Assembly (NCBI GenBank): GCA_020845895.1
Contig: JADLEX010000158.1
Span: forward strand, 1 to 60,608
Source of the DNA: Deltaproteobacteria bacterium
GTDB lineage: Bacteria; Lernaellota; Lernaellaia; JACKCT01
Direction: 5' to 3'
DNA length: 60,608 bases
This document shows positions 1-60,608 of this stretch, one piece after another. The position numbers and the translations under genes are program-made. Below the pieces are notes generated by a model. It did not search any database and was not told the DNA's origin. It saw only the letters and a program-made list of their open reading frames with translations. How positions within the stretch are numbered: position 1 is the first letter of the stretch; each line of letters begins with the position of its first letter.

Positions 1-139
1 CGCTCGACCGGCCACGGCGATGAAACGGATCGCCTCGGATCGTCGTCCGAGACGGTGACGACCAAGAAAATTGCGACTCCGGCGCATCGGGAGGATGCGT
101 CCGAAATTTCAATCGCGGAATTTGGGCTGCGCGCCTTTC

Positions 140-168
140 TGGACGACGGGCCTACGGCGGGCTAAGGT
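140..168 (+). promoter_or_regulatory. Predicted sigma70-like promoter for the secreted glycosidase-like gene
   Basis: TGGACG (140-145) and TAAGGT (163-168) are separated by exactly 17 bp. The second gene begins about 60 bp downstream. Bases 1-139 show no recognisable gene. This is a pattern match only. Confidence 0.3.
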
Positions 169-231
169 GCTGCCTCGCGTCGCCGGGCGTTTGCCAGGGC
201 TCCGGCGACCCGTTCTCGGGGAGAAATGCCG

Positions 232-2064
232 ATGCCTGCCGTTTTTCACGCACCACGCCGCCGGGTTCGATTCGCGATCGTTTTCGCGCTGGCGGTTTGC
301 CTACTGTTCGCCGCGTCGCCGGACGCCGCGCGCGCCGCCGATCACAAGTTCGCGCTTGCGATGTTCCACTTCAACATCCAGTACGTCGCGGGCGGCCTGC
401 GCGGGTTCCTGCCGCTCGGCCTCGACAACGTCATCCCGAGTTGGGAGATGACCGAGGCCGAGGTGGAGGACATGATCATCGTCGAGAGCTTCGAGCCCGT
501 GCTCGATCTCTACCTCGACCACCCGGGTTGGGGCGTCGATCTCGAACTCCAGAGCTACTTCATCGAGGTGCTTGCCGAGCGCCACCCCGGCATCCTCGCC
601 AAATTGATCGACTTGGTGGAGAGCGGGCAGGCGTCGGTGGTCAGCTTCCACTACTCCGACCAGCTCTTCATCGGCTATCCGCGCCGCGCGTGGGAGACGT
701 CGGCCGAGCGCACCGCGCAGGTCTTCGCCGACGCGGGCGTCGCACTCTCGCCGACGGTGTTTTGCCAGGAAGGCCAGGCGGGCGTGGGCATGGCCGAGGC
801 GATGTCGGATTTCGGCTACGACCTGATGGTGTGGCCGAAGAACCTGTGGATTTATCAGCACGGCGATTTCGCCTCCGAGCCCTATTACGATTTCGGCGGC
901 CTCGACCTGATCGTGGGCGCCCAGGGCGTGAACTGGACGGACGGCGACGACACGCTGGAGATGACGTGGACGTTTCTCGGCGACGGCGAGCTGCTCGCCA
1001 CCTGCGATTTCGACCCCTACTTCCCGCCGGTCTTCAAGGAAAACGCCGCGTGCATCGCGGAGTATGTCGATCAACTCACGGCGCTCGAGGCCGACGGCTG
1101 GGACATCGCGCGCGCGGACGAGTATGTCGCGCAGGCGAAGGATCTGGGCATCGCGCCCGCCGAAATGCCCGACCTGCTCGACGGCACCTGGCAGCCCGAC
1201 TCCACCAACGGCCCTTTCCGCTGGCTGGGCGGCGGCGGCCTGTGGCGCATGGATGAGCGCGACAACCACGTGCGCACACTGTGCGAGATCGCCTTCCGCG
1301 AACTGCTGGCCGCGGAGGTCGCGGCGGATGAAGCCGGAATCGACGCGGAAGACGAGATCGGCGAGAGCTGGCGGCTGCTGAACCTCGGCATGGTGACCGA
1401 CGCGACCGGCATCAACCCCTACAAGGGCGAGATCGGCTACGGCGTGGCGCACTGCGGCGAGGTCGCGCGGCGCGCGCGCACGGTCATCGAACGCGCGAAG
1501 ATCGAGACCGGCATCACCACGGCGCGCATCGACACGGCGGCGGGCGAGATGGCGCAGGCCGATTTTCCGCCCGATTACGACGAGACGACCGCGCCGGCGG
1601 TCGAGGTGACGATCGACACCAAGCGCCGCGAGGCGGTGTCGCGCTGGTCGCTCGTTTCGAGCACGCCCGAGATCTACCAGCTCGAAATCGAGTTCGACGA
1701 CGACGTGGGCCGCGAGGTGTCGGTGACGTTCGAGGGCACGGCGACGGATCTCGTTTTCACGCCCGCGCTCTCGACGGGCGGGCCGCTCACGTACGACCGC
1801 ACGGCGTTCGTGTTCAACGAATGGCCGATGCCGCTCGCCGACGGATTCCTGAACCTCGGCGACGACTGGTACGTGGTGAAGGACATGGGGCTCACGCACG
1901 TCGCCGCGTTCATCAACACCGACAACGGTAACGCGCGCTTCGAGGACGACACGGCGACGCCGGGCTCGGCGTTCACGTGGCGGTTTTTCCTGATTCACGG
2001 AACGCAGGACGAGGCCGTCGCGTTCGCCACCGGGCTGAACGTTTCGCCCACGCTGTACCGATAA
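232..2064 (+). CDS. Secreted glycoside hydrolase-like protein (GH57/GH38-type barrel, tentative)
   Basis: A 610-residue exported protein. The N-terminus has an Arg cluster, a hydrophobic stretch and an Ala-rich cleavage region (PDAARA then AD), a classical signal peptide. The first mature strand contains FHFNIQY. A later segment (TVFCQEGQ, then a GYD about 20 residues on) resembles the Glu-containing strand of GH57/GH38-type beta/alpha barrels acting on alpha-glucans or mannosides. The last 150 residues look like a beta-rich accessory domain. I cannot identify substrate or catalytic residues, so the family call is tentative. An ATG at 226 is also open, but GGGGAG at 218-223 is spaced correctly only for the ATG at 232. 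The Asp-rich lipoprotein follows after 10 bp with its RBS overlapping this stop codon, so the two are probably co-transcribed. Confidence 0.55.
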   Translation: MPAVFHAPRRRVRFAIVFALAVCLLFAASPDAARAADHKFALAMFHFNIQYVAGGLRGFLPLGLDNVIPSWEMTEAEVEDMIIVESFEPVLDLYLDHPGWGVDLELQSYFIEVLAERHPGILAKLIDLVESGQASVVSFHYSDQLFIGYPRRAWETSAERTAQVFADAGVALSPTVFCQEGQAGVGMAEAMSDFGYDLMVWPKNLWIYQHGDFASEPYYDFGGLDLIVGAQGVNWTDGDDTLEMTWTFLGDGELLATCDFDPYFPPVFKENAACIAEYVDQLTALEADGWDIARADEYVAQAKDLGIAPAEMPDLLDGTWQPDSTNGPFRWLGGGGLWRMDERDNHVRTLCEIAFRELLAAEVAADEAGIDAEDEIGESWRLLNLGMVTDATGINPYKGEIGYGVAHCGEVARRARTVIERAKIETGITTARIDTAAGEMAQADFPPDYDETTAPAVEVTIDTKRREAVSRWSLVSSTPEIYQLEIEFDDDVGREVSVTFEGTATDLVFTPALSTGGPLTYDRTAFVFNEWPMPLADGFLNLGDDWYVVKDMGLTHVAAFINTDNGNARFEDDTATPGSAFTWRFFLIHGTQDEAVAFATGLNVSPTLYR

Positions 2065-2074
2065 GGAGCCGGCC

Positions 2075-2665
2075 ATGACGAAGAACATCTGGCGACGACT
2101 CGCGATGATGCTGCTTGCGCTCGTTCTGGTCGGCGGCTGCGGATGCGGCGACGACGATGACGATGACGACACCGCCGCTCCCACGGACGACGACACCGAC
2201 GACGACGCCGATGACGACACCGATGACGACACCGCGGATGACGACACGGCGGATGATGACGACGATACGAATCCGCCATCGGTGACGACCGTGATGACGC
2301 TCGATCTCGAATACCGCAACAGCGCGCACTTCGTGATGACGCGGACGGGCGACAACCTGACGGCGACGCTGACGGCGGGCGCGGGCTTCGGCGACGAATG
2401 GTTGCCGGCGGGCGAGATGCAGATGGGCGCGGGGCGCGTGATGGCGTTTCCCGAATCGAAGTTCGAGATCCACACGGTGCACTTCGAGGGCGACCCGGTG
2501 GCGGGCTCGCCATGCGGCGACGCGCCCGTGACCTACGAACTGACGCTCACGGGTCAGACCGCAGCGCGCGAGCGCATCGGCGCGGTGGTGTGCTACTGCG
2601 GGCGCGACACGACCGCGCGCCCGGCGACGCTGCTGCGGATCAAGACGAAGTTTCCGGAGGACTGA
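2075..2665 (+). CDS. Lipoprotein with Asp-rich linker, function unknown
   Basis: A 196-residue protein with a lipoprotein signal peptide. LVGGC places the predicted lipidated Cys at residue 22, followed by GCG and then an Asp-rich tract with Thr/Ala breaks (about residues 26-64). The rest (about 65-196) is a small, probably beta-rich domain of no family I recognise, with cysteines (SPCGD and VVCYCG) that could form disulfides. An AAGGAG sequence overlapping the upstream stop codon supports the ATG at 2075. The same Cys-Gly-Cys-Gly plus poly-Asp arrangement recurs after the lipobox of the lipoprotein at 21657, so it is a recurring tether of this genome. The linker probably holds the C-terminal domain away from the membrane. 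Confidence 0.75.
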   Translation: MTKNIWRRLAMMLLALVLVGGCGCGDDDDDDDTAAPTDDDTDDDADDDTDDDTADDDTADDDDDTNPPSVTTVMTLDLEYRNSAHFVMTRTGDNLTATLTAGAGFGDEWLPAGEMQMGAGRVMAFPESKFEIHTVHFEGDPVAGSPCGDAPVTYELTLTGQTAARERIGAVVCYCGRDTTARPATLLRIKTKFPED

Positions 2666-2712
2666 TCGGGCTCACGAACCCAACGAAGTTTCCGGATGAG
2701 AAGACTGATGGC

Positions 2713-3633
2713 TCACGAGCCCATCAGCATGACCATGATCGCCTTCTGCGAGTGCAGGCGGTTTTCCGCCTCGTCCCACACCTTGCTGGCGGCGGACTCG
2801 AAGACGTCGGGCGTAACCTCTTCGCCGCGATGCGCGGGCAGGCAGTGCAGGAAGATCGCGTCGGGCGCGGCCTTGGCCATCAGCGCCGTGTTGACCTGAT
2901 ACCCCGCGAATTTCTTGCGGCGTTCGTTCGTTTCTTTTTCCTGCCCCATGCTCGCCCACACGTCGGTGGTCACCACGTCGGCGCCGACGACCGCCTCGAC
3001 CGGGTCGCGCGTGAGCAGGATGCGGTCCGCGTTCGAGCCCTTCACCCGCTGATAGATCTGCGAGTTGGGCTCGTATCCTTCCGGGCACGCGAGACGCAGC
3101 CGAAACCCGAATTTGTCCGCCGCGTTGAGCCACGAGTTGGCCATGTTGTTGCCGTCGCCGATCCACGCGACGGTGCGTTCGGCGATCGGGCCGACGTGTT
3201 CTTGCACGGTCATAATGTCGGCCATGATCTGGCACGGGTGCAGCAGATCGGACAGGCCGTTGATGACGGGCACGTCGCTGTACGCGGCGAATTCCTCGAT
3301 GTTTTCCTGCGCGTAGGTGCGGATCATGACGCCGTGCACGTAACGCGAGATGACGCGCGCCGTGTCGCGGATCGGCTCGCCCCGGCCCATCTGGATGTGA
3401 TCGGGCGACAGAAACAGCGCCTGCCCGCCGAGCTGAAAAATGCCGACCTCGAAACTCACGCGCGTGCGCGTGCTCGACTTCTCGAAAATCATCGCGAGGC
3501 TTTTGCCGTCGAGCAGTCGGTGCGGCGTGCCCGCGCGGTTCTTGGCCTTCAGGTCGGCGGCGAGGTGCAGGATCGATTCGAGCTCGGCGGCGGACCACTG
3601 GGCGAGCGACAGGAAATGGCGAACCGGTTTCAC
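2713..3633 (-). CDS. argF: Ornithine carbamoyltransferase
   Basis: A 306-residue cytoplasmic enzyme transferring the carbamoyl group of carbamoyl phosphate to ornithine to give citrulline in arginine synthesis. The carbamoyl-phosphate loop STRTR is near residue 54, HPCQ near 135, the ornithine-side GDGNNMANS near 160, and HCLPAHRG near the C-terminus. Length is normal for the family. The start is a GTG at 3633-3631, preceded by AAGGGGAA. It overlaps the glmU stop codon by 4 bp (GTGA), so translation is probably coupled. The frame is open far upstream, but homology begins at KPVRHFLSL just after this GTG. No other arg gene is in the window, so pairing with glmU is unusual. Confidence 0.95.
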   Translation of the reverse strand: MKPVRHFLSLAQWSAAELESILHLAADLKAKNRAGTPHRLLDGKSLAMIFEKSSTRTRVSFEVGIFQLGGQALFLSPDHIQMGRGEPIRDTARVISRYVHGVMIRTYAQENIEEFAAYSDVPVINGLSDLLHPCQIMADIMTVQEHVGPIAERTVAWIGDGNNMANSWLNAADKFGFRLRLACPEGYEPNSQIYQRVKGSNADRILLTRDPVEAVVGADVVTTDVWASMGQEKETNERRKKFAGYQVNTALMAKAAPDAIFLHCLPAHRGEEVTPDVFESAASKVWDEAENRLHSQKAIMVMLMGS

Positions 3634-5117
3634 GAGATTTTCCCCTTCTTCGATGCCCCGCGCGCGCGGGATTTGGATCGTGCTGGCGATTTCGGCGCGT
3701 GCGCGGCGCGGGCCGCCTCGCGGTCCGTCGCGATGCGACGGTATCGCGAGCCCAGGTCCTCGCGCAGGATCGGCACGCCGCGCGTGGCGACCAGCGCGTC
3801 GTCGGGCACGTCCTTGGTGATCGTGGACGACGACGCCACGTGCGCGTGCCGGCCGATCTCCACCGGCGCGACGAGCACCGTGTTGGCCCCGATGTACGTG
3901 TCGCGACCGATCGTCGTGCGCACGGGCTCGGTGCGCCCCACCTTGCATGTCGTCACGCCCGCCCCGATGCGCACGTTGGCCTCGACCATCGCGTCGGCGA
4001 GGTGCGTGTGCGGCAGGATGCGCACGCCGATGCCGATCCGGCTGCGAAAGAGGCTGACGAAGGGGCCGATGGCCGAGCCCGAGCCGATGTGCGTATCGTC
4101 GCCGACGAAGCAGAACGGTTCGATACGGCACCCGGCGTCGAGGCGCGCCCGTTCGATCACGCAGTTCGCGCCGACGGCGACTTGATCGTCGATGCGCGCG
4201 CCGCGAATCTGCGAACCCCCGCCGATCACGCAGCCGCGGCCGATGCGCGTGCCGGGCGTGAGGTGCGTGTAAGGGTGCAGAACGGTGTCGGCGCCGATCT
4301 CGACGCCCAGGTCCACCGTGGTGCTCGCGGGGTCGAGCACGCTCACGCCGTTTTTCATCAGCCGTTCGAGCATCGAAAAACGCAGGGCGTCGGCGAGCTC
4401 CGCGAGTTGGGAGCGGTCGTTGACGCCCGTCACCTCGGTGGCGTCCTCGGCGAGAAACGCGCGGCAGCGTGCGCGCGAACGCACCGCGAGGCCGATGATG
4501 TCGGGCAGGTAATATTCCTTCTGCGCGTTGTCGGCGCGCACACGGGCGAGCAGCTTCCACAGCCGTGCCGCGCGTACGACGTAGATGCCCGCACTGACCT
4601 CGCGAAGGTCGCGCTGCGCGTCGCTTGCGTCTTTTTCCTCCACCACGCCCACCAGTTCGCCCGCGTCGTTTTTCAGCGCACGACCGTAGCCGGTGGGGTC
4701 GTCGGCGAGGAACGTGACGAGCGTGAGATCGGCCTTCGCCTTGCGGTGCGAAGCGATCACCGCGCCCATCGTTTCGGACGAGAGCAGCGGCACGTCGCCC
4801 GAGAGGATCAGCACGTCGCCGTCGAACTTCGCGAGCGCGCGGCGCGCGGCGAGCACGGCGTGGCCCGTGCCGAGCTGTTCGGTCTGCGTCGCGAAGGCGA
4901 GCGGCGCCTTGGGAAAGTCACCCTCCACGATGGCGCGCACGGCGTCGGCCTGATGCCCGACGACCACCGCGACGCGCTCGGGCCGCAGACGAAGCGCCTG
5001 CGCAATGACGTGGCTGATGAGCGAGCGACCGCACAGGGGATGGGCGACCTTGGCGAGGTCGCTTTTCATGCGCGTGCCCTTGCCCGCGGCAAGGATGATG
5101 ACGGCGAGATTTTTCAT
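3630..5117 (-). CDS. glmU: GlmU-like uridylyltransferase with left-handed beta-helix domain
   Basis: A 495-residue protein. Residues 1-230 are a nucleotidyltransferase domain with LAAGKGTRM (9-17), QLGTGHA (about 82-88) and SGDVPLL (106-112), as expected for UDP-GlcNAc pyrophosphorylase. Residues 255-440 are hexapeptide repeats of a left-handed beta helix, as in the GlcN-1-P acetyltransferase half of GlmU. The acetyltransferase site is atypical. The usual HLxYxGDAEVG loop is shortened to HLADAMVE (from His372), losing the Tyr, and the usual NYDG is replaced by KVGR (about 392-395). It may therefore be a sugar-1-phosphate nucleotidyltransferase with reduced or different acyltransferase activity. 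The C-terminal 35 residues are Arg/Lys/Ala-rich. It is the third gene of a minus-strand operon and overlaps argF. Confidence 0.85.
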   Translation of the reverse strand: MKNLAVIILAAGKGTRMKSDLAKVAHPLCGRSLISHVIAQALRLRPERVAVVVGHQADAVRAIVEGDFPKAPLAFATQTEQLGTGHAVLAARRALAKFDGDVLILSGDVPLLSSETMGAVIASHRKAKADLTLVTFLADDPTGYGRALKNDAGELVGVVEEKDASDAQRDLREVSAGIYVVRAARLWKLLARVRADNAQKEYYLPDIIGLAVRSRARCRAFLAEDATEVTGVNDRSQLAELADALRFSMLERLMKNGVSVLDPASTTVDLGVEIGADTVLHPYTHLTPGTRIGRGCVIGGGSQIRGARIDDQVAVGANCVIERARLDAGCRIEPFCFVGDDTHIGSGSAIGPFVSLFRSRIGIGVRILPHTHLADAMVEANVRIGAGVTTCKVGRTEPVRTTIGRDTYIGANTVLVAPVEIGRHAHVASSSTITKDVPDDALVATRGVPILREDLGSRYRRIATDREAARAAHAPKSPARSKSRARGASKKGKIS

Positions 5118-5154
5118 CTTGGACCCCCGGCTCCCGCGCGGCGCGGGGCGGTCG

Positions 5155-6852
5155 TCATGTCGCCAGCGGCTTCTTGGTCATCTGGCGGAGCGTCGATTGG
5201 ATCGCCTTGTGCTGCTTGATGATCTGCCGCATCGGGATCACCCGGCGCAGTTCTTCGAGCGTCGTGTATTCCTGCTCGACCTTGCGAATGCCGTCGAGCA
5301 CGAGCGGCGTCATACCCTTGGCCATCGCCGACTGCTCGATGTCGTCGAGGTGCCGCTCCTCGTAGATCATGCGCTGCACCTCGTCGTCGATCATGAACAG
5401 CTCGAAGATGCCGATGCGGCCGCGGAATCCCGTGTGATTGCACTTGCGGCAGCCGCCGCCGTGATAGAACACGTCCGCGGTGAGCTGGTCGCGGAAAAGT
5501 TCGAGATCCTCGGCGTGCGGCTGCTGAACGGTCTTGCAGTCGGGGCAGATGCGCCGCACGAGCCGCTGCGAGAGCACGCCCAGCAGCGACGAGCCGATCA
5601 GGTTGTAGTCGAGGCCCAGCACGTGCAGGCGCGAGATCGCGCTCACCGAGTCGTTGGTGTGCAGCGTCGAGAGAATCAGATGGCCGGTCTGCGCGGCCTT
5701 GCACGCCACATCCGCCGTGTCCTCGTCGCGGATTTCGCCGATCAGCAGGATGTCCGGGTCGTGGCGCAAGAACGCCCGCGCCATGTCGGCGAAGTCGAAT
5801 TTCGCGGAAATCTGTTTTTGGTTGACGCCCTCGAGGTTGTATTCGATCGGGTCCTCGGCGGAGAGGATCTTGTTGTGCGGCGTGTTGATTTCCTTGAGCG
5901 TGGCGTAAAGCGTCGTCGTCTTGCCCGAGCCCGTCGGCCCCGTCACCAGAATCATCCCCTGCGGGTTCGTGACCATCTGGCGATAGGCGCGAAGATCCTG
6001 ATTCGTGAACCCCAGCAGTTCCAAACTCACCGGCGCCATCGACTTGTCGAGCACGCGCAGCACGATCTCCTCGCCGTAGGGGCCGGGGAGGATCGAGATG
6101 CGGAACGGCACGTCGTGATCCTGGCCGTTGAGCAGTGTGCGCAGCAGCACGCGCCCGTCCTGCGGACCGCGTTTTTCGGAGATGTCGAGGTCGGCCATGA
6201 CCTTGAGGCGATTGATGACCTCCTCGATGTTGTCCTTGTGGATCGTCGTCTTCACCTTGTGCAGCAGGCCGTCCAGCTTGTAGCGGATCGTCACCTCGCG
6301 CCGCTCGTTTTCGATATGAACGTCGGTCGCGTTTTTGCGGATCGCGTCGAGCAGGAGGTTGTTGACGATCGGGATGATCGACGACTTGCTCTCCTCGACA
6401 AGCGACACCGGCTCCAGGTGGCGCATTCGTCCGGTGGGTTCGGGCGACTGCGCGATACGCACCCGCGTCGCCTCTCGCGCGGCGAGGTCCCCGGGCGTGG
6501 TGTCGAGTTCGAGCATCGTCTCGTCCTCGCCCTGCGGGCGGACGACATCCTGCGCGAGACTGGCCGGGTCCGGCGTGGCGAGCCCGTACGCCAGGTTGAG
6601 CGCGCGGGTCACGTCGTGCGGTTTGAGCGGAACCGAAACGATGCGCCGGTTGTTGAAGCGCCGCGAGATCGTGTCGATGGTGTCGAGGTTGCCGGGGTCG
6701 GCCATGCCCACGTGGATCGGCCCGCCGGAGCGCGTGTCCACGGTCCCCAGAATCACGCACGAACTGGAGATGCAGAAGATCTGGGGAAGGAGTTTGACGC
6801 TCTCCGGGTCGAGCTCGTGGTCGCCAAATTTTTCATAGGACATCATCGACAT
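5155..6852 (-). CDS. GspE/PilB-family secretion or pilus assembly ATPase
   Basis: A 565-residue cytoplasmic hexameric-type ATPase powering a type II secretion system or type IV pilus. It has an N-terminal T2SSE_N-like domain (about 1-120), Walker A GPTGSGKTTT (near 305), an Asp box, Walker B ILLIGEIRDEDT (near 370), a His box STLHTND (near 395), and a four-Cys zinc site: CPDC near 445 and CRKC about 35 residues later. No other pilus or secretion gene is in the window, so GspE and PilB cannot be told apart. The ATG at 6852 lies 1 bp after the stop codon of the upstream PHP phosphatase gene and uses GGGGAGAA inside that gene, so the two are probably coupled. In-frame ATGs two and three codons in are alternatives. 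Confidence 0.92.
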   Translation of the reverse strand: MSMMSYEKFGDHELDPESVKLLPQIFCISSSCVILGTVDTRSGGPIHVGMADPGNLDTIDTISRRFNNRRIVSVPLKPHDVTRALNLAYGLATPDPASLAQDVVRPQGEDETMLELDTTPGDLAAREATRVRIAQSPEPTGRMRHLEPVSLVEESKSSIIPIVNNLLLDAIRKNATDVHIENERREVTIRYKLDGLLHKVKTTIHKDNIEEVINRLKVMADLDISEKRGPQDGRVLLRTLLNGQDHDVPFRISILPGPYGEEIVLRVLDKSMAPVSLELLGFTNQDLRAYRQMVTNPQGMILVTGPTGSGKTTTLYATLKEINTPHNKILSAEDPIEYNLEGVNQKQISAKFDFADMARAFLRHDPDILLIGEIRDEDTADVACKAAQTGHLILSTLHTNDSVSAISRLHVLGLDYNLIGSSLLGVLSQRLVRRICPDCKTVQQPHAEDLELFRDQLTADVFYHGGGCRKCNHTGFRGRIGIFELFMIDDEVQRMIYEERHLDDIEQSAMAKGMTPLVLDGIRKVEQEYTTLEELRRVIPMRQIIKQHKAIQSTLRQMTKKPLAT

Positions 6853-6853
6853 G

Positions 6854-7573
6854 TCAGATGGTTTCTCCCCGCAAAACGCGGCCCGGGTTGTCCGCCAGCC
6901 ACGTCCGCACGGCGGCGGCGCCCCAGGCGCGCAGTTCCTTTATACCGCGCTCCCATGACGGGGCAACCCACTTCGGCCCATGCACGTCCCCCGCGACGCA
7001 GAAGATCGCCCCGTCATCGAGCAGTTCGCGCGCGGCGCGCTCGACCTTTCGCCCGTAAACGCCCGCCAAACTCCCGAGGTTGACCTGCAGCAAATAGCCC
7101 ATGTCGGCCAGATCGCGGCCCCGGCGGGGCTTGTCGATCACGTCGCGGTAGCGTTCGACGTGCGCGAGCAGCGGCGAAAACCCCTTGACGCGAATGCGAA
7201 ACGCCATGTCGGCCATGAAGGGCGGCAGGCCCATCATGGGGACCTCGACGAGCAGCGTCCGCCCGCCCGCGATGGCCTCGGGGCCCGTCGCCACGGCGCC
7301 CAGAAACACGTCGTCCGCGTAGTGCTCCGCCCCGTCGTGCAGGCGAATGGCAATTCCGGCCTCGTCCGCCGCCTGTTGCAGCGCTTCACGCCCCGCCCGC
7401 GCGGCGTCGGCCGGGAGCGTGTACACGCCCGCCATCTGGTGGCGCGAGAGCACAATGTCCGTGAATCCCTCGCCTTGGGCCGCACGCAGGCATTCGAGCG
7501 CGTCGGCCTCGGTCGCGACGCCGTCGTCCGCGCCGGGCAGCAAATGGCTGTGCAGGTCCACAAATCCGCTCAT
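6854..7573 (-). CDS. CpsB/CapC-type PHP-domain phosphatase
   Basis: A 239-residue PHP-fold metalloenzyme resembling CpsB/YwqE, the manganese-dependent tyrosine phosphatases that control capsule and exopolysaccharide assembly kinases. The metal ligands are visible: DLHSHLLPGADDG at the N-terminus, SRHQ near 45, GAEH near 83, LLAHVERY near 135 and GDVHGP near 198. The usual ATPHH segment is replaced by LSRHQ, so the substrate is uncertain. An in-frame TTG directly precedes the chosen ATG at 7573. It is the first gene of the minus-strand operon with GspE/PilB, GlmU-like and ArgF. The GlmU-like neighbour (UDP-amino-sugar supply) would fit a surface-polysaccharide role. Confidence 0.8.
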   Translation of the reverse strand: MSGFVDLHSHLLPGADDGVATEADALECLRAAQGEGFTDIVLSRHQMAGVYTLPADAARAGREALQQAADEAGIAIRLHDGAEHYADDVFLGAVATGPEAIAGGRTLLVEVPMMGLPPFMADMAFRIRVKGFSPLLAHVERYRDVIDKPRRGRDLADMGYLLQVNLGSLAGVYGRKVERAARELLDDGAIFCVAGDVHGPKWVAPSWERGIKELRAWGAAAVRTWLADNPGRVLRGETI

Positions 7574-7678
7574 CAAATCCGCTCGTCAAGAATCGCATGA
7601 CTTTAGCAGAATCCCGGTTGTCGGGCATCCTTCGGCGCGTGGAAACGATGTCAGGATTTGCGCTCGCCCAATTTCCCC

Positions 7679-7707
7679 GTGACGCCCGCGCCTGAATCCG
7701 GTAGCAT
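7679..7707 (+). promoter_or_regulatory. Predicted sigma70-like promoter of the XylR_N/V4R gene
   Basis: GTGACG (7679-7684), a 17-bp spacer, then TAGCAT (7702-7707). The start codon is 62 bp downstream. The site matches the TAG-type -10 seen at other genes in the window. Confidence 0.35.
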
Positions 7708-7768
7708 TTCGCTGTCCGCGCGTCCTTCAAGCCGATATCTGTCGAACACTCGTCGCTCGGGGTCCGTC

Positions 7769-8383
7769 ATGAAGGCGTCCGATTTCGACATCACCACGAA
7801 ACTGCGTTTCAACACCGATACGGGCATCACCACGCTCGGCGATCAGCGCGTACTGATTCTCGATGCCGACGCGGTGGGTCTTCTGCGCCAGGACCTCATC
7901 GCCGAGATCGGCGTGGAGCGCGCGCGGCGCGTACTCCTGAAGTTCGGTTACCAGAACGGCTTCGCCGACTTCATGCAGATGAAGATCGCGCACCGCTACG
8001 AGAACGAAACGGAGCTGCTGGCGTCGGGGCCCGTGATCCACACGTGGGAGGGCATCGTGCACGCCGCGCCCACGGAACTGCGATTCGACCGCGAACGCGG
8101 CGAGTTTTTCTTCGCGGGGGTGTGGAGCAACTCGTTCGAGGCCGAACAGCACCTGCGCTACAATATCACCTCCCCTTCACCGGCATGCTGGACGTTGATG
8201 GGCTACGCCTCGGGCTGGTGCACGGCGTTTTTCGGCCGACCGCTGCTGGCCATCGAGCCGGTGTGCGTGGGGATGGGCCACAGCCATTGCGAGTGGAAGA
8301 TCCAGCCGCCCACCGCCTGGGGCGACGAAGCGGCACCCTATCTCGACGCCCTTCGGGGGTTCTGGTCCGCGCGCACGGCGTGA
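7769..8383 (+). CDS. Stand-alone XylR_N/V4R ligand-sensing protein
   Basis: A 204-residue soluble protein. The first ~90 residues match the N-terminal activator domain of XylR/DmpR regulators: LGDQRVLILDADAVGLLRQD, then a conserved GVERARR. The rest is a V4R domain: GYASGWCTAFFGRP and VCVGMGHSHCEWKI, with the Cys/His pattern typical of that small-molecule-binding fold. In XylR-type activators these domains precede a sigma54 AAA+ module and an HTH. Both are absent here and the next ORF is unrelated, so it must act in trans or on another partner. The ATG at 7769 begins just before the conserved domain. The longer open frame upstream is Ser/Arg-rich and unconserved-looking. A terminator follows the gene. 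Confidence 0.75.
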   Translation: MKASDFDITTKLRFNTDTGITTLGDQRVLILDADAVGLLRQDLIAEIGVERARRVLLKFGYQNGFADFMQMKIAHRYENETELLASGPVIHTWEGIVHAAPTELRFDRERGEFFFAGVWSNSFEAEQHLRYNITSPSPACWTLMGYASGWCTAFFGRPLLAIEPVCVGMGHSHCEWKIQPPTAWGDEAAPYLDALRGFWSARTA

Positions 8384-8430
8384 GTTCGATGTCGCCGGGC
8401 GGGAAGCCGGATTCGTGGCGCGAAAAAGGC

Positions 8431-8456
8431 AAGTCCGCGAGGGGACTTGATTTTTT
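8431..8456 (+). terminator. Rho-independent terminator after the V4R gene
   Basis: AAGTCC (8431-8436) pairs perfectly with GGACTT (8443-8448) across a 6-nt loop and is followed by GATTTTTT. Confidence 0.7.
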
Positions 8457-8475
8457 CCGTGGACGGGGTTAGATT
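8447..8475 (+). promoter_or_regulatory. Predicted sigma70-like promoter of the first Asp-rich paralogue
   Basis: TTGATT (8447-8452), a 17-bp spacer, then TAGATT (8470-8475). The -35 overlaps the T-tract of the preceding terminator. The predicted leader is about 80 nt and ends with a strong TAAGGAGG ribosome-binding site (8548-8554). Confidence 0.45.
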
Positions 8476-8563
8476 TCGACGTTGATAGTTCCGTGAATAA
8501 GCTTTCCGCCGTCACAGGCGTGGGCGGAGTGCTGGATATCGCGGCCATAAGGAGGAATGCAGG

Positions 8564-9286
8564 ATGACCCGTTTGAGCCTTTTTGCCCTAATCTTGGCGA
8601 TGCTGTTCGCCATGCCGGTCGTTGCCCACGCGCAGGACGACGACACGGACGATGACACCGACGACGACACCGACGATGATGCCGATGACGACGCCGATGA
8701 TGACGCCGATGATGATGCCGACGACGACGCGGATGACGACGCCGACGACGATGACGCCACGGGCGCCTTCGACGGAACGCTCGACTTCTCGTCGCCCGAA
8801 GCGCTGACCCCGGACTCGGAGATGAACTTTGAGTTCCGCGTCGAGAACACGACCCCGACCGAGGCCGATGGCGACCATTGGATCTACCTCGTCGAGATCT
8901 ACATGCCGAGCCCGGATTACGCGGTAAACGGCGACCTGGCCGCTCCCGCCTGCATCCACGATGGCGAGTGGAGCGCCGAACTGCTGACCGAGACGGACAA
9001 TCAGGGCATCCGCTGGATGCACTCGAACGTCGTGACCTCGGCCGCGTACGGCGACATCTACGAGGGCGAATACCTCGACTTCGCGTTCACCGCGACGGTC
9101 GATGCGGACGCCACCGACGGCTTCGACTTCCGTCTCGTCTCGCAGAATGACGACTTCGTCACCGGCACCGCCTACATCGGCGAGGAGCCCGGCGGCGACG
9201 ACGACTCCGGCGACGACGACGCCTCGGGCGACGACGACGCCGGCGGCGACGACGACGATGACGACGACGACGGCTGCGGCTGCTAA
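8564..9286 (+). CDS. Secreted protein with poly-Asp arms and C-terminal GCGC tail (copy 1)
   Basis: A 240-residue exported protein of unknown function. A Sec signal peptide ends VVAHA before Gln24. An almost pure Asp tract with Thr/Ala spacers follows (about 25-65). A folded core of about 130 residues comes next, from FDGTLDFSSP to TGTAYIGEEPG, with alternating hydrophobics suggesting a beta sandwich. A second Asp/Gly/Ser tract ends in DDDDGCGC at the stop codon. The core is closely similar (roughly three-quarters identical by eye) to the next gene. The tail lacks the transmembrane helix and basic end of MYXO-CTERM or PEP-CTERM signals, so the terminal cysteines may anchor, cross-link or bind metal. 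The Asp arms could bind calcium. It has its own promoter, a strong RBS and a terminator. Confidence 0.8.
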   Translation: MTRLSLFALILAMLFAMPVVAHAQDDDTDDDTDDDTDDDADDDADDDADDDADDDADDDADDDDATGAFDGTLDFSSPEALTPDSEMNFEFRVENTTPTEADGDHWIYLVEIYMPSPDYAVNGDLAAPACIHDGEWSAELLTETDNQGIRWMHSNVVTSAAYGDIYEGEYLDFAFTATVDADATDGFDFRLVSQNDDFVTGTAYIGEEPGGDDDSGDDDASGDDDAGGDDDDDDDDGCGC

Positions 9287-9315
9287 GTCCGAATCGTAAC
9301 TGACGCCAAATTGGA

Positions 9316-9341
9316 CCCCCGGTCTTCGGACCGGGGGGTTT
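9316..9341 (+). terminator. Hairpin terminator after copy 1
   Basis: A 9-bp stem (CCCCCGGTC with GACCGGGGG) closes a TTCG tetraloop. Only a short T run (TTT) follows. The core matches the terminator after the paralogue at 10263. Confidence 0.65.
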
Positions 9342-9410
9342 CGTCTGTTCGAGGTCCGAAAGAGTCGTGGGACCGAGATCGGACCGTCGCGCGCGCGTCA
9401 CGAAGTCATA

Positions 9411-9439
9411 TTGCGCCGATTCGCGATCTGGAATAGGAA
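9411..9439 (+). promoter_or_regulatory. Possible sigma70-like promoter of the second Asp-rich paralogue
   Basis: TTGCGC (9411-9416), a 17-bp spacer, then TAGGAA (9434-9439), 109 bp before the start codon. Weak by sequence but positioned like the promoter of copy 1. Confidence 0.3.
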
Positions 9440-9547
9440 GAGAGATGGTTTGATCGGTACGCCCGCAAAGGCGATATCGCGAAATTGGTCTTGGTCCCCG
9501 CGAGGATCGCGGGAACGGAATTCGCGGCTTCGTAAGGAGGATAAAGG

Positions 9548-10231
9548 ATGACCCGGTTGCGCTTTGTTTCTTTGATGGTGGCGATGCTGCTGGCGATGCC
9601 GGTCGTGGCTCTTGCGCAGGACGACGACGCGCAGGATGACGACGCGGCGGACGATGACGCGGCGGACGACGACGCCGACGACGATGCGACGGACGACGAT
9701 GCCACCGACGACGACGATTCGACCGGCGGCGGGTTCGACGGCACGCTCGATTTCTCCTCGCCCGACGCGCTCGCGCCGAACACGGAGTTCAATTTCGAGT
9801 TCCGCGTCGAGAACACCACGTCGGCCGAGGTCGAGGGCGATCACTGGATCTACCTCGTCGAGATCTACATGCCGAGCCCCGAATACGCCATCAACGGTGA
9901 CCTCATGTCGCCGACGGCCATTCATGACGGCGAGTGGACCGCGGACCTGCTGGAAGACGTGACCGACAGCCCGGGCATCCGCTGGATGCACTCGAGCGTG
10001 GTGACGTCGGCCGCGTTCGGCGACATCCGCGAGGGCGAGTACCTCGACTTCGCGTTCAACGCGACCAGCGACGCCGAGGGCTCCGACGGCTTCGACTTCC
10101 GTCTCGTCACGCAGAACGACGATTTCGTCACCGGAACCGCCTACGTCGGCGAAGAGCCGGGCGAGGACGACGACACGACGGATGAGGGCGACGACGACGA
10201 CGATGACGACGACGACGGCTGCGGCTGCTGA
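9548..10231 (+). CDS. Secreted protein with poly-Asp arms and C-terminal GCGC tail (copy 2)
   Basis: A 227-residue paralogue of the preceding gene with the same plan: a signal peptide (cleavage after VVALA), an Asp/Ala tract (about 25-57), a core from GFDGTLDFSSP to TGTAYVGEEPG, an Asp-rich tract and a terminal DDDDGCGC. The core is well conserved, including DHWIYLVEIYMPSP and GIRWMHS. The Asp tracts differ in length and spacing, as expected for repeats that expand and contract. TAAGGAGG precedes the ATG. The shared terminator stem implies that the duplication included the 3' flank. Promoter regions differ, so the copies may respond to different signals. Function is unknown. The core could be an adhesion or polymer-binding domain. 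Confidence 0.8.
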   Translation: MTRLRFVSLMVAMLLAMPVVALAQDDDAQDDDAADDDAADDDADDDATDDDATDDDDSTGGGFDGTLDFSSPDALAPNTEFNFEFRVENTTSAEVEGDHWIYLVEIYMPSPEYAINGDLMSPTAIHDGEWTADLLEDVTDSPGIRWMHSSVVTSAAFGDIREGEYLDFAFNATSDAEGSDGFDFRLVTQNDDFVTGTAYVGEEPGEDDDTTDEGDDDDDDDDDGCGC

Positions 10232-10262
10232 CATCGTCGATTCCACTCCGCGACACACGAAA

Positions 10263-10288
10263 CCCCGGTCTTCGGACCGGGGTTTTTT
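10263..10288 (+). terminator. Strong Rho-independent terminator after copy 2
   Basis: CCCCGGTC (10263-10270) and GACCGGGG (10275-10282) form a perfect 8-bp stem with a TTCG loop, followed by TTTTTT. Confidence 0.9.
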
Positions 10289-10303
10289 AACGCGTGGCCC
10301 GCG

Positions 10304-10332
10304 TTGACGGAGGATCGCGGCGGATCTAGGTT
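10304..10332 (+). promoter_or_regulatory. Predicted sigma70-like promoter of nadB
   Basis: TTGACG (10304-10309, five of six consensus bases), a 17-bp spacer and TAGGTT (10327-10332). The start codon is at 10351, giving a leader of about 12 nt with a GAGGGA. Confidence 0.5.
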
Positions 10333-10350
10333 GCGCGCCGAGGGAATTCG

Positions 10351-11961
10351 ATGATCGAACGCGTGGATTTTCTGGTGATCGGGTCGGGCATCGCGGGTCT
10401 GTCGTTCGCGCTCAAGGCGTCGAAATACGGCCGCGTGGCCGTTTTGTCGAAGCTGGGAGCCGACGAGACCGCGACGAAGTACGCGCAGGGCGGCATCGCG
10501 ACGGTGTTCTCCGACGAGGACGACTTCGACCTGCACGTGCGCGACACGCTCGTCGCCGGCGCGGGGCTGTGTCGCGAGGACGTCGTGCGCCACGTCGTCG
10601 AGTCGGGACCAGCGCGCGTGCGCGAGTTGATCGACTGGGGCGTCGAGTTCACGCGCTCGTCGGGTCTCGCCGACGAGGAGTTCGACCTGCACCTCGAAGG
10701 CGGACACAGCCGCAAGCGCATCCTGCACGCCAAGGACATCACGGGGGCGGTGATCGAGCAGGCGCTGCTGGCACGCGTCGCCGAGCACCCCGACATCGCG
10801 TTTCACGAACACCACATGGCGATCGATCTCATCACGCGCAAGCGGCTCGGTCTCGCCGGCGACGGGGATCGGTGTTTCGGCGCGTACGTGCTCGACATCA
10901 AGTCGGGCGAGATCCGCGCGGTCGTCTCGCGCGCCACGCTGCTGGCCTCGGGCGGCTCGGGCAAGGTCTATCTCATCACCACGAATCCCGACATCGCCTC
11001 GGGCGACGGCGTGGCCATGGCCGCGCGCGCCGGCGCGGACATCGCGAATATGGAGTTCTTCCAGTTCCATCCCACGTGCCTGTTCCACCCGCACGCGGGA
11101 AATTTTCTCATCAGCGAGGCCGTGCGCGGCGCGGGGGCCGTGCTGGTGGATGCGAACGGCGTCGAGTTCATGCACAAGTACGACGAACGCCGATCGTTGG
11201 CCCCGCGCGACATCGTGGCCCGCGCCATCGATAACGAGATCAAGGTCAGCGGACGCGAGTGCGTGTACCTCGATTTCACGCGCGTCGGCGCGGACGAAAT
11301 CCGATCGGGATTCCCGAACATCCACGAGCGTTGCGCGCGCTTCGGCATCGACATCACGCGCGACCTGATTCCCGTCGCGCCCGCGGCGCACTACCAGTGC
11401 GGCGGCGTGTGCACCGACCTGAACGGCGAGACGACCATCCCCGGCCTCTACGCCGTCGGCGAGGTCGCGAACACGGGGCTGCACGGCGCGAACCGGCTCG
11501 CGTCGAATTCGCTGCTCGAGGCCGTCGTGTTTTCGCACAACGCGGCCGTGCACGCGGCGGCCGGGTGCGCGGAAGCGCCCGCTGCCGACCGCATTCCCGA
11601 TTGGGACCCGGGTCGGGCCATCGATTCCGACGAATCCATCGTCGTGACGCAGAACTGGGAAGAGATCCGGCGATTCATGCACAACTACGTCGGCATCGTG
11701 CGCACCAACCGCCGACTGCGCCGCGCGAAGTCGCGCATCGACTTTCTCAAGCGCGAGATCCACCAGTACTACTGGCACTTTTGCGTCACGAAGGACATTC
11801 TGGAGCTGCGCAACATCGCGGTCGTCGCCGATCTCATCATCATGTCCGCGGCGTCGCGGGCCGAATCGCGCGGCCTGCACTACAACACCGACCATCCGCA
11901 CACGGACGACCGCCGTCCGCCGCAGGACACGATCATCCGCAACTATCCGTCTCTGGCCTGA
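10351..11961 (+). CDS. nadB: L-aspartate oxidase
   Basis: A 536-residue flavoenzyme oxidising L-aspartate to iminoaspartate, the first step of de novo NAD synthesis. It shows an N-terminal FAD-binding GSGIAGLS, YAQGGIATVF, LEGGHSRKRILHAKD, ASGGSGKVY, the substrate-side EFFQFHPTC, SEAVRGAGAVL and RSLAPRDIVARA, then the second FAD motif GLYAVGEVANTGLHGANRLASN. A C-terminal helical domain (about 430-536) is present. The GGHSRxRILHAKD form and Glu/Arg context favour NadB over fumarate reductase. NadA and NadC are not in the window. The FGE-domain lipoprotein begins 6 bp after the stop, so the two probably share a transcript although their roles look unrelated. Confidence 0.93.
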   Translation: MIERVDFLVIGSGIAGLSFALKASKYGRVAVLSKLGADETATKYAQGGIATVFSDEDDFDLHVRDTLVAGAGLCREDVVRHVVESGPARVRELIDWGVEFTRSSGLADEEFDLHLEGGHSRKRILHAKDITGAVIEQALLARVAEHPDIAFHEHHMAIDLITRKRLGLAGDGDRCFGAYVLDIKSGEIRAVVSRATLLASGGSGKVYLITTNPDIASGDGVAMAARAGADIANMEFFQFHPTCLFHPHAGNFLISEAVRGAGAVLVDANGVEFMHKYDERRSLAPRDIVARAIDNEIKVSGRECVYLDFTRVGADEIRSGFPNIHERCARFGIDITRDLIPVAPAAHYQCGGVCTDLNGETTIPGLYAVGEVANTGLHGANRLASNSLLEAVVFSHNAAVHAAAGCAEAPAADRIPDWDPGRAIDSDESIVVTQNWEEIRRFMHNYVGIVRTNRRLRRAKSRIDFLKREIHQYYWHFCVTKDILELRNIAVVADLIIMSAASRAESRGLHYNTDHPHTDDRRPPQDTIIRNYPSLA

Positions 11962-11967
11962 GTCGCG

Positions 11968-12795
11968 ATGAGGCGCGTCGTCGGCCTCGCGCTGTTCATG
12001 AGTGCGGCGTTCGTCGTCGCATGCGGCCCGCCGACGCCGCCCGTTCCGATTTCGTCGCCTCAGACGCCGACACCGGAGCCCGTGACGCCGACACCGGAGC
12101 CCGCGACGCCGAACGGCGCCATCGACGCGCCCGAGGGCATGTCAGCGATTCCCGCGGGTGCGTTCGTCATGGGCTGCGATCCCGACGACCCCGAGTGCGA
12201 CGCCGACGAGAAACCGGCCCACCCGGTTCGATTGAGGGCGTTTTTCATCGATCGATACGAGGTCACCAACGCGCGGTACGACGCGTGCGTGGCCGCGGGC
12301 GTCTGCGCGCGTACGCCGATGCGCGACGATCCTCGATTCGCGGGGCCGGATCAGCCGGTGGTCGGCGTGCGTTGGAGCGACGCGAATGATTACTGCGCGT
12401 GGCGCGGCGCGCGTCTGCCGACCGAGGCCGAGTGGGAATACGCGGCGCGCGCCCAAACGCGCTGGTACCGCGAGGCGGGACTCGAGGCCGTCGCATGGTA
12501 CAAGGAGATCACGGACCGGCCGCGCGATGTGGGCGGCAAACCCGCGAACCCGTGGGGGCTCTTCGACGTGCTCGGCAACGCGTGGGAGTGGACGTCGGAT
12601 TCCTACGACGCCGCGTATTTCGCGGCATCTCCGACGGATGATCCGCGCGGGCCGTCGCCCGGCGAAACGCGCGTGTTGCGCGGCGGGAGCTGGTTCAACG
12701 GATCGACCAACACCCGCATCTCGACGCGCCACGGCGCGCCGCCGGGCGACGCGGCCAACATGCGCGGAGCGCGCTGCGCGCGCAACGGAGACTAG
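11968..12795 (+). CDS. Lipoprotein with formylglycine-generating-enzyme-like domain
   Basis: A 275-residue predicted lipoprotein. The lipobox VVAC puts the lipidated Cys at 19, followed by a Pro/Thr linker (TPTPEP repeats, about 20-50) and an FGE-sulfatase domain (about 58-275). Family marks are IPAGAFVMG, DRYEVTNARYDACVAAG, RLPTEAEWEYAARA, PWGLFDVLGNAWEWTSD and VLRGGSWF. The paired cysteines used by true formylglycine-generating enzymes are not evident, so it more likely binds ligand or protein than activates sulfatases. No sulfatase gene is in the window. The final codons and stop have been duplicated in tandem (see the repeat at 12774), leaving a second out-of-gene copy just downstream. 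Confidence 0.85.
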   Translation: MRRVVGLALFMSAAFVVACGPPTPPVPISSPQTPTPEPVTPTPEPATPNGAIDAPEGMSAIPAGAFVMGCDPDDPECDADEKPAHPVRLRAFFIDRYEVTNARYDACVAAGVCARTPMRDDPRFAGPDQPVVGVRWSDANDYCAWRGARLPTEAEWEYAARAQTRWYREAGLEAVAWYKEITDRPRDVGGKPANPWGLFDVLGNAWEWTSDSYDAAYFAASPTDDPRGPSPGETRVLRGGSWFNGSTNTRISTRHGAPPGDAANMRGARCARNGD

Positions 12796-12822
12796 TCCCT
12801 GCGCGCGCAACGGAGACTAGTC
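12774..12822 (+). repeat. 24-bp tandem direct repeat spanning a stop codon
   Basis: The 24 bp from 12774 to 12797 recur exactly at 12799-12822 after one base. The unit contains the last codons and TAG stop of the FGE-domain gene, so the second copy is a non-coding echo of the gene end. This is consistent with slippage. Confidence 0.9.
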
Positions 12823-12877
12823 GCCGCGCGGAGGCTGTGAATGGCAGGTGTTGAAAAGGTCGGGAGCGCTGTGAGAT

Positions 12878-12948
12878 TGTCACCCTGAGCAAAGCGAACG
12901 GCCTGGTTGCGAATCGAATCCAGATCCTTCGCTTCGCTCAGGATGACA
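12878..12948. repeat. Inverted-repeat element (21-bp arms) in the leader of the DUF4010 gene
   Basis: The arm 12878-12898 matches the reverse complement of 12928-12948 at 19 of 21 positions with a 29-bp loop. The arms contain CCCTGAGC and GCTCAGG cores, like dispersed palindromic repeats found in many bacterial intergenic regions. The right arm ends 10 bp before the next start codon, so it could affect translation or act as a terminator-like fold. Confidence 0.75.
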
Positions 12949-12958
12949 TCGGGGACTC

Positions 12959-14203
12959 ATGGAAGGATTCATCTGGATTCCGGAACTGCGTTTCGCGCTC
13001 GCGCTCGGGCTCGGCTTTCTGGTCGGCATGGAGCGCGAACGCAGCCGTCTGGGCAAGAAGCAGCACGCGCATCTCGGCGTGCGCACCTACTCGGTCATCA
13101 GCCTGTTCGGATTCGGTTGCGCGTGGCTGCACACCGTCGGCGCGTCGTGGGCGATTCCGGCGGGGCTTGTCGCGGTCGCCGCGCTGGTGATCTTCGAGTA
13201 TTCGGTCAAGGCGCGCGAGGGCCTGACGGGGCTCACCAGCGAGACCGCGGGCCTACTGACCTTCGCCATCGGCGCGCTGACGGTGGTTGTCGATCCGTGG
13301 GTGCCCATCACTCTCGGCGTCGTGGCGACGATCCTGCTCTCCGAGAAGGCGGAGATCGAGCGCTTCATCGAACGGCTCGAACAGCGTGAACTGACCGCGA
13401 TCCTGCGTTTCCTGCTCGTCTCGGCGATCATCTATCCCGCGCTGCCCAATCAGCCGTTCACGCGTTTCGCGGTGAATCCCGCGTCGGTGTGGAAGATCGT
13501 GATTCTCGTCTCGTCGGTGGGCTTCGCGGGCTATCTGCTGACGAAGCGCTACGGCGCGCGGATGGGCCTGTGGCTCTCGGGCGTGCTGGGCGGCGTGGTG
13601 TCGAGCACGGCGGTGGCCGTGGCCATGGGCCGCCTCGCGGCGCAGTCTCCGGCCAGGTCCCGAAACGCACTGGCCGCGTCGTTGCTCGCCGGCAGCGTGA
13701 TGTATCCGCGCATCTTCGTTCTCGTCGTGGCGATCAACCCCGCCTTCGCCCGTCCGCTGGCGTGGCGCATGGCGTGGCTTTGCGCCGTCGGCATCGTTCT
13801 CGCGATCACGGTCCGTCCGCCGCGCGACGACGAGCGGAACCCCGATGTTTCTTCGCTGTCGAATCCCTTCGAAATCAAACCCGCGATGGCGTTCGCCGCG
13901 CTGTTCGTCGTGCTCACCGTCATCACGCGGGTGGTGAGCGAGCGATTCGGCGGCGCGGGCGTCGCGATCCTCGCGGCGGTGGTGGGCGTCGCAGATGTCG
14001 ATCCCTTCCTGCTCTCCCTCGCCGGGCAAGCGTCGCCCGTCGGCGCCCCCGTCGTCACGGCCATGCTGATCGCGATGGCGAGCAACACGGTGGCCAAGGG
14101 CGCGTACTTCGCCTGGCTCGGGGCTCCAGCGCGTCGCGACGCGATCTGGCGTTACGCCGTCTGGGCGATGGCGCACGTGCCGGTCATCGCGTTTTCCGGT
14201 TGA
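12959..14203 (+). CDS. MgtC/SapB-like DUF4010 integral membrane protein
   Basis: A 414-residue inner-membrane protein with about 11-12 hydrophobic segments. The N-terminal third is MgtC/SapB-like: LGFLVGMERER, then HLGVRTY and an ISLFGFG helix. The rest matches the DUF4010 pattern, with GLWLSGVLGGVVSSTAVAVAM and near the end AMASNTVAKGAYFAW. The substrate of this family is not established, so I assign none. The start follows closely on an inverted-repeat element, with only a weak purine stretch (GGGGA) as RBS. The next gene begins 4 bp after the stop, so they probably form an operon. Confidence 0.85.
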   Translation: MEGFIWIPELRFALALGLGFLVGMERERSRLGKKQHAHLGVRTYSVISLFGFGCAWLHTVGASWAIPAGLVAVAALVIFEYSVKAREGLTGLTSETAGLLTFAIGALTVVVDPWVPITLGVVATILLSEKAEIERFIERLEQRELTAILRFLLVSAIIYPALPNQPFTRFAVNPASVWKIVILVSSVGFAGYLLTKRYGARMGLWLSGVLGGVVSSTAVAVAMGRLAAQSPARSRNALAASLLAGSVMYPRIFVLVVAINPAFARPLAWRMAWLCAVGIVLAITVRPPRDDERNPDVSSLSNPFEIKPAMAFAALFVVLTVITRVVSERFGGAGVAILAAVVGVADVDPFLLSLAGQASPVGAPVVTAMLIAMASNTVAKGAYFAWLGAPARRDAIWRYAVWAMAHVPVIAFSG

Positions 14204-14207
14204 TCCC

Positions 14208-15728
14208 ATGTCTCGATTTCGCCGCGGAATCCTCTTCGTCGTTCTGTGCGTGTCGTCCTTCACCGCCTGCGCAGGCGCTCCCGCGCCGTCGCCGCCCTAT
14301 GACCGCGACGACCCCGACGGATTCGAGGAGTGGTGTTACGACGGGGACGGCGTGCGGGACATGGAGGACATCTGCCATTTCGGCGCGGAGCTGATGATCG
14401 GTCGGCCCTACGCGCGCTCGTGGGAGCGGCTCGTCACGGCGGTGTTTCCCGACGGCCTCTCCTACGCCGAGGACGACGGCTGGGACTCGCTGATCCGTGG
14501 GACGGACCTCGGTCTCAACGTCCGGGCGCGCGGCGAGACGTGGTGGTTTTTCGGGGACACGCACCCCGGCGTGCGTCTCGACGGGGAGCCGACCGGCGCG
14601 GCGTTCGGTCTGCCCGTCGGGATCGACGAAGACGGCGATCTGGCGCTCGACGCGGTGCTCGCGCGACCGGACGACCCCGAAGCATTTCTGTCCGTGACCG
14701 AGGAAGTCGCCGTGGACGGCAACGGTGACCCGACAGGGCTCTTCAATGACACGGAGTTCACCCGCTGGCAGCTCACCGGCGTCGAGTTTCCGTTTTTCGT
14801 GCCGGCCGGCGCGTTCGCCTCGCACGACGAATCCGCGATCTGGTACGTGTACGGCAAGTACGTCAACAATACCGAGTGCGACCAGTCGCATCTCGCGGTG
14901 CTCGATCTCGACACCGGCGGCTGGCGTTATATCGGCCCCATCGCCGAGCAGAAATTCATCCAGATCGCGGCGATGCCGATCCGGGCCTGGGACGGGTGGT
15001 GGGACGACGGACCGTGCGCGCCGCCCTTCGCGACGGACGACGAGCGCGGGTTCCTGCTCTTCGGCACCGGGCCCGCGATTCCGAACACCGTGAGCTTCGA
15101 CGAAGCCGATCCGAAACACGGAGAATTCTGCGCGGCCGACGGCGAGGTCGGTTATCGCGAAAGCCGGCTCTATCTCGCGTACATCGACGAGGAGTCGCTC
15201 GACACGCCGGAGCCCGGTCGCGAGGCGTTCGCGTTCGTCGGCGCCCAGGACGACGGCGAGTGCTGGCGGCGCGGCGATCTGGACCGCGCGACGCCCGTGA
15301 CGTCCGACCCCGGTCTCGGTGAGTTTTCGGTGCGACGGATCCCCGACACGGACTTTCTCGTGATGGCCGGCGGCGCGTCGGTCGACGCCGGAGCCGAGTG
15401 GGCGCGCACGCATCCCGCCTACTGGTCGCTGTATCGAGGGGCGATGTTCCTGCGCGTCGCGCACATTTCGCGCCCGTGGGTGTGGTCGCGGCCGCTGGGC
15501 GCGAACACGCTGGGATACGGGAACTACATCCCCGAGGACTCGATGGAGTTCTTCCCCGTGCGGCGCATCGACGGAACGGCGCGCGCGGCGAACGTGCTGC
15601 GTTTCGCGCGGGCGGTGTCGAGCTGGCCCGGCGTCGAGGCCGACCCCACCCTCGCGGAGTATGGTGTCAGCCTCGTATGGTCGGTCGTCGACCTGACGGA
15701 CGTCCTGACGAGCGTGGATCCCGAATGA
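14208..15728 (+). CDS. Predicted lipoprotein, function unknown (DUF4185-like, weak)
   Basis: A 506-residue exported protein. An Arg-containing N-terminus and a hydrophobic core end in FTAC, a plausible lipobox with Cys21. The mature part is rich in Trp, Asp and Gly and has repeated strand-like stretches: WWFFGDTHPG, SAIWYVYGKYVNN, RGFLLFGTGPA, SRLYLAYID. This suggests a beta-propeller-like fold, and the W-FFGDT phrase recalls DUF4185-type proteins. Six or more cysteines in the mature protein suggest disulfides. No catalytic motif is identified. It lies 4 bp downstream of the DUF4010 gene, so they are likely co-expressed, but their connection is unclear. Confidence 0.6.
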   Translation: MSRFRRGILFVVLCVSSFTACAGAPAPSPPYDRDDPDGFEEWCYDGDGVRDMEDICHFGAELMIGRPYARSWERLVTAVFPDGLSYAEDDGWDSLIRGTDLGLNVRARGETWWFFGDTHPGVRLDGEPTGAAFGLPVGIDEDGDLALDAVLARPDDPEAFLSVTEEVAVDGNGDPTGLFNDTEFTRWQLTGVEFPFFVPAGAFASHDESAIWYVYGKYVNNTECDQSHLAVLDLDTGGWRYIGPIAEQKFIQIAAMPIRAWDGWWDDGPCAPPFATDDERGFLLFGTGPAIPNTVSFDEADPKHGEFCAADGEVGYRESRLYLAYIDEESLDTPEPGREAFAFVGAQDDGECWRRGDLDRATPVTSDPGLGEFSVRRIPDTDFLVMAGGASVDAGAEWARTHPAYWSLYRGAMFLRVAHISRPWVWSRPLGANTLGYGNYIPEDSMEFFPVRRIDGTARAANVLRFARAVSSWPGVEADPTLAEYGVSLVWSVVDLTDVLTSVDPE

Positions 15729-15807
15729 TCGGCCGTCCCACGCGCCGGACTTGGGTTTACGTGGACCTTGTGTTATCCATGTCCGGTTCACCGCAGGAGT
15801 GGCCGTC

Positions 15808-16503
15808 ATGAGCTCCGCCGACCGTCGCCAGAACCCGCGCATCCTCTATCACGTTCCGGTCGCCTTCGGCCCCGACGATCCCACGTCGGTCGGGTTCACG
15901 CGCAATCTGTCGCTCGGCGGCATGGAGATCGCGAGCCGTTTCGTCTTCGAGACGAATACCGCGCTGCGTCTCACCATCGAGTCGGACCCCGACGATCTGC
16001 GTACGGTGGGCACGGTGCGCTGGACGACGTCGCTCGGCCACCTCGACGATGCGGCCCGAGATTTCTACGAGCGGCACTACACGCGCAGCATGGGCATCCA
16101 GCTCCTCGACCCGCCGCCCGCGTGGCCGGAGTTGGTGCGCCAGGTGAGCGAGACTCCCGAAGGCCCGCGACGCACGCCGCGATTTCGCAAGGTCTATCGC
16201 GTCAATGTGCGCTCGATGAATCAGCTTCTGGAGATGTTTACCGACGACATCAGCCGCGGGGGGCTGTTCGTCCTCAGCGACAAGCCGCCCGCGCTGGGCG
16301 CGTTCGTCAGCGTCGAGGTGGTTGTTCCCGAGACGATGCGCGTGCTGCGCGCCGACGGGCGGGTTGTGCACCATCTCCCACGCGAACTGGCCGACGCGCT
16401 GGGCCGCAACGCGGGCTTCGGCGTCGAGTTCGTCGATTTCGCCGGCACCGACCGCGAGGTGCTCGAGGGCTACATCGACCACCTGATCGCCGGCGAGCGG
16501 TAG
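15808..16503 (+). CDS. Double PilZ-domain protein (probable c-di-GMP receptor)
   Basis: A 231-residue soluble protein with two consecutive PilZ domains. Domain 1 (about 5-110) has RRQNPR and NLSLGGMEI. Domain 2 (about 125-228) begins RFRKVYRV and has DDISRGGLFV. In PilZ proteins the RxxxR and (D/N)xSxxG motifs bind cyclic di-GMP. Domain 1 keeps both motifs, while domain 2 has a diverged first motif, so it may bind weakly or serve dimerisation. The ATG at 15808 has CAGGAG 7-8 bp upstream. A longer in-frame extension to 15751 lacks a signal and is rejected. It may regulate motility or surface polymer export. Confidence 0.85.
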   Translation: MSSADRRQNPRILYHVPVAFGPDDPTSVGFTRNLSLGGMEIASRFVFETNTALRLTIESDPDDLRTVGTVRWTTSLGHLDDAARDFYERHYTRSMGIQLLDPPPAWPELVRQVSETPEGPRRTPRFRKVYRVNVRSMNQLLEMFTDDISRGGLFVLSDKPPALGAFVSVEVVVPETMRVLRADGRVVHHLPRELADALGRNAGFGVEFVDFAGTDREVLEGYIDHLIAGER

Positions 16504-16528
16504 GGCGAAACCGGGGGCAGCGCGCCCC

Positions 16529-18196
16529 TCACACCACGATGACTTCCTCGTAGAGGCCGAAGACCTCGCGCAGCGTGTCGGCGATTTCGCCGAGCGTCGC
16601 GTACGCCTCGACCGAGGCGAGGATGTGCGGCATCACGTTGTCCGTGCCCTGCGCCGCCGCCTTGAGTCCCGCGAGCGCGCTTTTCACCGCGTCGTTGTCA
16701 CGCCTCGCGCGCAGCGCGGCGAGCCGTTCGCGCTGTCCACGCTCGATCGACTCGTCGATGCGCAGCAGATTCGCGGGCGGTGCTTCGTCCTGCTGGAACT
16801 TGTTCACGCCGACGATCACGCGATCGCCGGTCTCGACCTCGAGCTGCCACGCATACGCGGCGTTCTGGATCTCGCGCTGCGGGAACCCCTGCATGATCGC
16901 CTCGACCATGCCGCCCATCTTGTCGATGCGTTCGATGTATGCCCACGCCTGCTTCTCGATCGCGTCGGTCATCGCCTCGACGTAGTAGCTGCCGGCCAGC
17001 GGGTCGACCGTGTCCGCCGCGCCCGATTCATACGCGATCACCTGCTGCGTGCGCAGGGCGATGGTAACCGACTCCGTGCTTGGCAGGGCAAGGGCTTCGT
17101 CGCGGCTGTTGGTGTGCAGGGACTGCGTGCCGCCCAGCACCCCCGCGAGCGCCTGGAGCGTGACGCGCACGATGTTGTTGTCGGGCTGCTGCGCGGTGAG
17201 CATCGATCCGGCGGTCTGCGTGTGGAAACGCAGCATCTGCGCGCGGGGATTGGTGGAGCCGAAGCGCTCCTTCATGATCTTCGCCCAGATGCGTCGCGCG
17301 GCGCGGAACTTGGCGACTTCTTCGAGCAGGTTGTTGTGCGCGTTGAAAAAGAACGAGAGCCTCCCGCCGAACTCATCGACGGTCATCCCCTGTTTCACCG
17401 CCGCGTCGACATACGCGATGCCGTCGGCCAGCGTAAACGCCACTTCCTGCGCGGCGGTGCAGCCCGCCTCGCGGATGTGGTAGCCCGAAATCGAGATGGT
17501 GTTCCACTTCGGCACGTGATCCTGGCACCACGCGAAGATGTCGGTGATGACGCGCATCGACTGCGCGGGCGGATAGATGTACGTGCCGCGCGCCATGTAT
17601 TCCTTCAGCAGGTCGTTCTGGATCGTGCCCTCGACGACCTTCGGGTCCACGCCTTGCTTCTTCGCGACGGCCACGTAGAAGGCGAGCAGGATGCCCGCCG
17701 TCGAGTTGATCGTCATCGACGTGCTGACCTTGTCGAGGGGCACGCCGGCCATGAGCGTTTCCATATCTTCCAGCGACGAGATCGCGACGCCGACTTTGCC
17801 GACCTCGCCGTGGGCCATCGGGTGATCGGAGTCGTAGCCCATCTGCGTGGGAAGGTCGAAGGCGACCGAGAGACCCGTCTGCCCCTGCGAGAGCAGGTAG
17901 AGGTATCGCTCGTTCGTCGATTTCGCGTCGCCGAATCCCGAGTACTGGCGCATGGTCCAGAACCGGCCGCGATACATCGTCGGCTGCACGCCGCGCGTGA
18001 AGGGGTAGTCGCCCGGGAATCCGAGCTGGTCGCCGTAGTCCCACCCGTCGCCCAGGTGCTCGGGCGTGTAGAGGCGGTCCACGGCGAAGTCGCTCGTCGA
18101 TTTGAAGTTCTTGCGCCGCTCCGGATTCTTTTCGAGCCCCTTGGCGACCTTCTGGTCCCATCGGGCGCGGGCCTCGGCGACTTTGGCCTTGTCCAT
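16529..18196 (-). CDS. Methylmalonyl-CoA mutase large subunit, catalytic domain
   Basis: A 555-residue adenosylcobalamin-dependent mutase subunit interconverting (R)-methylmalonyl-CoA and succinyl-CoA. It shows [20 protein letters not shown] (about 84-103) followed by [22 protein letters not shown] (about 131), [11 protein letters not shown] and [20 protein letters not shown]. The Tyr in the RQY motif is typical of methylmalonyl- rather than isobutyryl-CoA mutase. The C-terminal B12-binding domain of single-chain enzymes is missing, so it must pair with a separate cobalamin-binding subunit that is not in this window. GGAGGAA stands 6 bp before the ATG. It is convergent with the PilZ gene and alone on its strand locally. 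Confidence 0.9.
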
Positions 18197-18383
18197 CGGA
18201 TTCCTCCGTCACGGGTATAGAAAAAAGCGGGATTCCCCTTCGCGCGGCCGGAGCGATCTTAGCGAAAATGCCCATGCGTGGGTAGGGGAAAGGGCGATTC
18301 GGACCGCTCGCTCCACGGTGCTCCGCGATCGCATCGCGCGCGCATCGGCGAAACGAAATATCCGATGTCCACATCAAATTATC

Positions 18384-18412
18384 TTGATTTTTTGTAATCA
18401 TCATTGCAAGAT
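18384..18412 (+). promoter_or_regulatory. Possible promoter in an AT-rich island
   Basis: TTGATT (18384-18389), a 17-bp spacer and CAAGAT (18407-18412), inside a clearly AT-richer stretch (about 18355-18420). The next gene starts at 18492 after GGGAGGGAG. The rest of the 295-bp divergent gap shows nothing else. Confidence 0.3.
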
Positions 18413-18491
18413 TTTGTCGCGTCGAAATCACCGCTCCGTTTTTCGGCGAAACGCGGGTTCGTGCGGGTTTTCCATCGGGAGGGAGTGCCTC

Positions 18492-19133
18492 ATGGCGACA
18501 CACGTGGCGTCGGGGGAGCGCATGCCGCTCACCCAAGTGTATCAGATGGTGCGGGGGATGATCGAAGTCGGCAAGTCCGATGACGCGATCGTCGCGGAGC
18601 TCGGCGCGCAGGGCATGGCGCACGATCAGGCGGCGACCATCGTCCATTCGGTTCACAGTCAGGTCGGGGGATCGGTGTCGTCACGGCCGATCACGGCCCA
18701 GGGTTCGGGCAACATCCTGCTCGCGGCGATGCTGGGCGCGGGCGCGGCGGTGATCTCCGGCATCGTCTGGGGTCTCATCGCCATCACCACGCAGCACGAG
18801 ATCGGCTTCGTGGCGTGGGGTGTCGGTCTCCTGTGCGGACTCGCGGTCTTCTACGGATCGGGGCGGGAAGGCGGCGCGGCGCTGCAGGCGGTGGCCGTGA
18901 TCGCGAGCCTCGCCGGCATCGCGATCGGCAAGTACATCGGCTTCGTCGCCGCTCTCAAGGCGCTCGTGACCGAAGAGGTCGGGCCCGAAGTCGCCGTGCA
19001 GGTGACGTACTTCTCGTCGAAGGTCTTCGCCTCGCTCGTCGAAAATCTCGGCGGGGTCTTCGGCCTGTACGATCTTCTGTGGATCGCGCTCGCGGTTTCG
19101 ACGGCGTTCAAGCTCAACGCGAAGAGACCCTAG
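18492..19133 (+). CDS. Integral membrane protein, function unknown
   Basis: A 213-residue protein. The first ~60 residues are soluble and amphipathic, including VYQMVRGMIEVGKSDDAIVAEL. This resembles short helix-turn modules found before membrane segments. Four hydrophobic helices follow: ILLAAMLGAGAAVISGIVWGL, GVGLLCGLAVFYG, AVAVIASLAGIAIGKYIGF and a C-terminal LYDLLWIALAVSTAF. A Gly-rich first helix and charged loops are notable. I do not recognise a family. The RBS GGGAGGGAG supports the ATG at 18492, and in-frame sequence upstream is not protein-like. It is convergent with ktrA. Confidence 0.75.
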   Translation: MATHVASGERMPLTQVYQMVRGMIEVGKSDDAIVAELGAQGMAHDQAATIVHSVHSQVGGSVSSRPITAQGSGNILLAAMLGAGAAVISGIVWGLIAITTQHEIGFVAWGVGLLCGLAVFYGSGREGGAALQAVAVIASLAGIAIGKYIGFVAALKALVTEEVGPEVAVQVTYFSSKVFASLVENLGGVFGLYDLLWIALAVSTAFKLNAKRP

Positions 19134-19145
19134 GCCGCGGCGGCG

Positions 19146-19847
19146 CTATCGCACCTGCTCCGGCGCGTTTTCGGCGACAAAGGTGCGCAGATTGATCGTT
19201 TTGCCGAGCAGCAGCATCGTGTCGCCCGCGCGCAGCGGCTGGCCCGGCGGCGGCGTGATCTGCGTCTCGACGACGACGCCCTCGGCCGTGCGCAGTTTGA
19301 TGCCGATTACGTAGATCTCGTACTGGTTGCGCAGGCGAAGATCGACGAGCGACTTCCCGTTCCACGCGGCGGGTACGGGAAATTCGATGATCTCGGCGTC
19401 GGCGGACAGCGGGATATTGTCGACCAGGTTGGGCCGCGTGATGCGCCGAAAGAGGTGATCGGCGGTGTCGCGCTCGGGAAACACGACGATGTGCGCGCCG
19501 AGTTCGGCGAGCGCCTCGGCTTTTTCCTCGGTGTCGGCCTGCGCGATGATCTGCTCGACATTGCTGTGCTTCTTGAGCTGATTGACGAGCAGCACGGCGA
19601 CGTCGAAGGAGCGTCGCATCGCGGCGATGGCGGTCTGCACGTTGAAGAACCCGAGCCGGAACATCACGTCCCAGTCGGTCACGTTGGCGCATACGGCGCG
19701 CGTGACGTGGGGCGAGACGCGCTTGACGAGGTTTTCGTCCTGGTCGCACGCGAGCACCGAATATCCGGCCTCGTAGAGCGACTGCGCCATTCGGTAGCCG
19801 AATCGCGAGAGGCCGAAAACCGCGAAAGATTTGTTGCCGTTCGACAT
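19146..19847 (-). CDS. ktrA: KtrA/TrkA-type potassium channel regulatory subunit
   Basis: A 233-residue cytoplasmic RCK protein gating potassium uptake. The Rossmann RCK_N domain (about 7-130) starts FAVFGLSRFGYRMA and has ACDQDENLVKRV, with the acidic residue expected at the end of beta 2 for NAD or adenine nucleotide binding. TrkA_C (about 145-228) follows, with the typical GKSLVDLRLR and GDTMLLLG. The second Gly of GxGxxG is Ser (GLSRFG). It lies 37 bp downstream of ktrB with GAGGA before the ATG, so the pair should be one operon and one complex. Confidence 0.9.
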   Translation of the reverse strand: MSNGNKSFAVFGLSRFGYRMAQSLYEAGYSVLACDQDENLVKRVSPHVTRAVCANVTDWDVMFRLGFFNVQTAIAAMRRSFDVAVLLVNQLKKHSNVEQIIAQADTEEKAEALAELGAHIVVFPERDTADHLFRRITRPNLVDNIPLSADAEIIEFPVPAAWNGKSLVDLRLRNQYEIYVIGIKLRTAEGVVVETQITPPPGQPLRAGDTMLLLGKTINLRTFVAENAPEQVR

Positions 19848-19884
19848 GGATCCTCATTTCGCCGCGAACGCGCGCCGCGCGCCG

Positions 19885-21240
19885 TCAGCCCGTCAGCACT
19901 TCCTCTTCCGGATACACATACGCCCACTCGGGCTTTTCGCCGATGATCGACGACGCCAGCACGAGCGGTCCGACGCGCCCGACAAACATCATGAGAATGA
20001 GCACGCAATGCCCCGAGGGCGTGAAATACGGCGTCAGGCCCGTGGAGAGACCGACCGTCCCGATCGCGCTGATGACTTCGAACAGGTGCCCGAGAAAATA
20101 CCCCCGGCTCTCGGCGTGGGGAATCGCCGCGAACTCGGTCAATTGCAGGAGCAGCACGCCGGTGAACGCGATCGACGCCTGAAGCGCGGCCACGGCGAGC
20201 GCCTTCGACACCTGCGCGTGGGGGATGCTGCGTCCCCCGACTTCGACGCGTGGGCGGTTGTTGATCCACGAACGCACGAGATTGACGATGATCACCGCGG
20301 TGGTGGTTTTTACGCCGCCGCCGGTCGAGGCGGGCGACGCGCCGATGAACATGAGGAAGATGACGAGCAGGAGCGTTGCGTTGGTGAGCTGGCCCGTGTC
20401 CACGGTGTTGAACCCGGCGGTGCGCGATGTGACCGAGAGAAATGTCGCCGAGAGGATCTTCTCGTGCCAGGGCATCTGGAATGCCGGGCCGTACCACTCC
20501 ATGACCAGGATGATCGCCGCGCCGCCGAAAATCAGCACCGCCGTGGTAGAAAGGACGATGCGGGAGTGCAACGACAGGTTCCATCGTTTGCCGCGGCGAT
20601 GGCGCGTCAGTATCCAGCCGCCGATTTCGACGGCGACCACGTAGCCGATACCGCCCAGCACAATCAGCGCCATGATCGTCGCGTTGACCAGCCAGTCGCC
20701 CCGATACGAGATGAGATTGTCGGACAGCAATCCGAAGCCCGCGTTGCAGAACGCGGACACCGAGTGGAAGACGGCCATCCAAAGGGCGTTGTCCACGTCG
20801 TGGTCCCACACGAAGCGTGTGAACAGCAGCGCGGCGCCCACGGCTTCGGCCGCCGCGGTGAACGCCACGATCCGCTTCAGAAACATGCCCGGCGAAACCT
20901 GTGCCACGTCGCCCATCGTGTCGCGCATGATGAGCCCGCCGTGGAGTGTCACGCGGCCGCGCAGAAACAGCAGAATCCAGTTCGAAAGCGTGAGAACGCC
21001 GAGGCCGCCGATCTGGATGAGCAGGAGCAGCAGGACCTGACCGACGCCCGAGAGTTCGCGGCCGATGTCGATGATCGAAAGCCCCGTCACGCACACGGCG
21101 CTGGTCGCGGTGAAGGCCGCGATGAGCCACGGCGGGCGCGTCATCAGGTCGGTGAACCCGAAAAAACGAAGCCCGATCGTGCCCAGGAGGATCGCCGCGG
21201 CGAATGTGATGACGACCTGAAGAGCCGGACGATATCGCAC
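19885..21240 (-). CDS. ktrB: TrkH/KtrB-type potassium uptake membrane subunit
   Basis: A 451-residue inner-membrane protein with the four-fold M1-P-M2 repeat of Trk/Ktr transporters. The four P-loops are recognisable: TSAVCVTGLS (about 46), HSVSAFCNAGFG (about 159), SVTSRTAGFN (about 271) and VISAIGTVGLST (about 388), each with the conserved selectivity Gly. IGASPASTGGGVKTTT contains the gating-loop Gly/Ser region. It starts with GTG at 21240, with GGGAG about 10 bp upstream, and no better ATG is near. It is followed by the RCK subunit KtrA. Together they should import potassium, coupled to sodium or proton. Confidence 0.92.
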   Translation of the reverse strand: MRYRPALQVVITFAAAILLGTIGLRFFGFTDLMTRPPWLIAAFTATSAVCVTGLSIIDIGRELSGVGQVLLLLLIQIGGLGVLTLSNWILLFLRGRVTLHGGLIMRDTMGDVAQVSPGMFLKRIVAFTAAAEAVGAALLFTRFVWDHDVDNALWMAVFHSVSAFCNAGFGLLSDNLISYRGDWLVNATIMALIVLGGIGYVVAVEIGGWILTRHRRGKRWNLSLHSRIVLSTTAVLIFGGAAIILVMEWYGPAFQMPWHEKILSATFLSVTSRTAGFNTVDTGQLTNATLLLVIFLMFIGASPASTGGGVKTTTAVIIVNLVRSWINNRPRVEVGGRSIPHAQVSKALAVAALQASIAFTGVLLLQLTEFAAIPHAESRGYFLGHLFEVISAIGTVGLSTGLTPYFTPSGHCVLILMMFVGRVGPLVLASSIIGEKPEWAYVYPEEEVLTG

Positions 21241-21656
21241 GGACGATGGACTCCCAATGGCTGAAAAAACCGGTTAACCCCTAACCCGACCCGGGCGCGG
21301 CGTCAATGCAAATGGTCGCCCGAGATCCCGCGGAAAGAGCAAGTGAGACTGACCAAAATTGAATGTCGGTCATCACAATGGTGATATTCCATACAAATTT
21401 CTTCGACAACCCCATGATTCCAAGCCGAACAGAGACCGCGGAATACCGGCTCGAACCGCAATTTCCTGCCGATCGGCTGTTCGGGAGTGGAGGATAAAAC
21501 CAAAATGGCGATCCGGTCAGAAAAGGCTGTACTCGCGGAATGAAACCATGCTAGGATTCCTATCGAGCAATGCAGGGGCGCATGGTCGGGCCGCCCGTCG
21601 TCGGGGGTGCTTGTCTGTGCCCGACGCACGAAATTCGGGACGGAGCGGAGAGAGCG
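21241..21656. other. Divergent intergenic region (416 bp)
   Basis: It separates ktrB (minus) from the repeat lipoprotein (plus). It is AT-richer than its surroundings. It contains the short palindrome ATCAC-aatg-GTGAT around 21373 next to a TTGAAT, and a TGcTAGGAT extended -10 at 21549. No ORF with protein-like composition, tRNA or riboswitch fold was seen. Confidence 0.6.
21549..21557 (+). promoter_or_regulatory. Extended -10 element, probable promoter of the repeat lipoprotein
   Basis: TG-C-TAGGAT at 21549-21557 with no clear -35, as expected for an extended -10 promoter. The start codon is 100 bp downstream. Confidence 0.3.
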
Positions 21657-23579
21657 ATGAAGTTCTTCTCTCGTGCATTGGCCGTGGCCTTGGTCCTGGC
21701 GGCGGCATTCGTACCTCTCGGATGCGATTGTGGATGCGGGGACGACGACGACGACGGCGGCAAGGCGAAAGCCCCCGACGACGACACGGACGACGACACC
21801 GACGACGATACATCCGACGACGACCTCGATGACGACGACACCAGCGGTGCGCCGGTCACCACGGCGGATCCCGAGGGCGATATCTACGGCGACTCGGTGA
21901 CCGTGACGCTGACCGCGGTCGACGACACGACGACGAATCCCACCATCTTTTACACCACGGACGGATCGCTGCCGTTGGTGGGAGCGCCCGACACGCAGTC
22001 CGGTCTCAGCCCGCTCGAACTCACGCCTTTCACGGAAAACACGACGCTTCAGTTCTTCGCGGTGGATGAAGACGACATCCAGGAGGATGTGAACACCGAA
22101 GAATACGTGATCGACACCGAAGCGCCGGAGACGACCGCGGACGAGCCCGGAGGGTTCTACAACATCGCCGTCGACGTGGTTCTCACATCGACGGACGACA
22201 CGGACGACGCGCCGACGATTTACTACCGCACCGACGGCGGCGATCCGGCCATCGGAGATCCCGACACCGAGGTCGGCGACAGTTCCGTGGACCTGGGCTC
22301 GCAATTCGACAACTTCACGCTGAAATTTTTCGCGGTGGACGAATTCGGCCACGAAGAGGACATGAAGACCGAGGAGTACGTGTTCGATCTCAACGCGCCG
22401 AATACCGTGGCGGTTCCGCCCGGCGGCGTGTTCGCCGCGCCCATCGACATCACGCTCACGTCCACCGACAACGACGACCCGGTGCCGACGATCTACTACC
22501 GCACCGACGGCGGCGCGCCGGGCATCGGCAATCCCGACACGCTGTCGGGCAACAGCCCGGTGACCATCGAGGATGTGGGCGCCAACACCACGCTCCGGTT
22601 CTTCGCGGTGGACGATTCCGACAACCAGGAGTTCCTCAAGGAAGAGATCTACATCTTCGATTTCGACGCGCCGGTCTGCGACGCCACTCCCGTCGAGGGT
22701 GTTTACAACGGGCCTTACCCGCCCCAGTCGATCGGTCCGCTGGAAGTGACGCTCGATTGCCCCGACAACCTCGCCGAGCCCGCGACCATCTACTACACCG
22801 TCAACGGCACGCCGCCCGTCATCGGCGATCCCGGCACCTACTCGGCCGAATCGCCCGTCACGATCGAATTGCCGCGCACGACCGACGTGCGTTTTTTCGC
22901 CGTCGATCAGGCGGGGCACCAGACCGCCGAAGAGACGCGCAGCTACGAGATCCTATACTGGGACGACTTCGAGCCATGGCTGACCGGCATGGCGCCCGGT
23001 TACCCCTGGTACAGCTTCACCGATCCGTGGAGCTGCACAATCCCGACGATCGAAACCATCACCACGGTGCCCGGCGGCAAGGTCGTGCGCATGGTGGACA
23101 TCAATTTCGCCTGCCCCGAGGGCGACAGCTACGCGAGTCTGCTGGTGGACGGCGCCTTCCCGTGGCCCGACCAGATCGGGTTCCAATTCGACATGCGTCT
23201 GCGAGCCGGTCAGGTCGGCGGCTTCGGCAGCTACTATTACGAAGACCCGAACCAGCCCTGGCGAACCATCGTGTACTTCCGCGAAGGCAACATCGAGGCC
23301 TTCGACATGGCGCAAAACGGCGGCGCCGGCGACTGGGTCACCTGCCAAACGGGATTCACGATCAACGACTGGTACGCGATCGACGTGCGCGTCGACCGGT
23401 CCAACGAGTCGTATTCGGTCTTCATCAACGGCGCGCTCTCGGCCTGTTCGGATCTCCAGACCTTCCACGACGGGCTCGGCGACCCGAGCGACATGAGCGG
23501 CGCGAAGTTCGTGACCGAGGGTTCGTCCAACGGCACCTTCGAGGCGAACAACTTCCGTATCTACGACACGACGTTGTAA
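21657..23579 (+). CDS. Asp-rich lipoprotein with four chitobiase-C-like repeats and a LamG-like domain
   Basis: A 640-residue surface lipoprotein. The lipobox FVPLGC (Cys23) is followed by DCGCG and an Asp-rich linker (about 29-62). Four repeats of about 90 residues follow (about 65-430). Each contains a version of PTIYYRTDG-(x)-P-IG-PDT, then TLRFFAVDD-x-G/N-x-E and a closing Y-DxxAP, the pattern of chitobiase/beta-hexosaminidase C-terminal (Fn3-like) domains. The C-terminal ~200 residues resemble a concanavalin/LamG jelly roll: WDDFEPW, IGFQFDMRLRAGQVGGFG, VRVDRSNESYSVFINGAL. No catalytic domain is seen, so it probably binds glycans or cell surfaces. The ATG at 21657 is preceded by CGGAGAGAG and starts the signal peptide. 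Confidence 0.82.
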   Translation: MKFFSRALAVALVLAAAFVPLGCDCGCGDDDDDGGKAKAPDDDTDDDTDDDTSDDDLDDDDTSGAPVTTADPEGDIYGDSVTVTLTAVDDTTTNPTIFYTTDGSLPLVGAPDTQSGLSPLELTPFTENTTLQFFAVDEDDIQEDVNTEEYVIDTEAPETTADEPGGFYNIAVDVVLTSTDDTDDAPTIYYRTDGGDPAIGDPDTEVGDSSVDLGSQFDNFTLKFFAVDEFGHEEDMKTEEYVFDLNAPNTVAVPPGGVFAAPIDITLTSTDNDDPVPTIYYRTDGGAPGIGNPDTLSGNSPVTIEDVGANTTLRFFAVDDSDNQEFLKEEIYIFDFDAPVCDATPVEGVYNGPYPPQSIGPLEVTLDCPDNLAEPATIYYTVNGTPPVIGDPGTYSAESPVTIELPRTTDVRFFAVDQAGHQTAEETRSYEILYWDDFEPWLTGMAPGYPWYSFTDPWSCTIPTIETITTVPGGKVVRMVDINFACPEGDSYASLLVDGAFPWPDQIGFQFDMRLRAGQVGGFGSYYYEDPNQPWRTIVYFREGNIEAFDMAQNGGAGDWVTCQTGFTINDWYAIDVRVDRSNESYSVFINGALSACSDLQTFHDGLGDPSDMSGAKFVTEGSSNGTFEANNFRIYDTTL

Positions 23580-23603
23580 GATCGCTTGTCGCCCATCCGA
23601 ATC

Positions 23604-23629
23604 GGGGGACCGGCGTGCGTCGGTCCCCC
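23604..23629 (+). terminator. Hairpin terminator-like structure
   Basis: GGGGGACCG (23604-23612) pairs perfectly with CGGTCCCCC (23621-23629) over an 8-nt loop. No T-tract follows directly, so it may instead only stabilise the 3' end. Confidence 0.5.
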
Positions 23630-23662
23630 GGTCGTTTGGACCCTGCGCGGACGGAGGCGATC

Positions 23663-24448
23663 ATGCGCGTGTCGGATCTGTTCATCCATCCCATCAAAAG
23701 CTGCCGGGGCATTCGCGTGGAGCGGATGACTTTCGGTCCCTTCGGTCCCACGAACGACCGCGCGTGGATGGTCGTGACCCCCGGCGGCGACATGATCGCG
23801 CAGGCCAGGCATCCGCGCCTGTGCCTCGTCAATACGGCGCTCGACAAAGACGGCGCGCTGACGGTCGGCGAGGATGCCCTGGGCACGCTGCGCATCGCGC
23901 CGGAGGCCGCGGGCAAGGTGCGGCGCAAGGCGCGAATCCGCCTGGACCGCGTGGACGCGATCGACGAAGGCGCGGCGGCGGCCCAGTGGTTCACCGAGCT
24001 GCTCGGCGAACCCGCGCGGCTCGTGCGGGTCGATCCCACGGGATCGCGCATGTCCAGCCGTGTGACGCGCGCGCCCGTCGCGTTTGCCGATCTGGGCTCC
24101 GTGCTCGTTGTGTCGTCGGCGTCGCTGGGCGATCTCAACGCCCGACTCGAAACGCCGCTCCCGATGGACCGCTTCCGCCCGAACATCGTGGTCGAGGGTT
24201 GCGCCCCCTATGCCGAGGATGACTGGAAAAAGATCCGGATCGGCGACGTGACCCTGCGGGGCATGATCCGGTGCGCGCGGTGCGTCGTGACGACGACGAA
24301 TCAGGAGACCGCCGAACGGGCCGACGAGCCGCTGCGTACGCTGGCGTCGTATCGCAAGCCCGCGCTGCGCGGGGGGCCGGTTTTCGGGAAGTATTTCGCT
24401 TACGCGGACGGCGATGCGGTGTGCACGGGGGACGACGTCCGCATCTGA
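23663..24448 (+). CDS. MOSC-domain protein (YcbX/mARC-like)
   Basis: A 261-residue protein with the N-terminal beta-barrel domain of MOSC proteins (IHPIKSCRGIRVERM; FGPTNDRAWMVV) and a C-terminal MOSC domain with MDRFRPNIVVEG, IRIGDVTLRGMIRCARCVVTT and LASYRKP. In this family the Cys within the RCxRCxxTT motif coordinates the molybdenum cofactor, and the proteins reduce N-hydroxylated compounds or handle activated sulfur. Electron-transfer domains (2Fe-2S or b5-like) are absent here, so a partner reductase would be needed. ACGGAGG stands before the ATG. No molybdenum cofactor genes are in the window. Confidence 0.88.
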   Translation: MRVSDLFIHPIKSCRGIRVERMTFGPFGPTNDRAWMVVTPGGDMIAQARHPRLCLVNTALDKDGALTVGEDALGTLRIAPEAAGKVRRKARIRLDRVDAIDEGAAAAQWFTELLGEPARLVRVDPTGSRMSSRVTRAPVAFADLGSVLVVSSASLGDLNARLETPLPMDRFRPNIVVEGCAPYAEDDWKKIRIGDVTLRGMIRCARCVVTTTNQETAERADEPLRTLASYRKPALRGGPVFGKYFAYADGDAVCTGDDVRI

Positions 24449-24551
24449 GGCTGTGCGAATCGGCGAATTTCCCATCTCCTTGTCGAACATCCGCTTTCGG
24501 GTGTAACCCTGCGTTTCCTCTCCGCGCGTGGGTACGCGGGGGCGCGAACGC

Positions 24552-27500
24552 ATGGGCAATCGCATCGTCGGAGGCAAATACGAGCTGCTTCGCCGCTTGG
24601 GGCGAGGCGGCATGGCCGAGGTGTATCTCGGGCGCATGGCCGGCGCGGCGCGGTTCCAGAAGACCTTCGCCGTCAAGCTCGTCCTTCCGCACCTGATCGA
24701 GAGCCCCAACGACGTGGCGCTCTTCGTGGACGAGGCGAAGCTCGTCGCCCAGCTCACGCACTCGAACATCGTGCAGGTCTTCGACTTCGGCGTGGACGGC
24801 GAGGATATTTTTCTCGTCATGGAGTACGTCGAGGGCTGCACGCTTCGGGCGCTTCTCACCGCCTGCGCGAATCGCGGGCGGACCGCGCCGCTCGACATCG
24901 CCCTGTTCGTCATGTCGCAAGTCTGCAGGGGACTCGACTACGCGCACCGCAAGCGCGACGACGAGGGACGTCCTCTCGCGCTCATCCATCGCGATCTCGA
25001 CCCCAACAACGTGCTGATTTCGGACGAGGGCGAGGTCAAGATCAGCGACTTCGGGATCGCGCGCTCGGCCACGCAGGCGCACCACAGCGACTCGGGCGCG
25101 TTGCGCGGCAAGGTGTTCTACATGCCGCCCGAGGCGATCGCGGCCCGGCCGGTGGACCAGCGGGCCGACCAGTTCATCCTGGGCGCGGTGTTCTACGAGG
25201 TGCTCACCGGCAAGAAGGCGTTCGCCACGGAACCGGTTCCCTGGGGCGTGTTCGAGAAGATCCGCAAAGGCGAGTACGAGCCCGTCCGCACGGCCAATCC
25301 GTCGGTGCCCGCCGAGGTCGAAACGGTGGTGGACCGCCTGCTCGCCGTGCAGCCCGAACGCAGGTTCGCCAATTCCGGCGACATGCTCGCGCAGATCGAG
25401 ATGCTGCGCCGCATTCATGGCGGCGGGGCCGACGCCACAGTGCTCGGAGATTTCCTCCGCCGCGTGGTGCGCGAGGGGGGGACCTGGATGGGCACGCCCG
25501 CGCCGGGACTCGCGCCTCCCGCCGGGGCGGGCCGATCGACGACCTGGTCGACGGATTTCGACACCTCGCCGGGGATCGCGTCCCGCGAATCGATGCCGGC
25601 CGCCGGGATTCCAGTCCCGGATTTCGCCGGACTCGAAACGGCGCCCCCGGGTATTTCCACACAGCCCTTCGGCAATTCCTCACGGCCCTCGGGTCTTTCC
25701 ACTCATTCCCGCGCGCCCATCGTCGCCCCCGGTGCGGCGGGTCCCGACGACGCGGTCCGCCTCGATCCGATGGATCTCGCGCGGCTTTCCGATCTTTTGG
25801 TGGAGTCGCCCATCGAGGAAACCGGCACCGCCGACGGCGAGGTGCGCGACGGCGTCATCGCCGCGATCTGTTATCGGATCGCCGAGTCCGGCGCCGCATC
25901 GGAGGCGCGATCCGACGACCTTCACGCGCACATGCGGCGCGTGATCGAGCGCGTCCTGCACGGACGCGGCGCGGCGACGACGCCATGGTCCGAATCGCGT
26001 CTCATCGCCGTGTGGGGTCTCGCCTCGAACATCGAGGACGCCGCCGCGCGGGCCGTCGCGTGTTCGCTCGAACTCGTCGAGGTGGCGCGGCATCTGTCGG
26101 GCATCTCGCACTCGCCCGGCGCGCTGGAGCTGCGTGTGGGCATCGGCGCCGGTCAGGCGGTGTGCGAATGGCGTTCGGACCGGCACGTCGTCGTCGAGGG
26201 CGAACCGATCGAGGCCACCCGCGCGATGTGCGCGCTGGCCGACGCGAACGAGATCGTCGTCTCCGCGCGCGTTCACGAAGCCTGCCGCGACCGCTTTCGC
26301 TGGGCGACGCCCGCGCAGGATCGCGCCGGCGATCTGTTCGTGCCCGCCGGGCATGCCCCCTGGGCGCTGGCGTCCGTCGCCGGAGCAAAGGGGGCGGCGG
26401 CGCCGCCGCTGGTCGGCCGCGATGACGAACTCGCATTGCTGCGCGCGGCGTGGGACCTCATTCGCGCCCGCACCGACCGCAATCGACGCGGCGGCGCGGT
26501 GCACCACATTCTGGAAGTCGGCGGCGAGGCGGGTTCCGGCAAGACCCGTCTCGTCGAGGAGTTCATCGCCGCCATCGCCGAGGATCCCCCGCTCGTTCTG
26601 CGTGCCTTCGCGCATGCCCACGATCCGCGGCCCTTCGCGGCGTGGACGACGCTGCTCGCGGGATTTCTCGGGGTGCCGGAGGACGACGACGATGGCTGGA
26701 AAGTCGCCCTGCTCGCCGTCGCGAACGACGTCGCCGACACGCGCTCACGAACGGCGTTCGAGGAATCGGTGCCGATTCTCGCGTCGCTTGCCGCCGCGAC
26801 GCGTCTCTACACCACGTTGACCTGGCCGGCCGAGGAAGCCGACGAGACCGAGTGGTTCATCGCGCTGCGTAACTTCGTGCGTGCGCTGGCGTGGTCGCAT
26901 CGGCCTCTGCTGCTCGTCTTCGAGGACATGCAGTGGCTCGACGCCGCGTCGCGCCGGGCGCTCGAGTTCGTGCTGCAAAACTGCGACGTGAGGCAGGGAA
27001 TTTTCGTCGTCGGACTCGAACGGGGCGGCGACGACGCGCCCGGTCACGGACCGAATCCGCACGCGCACTACGCCACGAGGGAGCGCATCCGGCTCACCCC
27101 GCTCGGCGAAGAGTCGGCGCGCGACCTGCTTCGCGCCCTGCTCCCCGGCCTCGAGGATCGCACCGAGTCGCCCGTCGACGCGCGGCGCGGCGATCCCGGC
27201 ACGGTGCGCGAGGAAACGCGCGGTTTCCTGTCGCGTTACGACCTGACCTGGCGGCGTGTGCGCGCGGGGATTCTGGAGAGGTCCGGCGGCAATCCGTATC
27301 TGTTGCTCGAACTCATCCGCGCGATCCGCGAAAACGGCGATCTCGTCTGCGAAAACGGGCGATGGCGATTCACGAGTCCGCAGGTGGGGCTGGCCCTGCC
27401 CGCGACGGCCATCGATCTGGCCCTCGCCCGCGTCGATCGCCTCGGCCCCGAGCCCAAGCGCGCGCTGCACATCGCCGCCGTGCTCGGCGCGTCCTTCGTC

Positions 27501-29291
27501 GCCGACGCGTTCGCGCACGTCGCGACGAAAATCGGGCACGTGGGCGACCCCCGGGCGATCCTCGGCGATCTGGAAGCCCGCGGCCTGCTCGTGCGCGAGG
27601 ATCCCGGGCGATACGACCGATACCGCTTTCGCGAGATCATCGTGCGCGAAACCGTTTATCAGGCGGTGCTCGCCCCGGTACGCGCGCGCGTGCATCGCAT
27701 CGCCGCCGAGTACCTGGAAACGCGCCCCGAGCGCCGCGATATCTTCGTCGAGAGCGTCGTCGCGTCGCACTGGGCGGCGTGCGGCCGGTTGGAACGCGCG
27801 ATCACGTGGGGTTGCGAGGCGCTGCGAACGCTGCGTCGGCACGGACAGCACGAGGAGTGCGTGGAGTGGACCGACCGCGTCCTCGCGTGGATCGGCGAAT
27901 GCCCCCCGTCGGGCGGGATCGAGGCGCGCCAGCTCGAAATGCTCGAGGCGCGCGAGGCGAGCCTCGGCCTGCTCGGCCGCACCGCGCAGCGCGAGCAGAC
28001 GCTCGAGCAGATCCTCGCCCTGCTCGGCGATCGGCCCGCGCACCGCGTGAAGCGCGGCATCGCGTTCGAGCGCCTCGCCGTGGTGCGCCGGATTCAGGGG
28101 CGGATCCCCGAGGCGATCGCGTACCTGCACGACGCCCTCGAAATTCTGCGCGAATGCGGCCAGCGGCGTTACGAGGGCAAGGCGGAGAACGGGCTCGCCG
28201 TGGTGTACGGAGAGCTGGGCCGGCCGGCGGAAGAGATGGAACACTACCGCGCGGCGCAGGCGCTCTTCGAGGAGATCGACGAAAAGCGCGAGCTGGGGCG
28301 CGTTCACAACAACATCGGGATGCACCACCTCGACTCGGGCCGCGTCCCCGAGGCGATCGCGAGCATCGAGACCGCGATCCGGCTGTTCCGGCAGATCCAT
28401 TACCGCCGCGAGGAGGCGTACGCGGTCAAAAACCTCGGTCTCGCCCATCGTCAGTTCGGGGATATCGACCGGGCCGAGGGGTACTTCCGCCGCGCGCTGG
28501 CGCTCGCGCGCGAGGTGGGCGACCTGCACGGCGAGGGCCGTGCGCACAACAACATCGGGATGGTCGAATACGACCGCGGTCGTCTCGACGAGGCGCGCGA
28601 CGCGTTCCTCCCGGCCATGGAGATTCACGACGAGGTCGAGGACGCCGTCGGCGGCGCGATCGTGCAGCTCAACCTCGGCCTGTGCGACCAGTACGCGAAT
28701 CGGCTCGAATCGGCGCTCGCGCACATCGACGCCGCCGTCGCGCGATTCGGCGGCGCGGACGCGAAACGGTATTCGGCCGTCGCCCAATCCTATCGCGGGC
28801 AGCAGTTGTTCGAGCTGGGCAGGATCGACGAGGCGCGCTCGGAACTCCTCGCGGCCGCGGACATTCTCGCCGAGGCGGGCGAGCGCGAGCACCTTGCGTT
28901 CACGCACTGCCGCCTCGCGGCGATGCGGATCGCGGCGGAAGAGTTGGACCGCGCGGGGGAGTCCCTCGCCCAGGTCGAGCACCTGCTCGCCTCGGGGGAT
29001 CTCCCGCTCGTTCGGCTGGTGTATCATGCCGTGATCGGGCGCGCGGCGCTGGCGGCGGGAGGCCCGGACGACCCCGAGACCGTCGCCGCCGCCGTCCGCG
29101 AATACCGCCGCGTCCTCGACCTGCTGGAAAAACAAAGGATCGGACCGCGAAACGAATACTCGGCGGAATTCACGAGGCTGCGCATCGATCTCGCGTCGCG
29201 CGGGGTGGGCGAATCCCGATTGCCGCTGCCGGCGCATTGGGACACCGCGCCGCGCATGAGCGCGCCGACGATGCTGGAAACCTGGAATTGA
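24552..29291 (+). CDS. Giant PknK-like Ser/Thr kinase with cyclase-like, ATPase and TPR domains
   Basis: A 1579-residue regulator. The kinase domain (about 8-290) has LGRGGMAEVY, the invariant Lys in FAVKLV, catalytic loop HRDLDPNN (Asp where most kinases have Lys) and ISDFGIA. A Pro/Ser/Thr linker follows. Residues about 478-592 resemble a class III nucleotidyl cyclase: NIEDAAARAVACSLEL and RVGIGAGQAVCE. It lacks the two metal-binding Asp motifs, so it is probably a non-catalytic sensor. An AAA_16-type NTPase follows with GEAGSGKTRL (about 657) and LLVFEDMQWLD (about 787). The last ~400 residues are TPR repeats (NNIGM, NLGLAHRQFGD). Such proteins integrate signals and phosphorylate regulators. 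The ATG at 24552 sits right before the kinase. A GTG at 24528 is an alternative. The sensor gene follows after 30 bp. Confidence 0.9.
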   Translation: MGNRIVGGKYELLRRLGRGGMAEVYLGRMAGAARFQKTFAVKLVLPHLIESPNDVALFVDEAKLVAQLTHSNIVQVFDFGVDGEDIFLVMEYVEGCTLRALLTACANRGRTAPLDIALFVMSQVCRGLDYAHRKRDDEGRPLALIHRDLDPNNVLISDEGEVKISDFGIARSATQAHHSDSGALRGKVFYMPPEAIAARPVDQRADQFILGAVFYEVLTGKKAFATEPVPWGVFEKIRKGEYEPVRTANPSVPAEVETVVDRLLAVQPERRFANSGDMLAQIEMLRRIHGGGADATVLGDFLRRVVREGGTWMGTPAPGLAPPAGAGRSTTWSTDFDTSPGIASRESMPAAGIPVPDFAGLETAPPGISTQPFGNSSRPSGLSTHSRAPIVAPGAAGPDDAVRLDPMDLARLSDLLVESPIEETGTADGEVRDGVIAAICYRIAESGAASEARSDDLHAHMRRVIERVLHGRGAATTPWSESRLIAVWGLASNIEDAAARAVACSLELVEVARHLSGISHSPGALELRVGIGAGQAVCEWRSDRHVVVEGEPIEATRAMCALADANEIVVSARVHEACRDRFRWATPAQDRAGDLFVPAGHAPWALASVAGAKGAAAPPLVGRDDELALLRAAWDLIRARTDRNRRGGAVHHILEVGGEAGSGKTRLVEEFIAAIAEDPPLVLRAFAHAHDPRPFAAWTTLLAGFLGVPEDDDDGWKVALLAVANDVADTRSRTAFEESVPILASLAAATRLYTTLTWPAEEADETEWFIALRNFVRALAWSHRPLLLVFEDMQWLDAASRRALEFVLQNCDVRQGIFVVGLERGGDDAPGHGPNPHAHYATRERIRLTPLGEESARDLLRALLPGLEDRTESPVDARRGDPGTVREETRGFLSRYDLTWRRVRAGILERSGGNPYLLLELIRAIRENGDLVCENGRWRFTSPQVGLALPATAIDLALARVDRLGPEPKRALHIAAVLGASFVADAFAHVATKIGHVGDPRAILGDLEARGLLVREDPGRYDRYRFREIIVRETVYQAVLAPVRARVHRIAAEYLETRPERRDIFVESVVASHWAACGRLERAITWGCEALRTLRRHGQHEECVEWTDRVLAWIGECPPSGGIEARQLEMLEAREASLGLLGRTAQREQTLEQILALLGDRPAHRVKRGIAFERLAVVRRIQGRIPEAIAYLHDALEILRECGQRRYEGKAENGLAVVYGELGRPAEEMEHYRAAQALFEEIDEKRELGRVHNNIGMHHLDSGRVPEAIASIETAIRLFRQIHYRREEAYAVKNLGLAHRQFGDIDRAEGYFRRALALAREVGDLHGEGRAHNNIGMVEYDRGRLDEARDAFLPAMEIHDEVEDAVGGAIVQLNLGLCDQYANRLESALAHIDAAVARFGGADAKRYSAVAQSYRGQQLFELGRIDEARSELLAAADILAEAGEREHLAFTHCRLAAMRIAAEELDRAGESLAQVEHLLASGDLPLVRLVYHAVIGRAALAAGGPDDPETVAAAVREYRRVLDLLEKQRIGPRNEYSAEFTRLRIDLASRGVGESRLPLPAHWDTAPRMSAPTMLETWN

Positions 29292-29321
29292 AATGAACCT
29301 GTGTGTTTCGGAGAGGACGCC

Positions 29322-31454
29322 ATGACCGACGAACCGGGCTCGCGATCGCACTGGATCGCGACCATCGAGGATCTGCGCGCGCAGCTTAACGCCGCGAGGT
29401 CTTCGACCAACTGGCGCGAGCGCACCGACGTCTTTTTGTCCGTCGTCGCCGACGCCGCCGCCATGCTGCTGGGCCGACGAGATGTGAACGAACTGCTCGC
29501 GGCCATGCTCGACCACGCCTGCCTGCTGATGGGCGCCGCGCACGCCTACTACGGCGCAAAGGAAGGCGACGACGGCATCCGCGTGCTCGTCGGCAAGGGC
29601 ATCATGGAAACCGTCGTGGGCATGCGTCTCCCATATCAGGGCGTCAGCGGCGCGGCCATCTTGTCGGGCCGCGCGGAATGCGTGCACGACTACGAAACCT
29701 GGGAGGGGCGCAGCCAGGACACGGGCGATGTCGTGGTGCGCAGCGCGATCGCCGTGCCGCTGCTCGCCAACGGCCAGTTCGTGACGGGCGTGCTCACGCT
29801 CTTCCACTGCGGCGACGAGGAAGGACGATTCGGCGACGACGACGAACGCCTGCTCGCCGGGTTCGCTCAGCTCGCGTCGGTCGCGCTCGACAACGCGCGC
29901 CTGTTCGAGACGCTGCAGGTCGAGCTGCATCGCAAGGACGCCGCCGAAAAGGGGATGCGGGAGTCGGAACGGCGGTTCGCGGAGGTGATCGATTTTCTGC
30001 CCGAAGCCATGCTCGCCGTGGACCGCAAGGGACGCGTCATCGCGTGGAACCGCGCGATGGCCGAACTCACCGGCGTCGGGTCTTCCGCCGTGATGGGGCG
30101 CGGCGAATACGCCAGCTCCGTGCCGTTTTACGGGGTGCGCCGGCCCATGCCGATCGACCTCGCGCTGCGCAGCACCGACGACGCGGGCGAGGAAATGGAA
30201 AATGTCGTGCGCGACGGCGAGTCGATCGTCACCGAGATCCACTTTCCGAACCTGCGTCCCGGCGGCGCGTATCTGGCGATCCGCGCGCGGCCGACGCGCG
30301 ACCCGGGCGGTCGCATCAACGGCGCGGTGCAGACGATCCGCGACGTCACCGCGCGGCGACGCATGGAGATCGCCGTGCGCGAGAGCCGCGAGCGGCTGAT
30401 GTCGCATCAGTCCACGCTCATGGACCTGACGAAGCTCGTCGCCACGCGCTTCGACGACCTCGACGCGCTCTTTCGCGAGGTGTCGGCGATATCCGCGGCA
30501 ACGCTCGGCGTTCGGCGCATGGGCATCCGGTTTTTCAACGAGGAGAGGAATTCGCTCGTTTGCCGCGAGCGGTACGACGCCGCGACGGGCAGGCACACGT
30601 CCGGCGAGGAGTTCGCGCAGGCAAGACACCCGACTTATTTCCGCCACCTGCTGGAAGACCGCCTCATCACCGCGCACGACGCACTGGCCGACCCGCGCAC
30701 GCGCGAGTTTGCCGCCGACTATTTTCCGCGCTACGGAATCGCCTCGACGATGGATTGCCCGATCCGCGGCGGCGGAAAGCTGCTGGGCGTGGTGTGCCAC
30801 GAGCACGTCGGGGCTCCGCGCCGGTGGACCGTGGAGGAGGAGAGCTTCGCGGCCTCGGTCGGCGACCTCATCGCGCTCGCCCTCGAGTCATGGACGCGCC
30901 GGAAGGTCGAGCGCGAGTTGCAGGCCAGCATCCGGTTCGAGGACCTCATCATCGGCATCACGACGCGCTTTTGCGGCGCGGCGAGCGCCGATGTTGATGC
31001 CGCGATCGAGATCGCGCTCGGGGAGATCGGCGAGTTCGCGGTCGTGGACCGGGCTTATCTCTTCGACTTCGCGGACGGCGGTCGGCGATTTTCGAACACG
31101 CACGAATGGTGCGCCCCGGACGTGACCCCGCATATCGCCGATCTGCAGAACCTGGCGTCGGACGACTTCGCCTATCTCGTCCGCCGCATCCACGCGGGGG
31201 AGGTCTTCCATGTCCCGGTGGTGGCGGAGCTCCCTCCCGAGGCGGCCAACGAACGCCTCGAATTCGAGCGTGAGGGCATTCGCTCGATCCTGTGCATCCC
31301 GATCAGGACACTCGACGACGTGACGGGATTCATGGGATTCGATTCGGTGCGCGAGCCGCTCACGTGGACCGACCACCAGATCCGGCTGCTGAAGACGGTC
31401 GCGTCGCTGATCGCCGTGGTGCGCGAACGCGCCCGCGCCGCATCGCCCGGCTAA
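29322..31454 (+). CDS. Multi-GAF/PAS sensor protein without an output domain
   Basis: A 710-residue soluble protein built of sensor domains: GAF (about 30-190, GVSGAAILSG and SAIAVPLLANGQFVTGVLTLF), PAS with PAC (about 215-350, RFAEVIDFLPEAMLAVDRKG and VQTIRDVTARRRME), then two further GAF domains (about 365-525, with MDCPIRGGGKLLGVVCHE, and 545-705, with SILCIPIRTLDDVTGFMGFD). There is no histidine kinase, GGDEF, EAL or cyclase module, and the protein ends with the last GAF helix. The start at 29322 has GGAGAGGA upstream. It lies just downstream of the PknK-like kinase. In related PknK-like proteins GAF and histidine-kinase modules are often fused to the C-terminus, so a split partner role is plausible. 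Its end overlaps the convergent glycosyltransferase gene. Confidence 0.82.
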   Translation: MTDEPGSRSHWIATIEDLRAQLNAARSSTNWRERTDVFLSVVADAAAMLLGRRDVNELLAAMLDHACLLMGAAHAYYGAKEGDDGIRVLVGKGIMETVVGMRLPYQGVSGAAILSGRAECVHDYETWEGRSQDTGDVVVRSAIAVPLLANGQFVTGVLTLFHCGDEEGRFGDDDERLLAGFAQLASVALDNARLFETLQVELHRKDAAEKGMRESERRFAEVIDFLPEAMLAVDRKGRVIAWNRAMAELTGVGSSAVMGRGEYASSVPFYGVRRPMPIDLALRSTDDAGEEMENVVRDGESIVTEIHFPNLRPGGAYLAIRARPTRDPGGRINGAVQTIRDVTARRRMEIAVRESRERLMSHQSTLMDLTKLVATRFDDLDALFREVSAISAATLGVRRMGIRFFNEERNSLVCRERYDAATGRHTSGEEFAQARHPTYFRHLLEDRLITAHDALADPRTREFAADYFPRYGIASTMDCPIRGGGKLLGVVCHEHVGAPRRWTVEEESFAASVGDLIALALESWTRRKVERELQASIRFEDLIIGITTRFCGAASADVDAAIEIALGEIGEFAVVDRAYLFDFADGGRRFSNTHEWCAPDVTPHIADLQNLASDDFAYLVRRIHAGEVFHVPVVAELPPEAANERLEFEREGIRSILCIPIRTLDDVTGFMGFDSVREPLTWTDHQIRLLKTVASLIAVVRERARAASPG

Positions 31455-32722
31455 CCGGACCTCCGCCCGACGAGGATGCACTCGACGCCGAGCAGCGAGG
31501 CGGTGCGTTCCACGCGGACTCCGAAACCGTCGAGTTCGCGCGCGAGCGCGTCGATATCCGGCGCGGCCATGTCGTCCGGCATCGTCACGCGCAGCGGCGT
31601 CCAGGCGCGCAGCGCCGCGATCATCCGCCAGGTGAGGCCGCGCGCGTCGGGCACGTGCACGACGAATACGCCGCCGGGGGCGAGCACGCGGGCGCACTCG
31701 GCGAGCGCGCCGCGCCCCGACGCCATCGCGACCATCCACGTGGCGACGACCGCGTCGAACGCGCCGTCGGCGAACGGCATCGCCCGCGCGTCGGCGCACA
31801 CGGCGTTCGCACCGCGCCCGGCCAAAAAGCGGACCTTGGCTTCGTTCAGATCGAGGGCCGTCACGCCCGGATAGGTCGCGGCGAAGACCGACGAGCCCGA
31901 TCCCGCGATCAGAATTTTCTCACACCCGTCCACGGCCTCGCGGATCGTCGCGTAGCGTTTTGCCAATAGCGCGCGGCGCACGGGATTGAGGCTCGATGCG
32001 CCGCGAAACTCGCAGTCCGCGGCGTCGGGCCCGTGGCGGCGGCGCCAGTGACGCGCGAACGTGCGCAGATACGAGATGCCGAACGCGAAGACGCGCGCGT
32101 TGCTCGATCCCGCCACGCGCGGGCGGTAGTAGAACGGAACCTCGCGGATACGCCGCCCGGCGTTGTGCATGCGGATCAGCAAATCCTGAAGCAGGCTGAA
32201 GTCCGCGCCGGTCAGGTCGCCGAGCGGCACCGCGTCGCGGCGATAGAGGCGGAATCCGCTGCTCTGGTCGCGCACGGGGAACGCGAGGGTGATCGAAAAG
32301 AATGCGTTGAGCACCTTCGAGAGCAGATAGCGGTCAAACGGCATCTCGGCGAATCCGCCGGGCACGTAGCGGCTCGCGATGACGAGGTCCGCGCCGTCGC
32401 GCTCGCGCCACAGCCGCGGAATGAACTCGGGCGGATGTGACAGGTCCGCGTCCATCGTCAGCACGAACTCGCCGTGCGCCGTCTCGAATCCGTCCACGAT
32501 CGCGCCGCCGTAACCGGGCCGTACCTGGGTGACGACGCGTGCGCCCGCCTCGGCCGCAATTTGCCCCGTGCCGTCGGCGCTGCCCGCGTCGACCACGACC
32601 ACCTCGAAGCGCGCGCCCATGCGCTCGCACACGCGCGTCGTCTCGCGCACCGCGGCGGCGATATTGCCCGCCTCATTTCGGGTCGGGATCACGACGGACA
32701 GTTCGATCGATTCGGCATTCAC
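31451..32722 (-). CDS. Fusion of GT2 polyprenol-phosphate-type glycosyltransferase and SAM methyltransferase
   Basis: A 423-residue protein. Residues 8-235 are a GT-A family 2 domain: SVVIPTRNE, VVDAGSADGT, DADLSHPPE (the DxD-like metal site, about 91-98) and DQSSGFRLYRR, most like dolichyl- or undecaprenyl-phosphate sugar transferases. Residues about 255-423 are a class I methyltransferase with motif I ILIAGSGSS (about 270), ADARAMPFADGAFDAVVATWM and LAPGGVFVVHVPDARG. Fusing the two suggests glycosylation and methylation of one lipid-linked or surface glycan. It starts with GTG at 32722, with GGAGAG 8 bp upstream. The open frame continues further upstream but is Arg/Pro-rich and unconserved. 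Its stop overlaps the 3' end of the convergent GAF gene. Confidence 0.85.
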   Translation of the reverse strand: MNAESIELSVVIPTRNEAGNIAAAVRETTRVCERMGARFEVVVVDAGSADGTGQIAAEAGARVVTQVRPGYGGAIVDGFETAHGEFVLTMDADLSHPPEFIPRLWRERDGADLVIASRYVPGGFAEMPFDRYLLSKVLNAFFSITLAFPVRDQSSGFRLYRRDAVPLGDLTGADFSLLQDLLIRMHNAGRRIREVPFYYRPRVAGSSNARVFAFGISYLRTFARHWRRRHGPDAADCEFRGASSLNPVRRALLAKRYATIREAVDGCEKILIAGSGSSVFAATYPGVTALDLNEAKVRFLAGRGANAVCADARAMPFADGAFDAVVATWMVAMASGRGALAECARVLAPGGVFVVHVPDARGLTWRMIAALRAWTPLRVTMPDDMAAPDIDALARELDGFGVRVERTASLLGVECILVGRRSG

Positions 32723-32780
32723 GGCAGCAACTCTCCAGATCGCGGCGACATTAGCCACAACATCCCCGCGCGGGCAAGGC

Positions 32781-32874
32781 GACGTGTGGCGCAAGACGTC
32801 CGAATTGTGGCGCGGGCGCCCCCGCCCGCGATGAAGCCGCTCGGACCCGGCCGAGGGCGGCCGGGCCACACGTC
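32781..32874. repeat. 94-bp structured palindromic element with terminal inverted repeats
   Basis: Perfect 10-bp terminal inverted repeats (GACGTGTGGC at 32781-32790, GCCACACGTC at 32865-32874) enclose two perfect hairpins. One is CGCGGGCG/CGCCCGCG (32811-32830, CCCC loop). The other is CCCGGCCG/CGGCCGGG (32846-32865, AGGG loop). The right end overlaps the stop codon of the membrane protein at 32873. It may be a REP- or MITE-like repeat or a complex terminator. Confidence 0.7.
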
Positions 32875-34336
32875 AGTTTTCGCGCGGCACGCACACCACA
32901 TACGCCCCGGCGCGCCCGGCGGGGGCGTAGTTTTCGGCCACCGCGCGCAGGAATTCGTCCGAAAACCGCTCGCGCGTGACAACCGATGGCGCGCTCGGCG
33001 GACTTTCCAGCACGATGAGCGCATACCGCCGGTCGCGAACGCGTTCGAGCCAGGGCCGCTCGTCAAAAAGCCCGCGCGCGAAGAGTTTGTGCGCGAGATA
33101 AGGATTGACGAGATCGGGCGCATCGGTTCCCGCGACAAGGGCGTAGCCGGAGTTTTCGAGGATCGCCGGACCGGGCCTCGCGCGCAGCGCCTCGACCAGC
33201 ATGCGGTCGGCGGCGTCGCTCGCCGGAACGTTGCGCGTAGGGCTGACCGAGGGAATCGACGCGATCAAGAGCAACGCGAACGCCGCGGCGGCGACCATCG
33301 CGCCGCGCGACGCGCCTCCGCCCCGTGCGCGGTCGAGTCCCACCGCGACGCCCGCCGCGCACGCGGCGTGAAACTCGAACATGTAAAGGTGACTCGAACC
33401 TTCCTTGCCGAGCGCGACGAGGCTCGCGGCGGTCACCGCCGCGTAGATCGCGAGCGGTGCGACGCGCCCGTCTTCGGTGCGCGCGGCGAGCGCGAGAGCG
33501 AATCCCGCGAGGGCGAGCAGGTGCGGCGCGGTGTCGAGGCGGATGTAGCCGCCGGCGTAATACGCGAGGCGTCCCCACGCGAAAGGCGTGACGGAAAATC
33601 CGAGGATGTTTTGCAGGAACACGCCGCTCGCCCATTCGCACGCCGCGATCGCGACGCCGAGCCCCGCCGCGTACATCGCGCCGAACACGAGCGCGCGGCG
33701 ACGTTCACACACCACCCACCAGAGACCGAGCGCAAGCGGACCCGCGATCGCCGTTTGTTTCGTCATCCACGCCGCGACGCCGAGCAGCGCCGCGAGCGCG
33801 AGCCTTCGGCGCGACGGCGATTCGACGGCCCCGACGACGAGAGCGGCGAGGGAGAGCGCCGAGGCGAGGGCATCGACGCGCACCAGCGCTCCCAGCCGCG
33901 CGGTTTCGGGCACGATCAGGAACACGGCGGCGGCGATCCACACCGCGCGCGCGTTCGCGGATCGGCGGGCGAGCATCGCGGCCAGGACGGCGATCGCGAT
34001 GACCGCCGCGAGGCTCACCAGGCGTCCCGCGAGAAAGGGATGCGCGGCGCTGTCGGCGAGGCGCAGAATCCCCGCGTAGAGCGGCGGATAGTTGAAAATA
34101 GGCAGCAGCGGCCCGTGCGGTTCGACATAAAGCGGCTGCCCCGCGGTCCAAAGCCGCGCGGCCCACACGCACCCGCCCTCGAAATTTTCGAGCGGATACG
34201 GCCACAACGCGAGCCGGGCGAGCGTGACGAGCGAAAGCGTCGCGGCGCCCATCGCCGCGATCGCCGTCGCCCGCAACGCGTGTGCGTCCCGCGGGCGTTC
34301 CGGATCGGAGCCTGCGGAGGGGGCATCGGCGGACAT
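32873..34336 (-). CDS. GT-C-like polytopic membrane protein (probable lipid-sugar-dependent glycosyltransferase)
   Basis: A 487-residue inner-membrane protein with about 10-11 hydrophobic segments. The pattern fits GT-C fold enzymes of the PMT/ArnT type: a first helix, then a periplasmic loop with acidic and aromatic residues (YPLENFEGGCVWAARLW, LFNYPPLYAG context). Many Ala/Leu helices follow, then a short C-terminal soluble part (about 410-487). The family has little sequence conservation, so the call rests on topology, the acidic first loop and the neighbouring GT2-methyltransferase. That neighbour could make the polyprenol-phosphate sugar this enzyme uses. The start at 34336 is chosen because the preceding open frame is Arg-rich and not membrane-like. 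The RBS is weak. Confidence 0.65.
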   Translation of the reverse strand: MSADAPSAGSDPERPRDAHALRATAIAAMGAATLSLVTLARLALWPYPLENFEGGCVWAARLWTAGQPLYVEPHGPLLPIFNYPPLYAGILRLADSAAHPFLAGRLVSLAAVIAIAVLAAMLARRSANARAVWIAAAVFLIVPETARLGALVRVDALASALSLAALVVGAVESPSRRRLALAALLGVAAWMTKQTAIAGPLALGLWWVVCERRRALVFGAMYAAGLGVAIAACEWASGVFLQNILGFSVTPFAWGRLAYYAGGYIRLDTAPHLLALAGFALALAARTEDGRVAPLAIYAAVTAASLVALGKEGSSHLYMFEFHAACAAGVAVGLDRARGGGASRGAMVAAAAFALLLIASIPSVSPTRNVPASDAADRMLVEALRARPGPAILENSGYALVAGTDAPDLVNPYLAHKLFARGLFDERPWLERVRDRRYALIVLESPPSAPSVVTRERFSDEFLRAVAENYAPAGRAGAYVVCVPREN

Positions 34337-34509
34337 GGCGGCCTCGGGTCGCGGGAATCTCGGGAGACTCGTTACTAACACAAGACGAGAGGGGGAACAT
34401 CCGCCACGAAATATGATGGGGAACATCCGCGCCGGACGTGCGTGGGCCCAAAATAGACGCTCGCGGACGCGCCGCGCGGGCACGGTCGGGATCGGTGCGC
34501 TTTGCCCTC

Positions 34510-34538
34510 TTGAACGCGCATCGGGCTTTGCCTACTGT
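34510..34538 (+). promoter_or_regulatory. Predicted promoter of the giant radical-SAM gene
   Basis: TTGAAC (34510-34515), a 17-bp spacer, then TACTGT (34533-34538). The start codon at 34583 has GGGGGAGAAG upstream, giving a leader of about 40 nt. Confidence 0.4.
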
Positions 34539-34582
34539 GACCTGTTCCGATCACGCGGGGTTCACAAGGGGGAGAAGAGCGA

Positions 34583-37500
34583 GTGTTGAGCGCGCGCACG
34601 GACATTCTGCTGGCGATGTGCCCGCCCTACGGGCCGGAGATGCCGCCGCTGTCGCTGGCGTCGCTGGTCGAGTCGGCGCGCGCGAACGGATTTACCGCGA
34701 ATGTGCTCGACTTGAATATCGACGTCTTTCGCGCGGCGGTCGATCCCGGTGAATGGGAGATGGACCACAAGGAACAATGGGTCTGGCCGACGAAATTCCC
34801 GGATCTGTGGAAACGCCACGCCCCCGCGCTCGAGGCCGGCATCGCGACCCTCATCGAGGCCGATGCGCGCGTGTACGGTTTCTCGTGCCACTCCGACAAT
34901 CGCCTGACCACGCAGGACGTGATCCGCGCGCTGCGCCGAGCGCGACCCAACGCGATCGTTATCGTCGGCGGCATGGGCGTGTACTCCGACACGTCGCGAC
35001 GCTCGTTTCAGAGCGGTCTCGTCGACGCGTTCGTGATCGGCCCCGAGGGCGAGGCGACGCTGGTGGAGTTCCTGCGCGCGGTGCGCGACGGACGGCCCTT
35101 CGACGAGGTTCCCGGCCTCGTGCTCTGGCGCGACGGCGCGCTGCGCGAAACGGCGGCGCGCGATGTGGCGAACCTCGCCGAGTTCCCGTTCCCTTCGTTC
35201 GCCGACTTCGACCTCAACGCCTACACCACGCCGAATCTGCCCGTCGTCACCAGCCGCGGCTGCAAAAGCCACTGCCTGTTTTGCAACGACCGCGTGCTGA
35301 TGGGCAAGTTCCGCGGGCGCTCGGCCGAGTCGGTGTTCGACGAAATCCGCCACCACGTCGAGGTGCTCGGTATCCGCGATTTTTCGTTCAACGACCTGCA
35401 GCTCAACTACAACGTCACCGAGATCGACCGGCTGTGCACGCTCGTCAACGGGCACTTCGGCCCGGCGTCGGGCGCGATCCGGTGGAACGCAAACATCATC
35501 GTCTCCGACGCGTTCCTCCCCTCGATCCTGCAAAACATGCACGCGGCGGGCTGCCACACGCTCACACTCGGTCTCGAAAGCGGATCGGCGCGGGTCGTCA
35601 AACGCATGGCCAAGGGCTTCAAGCTCGACACCGCGCGTCGCCTGATGCGCGACATCAAGGACGCGGGCATCACGCTGTGGATCAACCTCGTCGTGGGTTT
35701 CCCCGGCGAGACGGACGAAACCGTGCGCGAATCCATCGCCTTCGTCCAGGAGCACGTCGGCGTCATCGACGAGGTGTGCGTGTGCAACACGTGCAACCTG
35801 CTCGAATACTCGACGCTCCATGACCATCGCGACAAGTTCGGCATCGCGCCCGCGAGCGACCCGCAGTGGGACGAGGTTTCGTGGCGCACGCTCGACGGCG
35901 CCAACACCTTCGAGCAGCGCATGGTATGGCTCGGCTGGATGGTCGACATGCTGCGCGCGAACAACGTGCCGATCCGCCAGACGAACTACCACTTCGAGGG
36001 CGAGGACCGCCTGCACGCCGCGCGCCGCATCGACGTGGTGCTCGCCATCGCCCCGCCCGCCGGTACGGACTCGCCGCCCTACGAACTCGTCAGTTCCTCG
36101 GCGTACCTGCGCGAGCGCGCGGGCATCGAGGCGACGTGCGTCGATCTGAACATCGAGGCGTTTCGCGCCGCGAGCGACGATCACCGCGCCTGGTGGCAGC
36201 CCGGCGTGCGCGAGACCTGGGCCGACCCCGAGCGGCTCGGCGAGATCATGCCGTCGCTCGGTCTGAACGCCGAGACGATGGCCGACCGACTGCTCGCGCC
36301 GGGAACGGGGATCGTCGCGCTCTACGTGCACCGCGCGAACGCGATGGTCACGCGCGTGGTGATCGAAGCCCTCAAACGCAAGTCACCCGGCGTGCGCGTC
36401 GCGCTCTTCGGACCGACCACGTCGATCGCCGCCGAGCGCAATCTGTTCCCCGACGCACTGTGCGAATTCATGGTGGCGGGCGAGGTCGAGGCGTCGCTCG
36501 CCGATCTCGTTTCGCGCCTCGTTCACAACGCGGATCTCGGCACGCTGCGCGGCGTGCGTTTCGCGAAACCGGGCGGCGAGCGCCACTTCATGCCGCGCGA
36601 GCCCATCAAGCCGCTCGCCGACCTGCCCTCGCCCGATTACCGCGAACTGCGGCCCGAGATGTACGGACCGGTGCTGGGCGTTCGCATGAGCCGCGGGTGC
36701 GTGCATCGGTGCGCATTTTGCGCGGAGCAGCCCGCCGAAGGGCCGGCGCGGCGGCGCAACCCGGCGCGGGTATTCGCCGAGATCGAAGGCGCGTTCCGCG
36801 ACCACGGCGCGCGCGAATTCGAATTCACCGACCTCATCCTCAACAACGGCGATCCCAAGCCGCTCTTCGAGCTGTGCGACCTGCTGGCGGCGGCGAAACT
36901 GCCGATCGCGCTCGGCGCGTCGTTTGCGCCCGACGAACGCAGCACGCGCGAACTGTTCGACAAGATGAAGGCGGCGGGATTTCGGCGCGTGCGGTTCGGC
37001 GTCGAGAATTTCGCCGACAACGTGCTGCGTCTGATGAACAAGACCTACACGGCGCAGGTGGCGCTGAAGAATCTGCGCGACGCGCACGAAGCCGGCCTCG
37101 AGACGCACGTGAGCGTCATGATCGGTTTCCCCGGCGAAACCTACGAGGATTTCTACACGAACCTCGCATGGATGCGGAAAATCGAGCCTTGGTGCGATTA
37201 CGTGGACACGGTGACGGCGTGCGAGGTGCTGCCGCACGCGAAGATCGAACGCGCGCCCGCGAAGTATCAGGTGCTGTTGCCGCCCAAGGATCACGCGCGA
37301 TCCTGGTCGTACATGGGCTACAACAACGAGAACTACCGCGAGACGCGCCTGAAAGAGATGGCGGTCTGGATCGGCGGGCTCGATTTCAAATTCAACTACG
37401 ACTGGTTCGTATCGCCCGGCAGCAAGTTCCGTCGCGACGAGGGGCGCATCCGCGAGCGTATCGCCAAGCGCGTGGGCCGCGACATCGAGTGCGTGATCGT

Positions 37501-40500
37501 GAACATGCCGCCGTGGGGCTTCACGAATCCTCCCGTGGGCCCGGCGGTGCTGGCGACGTATCTGGACAGCCGCGGGCACCCCACGAAGGTGCTCGACTAC
37601 AACGCGCGCTGGTACAACGAAGCGCCCGAGAACCAGAAGCTGCTGTGGCACGTCGAGAACAAGAATTTCTGGTCGAACGACGAGACGTGGGAGGTCCTCG
37701 CGTGGGGCCTCGCCGACAAGATCGAAAAGGCAGCGGATGAAATCCTGGCCGCGGATCCGAAGCTCATCGGCTTTTCCGTCGTCGATCCCAAGGAGCGCGT
37801 CACCGTCGCCGTGATCGACGCCGTGCGCCGAAAAAACCCCGACGTGAAGATCCTGCTCGGCGGGCCGGCGATCTTCACGCCCGATTACCGCACCATCTTT
37901 TTCGAGCGTGCGGGCCGGTGGATCGACGGCTACGTGGTCGGCGAGGGCGAGGAGACGCTACTCGACTGCGTGCGCGCGGTGAACGCGGGCGAGCCCCTGC
38001 GCGGCATCCCCGGCGTCATCACGCTCGACACCGAGGGGAAGCAGGAACTCGTGCCGCGCGGACCGATCCGCGATCTCGACTCGGTGCCCTTTCCCAGCTA
38101 CGCGCATTTCAACATGCGCGAGTATCACGGCAATTCGCTGGTGCTCGAATGGTCGCGCGGCTGCATCGCAAGCTGCCTGTACTGCAAGGGCAAGGATCTC
38201 GCGGGCAAGTATCGCAGCCGATCGGCGAAGCACATCTTCGACGAATTGAAGCACCACGTCGAAGTGCTCGGGTTCGCCAGCTTCACCGTGTCGGACAACA
38301 TCCTCAACGGCCGTCCCAAGGTGCTTCACGAACTGTGCGACTTGATCATCGAGTCGAAGCTGCCCGTGCGCTGGAACGCCGAGGCAGCCCCGATGAAAAA
38401 CCTGACGCCGGAACTGTTACGCAAGCTGCGCGCGGCGGGATGCTTCGAATTGCAGCTCGGCCTCGAGGTCGGCTCCGACCGCGTGCTCAAATACATGAAC
38501 AAAGAAAAACTCTTCACCGTCGAGTCGGCGGGACAAGTGTTCCGCGACGCCAAGGCGGCCGGGATCAAGACGTGCATGTTCTGCATCGTCGGCTTCCCGG
38601 GCGAAACCGAAGAAGACTTCCAGATGACGCTCGAGATGATCGAGCGCAACGCGCCCTACATCGATCAGATCAAGTCGATCAACGCGTGCGTCATCATCAC
38701 CGGCACCGACCTGCACGTGCAGGCGGGGCGCATGGGCATGACGCTGCCGCGCGACGACTACCACTACCTGTGGACCGACGGGAACGGTCTTTCGATCGAG
38801 GAGCGCAACGACCGCATCCGACGCGTGCTCGCGCTCGTGCAGCGGCTGGGCAAGGAGTGTTTGGAAACGAACTTGACCGAGGGCAAGCAGCTCGATCTCG
38901 CGAAGGCGGTGCGCGCGGGGGGCCTCGGGCCCGAGCAACGCTTCGCGCGGCTGCTCGAACTCGCGAACAACCTGGGCAGCTTCGACCCCGGCGATTACGG
39001 CGATGGATCGTCGATCAAGGTGCCGACGCTCGCCGAGGACTTCGGCCGATCGGACGCGTACCAACCCGGCGCGGCGCGGCCCACGGCCGCCGAGATCATG
39101 GACCGCACCTACGACCGCGCAAGCTTCGCCGCCGCCGAGCGCGACGCGGCGATCGCGGCCTCGGGTTCGTCGGCGTGCCTGCCGGGCGCGGGCGCGGGTA
39201 TCGCGTCGTCGCGCGCCGTTGCCGAAAAGCCGGGCGACAACGGCCGCGCGAACGGCAACGGACATGCCCACGAAAACGGCAATGGACACTCCCACGAGGA
39301 ACCCCGCGCCGTCACGCGCGAATTCGTCGAGGAGCGGTTGCATTTGTCGGGCGTGATGTCGGGCGAGCGGGTCTATTGCGGCCCGCGCATCCTGGAAATC
39401 GACCTGACGAATCGCTGCAACCTCAACTGCGTGGGCTGCTGGAATCACGGCTTCGAGATGGGCGACGCGCGCTGGACCGGCGAGATGTTCAAACGCACGC
39501 TGCCGACCGCGCGCGTGCTCGAGACCATCGACGAGGCGGCGGCGACCGGCGCGAAGATGGTGCAGCTCTCGGGCGCGGGCGATCCGCTGCTGCACCCGGA
39601 TTTTCTGAAGGTGCTCGAACGCGTGAAGTCGCGCGGTCTGAAATGCACCGTCATCACCAACGGCACGATGCTGACCGAGAAGGTCATGCGCCGCATGGTG
39701 GAACTGGGCCTCGACAACCTGACCGTGAGCGTGTGGGCGGGCAACGAGGAGACGTATACGGCCACGCACCCGGGCACCAAACCGAAGACGATCGGCAAGA
39801 TCCGCGACGCGCTGCGTGAACTGCACGCGATCAAGAAGCGCCTGGGCAAGACGCGCCCGCACGTGAAAATCTACAACGTCATCAACCACGCGAACGCGGG
39901 CGGCATCGACGACATGATCACGTTCGCGCTGCAAAGCCTCGTCGATCACGTCGAGTTCACGCCCATCGACATCGTGCCCGGCCGATCCGATCATCTGGGC
40001 CTCACCGCGCAGGACCGCGACCGGATCAAGACGCAGCTCGACGGCCTGACGCGCCGCGACGACTACCTCGAGCTCGATCCCACGCAGGCGCCGCGCTCGG
40101 CGGGCGCGGGCGGCGAGGGCAAAGAGTTCGCGCGGTTCGTGAAGTACCAGATTTTGCCGCACGATTTCCGCTACGAGCTCGACGACATCTCGCGCTTCGA
40201 CGTGCTGTGCGAACGCAAGGCGTGGCGGCTCGACATCACCGAGGACAACGTCGAGCACAACGCGCTGTTTTTCAAATACCCCGAGCACGAGTGCCGCGCG
40301 TGCCCCGAGCGGCCGCGCTGCTCCATCGACAAGGACCGCCACCACATCAAAGTCGAGTTCCTGTCGGTGCTGGGTTTCGGCGCGTTCTACCGGCGCATCA
40401 CGAGCGCCGAGGCGCAGTCGGGACATTACGACGCCGGAGCGGTGCGCGACCTGCCGTGCAACATCGGCTGGACCTACGCGCGCGTCGGCACCGACGGCAA

Positions 40501-40774
40501 GGTCGCCCCGTGTTGCAAGGGCACGAAGATGCCGATGGGAAGCATTCAGGGCGAAGACCTGCGCGCGATCTGGACCAAGCCCGCGTACGTCGAGTTTCGC
40601 CGCAACGCGATTTCGAAGCCCAAGGACGATCCCTACTTCGCGCCCATCGCCTGCATGAAGGCGTGCGACAATTTGGGCATGATCCACAAAACCGCTCGCG
40701 AACTCGCGGAGCTCGCCCCCGACGAGCGCGAAGCGGTGGCGAAGCCGGCGGAACGCGGGTTTCGGGAAATGTAA
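34583..40774 (+). CDS. Giant four-module radical SAM protein (three B12-binding-like/rSAM units plus rSAM-SPASM-like)
   Basis: A 2063-residue protein in one uninterrupted frame. Module 1: a B12-binding-like Rossmann domain (about 7-190) and radical SAM with CKSHCLFC (Cys227, 231, 234). Module 2: about 483-680 and CVHRCAFC (706, 710, 713). Module 3: about 968-1160 and CIASCLYC (1194, 1198, 1201). Each core also has a GFPGET strand. A Gly/Asn/His linker (about 1552-1572) precedes module 4, an rSAM with CNLNCVGC (1612, 1616, 1619). Its Cys-rich tail (1876, 1904, 1907, 1913, 1959, 1977-1978, 2024, 2028) suggests SPASM-like auxiliary clusters. Each CxxxCxxC should hold a 4Fe-4S cluster that cleaves SAM. 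The first three resemble cobalamin-type methylases or cyclases. Modules 1 and 3 share GK(F/Y)RxRSA and HHVEVLG, implying internal duplication. The start is GTG after GGGGGAG. The substrate is unknown. Confidence 0.9.
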   Translation: MLSARTDILLAMCPPYGPEMPPLSLASLVESARANGFTANVLDLNIDVFRAAVDPGEWEMDHKEQWVWPTKFPDLWKRHAPALEAGIATLIEADARVYGFSCHSDNRLTTQDVIRALRRARPNAIVIVGGMGVYSDTSRRSFQSGLVDAFVIGPEGEATLVEFLRAVRDGRPFDEVPGLVLWRDGALRETAARDVANLAEFPFPSFADFDLNAYTTPNLPVVTSRGCKSHCLFCNDRVLMGKFRGRSAESVFDEIRHHVEVLGIRDFSFNDLQLNYNVTEIDRLCTLVNGHFGPASGAIRWNANIIVSDAFLPSILQNMHAAGCHTLTLGLESGSARVVKRMAKGFKLDTARRLMRDIKDAGITLWINLVVGFPGETDETVRESIAFVQEHVGVIDEVCVCNTCNLLEYSTLHDHRDKFGIAPASDPQWDEVSWRTLDGANTFEQRMVWLGWMVDMLRANNVPIRQTNYHFEGEDRLHAARRIDVVLAIAPPAGTDSPPYELVSSSAYLRERAGIEATCVDLNIEAFRAASDDHRAWWQPGVRETWADPERLGEIMPSLGLNAETMADRLLAPGTGIVALYVHRANAMVTRVVIEALKRKSPGVRVALFGPTTSIAAERNLFPDALCEFMVAGEVEASLADLVSRLVHNADLGTLRGVRFAKPGGERHFMPREPIKPLADLPSPDYRELRPEMYGPVLGVRMSRGCVHRCAFCAEQPAEGPARRRNPARVFAEIEGAFRDHGAREFEFTDLILNNGDPKPLFELCDLLAAAKLPIALGASFAPDERSTRELFDKMKAAGFRRVRFGVENFADNVLRLMNKTYTAQVALKNLRDAHEAGLETHVSVMIGFPGETYEDFYTNLAWMRKIEPWCDYVDTVTACEVLPHAKIERAPAKYQVLLPPKDHARSWSYMGYNNENYRETRLKEMAVWIGGLDFKFNYDWFVSPGSKFRRDEGRIRERIAKRVGRDIECVIVNMPPWGFTNPPVGPAVLATYLDSRGHPTKVLDYNARWYNEAPENQKLLWHVENKNFWSNDETWEVLAWGLADKIEKAADEILAADPKLIGFSVVDPKERVTVAVIDAVRRKNPDVKILLGGPAIFTPDYRTIFFERAGRWIDGYVVGEGEETLLDCVRAVNAGEPLRGIPGVITLDTEGKQELVPRGPIRDLDSVPFPSYAHFNMREYHGNSLVLEWSRGCIASCLYCKGKDLAGKYRSRSAKHIFDELKHHVEVLGFASFTVSDNILNGRPKVLHELCDLIIESKLPVRWNAEAAPMKNLTPELLRKLRAAGCFELQLGLEVGSDRVLKYMNKEKLFTVESAGQVFRDAKAAGIKTCMFCIVGFPGETEEDFQMTLEMIERNAPYIDQIKSINACVIITGTDLHVQAGRMGMTLPRDDYHYLWTDGNGLSIEERNDRIRRVLALVQRLGKECLETNLTEGKQLDLAKAVRAGGLGPEQRFARLLELANNLGSFDPGDYGDGSSIKVPTLAEDFGRSDAYQPGAARPTAAEIMDRTYDRASFAAAERDAAIAASGSSACLPGAGAGIASSRAVAEKPGDNGRANGNGHAHENGNGHSHEEPRAVTREFVEERLHLSGVMSGERVYCGPRILEIDLTNRCNLNCVGCWNHGFEMGDARWTGEMFKRTLPTARVLETIDEAAATGAKMVQLSGAGDPLLHPDFLKVLERVKSRGLKCTVITNGTMLTEKVMRRMVELGLDNLTVSVWAGNEETYTATHPGTKPKTIGKIRDALRELHAIKKRLGKTRPHVKIYNVINHANAGGIDDMITFALQSLVDHVEFTPIDIVPGRSDHLGLTAQDRDRIKTQLDGLTRRDDYLELDPTQAPRSAGAGGEGKEFARFVKYQILPHDFRYELDDISRFDVLCERKAWRLDITEDNVEHNALFFKYPEHECRACPERPRCSIDKDRHHIKVEFLSVLGFGAFYRRITSAEAQSGHYDAGAVRDLPCNIGWTYARVGTDGKVAPCCKGTKMPMGSIQGEDLRAIWTKPAYVEFRRNAISKPKDDPYFAPIACMKACDNLGMIHKTARELAELAPDEREAVAKPAERGFREM

Positions 40775-40873
40775 CGCTCGGTCGCAGCGCCCGAACCTGA
40801 CCGATCCCCTTTTCCCGCGTTTCGTTTTCGAGTTTGATACGCCCTCTTTTTCGATGAACCCGGGGTCGCGCAC

Positions 40874-42022
40874 ATGATGCGTTTCGTCAGACAAAAACCG
40901 TTCGCCGCGCTCGTGGCTTTTTGCGTCGTCGCGGCCGGGGCGTGGTTCGTTTACCGTTCGCTTTTCGCCGCGAGTCCGGGCGCGGGCGGCCCGCGCGGGT
41001 TCGGCCCCGCGCCGGTCGTGGTCGCCGAGGCCAAAACCGGGGAGTGGGTGGACGAGCTCGAGGCCGTGGGAACCGCGCGCTCGCGCGAGTCGGTCGCCAT
41101 CACCGCCAAGGTCACCGAGACCGTGCGTCGCCTGCACTTCGACGACGGCGAGCAGGTGAAGGCCGGGGCGATTCTCGCCGAGCTCACGCGCGCCGAGGAA
41201 TCGGCGCAGCTTTCGGAGGCGCTCGCCGGGCTCGAGGATGCGACGAAGGAGTATCAGCGCATTTCCAAGCTCGACTCGGCGGATCTTGTCGCCAAGACCG
41301 AGGTGCAGACGCAGACCGCGCGCTACAAAGCGGCCGACGCGCGCGTGCGCGCCATCGAGGCGCGCCTCTCGGACCGGCTGATCCGCGCGCCGTTCGCCGG
41401 GGTCGTGGGTCTGCGCAACGTGAGCCCGGGGCAACTCGTCGCGCCGGGTACGGTGGTGGCCACACTCGACGACATCAGCCGCATCAAGCTCGACTTCCAG
41501 GTGCCCGAGGTCTACATCGCCGTCGCGCGGCCGGGCCTCGACGTCATCGCGCGCTCCGAGGCGTATCGCGACCGGGAGTTTCACGGCGTCATCACGGGCA
41601 TGGACACGCGCGTCGACCCCGCGACGCGAGCCTTCGCGGTGCGCGCCGAGATCCCCAACGACGACGGCGCGCTGCGCCCGGGCATGCTGCTCGCGGTCAA
41701 GATCATTCGCGAGCGCCGGCGCGCGCTCATCGTGCCCGAAGGCGCGATCGTGCAGACGCAGGACCGGCACATGGTCTTCGTCGCGACGCCCGAAAACAAG
41801 GCCGAGCAGCGGGTCGTCAAGATCGGCGCGCGCAAACCCGGCTTCGTGGAAATCACCGAGGGCCTCGTCGAGGGCGAGCAGGCGGTCGTCGAGGGCGCGA
41901 TGAAATCGCGGCCCGGCGGCGACGTGGCGATTGTCGGCCGCGTGGACGCCCTGACCGGGGCGGCGCTGCCCATGCCGGACGCGGTCACGCCGTCCGCGCC
42001 GGACGCGGCGAAGGCGAAATAA
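40874..42022 (+). CDS. RND efflux periplasmic adaptor subunit (HlyD/MFP family)
   Basis: A 382-residue membrane-fusion protein linking an inner-membrane RND pump to an outer-membrane channel. There is an N-terminal membrane anchor (about 8-32), then a barrel-sandwich half (VTETVRRLHFDDGEQVKAGAIL), an alpha-helical hairpin (about 110-165) and the second lipoyl half (DRLIRAPFAGVVGLRNVSPG). A beta-barrel domain (KLDFQVPEVYI, ITGMDTRVDPATRAFAVRAE) and a membrane-proximal domain complete it. The length is typical. The pump gene begins 3 bp after the stop, so the two are one operon. No outer-membrane channel gene follows directly, so a channel from elsewhere must be used. Confidence 0.93.
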   Translation: MMRFVRQKPFAALVAFCVVAAGAWFVYRSLFAASPGAGGPRGFGPAPVVVAEAKTGEWVDELEAVGTARSRESVAITAKVTETVRRLHFDDGEQVKAGAILAELTRAEESAQLSEALAGLEDATKEYQRISKLDSADLVAKTEVQTQTARYKAADARVRAIEARLSDRLIRAPFAGVVGLRNVSPGQLVAPGTVVATLDDISRIKLDFQVPEVYIAVARPGLDVIARSEAYRDREFHGVITGMDTRVDPATRAFAVRAEIPNDDGALRPGMLLAVKIIRERRRALIVPEGAIVQTQDRHMVFVATPENKAEQRVVKIGARKPGFVEITEGLVEGEQAVVEGAMKSRPGGDVAIVGRVDALTGAALPMPDAVTPSAPDAAKAK

Positions 42023-42025
42023 TCC

Positions 42026-45000
42026 ATGTTTCTTTCCGACGTGTCCGTCCGCCGTCCGGTCCTCGCGATCGTCGTCAATCTGCTGCTCGTGATCTTCGGG
42101 GTGCTGTCGTACCTGACGCTGCCGCTGCGCGAACTGCCCGACATCGATCCGCCCGTCGTGTCGATCTCGACCATCTACACCGGCGCGTCGGCCGATATCG
42201 TCGAGGCCCGCATCACGCAGCCCGTCGAGGATCAGGTCAGCGGCATCGAGGGCATCCGCACGATCGAGTCGGTGAGCCGCGACGGCGAGTCTCAGGTCTC
42301 GATCGAGTTCAACATCGACCGCGACATCGACGCCGCGGCCAACGATGTGCGTGACCGCGTGGGTCGCATCGTGGACAACCTGCCCGAGGAGGCGAACGCC
42401 CCCGAGATCTTCAAGGTCGACGCGAACAACGACGTGATGATGTGGCTGAACTTCCAGAGTTCCACGATGGACAACCTGGAGCTCACGGACTACGCCGAGC
42501 GCTATCTCGTCGATCGCTTCTCGGTGGTGGACGGCGTGGCCCGCGTCATGGTCGGCGGCGCGCGGCGATATTCGATGCGCGTGTGGCTGCACGCCGACGC
42601 GCTCGCGGCGCGCGGCCTGACCGTGAGTGACGTCGAAGGCGCGCTGCTGCGCGAAAACGTGGAGCTGCCCGCCGGGCGCATCGAGTCGGTCGACCGCGAG
42701 TTCACGGTGCGCGTCGCGCGCTCGTATCGCGCGCCCGACGACTTCCGCGGCCTTGCCCTCAAGCGCGGCGAAGGCGGCTACATCGTGCGGCTCGGCGAGG
42801 TGGCCGACGTCGAATTCACGGCCGAGGACGAGCGCAGCGTGCTGCGCGGCAACGGTGAGTCGATGGTCGGCATCGGCATCATCCAGCAGTCCACGGCGAA
42901 CGCCATTGCGGTTGCCGACGGCGTGCGCGAAGTGGCGATACAGGTCGGGACGCAGCTTCCCGAGGGCACGATCCTCGCGCCGAGCTACGATACGTCGGTC
43001 TTTATCCGCGCGGCGATCCGCGAGGTGTACGTGTCGTTTTTCATCGCGGTGGTGCTGGTCATCGCGGTGATCTATCTGTTCCTCGGCAACCTGCGCGCCA
43101 CGTTGATCCCGGCGGTGGCGGTACCGGTCTCGCTGACGGCGGCGCTGATCGTGCTGTCCGTGCTCGGCTACTCGATCAACCTGTTCACGCTGCTCGCGCT
43201 GATCCTCGCGATCGGCATGGTCGTCGACGACGCCATCGTCGTGCTCGAAAACATTCACCGGCGCATGGAACTGGGCGAGCCCGCGATGCTCGCGGCGTTT
43301 CGCGGCACGCGGCAGGTGGGCTTCGCCGTCGTCGCGACGACCGCCGTGCTTTTCGCGGTCTTCATTCCCATCGCGTTTCTCACGGGCAACATCGGGCGTC
43401 TGTTCGTGGAGTTCGCCTTCGCCATGTCGGCCGCCATCGGCTTTTCCGGGCTCGTCGCGCTCACCATCACGCCGGTCATGGCGTCGCGGCTCCTGAAGCC
43501 GAACACACAGGGCAACTGGCTCACGCGGCGCATCGACCGCGACTTCGAGCGGCTCCAGCGCGCCTACCGCCGGCTGCTGGAGGGCGCGCTGCGCCGCCGC
43601 GGCCTCGTGCTGCTCGCTGGCGCGTCCACACTCGGTCTCATCGCGTGGTTCATGACGGTGATTCCCAGCGAGCTCGCACCGACCGAGGATCGCGGCGCGT
43701 TCATCGTGGTGGCCAAGGCGCCCGAGGGCGCGAGCTTCGACTACTCCATGCGCATGATGACGAAGGTGGAAAACATCCTTCTGCCGCTGCTGGAAAGCGG
43801 CGAGGTGACGCGCGTGCTCACCCGCGTTCCCGGCGGATTCGGCAGCACCGCCGTCGTCAATTCCGGCTTCGGCGTCGTGGTGATGAGCCTGTGGGAAGAC
43901 CGCGCGCGCACCACGCAGGAGGTGATGGCCGAGATCACGCCGAAGCTCGGCGCGCTCACCGAGGGCCTCGCCTTTCCCGCGATGCGTCAGGGTCTCGTGC
44001 GTCGCGGCGGCTTCCAGCCCGTGCAGTTTGTCGTCGGCGGCAGCACGTATGACGAGATCGCGCGCTATCGCGACATTCTGCTCGACGCCGCGCGGCAAAA
44101 CCCCGGCCTCTCGGGCGTCGATGCCGACTACAAGGAAACCAAGCCGCAACTGCTGGTCGATATCGATCGCGACCGCGCGGCGGATCTGGGCGTATCGCTC
44201 GGCGACGTGGGGCGCACGCTCGAAACGCTGCTCGGCACGCGACGCGTAACGACGATGATCGAGCGCGGCGAGGAGTACAATGTCATCCTCGCGGCGCGCG
44301 ACGAGGACCGCGCCTCGCCCGCCGACATCTTCAACAACTACGTGCGCTCTCTCACCACGGGCAAGCTGATCCCGCTCTCCAACCTCGTGCGCGTGCGCGA
44401 ACTGGCCGGCGCGGGCGAGCTCAACCGCTTCAACCGCTTCCGCGCCGTCACGATCTCGGCGAACCTGAATCCCGGCTACACGCTGGGCGAGGCGCTCGCG
44501 TTTTTCGAGGGCGTCGCGCGCGACAAACTCCCCACCACGGCGGCGATCGACTACAAGGGCGAATCGCGCGAGTTCAAGGAGTCGAGCCGCTCGCTGTATT
44601 TCGTCTTCGCGCTCGCGCTCGTCGTCGTCTTCCTCGTGCTCGCGGCCCAGTTCGAGAGCTTCGTGCATCCCTTCGTCATCATGCTGACCGTGCCGCTGGC
44701 CGTCGCGGGGGCGCTGGGCGGCCTGTGGATCGCGGGGAGCACGCTCAACATCTACAGCCAGATCGGCATCGTCATGCTGATCGGCCTCGCGGCGAAAAAC
44801 GGCATCCTCATCGTCGAGTTCGCCAACCAGCTTCGCGACGAGGGGGCCGAGTTCACCGAGGCGCTGCTTCGCGCGTCGGCGCTGCGTCTGCGACCGATTC
44901 TCATGACGGCGCTTTCGACGGCCGTGGGCGCGGTGCCGCTCGTGATCGCGCAAGGTGCGGGCGCGGGCAGCCGCAAGACCATCGGCGTCGTCGTGTTTTT

Positions 45001-45142
45001 CGGCATCATGTTCGCGAGCGCGCTGACGCTCGTCGTCATCCCGGTGCTCTACGATCTGCTCGCGCGCAACACCGGCTCGCCCGGAGAAGCCGCCGCCCGC
45101 CTCGCGAAACTCCACGAGGAAACCCCCGACAACGTGGGGTGA
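42026..45142 (+). CDS. RND efflux pump inner-membrane transporter (AcrB/HAE1 family)
   Basis: A 1038-residue proton-driven exporter with the full twelve-helix RND layout: N-terminal RRPVLAIVVNLLLVIFGVLSY, two large periplasmic loops and helices 2-6 and 8-12. The proton-relay Asp pair is in helix 4 (GMVVDDAIVVLENIHRR, about 400), and the family signature QIGIVMLIGLAAKNGILIVEF lies near 920. It should export hydrophobic or amphiphilic compounds from the inner membrane or periplasm through the adaptor encoded just upstream. Substrate cannot be read from sequence. Location directly after the giant radical-SAM gene leaves open that it exports that enzyme's product, but promoter independence is possible because 99 bp separate them. 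Confidence 0.95.
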   Translation: MFLSDVSVRRPVLAIVVNLLLVIFGVLSYLTLPLRELPDIDPPVVSISTIYTGASADIVEARITQPVEDQVSGIEGIRTIESVSRDGESQVSIEFNIDRDIDAAANDVRDRVGRIVDNLPEEANAPEIFKVDANNDVMMWLNFQSSTMDNLELTDYAERYLVDRFSVVDGVARVMVGGARRYSMRVWLHADALAARGLTVSDVEGALLRENVELPAGRIESVDREFTVRVARSYRAPDDFRGLALKRGEGGYIVRLGEVADVEFTAEDERSVLRGNGESMVGIGIIQQSTANAIAVADGVREVAIQVGTQLPEGTILAPSYDTSVFIRAAIREVYVSFFIAVVLVIAVIYLFLGNLRATLIPAVAVPVSLTAALIVLSVLGYSINLFTLLALILAIGMVVDDAIVVLENIHRRMELGEPAMLAAFRGTRQVGFAVVATTAVLFAVFIPIAFLTGNIGRLFVEFAFAMSAAIGFSGLVALTITPVMASRLLKPNTQGNWLTRRIDRDFERLQRAYRRLLEGALRRRGLVLLAGASTLGLIAWFMTVIPSELAPTEDRGAFIVVAKAPEGASFDYSMRMMTKVENILLPLLESGEVTRVLTRVPGGFGSTAVVNSGFGVVVMSLWEDRARTTQEVMAEITPKLGALTEGLAFPAMRQGLVRRGGFQPVQFVVGGSTYDEIARYRDILLDAARQNPGLSGVDADYKETKPQLLVDIDRDRAADLGVSLGDVGRTLETLLGTRRVTTMIERGEEYNVILAARDEDRASPADIFNNYVRSLTTGKLIPLSNLVRVRELAGAGELNRFNRFRAVTISANLNPGYTLGEALAFFEGVARDKLPTTAAIDYKGESREFKESSRSLYFVFALALVVVFLVLAAQFESFVHPFVIMLTVPLAVAGALGGLWIAGSTLNIYSQIGIVMLIGLAAKNGILIVEFANQLRDEGAEFTEALLRASALRLRPILMTALSTAVGAVPLVIAQGAGAGSRKTIGVVVFFGIMFASALTLVVIPVLYDLLARNTGSPGEAAARLAKLHEETPDNVG

Positions 45143-45263
45143 GGGCTCTACGGCACGACATTTTCGGATATGCTTTGCGTGGCACTCCGGCGTCGCATGG
45201 CGTGCTCGGACATCGGGCCGCCGCTCGAGTCCGTGTGTCGGTTCCCTCCGTCAGGATCGAACT

Positions 45264-46343
45264 ATGAAGAAAGAACTCGCGCGCACCGGTGGCCGTTCGG
45301 CGAAGAAAGAAATGTCGTCCAGGATCCTTCACGATCTGCGTTCGATGATCGAGTCGGCTCGGCAGCGCGCCGCGGCGGCGGTCAACGCCGAAATGGTTCT
45401 GCTCTACTGGTCGATGGGCGAACGAATCAAACGCGAACTCATCGGCGAAGGACGCGCCGCATACGGCGAGCAGATTGTCTCGACGCTGTCGAAGCAATTG
45501 TCAGCGGAATATGGACGCGGATTTTCGCGTCGGAACCTGTTCCACATGGTCAAATTCGCGGAGACGTTTCCGGACCGGCAAATAGTGCACGCACTGAGTG
45601 CACAATTGTCCTGGACCCACTTCCGGCAGATCATCTATCTCGACGATCCTCTGAAACGGGATTTCTACGCGGAGCTGTGCCGAGTCGAACGTTGGAGTAC
45701 CCGCACGCTGGAGGAAAAAATCAACCGCCTGCTCTTCGAGCGCACGGCCGTCGCGAAGAAGCCGGACGATTTGATCCGCCGCGAGTTGGCGGAGCTGCGG
45801 GAGGCGGATCGCATGACTCCCGACATGGTGTTTCGCGACCCGTACGTCCTCGACTTTCTCGACCTGAAGGAGACATACAGCGAGAAAGAGCTGGAAGCGG
45901 CGATCCTGCGGGAACTCGAAGCGTTCATCCTGGAGCTTGGCATCGGTTTTTCGTTCGTCGCGCGGCAGAAGCGCATCACCGTCGACCGGGAGGACTATTA
46001 CATCGACCTGCTGTTCTTCCATCGGAAAATGCGTCGGCTCGTCGCCATCGATCTCAAGCTGGACCGATTCAAGGCGGCCTACAAAGGCCAGATGGAACTC
46101 TACCTGCGGTGGTTGGAAAAGTACGAGACGCAGGACGGCGAGGACACTCCCCTCGGGCTGATCCTATGCGCTGGCAAGTCGAGCGAACACGTGGAGTTAC
46201 TGCAGCTGGAAAAATCCGGAATTCGCGTGGCCGAGTACCTCACCGATCTGCCGCCGCGCGATCTGCTGGAGAAGAAGCTGCATGAGGCCATCCATCTCGC
46301 GCGCGAGCGGATGTCGAGGCCGTCGCCAGTCGAGGACCGATAG
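45264..46343 (+). CDS. YhcG/DUF1016-type PDDEXK nuclease
   Basis: A 359-residue protein. The N-terminal DUF1016_N helical domain (about 10-170) shows LLYWSMGERI, YGEQIVSTLSKQLS, FSRRNLFHM and LSWTHFRQI. The C-terminal PD-(D/E)xK nuclease fold (about 200-350) has DYYIDLLFFHRKMRRLVAIDLKL, in which the separated Asp and the DLK form the active site, then YKGQMELYLRWLEKYE. This family occurs in restriction, defence and mobile contexts. It appears alone, between an RND pump and a penicillin acylase gene, and has more AT-rich codons than its neighbours, as expected for an acquired gene. No partner methylase or specificity gene is next to it. Confidence 0.88.
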   Translation: MKKELARTGGRSAKKEMSSRILHDLRSMIESARQRAAAAVNAEMVLLYWSMGERIKRELIGEGRAAYGEQIVSTLSKQLSAEYGRGFSRRNLFHMVKFAETFPDRQIVHALSAQLSWTHFRQIIYLDDPLKRDFYAELCRVERWSTRTLEEKINRLLFERTAVAKKPDDLIRRELAELREADRMTPDMVFRDPYVLDFLDLKETYSEKELEAAILRELEAFILELGIGFSFVARQKRITVDREDYYIDLLFFHRKMRRLVAIDLKLDRFKAAYKGQMELYLRWLEKYETQDGEDTPLGLILCAGKSSEHVELLQLEKSGIRVAEYLTDLPPRDLLEKKLHEAIHLARERMSRPSPVEDR

Positions 46344-46457
46344 TTCGCGAACCGTCCGTTCCCTTTTCACGTCGTCGCGTCGGATCTAATCTCACGTCCA
46401 TTCGGGATGAATCCCGTGCGTCCGGTCGCGGATGAAATTCCAATGGCGGGGGAATCC

Positions 46458-49019
46458 ATGCGGTGGGGAAAACGCGCGCGCGTCGTGGTTTTGGTGTGCG
46501 TGTTGGCGGCAGCGGTCGCCGGGTGCGAGTTGTGGGCGCTCGCGAAATACAAGTGGCAACCCGTGGAGCCCGCGCGCTCGGGCGAGTTCACGATCGAGGG
46601 CGTGCGAGAGCCGATCACCATCGTCTTCGACCGTTTCGACATCCCGCACATTGACGCGAAGAACGACGCCGACCTGTTTTTCGCGATGGGCTACCTGCAC
46701 GGTCGCGAGCGCCTCTTTCAGATGACCGTCATGCGCGCGCTGGCCTCGGGCCGGCTGTGCGAGCTGTTCGGCAATCAAAAGATCGTCGAGGGACCCGAAA
46801 CGGACGCGGTTTTCCCCGATCTGCTCACAACGGACAAGTGGTTTCGGATCGCGGGGTTGCGCCGCCACGCGGAGCGTGCCGCGACGCAGCTATCGGGCGA
46901 CGACCTCGCGACCGCGAATGCGTACGTGGCGGGCGTGAACGCCGCCGCCGCGCGCGAGCCGCTGCCGATCGAATTCACCCTGCTCGGCGTCGCTCCGGAG
47001 CCGTGGACGCTCGAAGATGTCTGGACCGTCGCACGTCTTCAGGCGTGGGCGCTGCAAACCAACATGGCGCAGGAGCTGATGCGCCTGTTGATGGCGGCGG
47101 AGCTGGGCGAGGAGGTCGCGCGCGAAACGTATCCGCTGCACGACTCGCCGGGGCCGCACATCATCGAGCGGACCGACCGCGACTATCGCGAGGAGTCGAA
47201 GACCTGGGCCGCTTCGCCCGCCGCGAAAGCCACGACCCAACCCGTCGCCGTGCCTCTGGCGAGTTCCTATCGAGATGCCGCCCTCGCCGCAGCGCAGATC
47301 GAAACCGGCGTGCGATCCGCGTGGGGTATGGCGCTGCCGGCCGCATCGAATAGCTGGACGCTCGGCCCGTCGCGCACGAAAAGCGGCGGCGCGCTCGCCG
47401 CGAACGACCCGCACCTGCAACACACGGCGCCCGCGACCTTCTACCTCGTGCATCAGCGCACGGGCGACCTCGACGCGATCGGCGCGACCATTCCCGGCGT
47501 GCCCTTCATCGTGCTCGGGCGCAATCGCGAAGTGGCGTGGACCGCGACGACGACCTTCGCCGACATGCAGGATTTGTATCTGGAAAAAGTCGATCCCACG
47601 GAGGCGCGGAACTACATCACGCCTACGGGAGCCGCGCCCTTCGTCATCGAGAACCAGACGATCCGCGTGAAGCGCGACGAGGGTGTGGGATTCGACGAAA
47701 TCCCGCTCGCGATCCGGCGCACGCGCCACGGTCCCGTCATCTCCGACGCGGCGGCAAATCTGCCCAAGGACGCCGAGCACGTCATCGCGCTGCGCTCCAC
47801 CATGGACGACGCCGGTGCGATGGGCGATGTGCTCGCGATGAAGAGCCTCGCCCGCGCGCGCAACGTGACCGAGTTTCGCGCCGCCTACACGCACATCGAG
47901 GTACCGGTTCAGAACTGGATGGCGGCGGACCGACATGGCGCGATCAGCTACTTTCCCGCGGGGCGCGTGCCGATCCGCGAGGGCTGGGACGGCACGAGCC
48001 CGGTGCCCGGCTGGACAGACGAATACGAGTGGCGCGGCTGGATTCCGGTCGATCGCCTGCCGCAGATCGAGAATCCCGCGTCGGGGCGCATCGTCACGGC
48101 CAACAACAAGGTCGTGCCGATCGGCGATTATCCGTGGCCGTTCAGTAACGATCCCATGCCCGCGTATCGCGCCGCGCGCATCGTGGAGATGATCGACGCC
48201 GCGCCCAAACACGACGCGACCGACGTGGCGCGGATGCAGATCGACACCTACGTGAAACAGGGGGAGCGGCTGCGTCCCTCGCTCGTCGCCGCGCTCATGA
48301 ACGACAAATGGAACGAGCGCGAAGCGGCGGCGCTCGCGCGGCTGCGCGACTGGAATCTGCGCGCCGACGTGGACGAGGTCGGCGCGGCCGTGTTCTTCGC
48401 GACGTATCGGCAGGCGTGGCGCATGGCGCTCGCAGACGATCTTTCGCCCGCGGTGTTCGACCTCGTCACGCAGGCCCTCTACGCCTACGGATTCTTCGAC
48501 CGGCTTTGGGACGAGTTCCCGAACGCGCGCGTCTTCGACGTGAAATCGACGCCGCAAAAAGAGACGCGCGACGACATTCTGCGCGCGGCGTTTCGCGCGG
48601 CGGTGGCGGAACTCGCCGAGGCGTTCGGCGACGACGTGAACGCGTGGACGTGGGGCCGCATGCACCAGCTCACCTTCGAGCACCCGATGGGCAGCGCCGC
48701 ACCGCTAACGTCGCTCGTCAACGTCGGCCCGCGCCCGATTGCCGGCGCGCTCGACGCGGTTTTCGCCGAGGCCGGGCTCTTCCTCGGCAAGGGTAAGATC
48801 AAGGTGAATTACGGCCCCGTGTTTCGCATGGTGCACGATTTCGGCGATCCCGACGCGGGCGGCATGGTGCTCGACCTCGGTCAGTCGGGCCGCCCGGGCA
48901 CGTCCACCTACGCGAACGGCGTGGAACCGTGGAGCCGCGGCGAACTGTGGCCCGTGTCGATGGATGGGGCGAAATACAACGAAGGCGCGCTGGGAACGTT
49001 GACGATCGGGCCGAAATGA
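46458..49019 (+). CDS. Penicillin acylase family protein (Ntn hydrolase)
   Basis: An 853-residue exported precursor. The signal ends AAAVAGC, a plausible lipobox. The alpha-chain region has ITIVFDRFDIPHIDAKN and AMGYLHGRERLFQM, typical of the family. The nucleophile follows in ASNSWTLGPSRTKSG, where the Ser (about residue 297) would become the beta-chain N-terminus after autocleavage. The ANDPHLQ and VAWTATTTFADMQD segments of the active site are present. Relatives cleave amide bonds of beta-lactams, N-acyl-homoserine lactones or aminolipids. Substrate here is unknown. ATGs at 46407 and 46443 are open, but 46458 directly precedes the basic signal peptide and has GGGGGAA upstream. It is convergent with the radical-SAM gene, 9 bp away. 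Confidence 0.88.
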   Translation: MRWGKRARVVVLVCVLAAAVAGCELWALAKYKWQPVEPARSGEFTIEGVREPITIVFDRFDIPHIDAKNDADLFFAMGYLHGRERLFQMTVMRALASGRLCELFGNQKIVEGPETDAVFPDLLTTDKWFRIAGLRRHAERAATQLSGDDLATANAYVAGVNAAAAREPLPIEFTLLGVAPEPWTLEDVWTVARLQAWALQTNMAQELMRLLMAAELGEEVARETYPLHDSPGPHIIERTDRDYREESKTWAASPAAKATTQPVAVPLASSYRDAALAAAQIETGVRSAWGMALPAASNSWTLGPSRTKSGGALAANDPHLQHTAPATFYLVHQRTGDLDAIGATIPGVPFIVLGRNREVAWTATTTFADMQDLYLEKVDPTEARNYITPTGAAPFVIENQTIRVKRDEGVGFDEIPLAIRRTRHGPVISDAAANLPKDAEHVIALRSTMDDAGAMGDVLAMKSLARARNVTEFRAAYTHIEVPVQNWMAADRHGAISYFPAGRVPIREGWDGTSPVPGWTDEYEWRGWIPVDRLPQIENPASGRIVTANNKVVPIGDYPWPFSNDPMPAYRAARIVEMIDAAPKHDATDVARMQIDTYVKQGERLRPSLVAALMNDKWNEREAAALARLRDWNLRADVDEVGAAVFFATYRQAWRMALADDLSPAVFDLVTQALYAYGFFDRLWDEFPNARVFDVKSTPQKETRDDILRAAFRAAVAELAEAFGDDVNAWTWGRMHQLTFEHPMGSAAPLTSLVNVGPRPIAGALDAVFAEAGLFLGKGKIKVNYGPVFRMVHDFGDPDAGGMVLDLGQSGRPGTSTYANGVEPWSRGELWPVSMDGAKYNEGALGTLTIGPK

Positions 49020-49028
49020 CGTCGAAAC

Positions 49029-50081
49029 TCAGTCCAGAAACCGCTCCATCGCCTCGGGCGTGAAGACGCGGAACGCGCACGTGTCGCACGGACCGTCCTT
49101 GTGCGGCAGTCCGTACAGGCGCGCGCGGGCGTTCTGCGCCGCGGGGGCGTTCCACAAGGTCGCGCCGTCCTGCCGGTCGAGGTAACCCAGCTCGATGCGA
49201 TGCGTGCCGCCCGCGAACATCGCCGAGCAGCAGCCGAACGCCGCGCCGTCGTGGCGGATCATCATCAACTCCAGCGGCTGCTCGCACTCGTGCACGCCAG
49301 AGGTGGGCGGCAGACGCAACGATACCCCCGTCGCGACGGCGCGTTCGCGCGCACGGTGGAACGCGGCGATGAGTTCGCCCTCGGGCAGCGCGAGCGCGGA
49401 GTTGCCCGCATGGGCGCGCGTATAGAGCTTCTCGTGCATCACGTACACGTCGGCCACGTCGTGCGCGGCCGCGAGATCGACGATGGCCGCGAGTTGGTGC
49501 GCGTTGCGCCGCGTGAGCGTCACGTTGAATGCCGCGAGCGAGTCGGGCGCGGCGGCGCGCAGCAGATCGACGCGCGCGAGCAGATCCGCCAGCGCCACGC
49601 CGCGCGTCTCGCGCAGATGCTCGTCGGTCGCCGCGTCGAGCGAAAACAGCACGCGGCCGACGCGGAGCTCACCCAACGTCGCCACGCGGCGCTCGTCCAG
49701 AAACGACGAATTCGTGATGATCTCGGTGAAGCATCCCTCGTCCGCCGCGAGACGCAAAATCGCGTCGATGTGGCGGCCCAGCAGCGGCTCGCCGTAGCCG
49801 CCGATCAACACGCGCTCGGCGGCGCGCAGCAGCGGGCGCAGATTCGGGAACGCGGCGGGGTCGAAATCGCCCGCGCGATTCGTGCGCGGATTGTAGTAAT
49901 TGCGCGCGCAGCTCGCGCACTCCAGGTTGCAGCGGTTCGTCGCCTCGATCTGCACCTGCAGCGGCAGACTCGCGAGACGCACGCGCCGTTCCTTTCGCTC
50001 GCGGTCGCGCAGGTCGCAATTTTTGCGCTTCACCGCGCCCTGGGATTCGGGCGCGTCGGTAATGGCTTCGGCGGTGTTCAT
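49029..50081 (-). CDS. Radical SAM/SPASM-type protein coupled to an ABC ATPase
   Basis: A 350-residue radical SAM enzyme with IEATNRCNLECASC (Cys of the SAM cluster at about 51, 55, 58), GGYGEPLLGRH and an SLDAATDEHLRETRG strand. This is the MoaA/SPASM type that modifies peptides or cofactors. The C-terminal part has further cysteines (HECEQ, FGCCSAMF, GPCDTCAF near the end), expected to bind auxiliary clusters. The start codon overlaps the stop of the upstream ABC ATPase gene by 4 bp (ATGA), so translation is coupled. No precursor-peptide gene was seen nearby. Substrate might be a glycan- or lipid-linked group, given the Wzt-like partner. Confidence 0.85.
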   Translation of the reverse strand: MNTAEAITDAPESQGAVKRKNCDLRDRERKERRVRLASLPLQVQIEATNRCNLECASCARNYYNPRTNRAGDFDPAAFPNLRPLLRAAERVLIGGYGEPLLGRHIDAILRLAADEGCFTEIITNSSFLDERRVATLGELRVGRVLFSLDAATDEHLRETRGVALADLLARVDLLRAAAPDSLAAFNVTLTRRNAHQLAAIVDLAAAHDVADVYVMHEKLYTRAHAGNSALALPEGELIAAFHRARERAVATGVSLRLPPTSGVHECEQPLELMMIRHDGAAFGCCSAMFAGGTHRIELGYLDRQDGATLWNAPAAQNARARLYGLPHKDGPCDTCAFRVFTPEAMERFLD

Positions 50082-51313
50082 GTCATGTCGAGTTTATCGA
50101 GGGTGAACACGCACGGGCTGTAAGCCAACCCCGCCCCGTGCTCGCGTTCCTGATCGATCGTGATGATGAACTGGTAATCGCGTGTGTCGTAGGGGGCTTT
50201 CGCGACCCAGCTCGGGTACTCGTCGGGCCACAGGCCGACGTTGGCGTAGTAGTCGCCGCCGAGCAGGTTGAGCGATGCGAAGCGCATCTCGATGTCGTAC
50301 ACGCCGTCGATGTGGCGGTAGTGCTGCTGCAACCGATAATTGTTCACGCCGCCCACCAGCAGGCCGTCGTTGCGGAAAAACTGGACGCGCAGGCACGGGT
50401 CCGGCAGAGCGCCCTTGGTGCGAAATCGCATCTTGCACACCATCACGTCGCCGGGGCGAAAGTGCGTGCGCGCGTGGCCGAGCGCGTCGAGAAAACGGAT
50501 GTCGAGGATCTCGGCGCCGCCGACCTTTTCGACGGGCGGCTGGAGCACCGGGTCCTTGACGATCGGCGCTTCGATACGCGCGAACCGGCGCTCGCAGTCC
50601 TCGACGTAGGCCTTGATGATGTCCTCGGTGCGGCCGACCATCGCGGCCTTGCCGTCTTCGAGCAGCACGAGCCGGTCGCAAAACGTCGCCACGTCCGAGA
50701 GGTTGTGGCTCGTGATGACGATGGTTTTACCGCCGTCGCGAAAATCGCGGATCGCCTTGATGCACTTGCGCTGAAACAGAAAATCGCCGACGGCGAGGAT
50801 CTCGTCCACCACGAGCACGTCGAAGGGAATGTGGATCGCGACGGAAAACCCGAGACGGATCTGCATGCCGGTCGAGTACGTCTTGAAGGGGTGCTCGATG
50901 CGATCGCCGAGGCCGGAGAATTCGACGATGCGCGGCATCAGATCGCGCGCCTCGGTCGGCGACAGGCCGTGCAGCGAGCACTTGGAGAGCACGTTTTCGA
51001 CGCCCGAGAAATCGCCGTTGAACCCCGTGCCCGGATCGAGGATGTAGCTGACGCGCCCCTCGACGCGCACCTCGCCCGACGTGGGGTGCGTAGTGCCGGC
51101 CAGCACCTTCAGCAGCGTGCTCTTGCCCGAGCCGTTGTCGCCGATGACGCCCAGGCACTCGCCGGACGCGACGGAAAGGCTCACGCCGGCCAGCGCCCGC
51201 TTGGAGTCGTGGTACGACTTCTGCCCGAGCACGAGCACTTCCTTGAGCCGCTGCCCGCGCCGCGAATAGATCTGGTAGTCCTTGACGAGATTCTGGACTT
51301 CGATAACCGCCAT
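50078..51313 (-). CDS. Wzt/TagH-like ABC transporter ATPase with C-terminal substrate-binding domain
   Basis: A 411-residue cytoplasmic ATPase for export of polysaccharide. It has Walker A GDNGSGKST (about 58-66), YSTGMQIRLGFSVA as the signature region, Walker B VLVVDEILAVGD and the H-loop TSHNLSD. The extra domain (about 260-411), with FFRNDGLLVGGVNNY and PDEYPSWV, looks like the beta-sandwich of Wzt that recognises the capped O-antigen end. The Wzm-type permease usually encoded alongside is absent here, so it must be elsewhere. An in-frame GTG precedes the chosen ATG at 51313. It is cotranscribed with the downstream radical-SAM/SPASM gene, suggesting that that enzyme modifies the exported glycan or its carrier. 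Confidence 0.9.
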   Translation of the reverse strand: MAVIEVQNLVKDYQIYSRRGQRLKEVLVLGQKSYHDSKRALAGVSLSVASGECLGVIGDNGSGKSTLLKVLAGTTHPTSGEVRVEGRVSYILDPGTGFNGDFSGVENVLSKCSLHGLSPTEARDLMPRIVEFSGLGDRIEHPFKTYSTGMQIRLGFSVAIHIPFDVLVVDEILAVGDFLFQRKCIKAIRDFRDGGKTIVITSHNLSDVATFCDRLVLLEDGKAAMVGRTEDIIKAYVEDCERRFARIEAPIVKDPVLQPPVEKVGGAEILDIRFLDALGHARTHFRPGDVMVCKMRFRTKGALPDPCLRVQFFRNDGLLVGGVNNYRLQQHYRHIDGVYDIEMRFASLNLLGGDYYANVGLWPDEYPSWVAKAPYDTRDYQFIITIDQEREHGAGLAYSPCVFTLDKLDMT

Positions 51314-51402
51314 CACGCCCGTTTCGATCAGGTTCGCGCCAGCATAGCGGACGGGCGCGCGCGCCCGCTAGGGGGTTGCGAAAGGAGGCGTTCCGATCGC
51401 TC

Positions 51403-51431
51403 TTGAAGGTACAATATATAAGTTGTAGGAT
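51403..51431 (+). promoter_or_regulatory. hicA promoter with embedded operator palindrome
   Basis: TTGAAG (51403-51408), a 17-bp spacer and TAGGAT (51426-51431). TACAA (51410-51414) and TTGTA (51423-51427) form an inverted repeat with an 8-bp centre that fills the spacer. The ATG is 7 bp after the -10, which predicts a leaderless transcript. No ribosome-binding site is visible. Confidence 0.5.
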
Positions 51432-51437
51432 GCGGGC

Positions 51438-51632
51438 ATGAGGGTGAGGGATCTGATCCGCGAACTCGAGCAACGGGGCTGGCACCTCGACCGCATCAAA
51501 GGTTCGCATCACGTCCTTCGCCATGAGCAATCCACCCGACCGGTCGTCGTGCCGGTGCACGGCAGCGAGATCTCGAACTTCAAGGCGCAATTGATTTTGA
51601 AACAGGCGGCGGATGCCTTGAAGGGAAGATGA
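51438..51632 (+). CDS. hicA: HicA-family mRNA-interferase toxin
   Basis: A 64-residue protein of the HicA fold (dsRNA-binding-like): VRDLIRELEQRGWHLDRIKGSHHVLRHE, with the catalytic His in GSHH, and VPVHGSEI. HicA toxins cleave mRNA and halt translation, and are neutralised by HicB. The gene precedes hicB by 44 bp, the usual toxin-first order. There is no Shine-Dalgarno sequence and the predicted promoter is almost at the start codon, so translation may be leaderless and weak. Confidence 0.9.
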   Translation: MRVRDLIRELEQRGWHLDRIKGSHHVLRHEQSTRPVVVPVHGSEISNFKAQLILKQAADALKGR

Positions 51633-51676
51633 GTGCGATGTGAGGACCGCCGCGGCGGGACCGCGAGGAGCGAGCG

Positions 51677-52126
51677 ATGAACGACATCACAGGATACTGG
51701 GCCGTTCTCTACGAGGACCCGGAAGACGGGACCATCGTCGTCGAATTTCCCGACCACCCGACGGTCATCACATACGGAAACGATCGCGAAGACGCGATCG
51801 AAATGGGCCGGGAAGCTCTGAACGCGGCGCTCGAATCCGACTACGATCGCCACGTATCGCTGCCGGTACCGTGCAATAAGCCTCGCGCGAAGAAGGGTCA
51901 GGAGTTCGTGTTCATCTCGCTCGAACCCGAGGTGCGCACGGCCTTTCTCGTCCGCGGATGGCGCGAGGCGAGTGGCCTCAGCCAGTCTCAAATGGCGAAA
52001 CGGATGGGCATTTCCACGCAGGCATACCAGCGTATGGAGCGCCCGGGGCGGTCCAACCTGACCGTTGCCACGCTCGATCGGATCGCGCACGCCGTCGGAA
52101 AGCGACTCGTCCTGCACGCCGAGTAG
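51677..52126 (+). CDS. hicB: HicB-family antitoxin with HTH domain
   Basis: A 149-residue protein. The N-terminal HicB RNase-H-like half (about 8-65) has VEFPDHPTVITYGNDREDAIEMGREAL. The C-terminal XRE-type helix-turn-helix (about 95-140) has LSQSQMAKRMGISTQAYQRME. HicB binds HicA and represses the operon through the HTH, presumably at the palindrome before hicA. GAGGAG precedes the ATG. It is convergent with the next gene, 15 bp away. Confidence 0.9.
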   Translation: MNDITGYWAVLYEDPEDGTIVVEFPDHPTVITYGNDREDAIEMGREALNAALESDYDRHVSLPVPCNKPRAKKGQEFVFISLEPEVRTAFLVRGWREASGLSQSQMAKRMGISTQAYQRMERPGRSNLTVATLDRIAHAVGKRLVLHAE

Positions 52127-52141
52127 GCGGTTCGCCTTCGA

Positions 52142-54007
52142 TCAGGGATTGACGCCCGCGGCCCGCGCATCCAGCACGCGCAGTCCGCCGAGAAACGCGA
52201 CGATGCTGTGCTGGTTGAAATCGACCCGCACCGTGTTGTCCACAAGGCCGCCGCGGATGCCGCCGCGCGCCTTCTCCGGATTCTTTACGAAGTAGGAATT
52301 CTCCGGCCCGTACTGGTTGTTCATGATGAACCGGCACGCGGCCAGCACGTTGTCGCCGATCGCCCCGGCGCGCGCGTCGCCCAGCGCGTGGGCGAGATCG
52401 AAGGCCGCGGCCATCGCCTCGGTTCGCGCGGCGGCCGGGGTCGCGCGCGGCGGCGTGCTGTTGTCGTAGCCGCCCCAGTAGTCGCGATAGTCCTCGGTCT
52501 CGGGGTCCTGGGCCGTGTACTGATGCTTCAGATGATACTCCGCCATGGCGAAAACGGCGCGCGCCCAGCGCGGTTCGCCGGGCTCGATGCGCGCGAGCCG
52601 CGACAGCGCCTGAATGCACCAGTGATCGGGCACGCCCGACTGCTCGAACTCCGCGATCTGCCGCGTCGCCGCGCGCTTCGCCGATTCGAGCCGGCGCGCT
52701 TCGCCCGTCCATTCGTAATAACGCACCAGCGCCAGCAGGCTCTCGCCCGGGAAATACAGCGGCGGCTTGCTCGGTTTCCAGCCCGCGAGCTTCATTTCAT
52801 ACGTCGTGTAGTACGTGCCGTCGTCCATCTGCATAAGCACCAGAAAATCGGCGAGCCGCCGCGCGATGTCGCGCTCCGCGTCGGTCACAATGCCGCGCGG
52901 CTTTTCGCAAAGCGCCAGCAGACCGAGCGAACTCGCGCCCAGAATCGACAGCCCGTTCTGACGCACCGAGAGTGCATCCGCCGCGAAGAGCGGCGCACGC
53001 GTGATCGACCACATGTAGCTCGCCGATCGCTCCGCCGCGTCGAGGCGGCGCGCGTCGGGCAGCATGTTGTGCGCGGCGTAGAGCCCGTAGGCCGCCGCCG
53101 CGTGGCGCACCACGCCGTAATGCAGCGGAAAATTTTCGGCGTCGCGGACGGGATAGTAGAGATAGGTGAACTTGCCTTCGTCGCTTGTCGTGCGCACCAC
53201 CCAGTCCGTCGCCTCGGCGGTGGCGAGCGCGAGCTCGTCGCGCGTGGGCGGGCCGTCTTTCGGCGCGAGACTGCGATAAAGCGCGCGCGGCTCGGCGTTC
53301 ATCGCGTCCTGAATGAACGACGCCGTGCGGAACGTGTACAGGTTCGCGTGCTGCCAGCCGTCTGCGCCGCGCCCGGCCGCACGGCCCAGCAGGGCCATCT
53401 GCTTTTCGAGACGACGGCGCTTGCGTCCCTCGCCTTCGCCCACGTCCCAGTCGTTCACGATGATGTCCCACGGCGGCTGCACCACCAGCTCGCCGTCCTT
53501 TTGCAGGATCAGCCCGTCGAGCCCCGTTTCGATGTCGAGCTTTTTCGCCTCGCTCCTGGTCTTCAACGTGCGCAGCGATGTGAGCAGGTCGATCTTCACG
53601 TGCGCTTGGTCGGCGACCGCGCGCAGTCTCGCGGCGTCGGGGTGCGTGCGCAGGCGCGAAACTGCCTGTGCCCACGCCTCCGGCGCGTCGTCGAGTTCGC
53701 TTTGCACGAAAATCGGATCCAGCGGCGGCGCGAAGACGGAGAGAAAGACGATCGTGCGTCCCGCGAGCGGCGCGGGCGGGCGATCGGCCACGGCGGCGGG
53801 ATCGCGCAGCGCGGCGCGCACGGCCTCGGCCATGGCGCGGCGGTTGGCGTCGGACAGGCCGAAACGCGTTTTGATACGCTCGATGCGCGGCAGATCGGTG
53901 ATGTCCGCCGCGGGCCACGGATGCCACCACCATGACAACGCGAACGCGATGACGGCGAGAACGGAGAGAATCGCGCGGCGCTTTGTCATGGTCGGGCGTT
54001 CGGTCAT
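52142..54007 (-). CDS. Secreted/anchored protein: AMMECR1-like N-domain plus alpha/alpha-toroid-like domain
   Basis: A 621-residue protein with one N-terminal hydrophobic segment (about 12-30, ILSVLAVIAFALSWWW), a signal or anchor. Residues about 85-230 resemble an AMMECR1-type domain: VKIDLLTSLRTLK, then IETGLDGLILQKDG, a PPWD segment and LYTFRTASFIQ. Residues about 250-615 have helical hairpins with Gly/Tyr/Trp turns (YLYYPVRD, YFPGESLLALVRYYEWTG, WGGYDNSTPPRATPAAARTEAM) typical of six-hairpin (alpha/alpha) barrels found in glycosidases. The combination is unusual. A second ATG (53989) is possible and neither has a strong RBS. Function is not assigned. Confidence 0.6.
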   Translation of the reverse strand: MTERPTMTKRRAILSVLAVIAFALSWWWHPWPAADITDLPRIERIKTRFGLSDANRRAMAEAVRAALRDPAAVADRPPAPLAGRTIVFLSVFAPPLDPIFVQSELDDAPEAWAQAVSRLRTHPDAARLRAVADQAHVKIDLLTSLRTLKTRSEAKKLDIETGLDGLILQKDGELVVQPPWDIIVNDWDVGEGEGRKRRRLEKQMALLGRAAGRGADGWQHANLYTFRTASFIQDAMNAEPRALYRSLAPKDGPPTRDELALATAEATDWVVRTTSDEGKFTYLYYPVRDAENFPLHYGVVRHAAAAYGLYAAHNMLPDARRLDAAERSASYMWSITRAPLFAADALSVRQNGLSILGASSLGLLALCEKPRGIVTDAERDIARRLADFLVLMQMDDGTYYTTYEMKLAGWKPSKPPLYFPGESLLALVRYYEWTGEARRLESAKRAATRQIAEFEQSGVPDHWCIQALSRLARIEPGEPRWARAVFAMAEYHLKHQYTAQDPETEDYRDYWGGYDNSTPPRATPAAARTEAMAAAFDLAHALGDARAGAIGDNVLAACRFIMNNQYGPENSYFVKNPEKARGGIRGGLVDNTVRVDFNQHSIVAFLGGLRVLDARAAGVNP

Positions 54008-54065
54008 GGTCCGGCGATCTTAGGGACGGGTGCGCGCGGCGCAAGGGGCTGAGGTGTCGAAGCAG

Positions 54066-54094
54066 TGGCGAGCCATCGGTACGGTGCGTATACT
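54066..54094 (+). promoter_or_regulatory. Predicted promoter of the Septu-like operon
   Basis: TGGCGA (54066-54071), a 17-bp spacer and TATACT (54089-54094), a near-consensus -10. The first gene starts 37 bp downstream with GGAGAG as RBS. Confidence 0.45.
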
Positions 54095-54130
54095 GTCGAC
54101 GATCCCGCTTTCAAACGTGGAGAGCGCTAG

Positions 54131-55432
54131 ATGCTCAAGAGGCTTCAGCTTGTCGGCGTCGGGCCCGCGCCCCGGATGCAGGTCGAATTCGGCGATCGAC
54201 TCAATCTTCTCACCGGCGACAACGGGCTGGGCAAGTCCTTTCTGCTTGATGCCGCGTGGTGGGCGCTGACCCGAAACTGGGCGGGAAATGCCGCGCGACC
54301 GCGTGACGAGGCCCCCACGGCCTCGATAGCCGTGAGAGTCAAAGCCAGAACAAACGCTGTTGAAACCAAGTGGGTGTTTCGACACCCACAGCAATCGTGG
54401 GTGAAATCCCAAGGACGACCGGTCATGCCGGGAGTCGTTGTGTACGCCCGCGTGGATGGGGGATTTTCCGTTTGGGATCCGACGCGTCACTATTGGCGGA
54501 TAGCGCCATCCGTCGGCGTGGATGACCCCGATCGACTCCCCGCACTTCACTTCGAATCCTCGGCTTTGTGGAACGGACTCGAAAAAAACGGACGAAGGAC
54601 TTGCGAGGGACTCATTCGCGATTGGGTGCTCTGGCAGACGTCCAACGATTCGAGTTTGTTCGACAATTTGAAACAGGTGCTTCGCGCACTGTCATCCCCC
54701 GAGGAACCGATCGAACCGGATCAGCCGGTACGGGTCTCCCTCGATGATGGCTTTGACACGCCGACCATTCGCACGAGCTACGACCGTCGGGTTCCATTGA
54801 CGCACGCGTCGGCGGCCGTTCGAAGAGTCTGTGGACTTGCGTATCTGCTCGTATGGGCCTGGCGCGAACACATCAAGGGCTCAAAGGTTCTTCGAAAGAG
54901 ACCGGAGAATCGACTCGTTCTGCTAATTGACGAACCGGAGACGCACCTGCATCCCAAATGGCAACGAGCAATCATCCCGGCGGTCTTCCGCGCCGCGAAA
55001 GCCATGATGCAGCTCGAGCAGGTGAAGATCCAACTGATCGCGGCCACGCATTCTCCGCTCGTTTTGGCGTCCGTCGAACCCGAGTTCGATCCCAAAACGG
55101 ATTCGCTGATCGACCTTCAGATCGTTCCCCCGAAGAACGGCGGATTCGCGAAAGTCGAAGCCAATACCGTCGAGTGGCAACGGCGCGGCGACGTGACCGC
55201 TTGGCTGACAAGCGAAATCTTCGAACTGCGTCAGGCGCGCTCCCGCGAAGCGGAAGAGGCCATCGAGCAGGCGTCCAAATTGCTGTCGGCGTCGCCTCCG
55301 GATTCGAAAGCTCTGAAAGAACTCGACCGACGTCTGCGAAAACTACTCGGAGAACTGGATTCGTTCTGGATCGGGTGGCGATACGCGGGAGAGAAGGGCG
55401 GCTGGTTGAAGCGAAACGGCTCCGTGAAATGA
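54131..55432 (+). CDS. PtuA-like AAA ATPase of a Septu-type defence pair
   Basis: A 433-residue ABC/RecF-like AAA ATPase. It has Walker A GDNGLGKSFLLD (about 30-40) near the N-terminus, a middle region of about 200 residues and a C-terminal ATPase half with LLIDEPETHLHPKWQR (about 263). A TATHSPLVLAS-like His switch (AATHSPLVLAS, about 302) and a final coiled-coil-like segment follow. This layout matches AAA15/21 proteins such as PtuA. An HNH-like gene overlaps by 4 bp (ATGA), so the ATPase and nuclease are translationally coupled as in Septu systems. GC content is lower than in flanking genes, consistent with horizontal transfer. The partner's metal-site cysteines are not classical. Confidence 0.75.
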   Translation: MLKRLQLVGVGPAPRMQVEFGDRLNLLTGDNGLGKSFLLDAAWWALTRNWAGNAARPRDEAPTASIAVRVKARTNAVETKWVFRHPQQSWVKSQGRPVMPGVVVYARVDGGFSVWDPTRHYWRIAPSVGVDDPDRLPALHFESSALWNGLEKNGRRTCEGLIRDWVLWQTSNDSSLFDNLKQVLRALSSPEEPIEPDQPVRVSLDDGFDTPTIRTSYDRRVPLTHASAAVRRVCGLAYLLVWAWREHIKGSKVLRKRPENRLVLLIDEPETHLHPKWQRAIIPAVFRAAKAMMQLEQVKIQLIAATHSPLVLASVEPEFDPKTDSLIDLQIVPPKNGGFAKVEANTVEWQRRGDVTAWLTSEIFELRQARSREAEEAIEQASKLLSASPPDSKALKELDRRLRKLLGELDSFWIGWRYAGEKGGWLKRNGSVK

Positions 55433-56025
55433 TTCCCGTACGTCGCCGACCCGAGCCGGCGTCGTTCGACGCAATGGTGCGCCAACCGGGCTCGGCGTGG
55501 TTGCGAAGCGTGGGTATCAGCCCCACCGATTGGAAGCCGGGATCAAGGATCTGGCGCAAGTGCCTGGACGACCTGCACCGCGAGTATGCGGGAGTCTGCG
55601 CGTATCTGTGCATCTTCATCGAGCCGGTGACCGGCGCGAAATCCGTGGACCACTTTGTCCCCAAATCGATCGATCCGAACCTCGCCTTTGAGTGGTCAAA
55701 TTATCGACTCGCATGCATGACGATGAACGGTCGCAAGAGCAAACGCTCTGTTCCGCTCGATCCGTTCCGCTTGCGTCGCGAGACGTTTCACCTGGAACTC
55801 GTCACGGGGCGGATTTATCCGAACCCCGACCGATCCATGATCCTTCGGAGAAAGGCGCAGGCCATGATCGACCTGCTCGGCCTGGATGACGGAGAATGTC
55901 GAGCCATCCGTGCAGCGTGGTGGAACCGCTACATCTTGTGCTTTTCATGTCCTAGCGGTTCCACGTATCTTCGAGACAGTGCCCCATTCGTCTATTCCGA
56001 GGCTAAACGTCAGGGAATGCTGTAA
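55429..56025 (+). CDS. PtuB-like HNH endonuclease candidate
   Basis: A 198-residue protein beginning MIPVRRRPEPASFDAMVRQP, with PGSAWL right after, as in TIGR02646/PtuB-type proteins. The HNH-like core has VDHFVPKS (His about residue 67), EWSNYRLACMTMNGRK (Asn and Lys at expected spacing) and a following LDPF. The zinc-binding CxxC pairs of many HNH proteins are not conserved: CAYLC occurs before the His and only one Cys in LACMTMN. The ATGA overlap with the ATPase gene fixes the start. Together they probably form a two-gene antiphage system: the ATPase senses and the nuclease cleaves nucleic acid. It is convergent with the MATE gene. Confidence 0.7.
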   Translation: MIPVRRRPEPASFDAMVRQPGSAWLRSVGISPTDWKPGSRIWRKCLDDLHREYAGVCAYLCIFIEPVTGAKSVDHFVPKSIDPNLAFEWSNYRLACMTMNGRKSKRSVPLDPFRLRRETFHLELVTGRIYPNPDRSMILRRKAQAMIDLLGLDDGECRAIRAAWWNRYILCFSCPSGSTYLRDSAPFVYSEAKRQGML

Positions 56026-56034
56026 CTCAGCGCC

Positions 56035-57399
56035 TCACACCTTCTTTCGCGTCCACGCGCCGAGCGAAAACACGAACGCGAGCACGACGCCCTTGGCGAT
56101 GGTGGAGATGGAGATCGCCCACCACACGCCGTCGACGCCGATCATCGGCTCCAGCCACGCAGCCAACGGCGCACGGGCGAGCGTGAGCGGAATGACGATC
56201 GCCATCGGCACCCAGGTGTAGCCCGCGCCGGAGAACACGCCGATCAGCACGAGTTCGCACGCCATGAAGATCTGGGACCAGCCCACGATGCGCAGATAGC
56301 CCGACGACGCCTCGATCACCGCGGGGTCGCTCGCGAACACCGACGCCACGACATGCGGTGCGAAGATCAGCGCGGCGGCGTAGATCGACGCGGGAATCGC
56401 CAGCAGGCCCAGCGCCGTCCATCCCGCGGCCATGGCGCGGCGCGGATTTTTCGCGCCGAGGTTCTGCCCGACGATGGGCCGGATCGTCGCGCCCATGCCC
56501 ATCGAGCCGAAAAAGATGAGCCCTTCCACCGTGTGGCCGATGCGCAGCGCCGCGACGTTTTCGGTGCCGTGCGCCGTGGTGTAGCGCGTCAGGAACATGT
56601 ACACGAGCGGAAACAGCACGCCCTCCACCGCCTGCGGCAGGCCGATCACGCAGATGCGCCCGAATACGTTCCAGTCGGGCCATGGGCGACCATGCGCGCG
56701 CACGGTGAAACCGTGGGGCTTGGGCCACAACAAAATCGTCAGCGCGACGGCGACGTAGGCGACGCGCGACGCGGCGAACGCGATGCCCGCGCCCTCGGTG
56801 CCGAGTTTCGGCGCGCCGAGATTTCCGAACATGAAGACCCAGTCGAAGACAAAGGTGACGACGAGCGCGAGCACCATGAGCTGCATGGGACGCACCGTGT
56901 CGCCGGTCGCAAAAAAGATCTGGCCCGACGTGAGAAACAGGAACGCGAACGGCGCGGACGCAAGCACCCAGCGCAGGTACGACCACCCCACCGCGTGCAC
57001 CTCGGGCGTGACCTTCATGAGGCGCGCGAAAATGTCGGGCGCGAAGTGCCACGTCACCGCGCCGTACACGATCGAAACGAGCACGGTGAGCAACAGGCTC
57101 TGATACGCGGTGCGCTCGGCCTCGTGGATGTCGTGCTCGCCGATACGCCGCGACACGATGGCGGCGGTGCCCATCGACACGAGGTTCGCGAAACCGAAGA
57201 CCATCCACATGAGGAACGCGCCGGTGGAGAGGCCCGCCAGCGCGACGTCGCCCAGCCGCCCGGCGAACGCGGTGTCCACGAAGTTGAAGCCCCAGATCAG
57301 ATACATCATGCCCATCGCCGGGGCGGCGAGGTGCGTGATGAGCCGCCACGGGGGCTCGACCCCGGTGATGCGTTTGGTATGGGCGATGAGTTTTTTCAT
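56035..57399 (-). CDS. MATE-family efflux transporter
   Basis: A 454-residue inner-membrane protein with twelve predicted helices in two similar halves. Family marks are an N-terminal LAAPAMGMMYLIWGFNFVDTAFAGRLGD, then AAIVSRRIGE, and in the second half GLPQAVEGVLFPLVYMFL and GATIRPIVGQNLGAKNPRRA. MATE proteins export cationic drugs, lipids or precursors using sodium or protons. The start at 57399 is chosen because homology begins a few residues later. The open frame before it is Arg-rich. It stands alone on its strand. Confidence 0.92.
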   Translation of the reverse strand: MKKLIAHTKRITGVEPPWRLITHLAAPAMGMMYLIWGFNFVDTAFAGRLGDVALAGLSTGAFLMWMVFGFANLVSMGTAAIVSRRIGEHDIHEAERTAYQSLLLTVLVSIVYGAVTWHFAPDIFARLMKVTPEVHAVGWSYLRWVLASAPFAFLFLTSGQIFFATGDTVRPMQLMVLALVVTFVFDWVFMFGNLGAPKLGTEGAGIAFAASRVAYVAVALTILLWPKPHGFTVRAHGRPWPDWNVFGRICVIGLPQAVEGVLFPLVYMFLTRYTTAHGTENVAALRIGHTVEGLIFFGSMGMGATIRPIVGQNLGAKNPRRAMAAGWTALGLLAIPASIYAAALIFAPHVVASVFASDPAVIEASSGYLRIVGWSQIFMACELVLIGVFSGAGYTWVPMAIVIPLTLARAPLAAWLEPMIGVDGVWWAISISTIAKGVVLAFVFSLGAWTRKKV

Positions 57400-57522
57400 G
57401 CGGCGGCGGAGTCTAGCAGCGGTGGGGAAACGGCGAAATGGCGGGGTCGAATTGCGCGGACGGTGTTTCGTGAACACCTGCGCGGCGGACGGGGGAACGA
57501 AATCGGCGTGACAAGGACCACT

Positions 57523-57552
57523 ATTGAGACCATAATTGAGACTGAATAGAAA
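57523..57552 (+). promoter_or_regulatory. Predicted promoter/operator of the Phd-ParE operon
   Basis: Two direct repeats ATTGAGAC (57523-57530, 57535-57542) start 12 bp apart. The first overlaps a TTGAGA -35 (57525-57530), which is 16 bp from TAGAAA (57547-57552). Such repeats suit a dimeric antitoxin repressor. Confidence 0.4.
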
Positions 57553-57567
57553 CTCCGGAGTGCCCCC

Positions 57568-57858
57568 ATGCGTTCGCTACGACTCAATGAGGATGTGGTT
57601 CCGGCGAAGGACTTCAAAGCCCGGCTCTCGGCGTGGCTCGCGCATGTGTCGAAGACTCGCCGCCCTCTCCTGATCACGCTCAACGGCAAGCCTGCCGGCG
57701 TTCTGATCGATCCGCGCGACTTCGACGAAGCACAGGAACGCGCTCGTTTCCACGAAGCTGTGCGTCAGGGTATGGACGACGCCGAGGCGGGCCGGTTCGT
57801 GACCGATCGCGAACTGGACGCTTTGCTCGATGCCGCGATCGAGAAGGGACGCCGATGA
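57568..57858 (+). CDS. Phd/YefM-type antitoxin
   Basis: A 96-residue protein with the Phd/YefM pattern VVPAKDFKARLSAWLAHVSKT, then PLLITLNGKPAGVLIDPRDFDE, an N-terminal DNA-binding fold. The helical C-terminus (about 60-96) is the usual toxin-binding tail. GGAG lies 7-8 bp before the ATG. The toxin start overlaps its stop by 4 bp (ATGA), so the two proteins are made together. It should repress its own promoter. Confidence 0.85.
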   Translation: MRSLRLNEDVVPAKDFKARLSAWLAHVSKTRRPLLITLNGKPAGVLIDPRDFDEAQERARFHEAVRQGMDDAEAGRFVTDRELDALLDAAIEKGRR

Positions 57859-58163
57859 ACGTCCGCTGGACGCGGCGCGCCGCCTTCGACCTCGCGGCAA
57901 TTGCCACGTTCATCGTCGCGGACAACCCGGTCGCGGCGAAGCGGCTGGTAAAATCCATCCGCGCCTCCGCGAAGAAACTCGCGCGGTTTCCGCGGATGGG
58001 CCGCGTCGTCCCTGAATTCGGGGACGAGACGGTCCGTGAGATCGTCGTCGGGAACTACCGCATCGTTTATCGCATCGGGGAGAAAACAATCGACGTCCTC
58101 ACGGTTTTCGAGGGACATCGGTTGATGCCGGTCGATCTTCGCGCACCGGACGGGTCCGACTGA
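57855..58163 (+). CDS. ParE/RelE-superfamily toxin
   Basis: A 102-residue toxin of the ParE/RelE fold: VRWTRRAAFDLAAIATFIVADNPVAAKRLV, KLARFPRMGRVVPEFGDETVREIVVGNYRIVYRI and DVLTVFEGHRLMPVD. The conserved FPxMGRxVPE and REIxVxxYRIVYR motifs are typical of ParE. ParE proteins poison DNA gyrase and RelE ones cleave mRNA in ribosomes. The ParE motif set favours the former. It is coupled to the Phd-like antitoxin upstream. Confidence 0.88.
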   Translation: MNVRWTRRAAFDLAAIATFIVADNPVAAKRLVKSIRASAKKLARFPRMGRVVPEFGDETVREIVVGNYRIVYRIGEKTIDVLTVFEGHRLMPVDLRAPDGSD

Positions 58164-58239
58164 TCGAGCGGCCATCGCCCCCGCATGAACCTCGCCGAAA
58201 TCATCTTGCCCGCGCCGGCAACTGTGGTACGTTTCCGCG

Positions 58240-59052
58240 ATGATGAATGAAATCGCCGACCATGGCCTCGGTCGACCGCTCGCGGGCGTGCGCGTCGTCA
58301 ACACCCGCGCGGCGGATCAGGCCGGTCCGCTCACCGAGCGCCTCGGGGCGCTGGGCGCGATCGTCCACGAACTTCCCTTGATCCGCATCGCGCCGCCCGA
58401 CGATCCGGGCGCACTGGTCCGCGCGGTGGCGCGTCTCGAAAACTACGACTGGATCGTGTTCACGAGCGTGAACGCGGTCGAGGCGCTATGGCGCGCCGTG
58501 AAGGAAAACGACATGTGCGCCGCGGACCTGCTGGGCGTGCAGATCGCGGCGGTGGGCGCGGCGACGGCGGCGCGGCTCACGGAGCTTGGCATCCGCGTGG
58601 ATGTCGTGCCCGAACACTTCGCGGCCGAATCGCTGATTCCCGCGCTCAAGGAGGCGACCGATCCGGAGCGGCTACGCTTCCTGCTTCCGCGCGGCGACCT
58701 CGCCCGCTCGTTCCTGCCCGAGGCCCTGCGCGATCTGGGCGCGGCGGTGGATGAGATCGTCGCGTACCGCACCGTGCCCGACGAGTCGTCCGCGCTGCGC
58801 CTGCGCGAACTGGTCGCCGCGGGCGAGGCCGACGCGGTGGTGTTCACCAGCTCGTCCACCGTGGAAAACTTCGTCGCTATGCTCGGCGCGCCGCTCGCCC
58901 GCGAGATCTCCTCGCGCGCGGTGTTCGCTTCGATCGGTCCGCAAACCAGCAAGACCCTTGCCGATTTCGGGTTGCCGTGCGCGGTCGAGGCCGTTCCCCA
59001 CGATGTCCCCGGCCTTGCGGACGCGCTGGCCCGGCACTTCGCGCGACGCTGA
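58240..59052 (+). CDS. hemD: Uroporphyrinogen-III synthase
   Basis: A 270-residue cytoplasmic enzyme cyclising hydroxymethylbilane to uroporphyrinogen III in tetrapyrrole synthesis. Two alpha/beta domains are linked by two strands. Typical features are VRVVNTRAADQAGPLTERLGALGA, PLIRIAPP, DWIVFTSVNAVEALW (about 70), IAAVGAATAARLTELG, and later LLPRGDLARSFLPEALRDLGA, VFTSSSTVENFV and IGPQTSKTLADFGL. HemC and other heme genes are not nearby. Heme or cobamide need is consistent with the B12-dependent enzymes elsewhere in the window. It has no strong RBS. A second ATG is three bases downstream of the first. Confidence 0.9.
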   Translation: MMNEIADHGLGRPLAGVRVVNTRAADQAGPLTERLGALGAIVHELPLIRIAPPDDPGALVRAVARLENYDWIVFTSVNAVEALWRAVKENDMCAADLLGVQIAAVGAATAARLTELGIRVDVVPEHFAAESLIPALKEATDPERLRFLLPRGDLARSFLPEALRDLGAAVDEIVAYRTVPDESSALRLRELVAAGEADAVVFTSSSTVENFVAMLGAPLAREISSRAVFASIGPQTSKTLADFGLPCAVEAVPHDVPGLADALARHFARR

Positions 59053-59153
59053 TCCCAAATTCCACGCGCGTTCGTCGCGTAGCCCACCAAAGGTTGGATT
59101 TGTCCGTCGCGAAGGTTGACCTCTTCGACCACGACCGTTTAAAAACCTCGGTC

Positions 59154-59516
59154 ATGTCTGTCTCGGGACGATCTATAAAACGCATCGCGTCGCTCCTCGC
59201 GGCGATCGCCGTCCTGGCGATCAGTTTCCCCCACGTGGACGCCTGCCGGAACTCGGACGCCGAGATGGCGCTGTGTTGCCCGCCCGAAGGCTGCCATCCG
59301 GGGGCCGCCGGCGGCGGACCTGATGCCTCGGACGGTGGACACGAGGCTGCGGACGACGGCGCTCACGCGAGTTGCTGCGCACTTCACCACATCATGATCG
59401 CCTCGGGCGCGTACGTCGCACCGAAGGACATCCCGACCGATCACGCGCCCGGAGGTTCGGTCCACCTCGATTCCGCGTTCGTTCCAGCTCCCGAACGCCC
59501 GCCCGCCTTCGCCTGA
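59154..59516 (+). CDS. Small exported Cys/His-rich protein
   Basis: A 120-residue protein with an N-terminal signal peptide (basic start, hydrophobic AIAVLAISFPHVDA, predicted cut before Cys). The mature part has ALCCPPEGCH, a Gly/Asp/His-rich region and SCCALHHIM, a possible metal-binding composition. Its C-terminus is Pro-rich. The TolC-like gene begins 141 bp downstream. Similar small Cys/His proteins are found before heavy-metal efflux operons, so a metal-related role is plausible but unproven. The start is the ATG before the signal. No strong RBS is seen. Confidence 0.6.
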   Translation: MSVSGRSIKRIASLLAAIAVLAISFPHVDACRNSDAEMALCCPPEGCHPGAAGGGPDASDGGHEAADDGAHASCCALHHIMIASGAYVAPKDIPTDHAPGGSVHLDSAFVPAPERPPAFA

Positions 59517-59657
59517 TCTGAATCCCGACAAATTGCCCTTCATGCCGCGTTGACGGCCCCAAGCCGTTCGTCGTGCGTTCGCGCGCGTCGGAACGACCTG
59601 GTCGCGAATCATCCCTGACCGTACGGCGCATTTGCGCTGTTCGCGGAGGTCGCGTTG

Positions 59658-60608
59658 TTGCAGGTCCGTTGCCTCTTTCGAATTTCGTTGTGCCTTCTCG
59701 CGCTCGCCTCCTCGGCCCGTGCCGCCGACGACGCCGCGCAGCCCGACATCGTGAGTTGGGCCGAGGTCCGCGCACTCGCCGAGGACGATCCCGGATCGCA
59801 CCTCGCGCGAAGTCGTATCGATCTGGCGGCGTCGGAACGGGCCGAGGCGCGTCGCTATCCGAACCCCGAGGTGTCGGTCCGATACGGACGCGGCGAACCC
59901 GCCGACGAGTCGGAAGACGACGGCGCGGTCTGGGCCGTGGACGCTGAGATCCCGATCGAATGGATCGGAACGCGGCATCACCGGTCGAAAGCCGCCCGGC
60001 TGGGCGCGAATGCCGCCGAGTTCGAGTCGCGCGCCGATCGCCTCGTCGTCCTCCACGAGTTGCGCGCACTCTACGTCGGCGCGGCGCACGATCAGGCGTT
60101 ATTGGACGAATTGCGCGAGGGGCTTCGCCACCACGAGGCGGCGCGCGACGCGGTCCGCCTGCGCGTCGAAAAGGGCGAGGCGCGCCCGGTCGAGCTCGAA
60201 CGCATGGAGGCGAGTCTCGCCGAGGCGCGGGCCGAACTGCGGATCGCCGAGGCCGATGCGGCCGGACGCCGGGCGGCGCTCGCATCGCGGATGGGGCGGG
60301 ATCCCGCGCGCGAGTTTCGCGTCGCGTACGATCTGCGCGAGCGGCCCCAGGTTCCGCCGCTTGATACAATCCGGGCGAAGGTCCAAGCCGAGAACCCCGC
60401 GGTTCGCGCGGCGGCACTGCGTTCGGAGCAGTCGGACGCGCTGGTCGCGGTCGAGCGGAACGGAGCGTTTCCCGAACTGGAAATCGGCGGATTCTACGAC
60501 GCGGACCTCGATGCGCGCTCCTACGGCGGTCTCGTCACCGTGGAACTTCCCTTGTGGAACTGGAACCGCGCCCCCGTGCGCCGCGCGCGGGCCGAGCGCG
60601 AATCCGCC
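59658..60608 (+). CDS. TolC-family outer-membrane efflux protein (partial, cut by window end)
   Basis: At least 317 residues, no stop within the window. The frame starts with tandem TTGs. GCGGAGGT (59643-59650) is spaced best for the TTG at 59658, and the first residues (QVRCLFRISLCLLALASSARA) form a signal peptide. Then come VSWAEVRALAEDDPG, ARRYPNPEVSVRYGRGEP and heptad-rich helices (LHELRALYVGAAHD and ELERMEASLAEARAELRIAEADA). These match the coiled alpha-barrel repeats of CzcC/CusC-type channels. Helical repeats continue with FPELEIGGFYDADLDARSYGGLVTVELPLWNWNRA. It is probably the first structural gene of a CusCBA- or CzcCBA-like metal efflux operon continuing beyond the edge. Confidence 0.8.
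   Translation, partial: MQVRCLFRISLCLLALASSARAADDAAQPDIVSWAEVRALAEDDPGSHLARSRIDLAASERAEARRYPNPEVSVRYGRGEPADESEDDGAVWAVDAEIPIEWIGTRHHRSKAARLGANAAEFESRADRLVVLHELRALYVGAAHDQALLDELREGLRHHEAARDAVRLRVEKGEARPVELERMEASLAEARAELRIAEADAAGRRAALASRMGRDPAREFRVAYDLRERPQVPPLDTIRAKVQAENPAVRAAALRSEQSDALVAVERNGAFPELEIGGFYDADLDARSYGGLVTVELPLWNWNRAPVRRARAERESA

Follow-up and report, generated by a model that had tools for sequence, protein, structure and literature searches.

The 2063-residue protein encoded in the window, by which the whole analysed stretch of 60,608 nucleotides is meant, is best read as one component of a conserved radical-SAM system whose many modules are spread over several large polypeptides and which chemically tailors a cell-surface or lipid-linked glycan, a reading to which we assign a probability of roughly 0.6. 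The gene occupies positions 34583..40774 of the + strand as an uninterrupted frame from a GTG start at 34583 to a stop at 40774, with a coding-like third-position G+C pattern over its entire length, and joins three B12-type modules to one SPASM-type module. The recurring set to which it would belong comprises one B12-type module with a WHVENKN segment (W, module 3 of the window protein), a single short SPASM module termed S1, a second SPASM type represented two or three times (as S2a, which is module 4 here, S2b and S2c) and between one and five additional B12-type modules; these are single genes in some lineages and variously fused in others. Such a tailoring system probably works under anoxic conditions.

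The initial annotation had described a single frame with four CxxxCxxC motifs, and their positions at residues 227, 706, 1194 and 1612 were reproduced exactly; all four are kept in all intact orthologues. The module-wise domain search it had proposed returned Radical_SAM in four stretches (E 5e-80), B12-binding in two and SPASM in one, so that each module combines a CxxxCxxC motif with a Radical_SAM domain and belongs to the radical SAM superfamily. Module 1 (residues 1-481, 34583..36025, CxxxCxxC 227-234), module 2 (residues 482-966, 36026..37480, CxxxCxxC 706-713) and module 3 (residues 967-1445, 37481..38917, CxxxCxxC 1194-1201), all on the + strand, each consist of a B12-type N-domain and a radical SAM domain. 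They are assigned to the cobalamin-type (class B) enzymes by this predicted N-terminal Rossmann-type B12-binding domain, which Pfam recognizes in two stretches, which in module 2 is identified through profile-profile homology alone (probability at least 99.8% to the N-domains of modules 1 and 3), and which in module 3 is accompanied by fold matches to TsrM, OxsB and CysS; the three Rossmann-like domains noticed earlier are thus all recovered. Module 2 is the catalytic module with the lowest conservation, and module 1 forms its own clade in the module tree. Module 3 is the most conserved module (51-76% identity within the class) and the signature of the system. Its WHVENKN segment (residues 1022-1028, 37646..37666, + strand) is specific to modules of this type and invariant in 23 of 23 aligned copies from bacteria and archaea.

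Between modules 3 and 4 lies a low-complexity, fast-changing linker (residues 1446-1578, 38918..39316, + strand) which is Gly/Asn/His-rich at its end, as previously noted, and with 16-40% identity is the least conserved part of the protein. Module 4 (residues 1579-2063, 39317..40771, + strand, CxxxCxxC 1612-1619) is a SPASM-type radical SAM unit. The SPASM-like tail seen by eye was borne out by PF13186 at residues 1959-2010 (40457..40612, + strand; 39.8 bits vs a cut-off of 21.5), and the cysteines C1959, C1977, C1978, C2024 and C2028 are invariant in the class. Moreover, comparison of the S2 types revealed a four-Cys insert (C1876, C1904, C1907 and C1913; 40208..40321, + strand) which is present in S2a of the class, of Wallbacteria and of Omnitrophota, is missing from S2b and S2c, and possibly represents an extra Fe-S site. 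Structure prediction, likewise proposed at the outset, was performed for modules 3 and 4 with pLDDT values of 91.7 and 88.3, respectively.

Every NCBIfam equivalog was rejected as a family for the protein, with all single-module scores under the cut-off: the AprD4-type diol dehydratase model NF033070 reached at most 52 bits per module vs 500, and the best model for module 4, TIGR04317 (W_rSAM_matur), 120 bits vs 380. TIGR04295 (B12_rSAM_oligo) has a similar domain layout and gave weak hits in all three B12-type modules, yet only at 28-36 bits vs a cut-off of 400. The best fold matches of module 3 are TsrM (TMq about 0.7), AprD4, OxsB, MgmA and CysS. TsrM, OxsB, CysS, TokK and MgmA share with modules 1 to 3 the N-terminal Rossmann-type domain followed by radical SAM, but show only about 14-19% identity, and the window protein carries several such units per chain. 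AprD4, a radical-SAM diol dehydratase acting on paromamine, is known to have the B12-type fold without the cofactor; the fold by itself is no proof of cobalamin binding. AprD4 resembles module 3 in fold (TMq 0.66-0.67), acts on a sugar-type substrate and accords with the weak NF033070 hits, although it is a single-module enzyme with 17% identity to module 3. For module 4, the closest solved relatives by sequence are BlsE, DesII and BtrN, which act on sugars and related rings, and BlsE and DesII are also the best matches by fold; their structural identity is 13-16%, and module 4 additionally possesses the four-Cys insert and follows three B12-type modules on one chain. Predicted fold does not fix the substrate: at 12-17% identity, AprD4, BlsE and DesII are remote relatives, and comparable scores were obtained for TsrM, SuiB and MoaA.

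Directly downstream of the array in the window lie an HlyD gene (40874-42022) and a gene of the AcrB family (42026-45142), and the RND exporter pointed out by the initial annotation is therefore present; it does not adjoin the orthologues (in G001, ArgS lies on one side), was rejected as a functional partner and is uninformative about the product. What the search for conserved neighbours did yield is found in G004, where Wza/Wzc and GT2 genes lie close to the array: the GT2 and B12-radical-SAM genes adjoining it there are also next to the arrays of G005 and G006. For four of the class's seven genomes, that of the window among them, no glycan gene is a conserved neighbour of the array, and their glycan link rests on a second locus and on other phyla. 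This second locus is in the window genome an LPS-core-type cluster on another contig, surrounded by an MsbA-like gene, a Kdo transferase and epimerases. It encodes a five-module protein of S1 and four B12-type modules as well as fusions of a glycosyltransferase to S2b (GT1-S2b) and of a carbamoyltransferase to S2c. The latter fusion is present in the class; three class members and one Wallbacterium encode GT1-S2b. With S1, S2b and S2c encoded there and W and S2a in the window protein, the window genome holds W together with S1 and S2 modules, the combination by which the proposed system is recognized. The window protein is only part of the system, the remainder being supplied by the five-module protein and the SPASM fusions encoded elsewhere in the genome.

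The neighbours of module 3 include GT1 in 22 and GT2 in 13 of 103 proteins; the 22 GT1 genes compare with about 1.8 expected, an approximately 12-fold enrichment in a statistic that counts related loci as independent, for genes that cluster anyway. Wzm/Wzt, PF00953 and O-antigen ligase genes occur near the arrays, and O-antigen or capsule clusters of the Wzm/Wzt and Wza/Wzc types are neighbours of arrays in Omnitrophota, Calescamantes and G004; in the literature searched, radical-SAM arrays were not described within such clusters. This context supports a glycan or lipid-linked sugar as the putative substrate class. An unlikely alternative is that methylation or cross-linking by the modules targets a membrane lipid, or the glycan's lipid carrier, and not the sugars. 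Lipid carriers exist in both bacteria and archaea, a PF00953 polyprenyl-phosphate sugar transferase adjoins the L053 locus, and models of HpnJ, ladderane-type and tetraether-synthase enzymes gave matches, all of them below cut-off; the neighbour tally, however, features no prominent lipid-synthesis family, but GT1, GT2, Wzt, O-antigen ligase and AsnB. Slightly less probable still is the maturation of a ribosomal precursor peptide (RiPP), in which B12-type methyltransferases in tandem would work together with a SPASM enzyme. Among NCBIfam models, the RiPP C-methyltransferase TIGR03975 indeed scores highest for modules 1 to 3, many SPASM enzymes are peptide maturases and SuiB is among the fold matches of module 4. 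Nevertheless, TIGR03975 scored 107-141 bits per module vs a cut-off of 281.85, the whole-chain value of 358.7 being the sum over three modules, and small ORFs compared beside the class orthologues showed no conservation except for a few matches between three sister genomes, which coincide with shared flanking genes. Besides, glycosyltransferases are the dominant group among the neighbours of module 3, and S2b is itself fused to GT1.

That the modules act in a common pathway is suggested by their distribution. Module 3 followed by module 4, fused or adjacent in that order, was found at four loci of Wallbacteria, three of Woesearchaeota, in a Nanoarchaeota MAG and in RIFOXYA12, with W and S2a being fused in the class of the window genome and separate, translationally adjacent genes in some archaeal MAGs. 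Taxon names of the compared genomes are those in the MAG record titles; RIFOXYA12 is a Deltaproteobacteria MAG. In Omnitrophota and Calescamantes, orthologues of modules 3 and 4 lie inside arrays of fused radical-SAM modules, and one such array (L104) encodes proteins of 1917 aa (B12+S2+S2+S2) and 1311 aa (S1+B12+W). Same-type modules from different phyla cluster in trees, namely W, S1, S2b (97) and S2c (99). Among 285 Omnitrophota genomes, W was detected in nine, S1 in nine and both in eight (p 8e-14), and S2b in all nine W-positive genomes (p 6e-8). A shared pathway is the simplest reading of these comparisons, because of the gene order, the cross-phylum fusion and fission and the co-occurrence of W with S1 and S2b. 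It is improbable that independent enzymes, each with a separate pathway, merely share a chain through operon compaction: the fluidity of the fusions, the lack of module 1 in G005 and the lineage-dependent fusion of S2 would fit this, but the same module types are found together in two domains of life whatever their fusion, and W and S1 co-occur almost one-to-one in Omnitrophota.

Within the class, the architecture is conserved in seven of seven genomes. A search for the same four-module order, also proposed initially, found intact full-length orthologues in G001, G003, G004 and G006 (42-61% identity to the window protein), a natural form of modules 2 to 4 in G005, and in G002, a 77% complete MAG, a copy that is collinear but interrupted by a frameshift. 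An assembly collapse or frame artefact, which the initial annotation had named as its own refutation and which the 171-contig draft state of the window genome might invite, can practically be dismissed because each of these four independent genomes carries an intact copy whose modules stand in identical order in a single frame, and the identity differs by module position in a way that a collapse would not produce. Modules 1 and 3 do resemble each other (33% identity), as had been noticed; yet each of the four modules groups in the module tree with the same-position module from other genomes, so that the duplication predates the class and a recent internal duplication was rejected. A viral origin or carriage was likewise rejected, the full-length alignment, run against IMG/VR contigs, having brought up no relative.

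The assembly line initially suggested, with three class-B-like units and one SPASM unit on one chain, can be retained as far as a likely common pathway is concerned; of the substrates named with it (lipid, tetrapyrrole-like molecule or peptide) the context favours none, pointing instead to a glycan or lipid-linked sugar. We infer a single common substrate of glycan nature and, for each module, the following reactions. Every module would cleave SAM reductively; in B12-type modules this would drive deoxygenation or radical C-methylation, and sugar carbons would be oxidised, deaminated or epimerised by SPASM modules. The fusion may hold an oxygen-sensitive or scarce intermediate in one particle, by analogy with FbiC for F420. 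FbiC was the only relevant case in the literature on tandem or multi-module radical-SAM proteins, and searches on glycan-related radical SAM enzymes retrieved nothing on the system described here. In many bacteria FbiC carries two radical-SAM domains on one chain, with cofG and cofH being separate in archaea, and CofG and CofH employ two distinct 5'-deoxyadenosyl radicals in a single pathway (PMC11917521). It thus shares with the present system the fusion of radical-SAM modules in some lineages and their separation in others. In contrast, its two modules lack B12-type or SPASM domains and belong to the F420 pathway, while four to five modules of two classes stand here in a glycan context; the domains of the window protein being B12-type and SPASM, it is not an FbiC-type FO synthase, and FbiC/CofGH are absent among the NCBIfam hits listed for it. 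More tentatively, and with somewhat less than even odds, the set may constitute a modular radical-SAM assembly line that several bacterial phyla and DPANN archaea have in common, its up to about 12 modules being divided among two to six polypeptides. It would take one lipid-linked glycan through C-methylation, oxidation and deoxygenation steps in a set sequence, with module order and fusion organising the reactions as in polyketide synthases.

In the papers searched, the most radical-SAM modules described per chain are two, in FbiC. A cross-domain set of 6-12 modules that is repeatedly fused and split would offer a genetic logic, based on which modules keep company and become joined, from which the sequence of radical steps could be read, and the fused W/S2a genes of the class and the separate ones of archaea provide a testable target. 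Uncultured phyla of the kind considered here dominate many anoxic habitats, and the system points to surface sugars of undescribed chemistry in them.

The gene at 34583-40774 on the forward strand is open from a GTG to its stop codon, encodes a protein of 2063 aa and features a coding-like G+C content by codon position along the entire frame. The four CxxxCxxC motifs proposed for this single frame in the initial annotation were found at residues 227, 706, 1194 and 1612, and Pfam recognized Radical_SAM in four stretches, B12-binding in two and SPASM in one. The N-domains of the three B12-type modules (M1, M2, and M3), previously described as Rossmann-like, are mutually homologous in profile-profile alignment. 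A fast-changing linker joins M3 to the SPASM-type module M4, which contains the SPASM cysteines plus an additional four-Cys insert (C1876, C1904, C1907, and C1913), a possible candidate for a further Fe-S site.

The FEN-1099 group has been described as a candidate phylum, for which the name Candidatus Lernaellota or Podoxiota was put forward (PMC13248872). The gene is present in 7/7 genomes of the class, four others encoding the same four modules in a single frame with 42-61% identity. The G005 copy comprises M2+M3+M4 only, and that of G002, a 77% complete MAG, is collinear and frameshift-broken. An assembly artefact, the objection anticipated in the initial annotation, is ruled out by the same module order in one frame in these four further genomes and by the module-dependent identity (76% for M3, 67% for M4, 58% for M1, and 47% for M2 between the G001 and window proteins). 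As such variation is unexpected under collapse, the gene is not a collapsed repeat.

With the class alignment as query, a scan of named genomes detected 20 loci in Omnitrophota, Calescamantes, Caldisericota, Wallbacteria, Woesearchaeota, Nanoarchaeota, and one Deltaproteobacteria MAG, in which the WHVENKN motif of M3 is invariant and M3 sits within arrays of radical-SAM modules. The module types were named W (M3), S1 (short SPASM), S2a (M4), S2b, S2c, and B (other B12-type). The order of the window protein, whose recurrence elsewhere had been suggested as a check, was found in the four class genomes and at a woesearchaeotal locus (L044; B+B+W+S2a, 1960 aa). In the Omnitrophota locus L104, B+S2a+S2b+S2c (1917 aa) is followed by S1+B+W (1311 aa), and in L053 S2a+S2b+S2c (1428 aa) by B+B+W (1539 aa). 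A Wallbacteria locus (L059) encodes S1+B+W+S2a (2191 aa), and a 1.16 Mb contig (L112), whose genome belongs to the same phylum as the Woesearchaeota MAG, carries B+B+B, W, S2a-like and two S2b-like genes. Modules of the same type cluster across phyla (W; S1; S2b, 97; S2c, 99) in quick trees with SH-aLRT support only, in which some nodes are poorly supported and the S2a modules do not resolve as a single clade. Another Omnitrophota array includes a radical-SAM-like protein lacking CxxxCxxC (L060:12318-13709, forward strand), a module that may be degenerate or serve a structural role.

Among 285 Omnitrophota genomes, W occurs in 9, S1 in 9 and both in 8 (hypergeometric p 8e-14, relatedness ignored), while S2b occurs in 48/285, including 9/9 W genomes (p 6e-8, relatedness ignored), with E thresholds (W <1e-180, S1 <1e-100, S2b <1e-60) set after score gaps were seen. 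Elsewhere, W is patchy (3/237 in the Woesearchaeota phylum sample, 5/40 in the Wallbacteria phylum, and 3/7 in the Calescamantes phylum). The S2b SPASM of Omnitrophota is frequently part of extended fused frames (903-1918 aa) and in most cases occurs without W, representing a wider family of radical-SAM fusion proteins.

The remaining set of the window's genome is located on contig C17, comprising an S1+B+B+B+B protein (L021:2480-9565, forward strand, 2361 aa), conserved within the class in frames of 2361-2606 aa, as well as GT1-S2b and carbamoyltransferase-S2c fusions (L020:6874-9780 and L020:10039-13140, both forward strand; also at L034, L036, and L115). GT1-S2b fusions occur in three class genomes and one Wallbacterium (L059:8705-11230). 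Neighbors on C17 are MsbA-like, PMT_2, Kdo-transferase, epimerase, and NodU-type carbamoyltransferase genes. Radical-SAM genes are highly abundant in the same genome, as 66 places match the window protein (E <0.001). Contig C57 holds another tandem SPASM-like protein (L040:7932-10916, 994 aa) with two CxxxCxxC motifs.

The surroundings of the arrays point to glycans. The 103 non-radical-SAM neighbor proteins include 22 GT1, compared to about 1.8 expected from the GT1 background density of the same genomes, and 13 GT2, besides Wzt-like ATPases, asparagine synthases, PMT_2, PF00953, and O-antigen ligase. The four-module gene of G004 lies close to Wza/Wzc and GT2 genes, and the GT2 and B12-radical-SAM genes directly beside it are its neighbors in G005 and G006 as well. 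In the window, upstream genes encode a GT2+methyltransferase and a PMT_2-like protein, and about 8-9 kb downstream a SPASM radical-SAM gene overlaps a Wzt-type ABC ATPase gene with a Wzt_C domain (49029-51316, reverse strand); this SPASM protein falls on a branch distant from the array types. The window also encodes a serine/threonine kinase of 1587 aa that contains AAA_16 and TPR repeats (24528-29291, forward strand) and a DUF1016/YhcG PDDEXK nuclease-family protein (45264-46343, forward strand), flanked by RND exporter and penicillin-amidase-family genes. The predicted model of M3 (pLDDT 91.7) best resembles the solved folds of TsrM, AprD4, OxsB, MgmA, and CysS, and that of M4 (pLDDT 88.3) is closest to BlsE and DesII, then narrowly SuiB and MoaA, with sequence matches to BlsE, DesII, PqqE, and BtrN. 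These neighbors favor sugar chemistry only weakly.

Every module of the window protein belongs to a known superfamily. Since no single one reaches a curated NCBIfam cut-off and the open-licence literature searched holds no description of a multi-module B12/SPASM chain, an absence which is no proof, there is a genuine possibility that the whole system is new. A known precedent is FbiC, whose two radical-SAM steps reside on one chain in certain organisms and on separate proteins in others (PMC11917521). In a system of the observed anatomy, conserved cluster motifs, fusion patterns, co-inheritance and glycan context, every module would use SAM radical chemistry, the B12-type modules methylating or dehydrating carbon centers and the SPASM modules oxidizing, deaminating or epimerizing. 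A single lipid-linked or surface glycan would be the target of all modules, and their fusion would channel an oxygen-sensitive intermediate.
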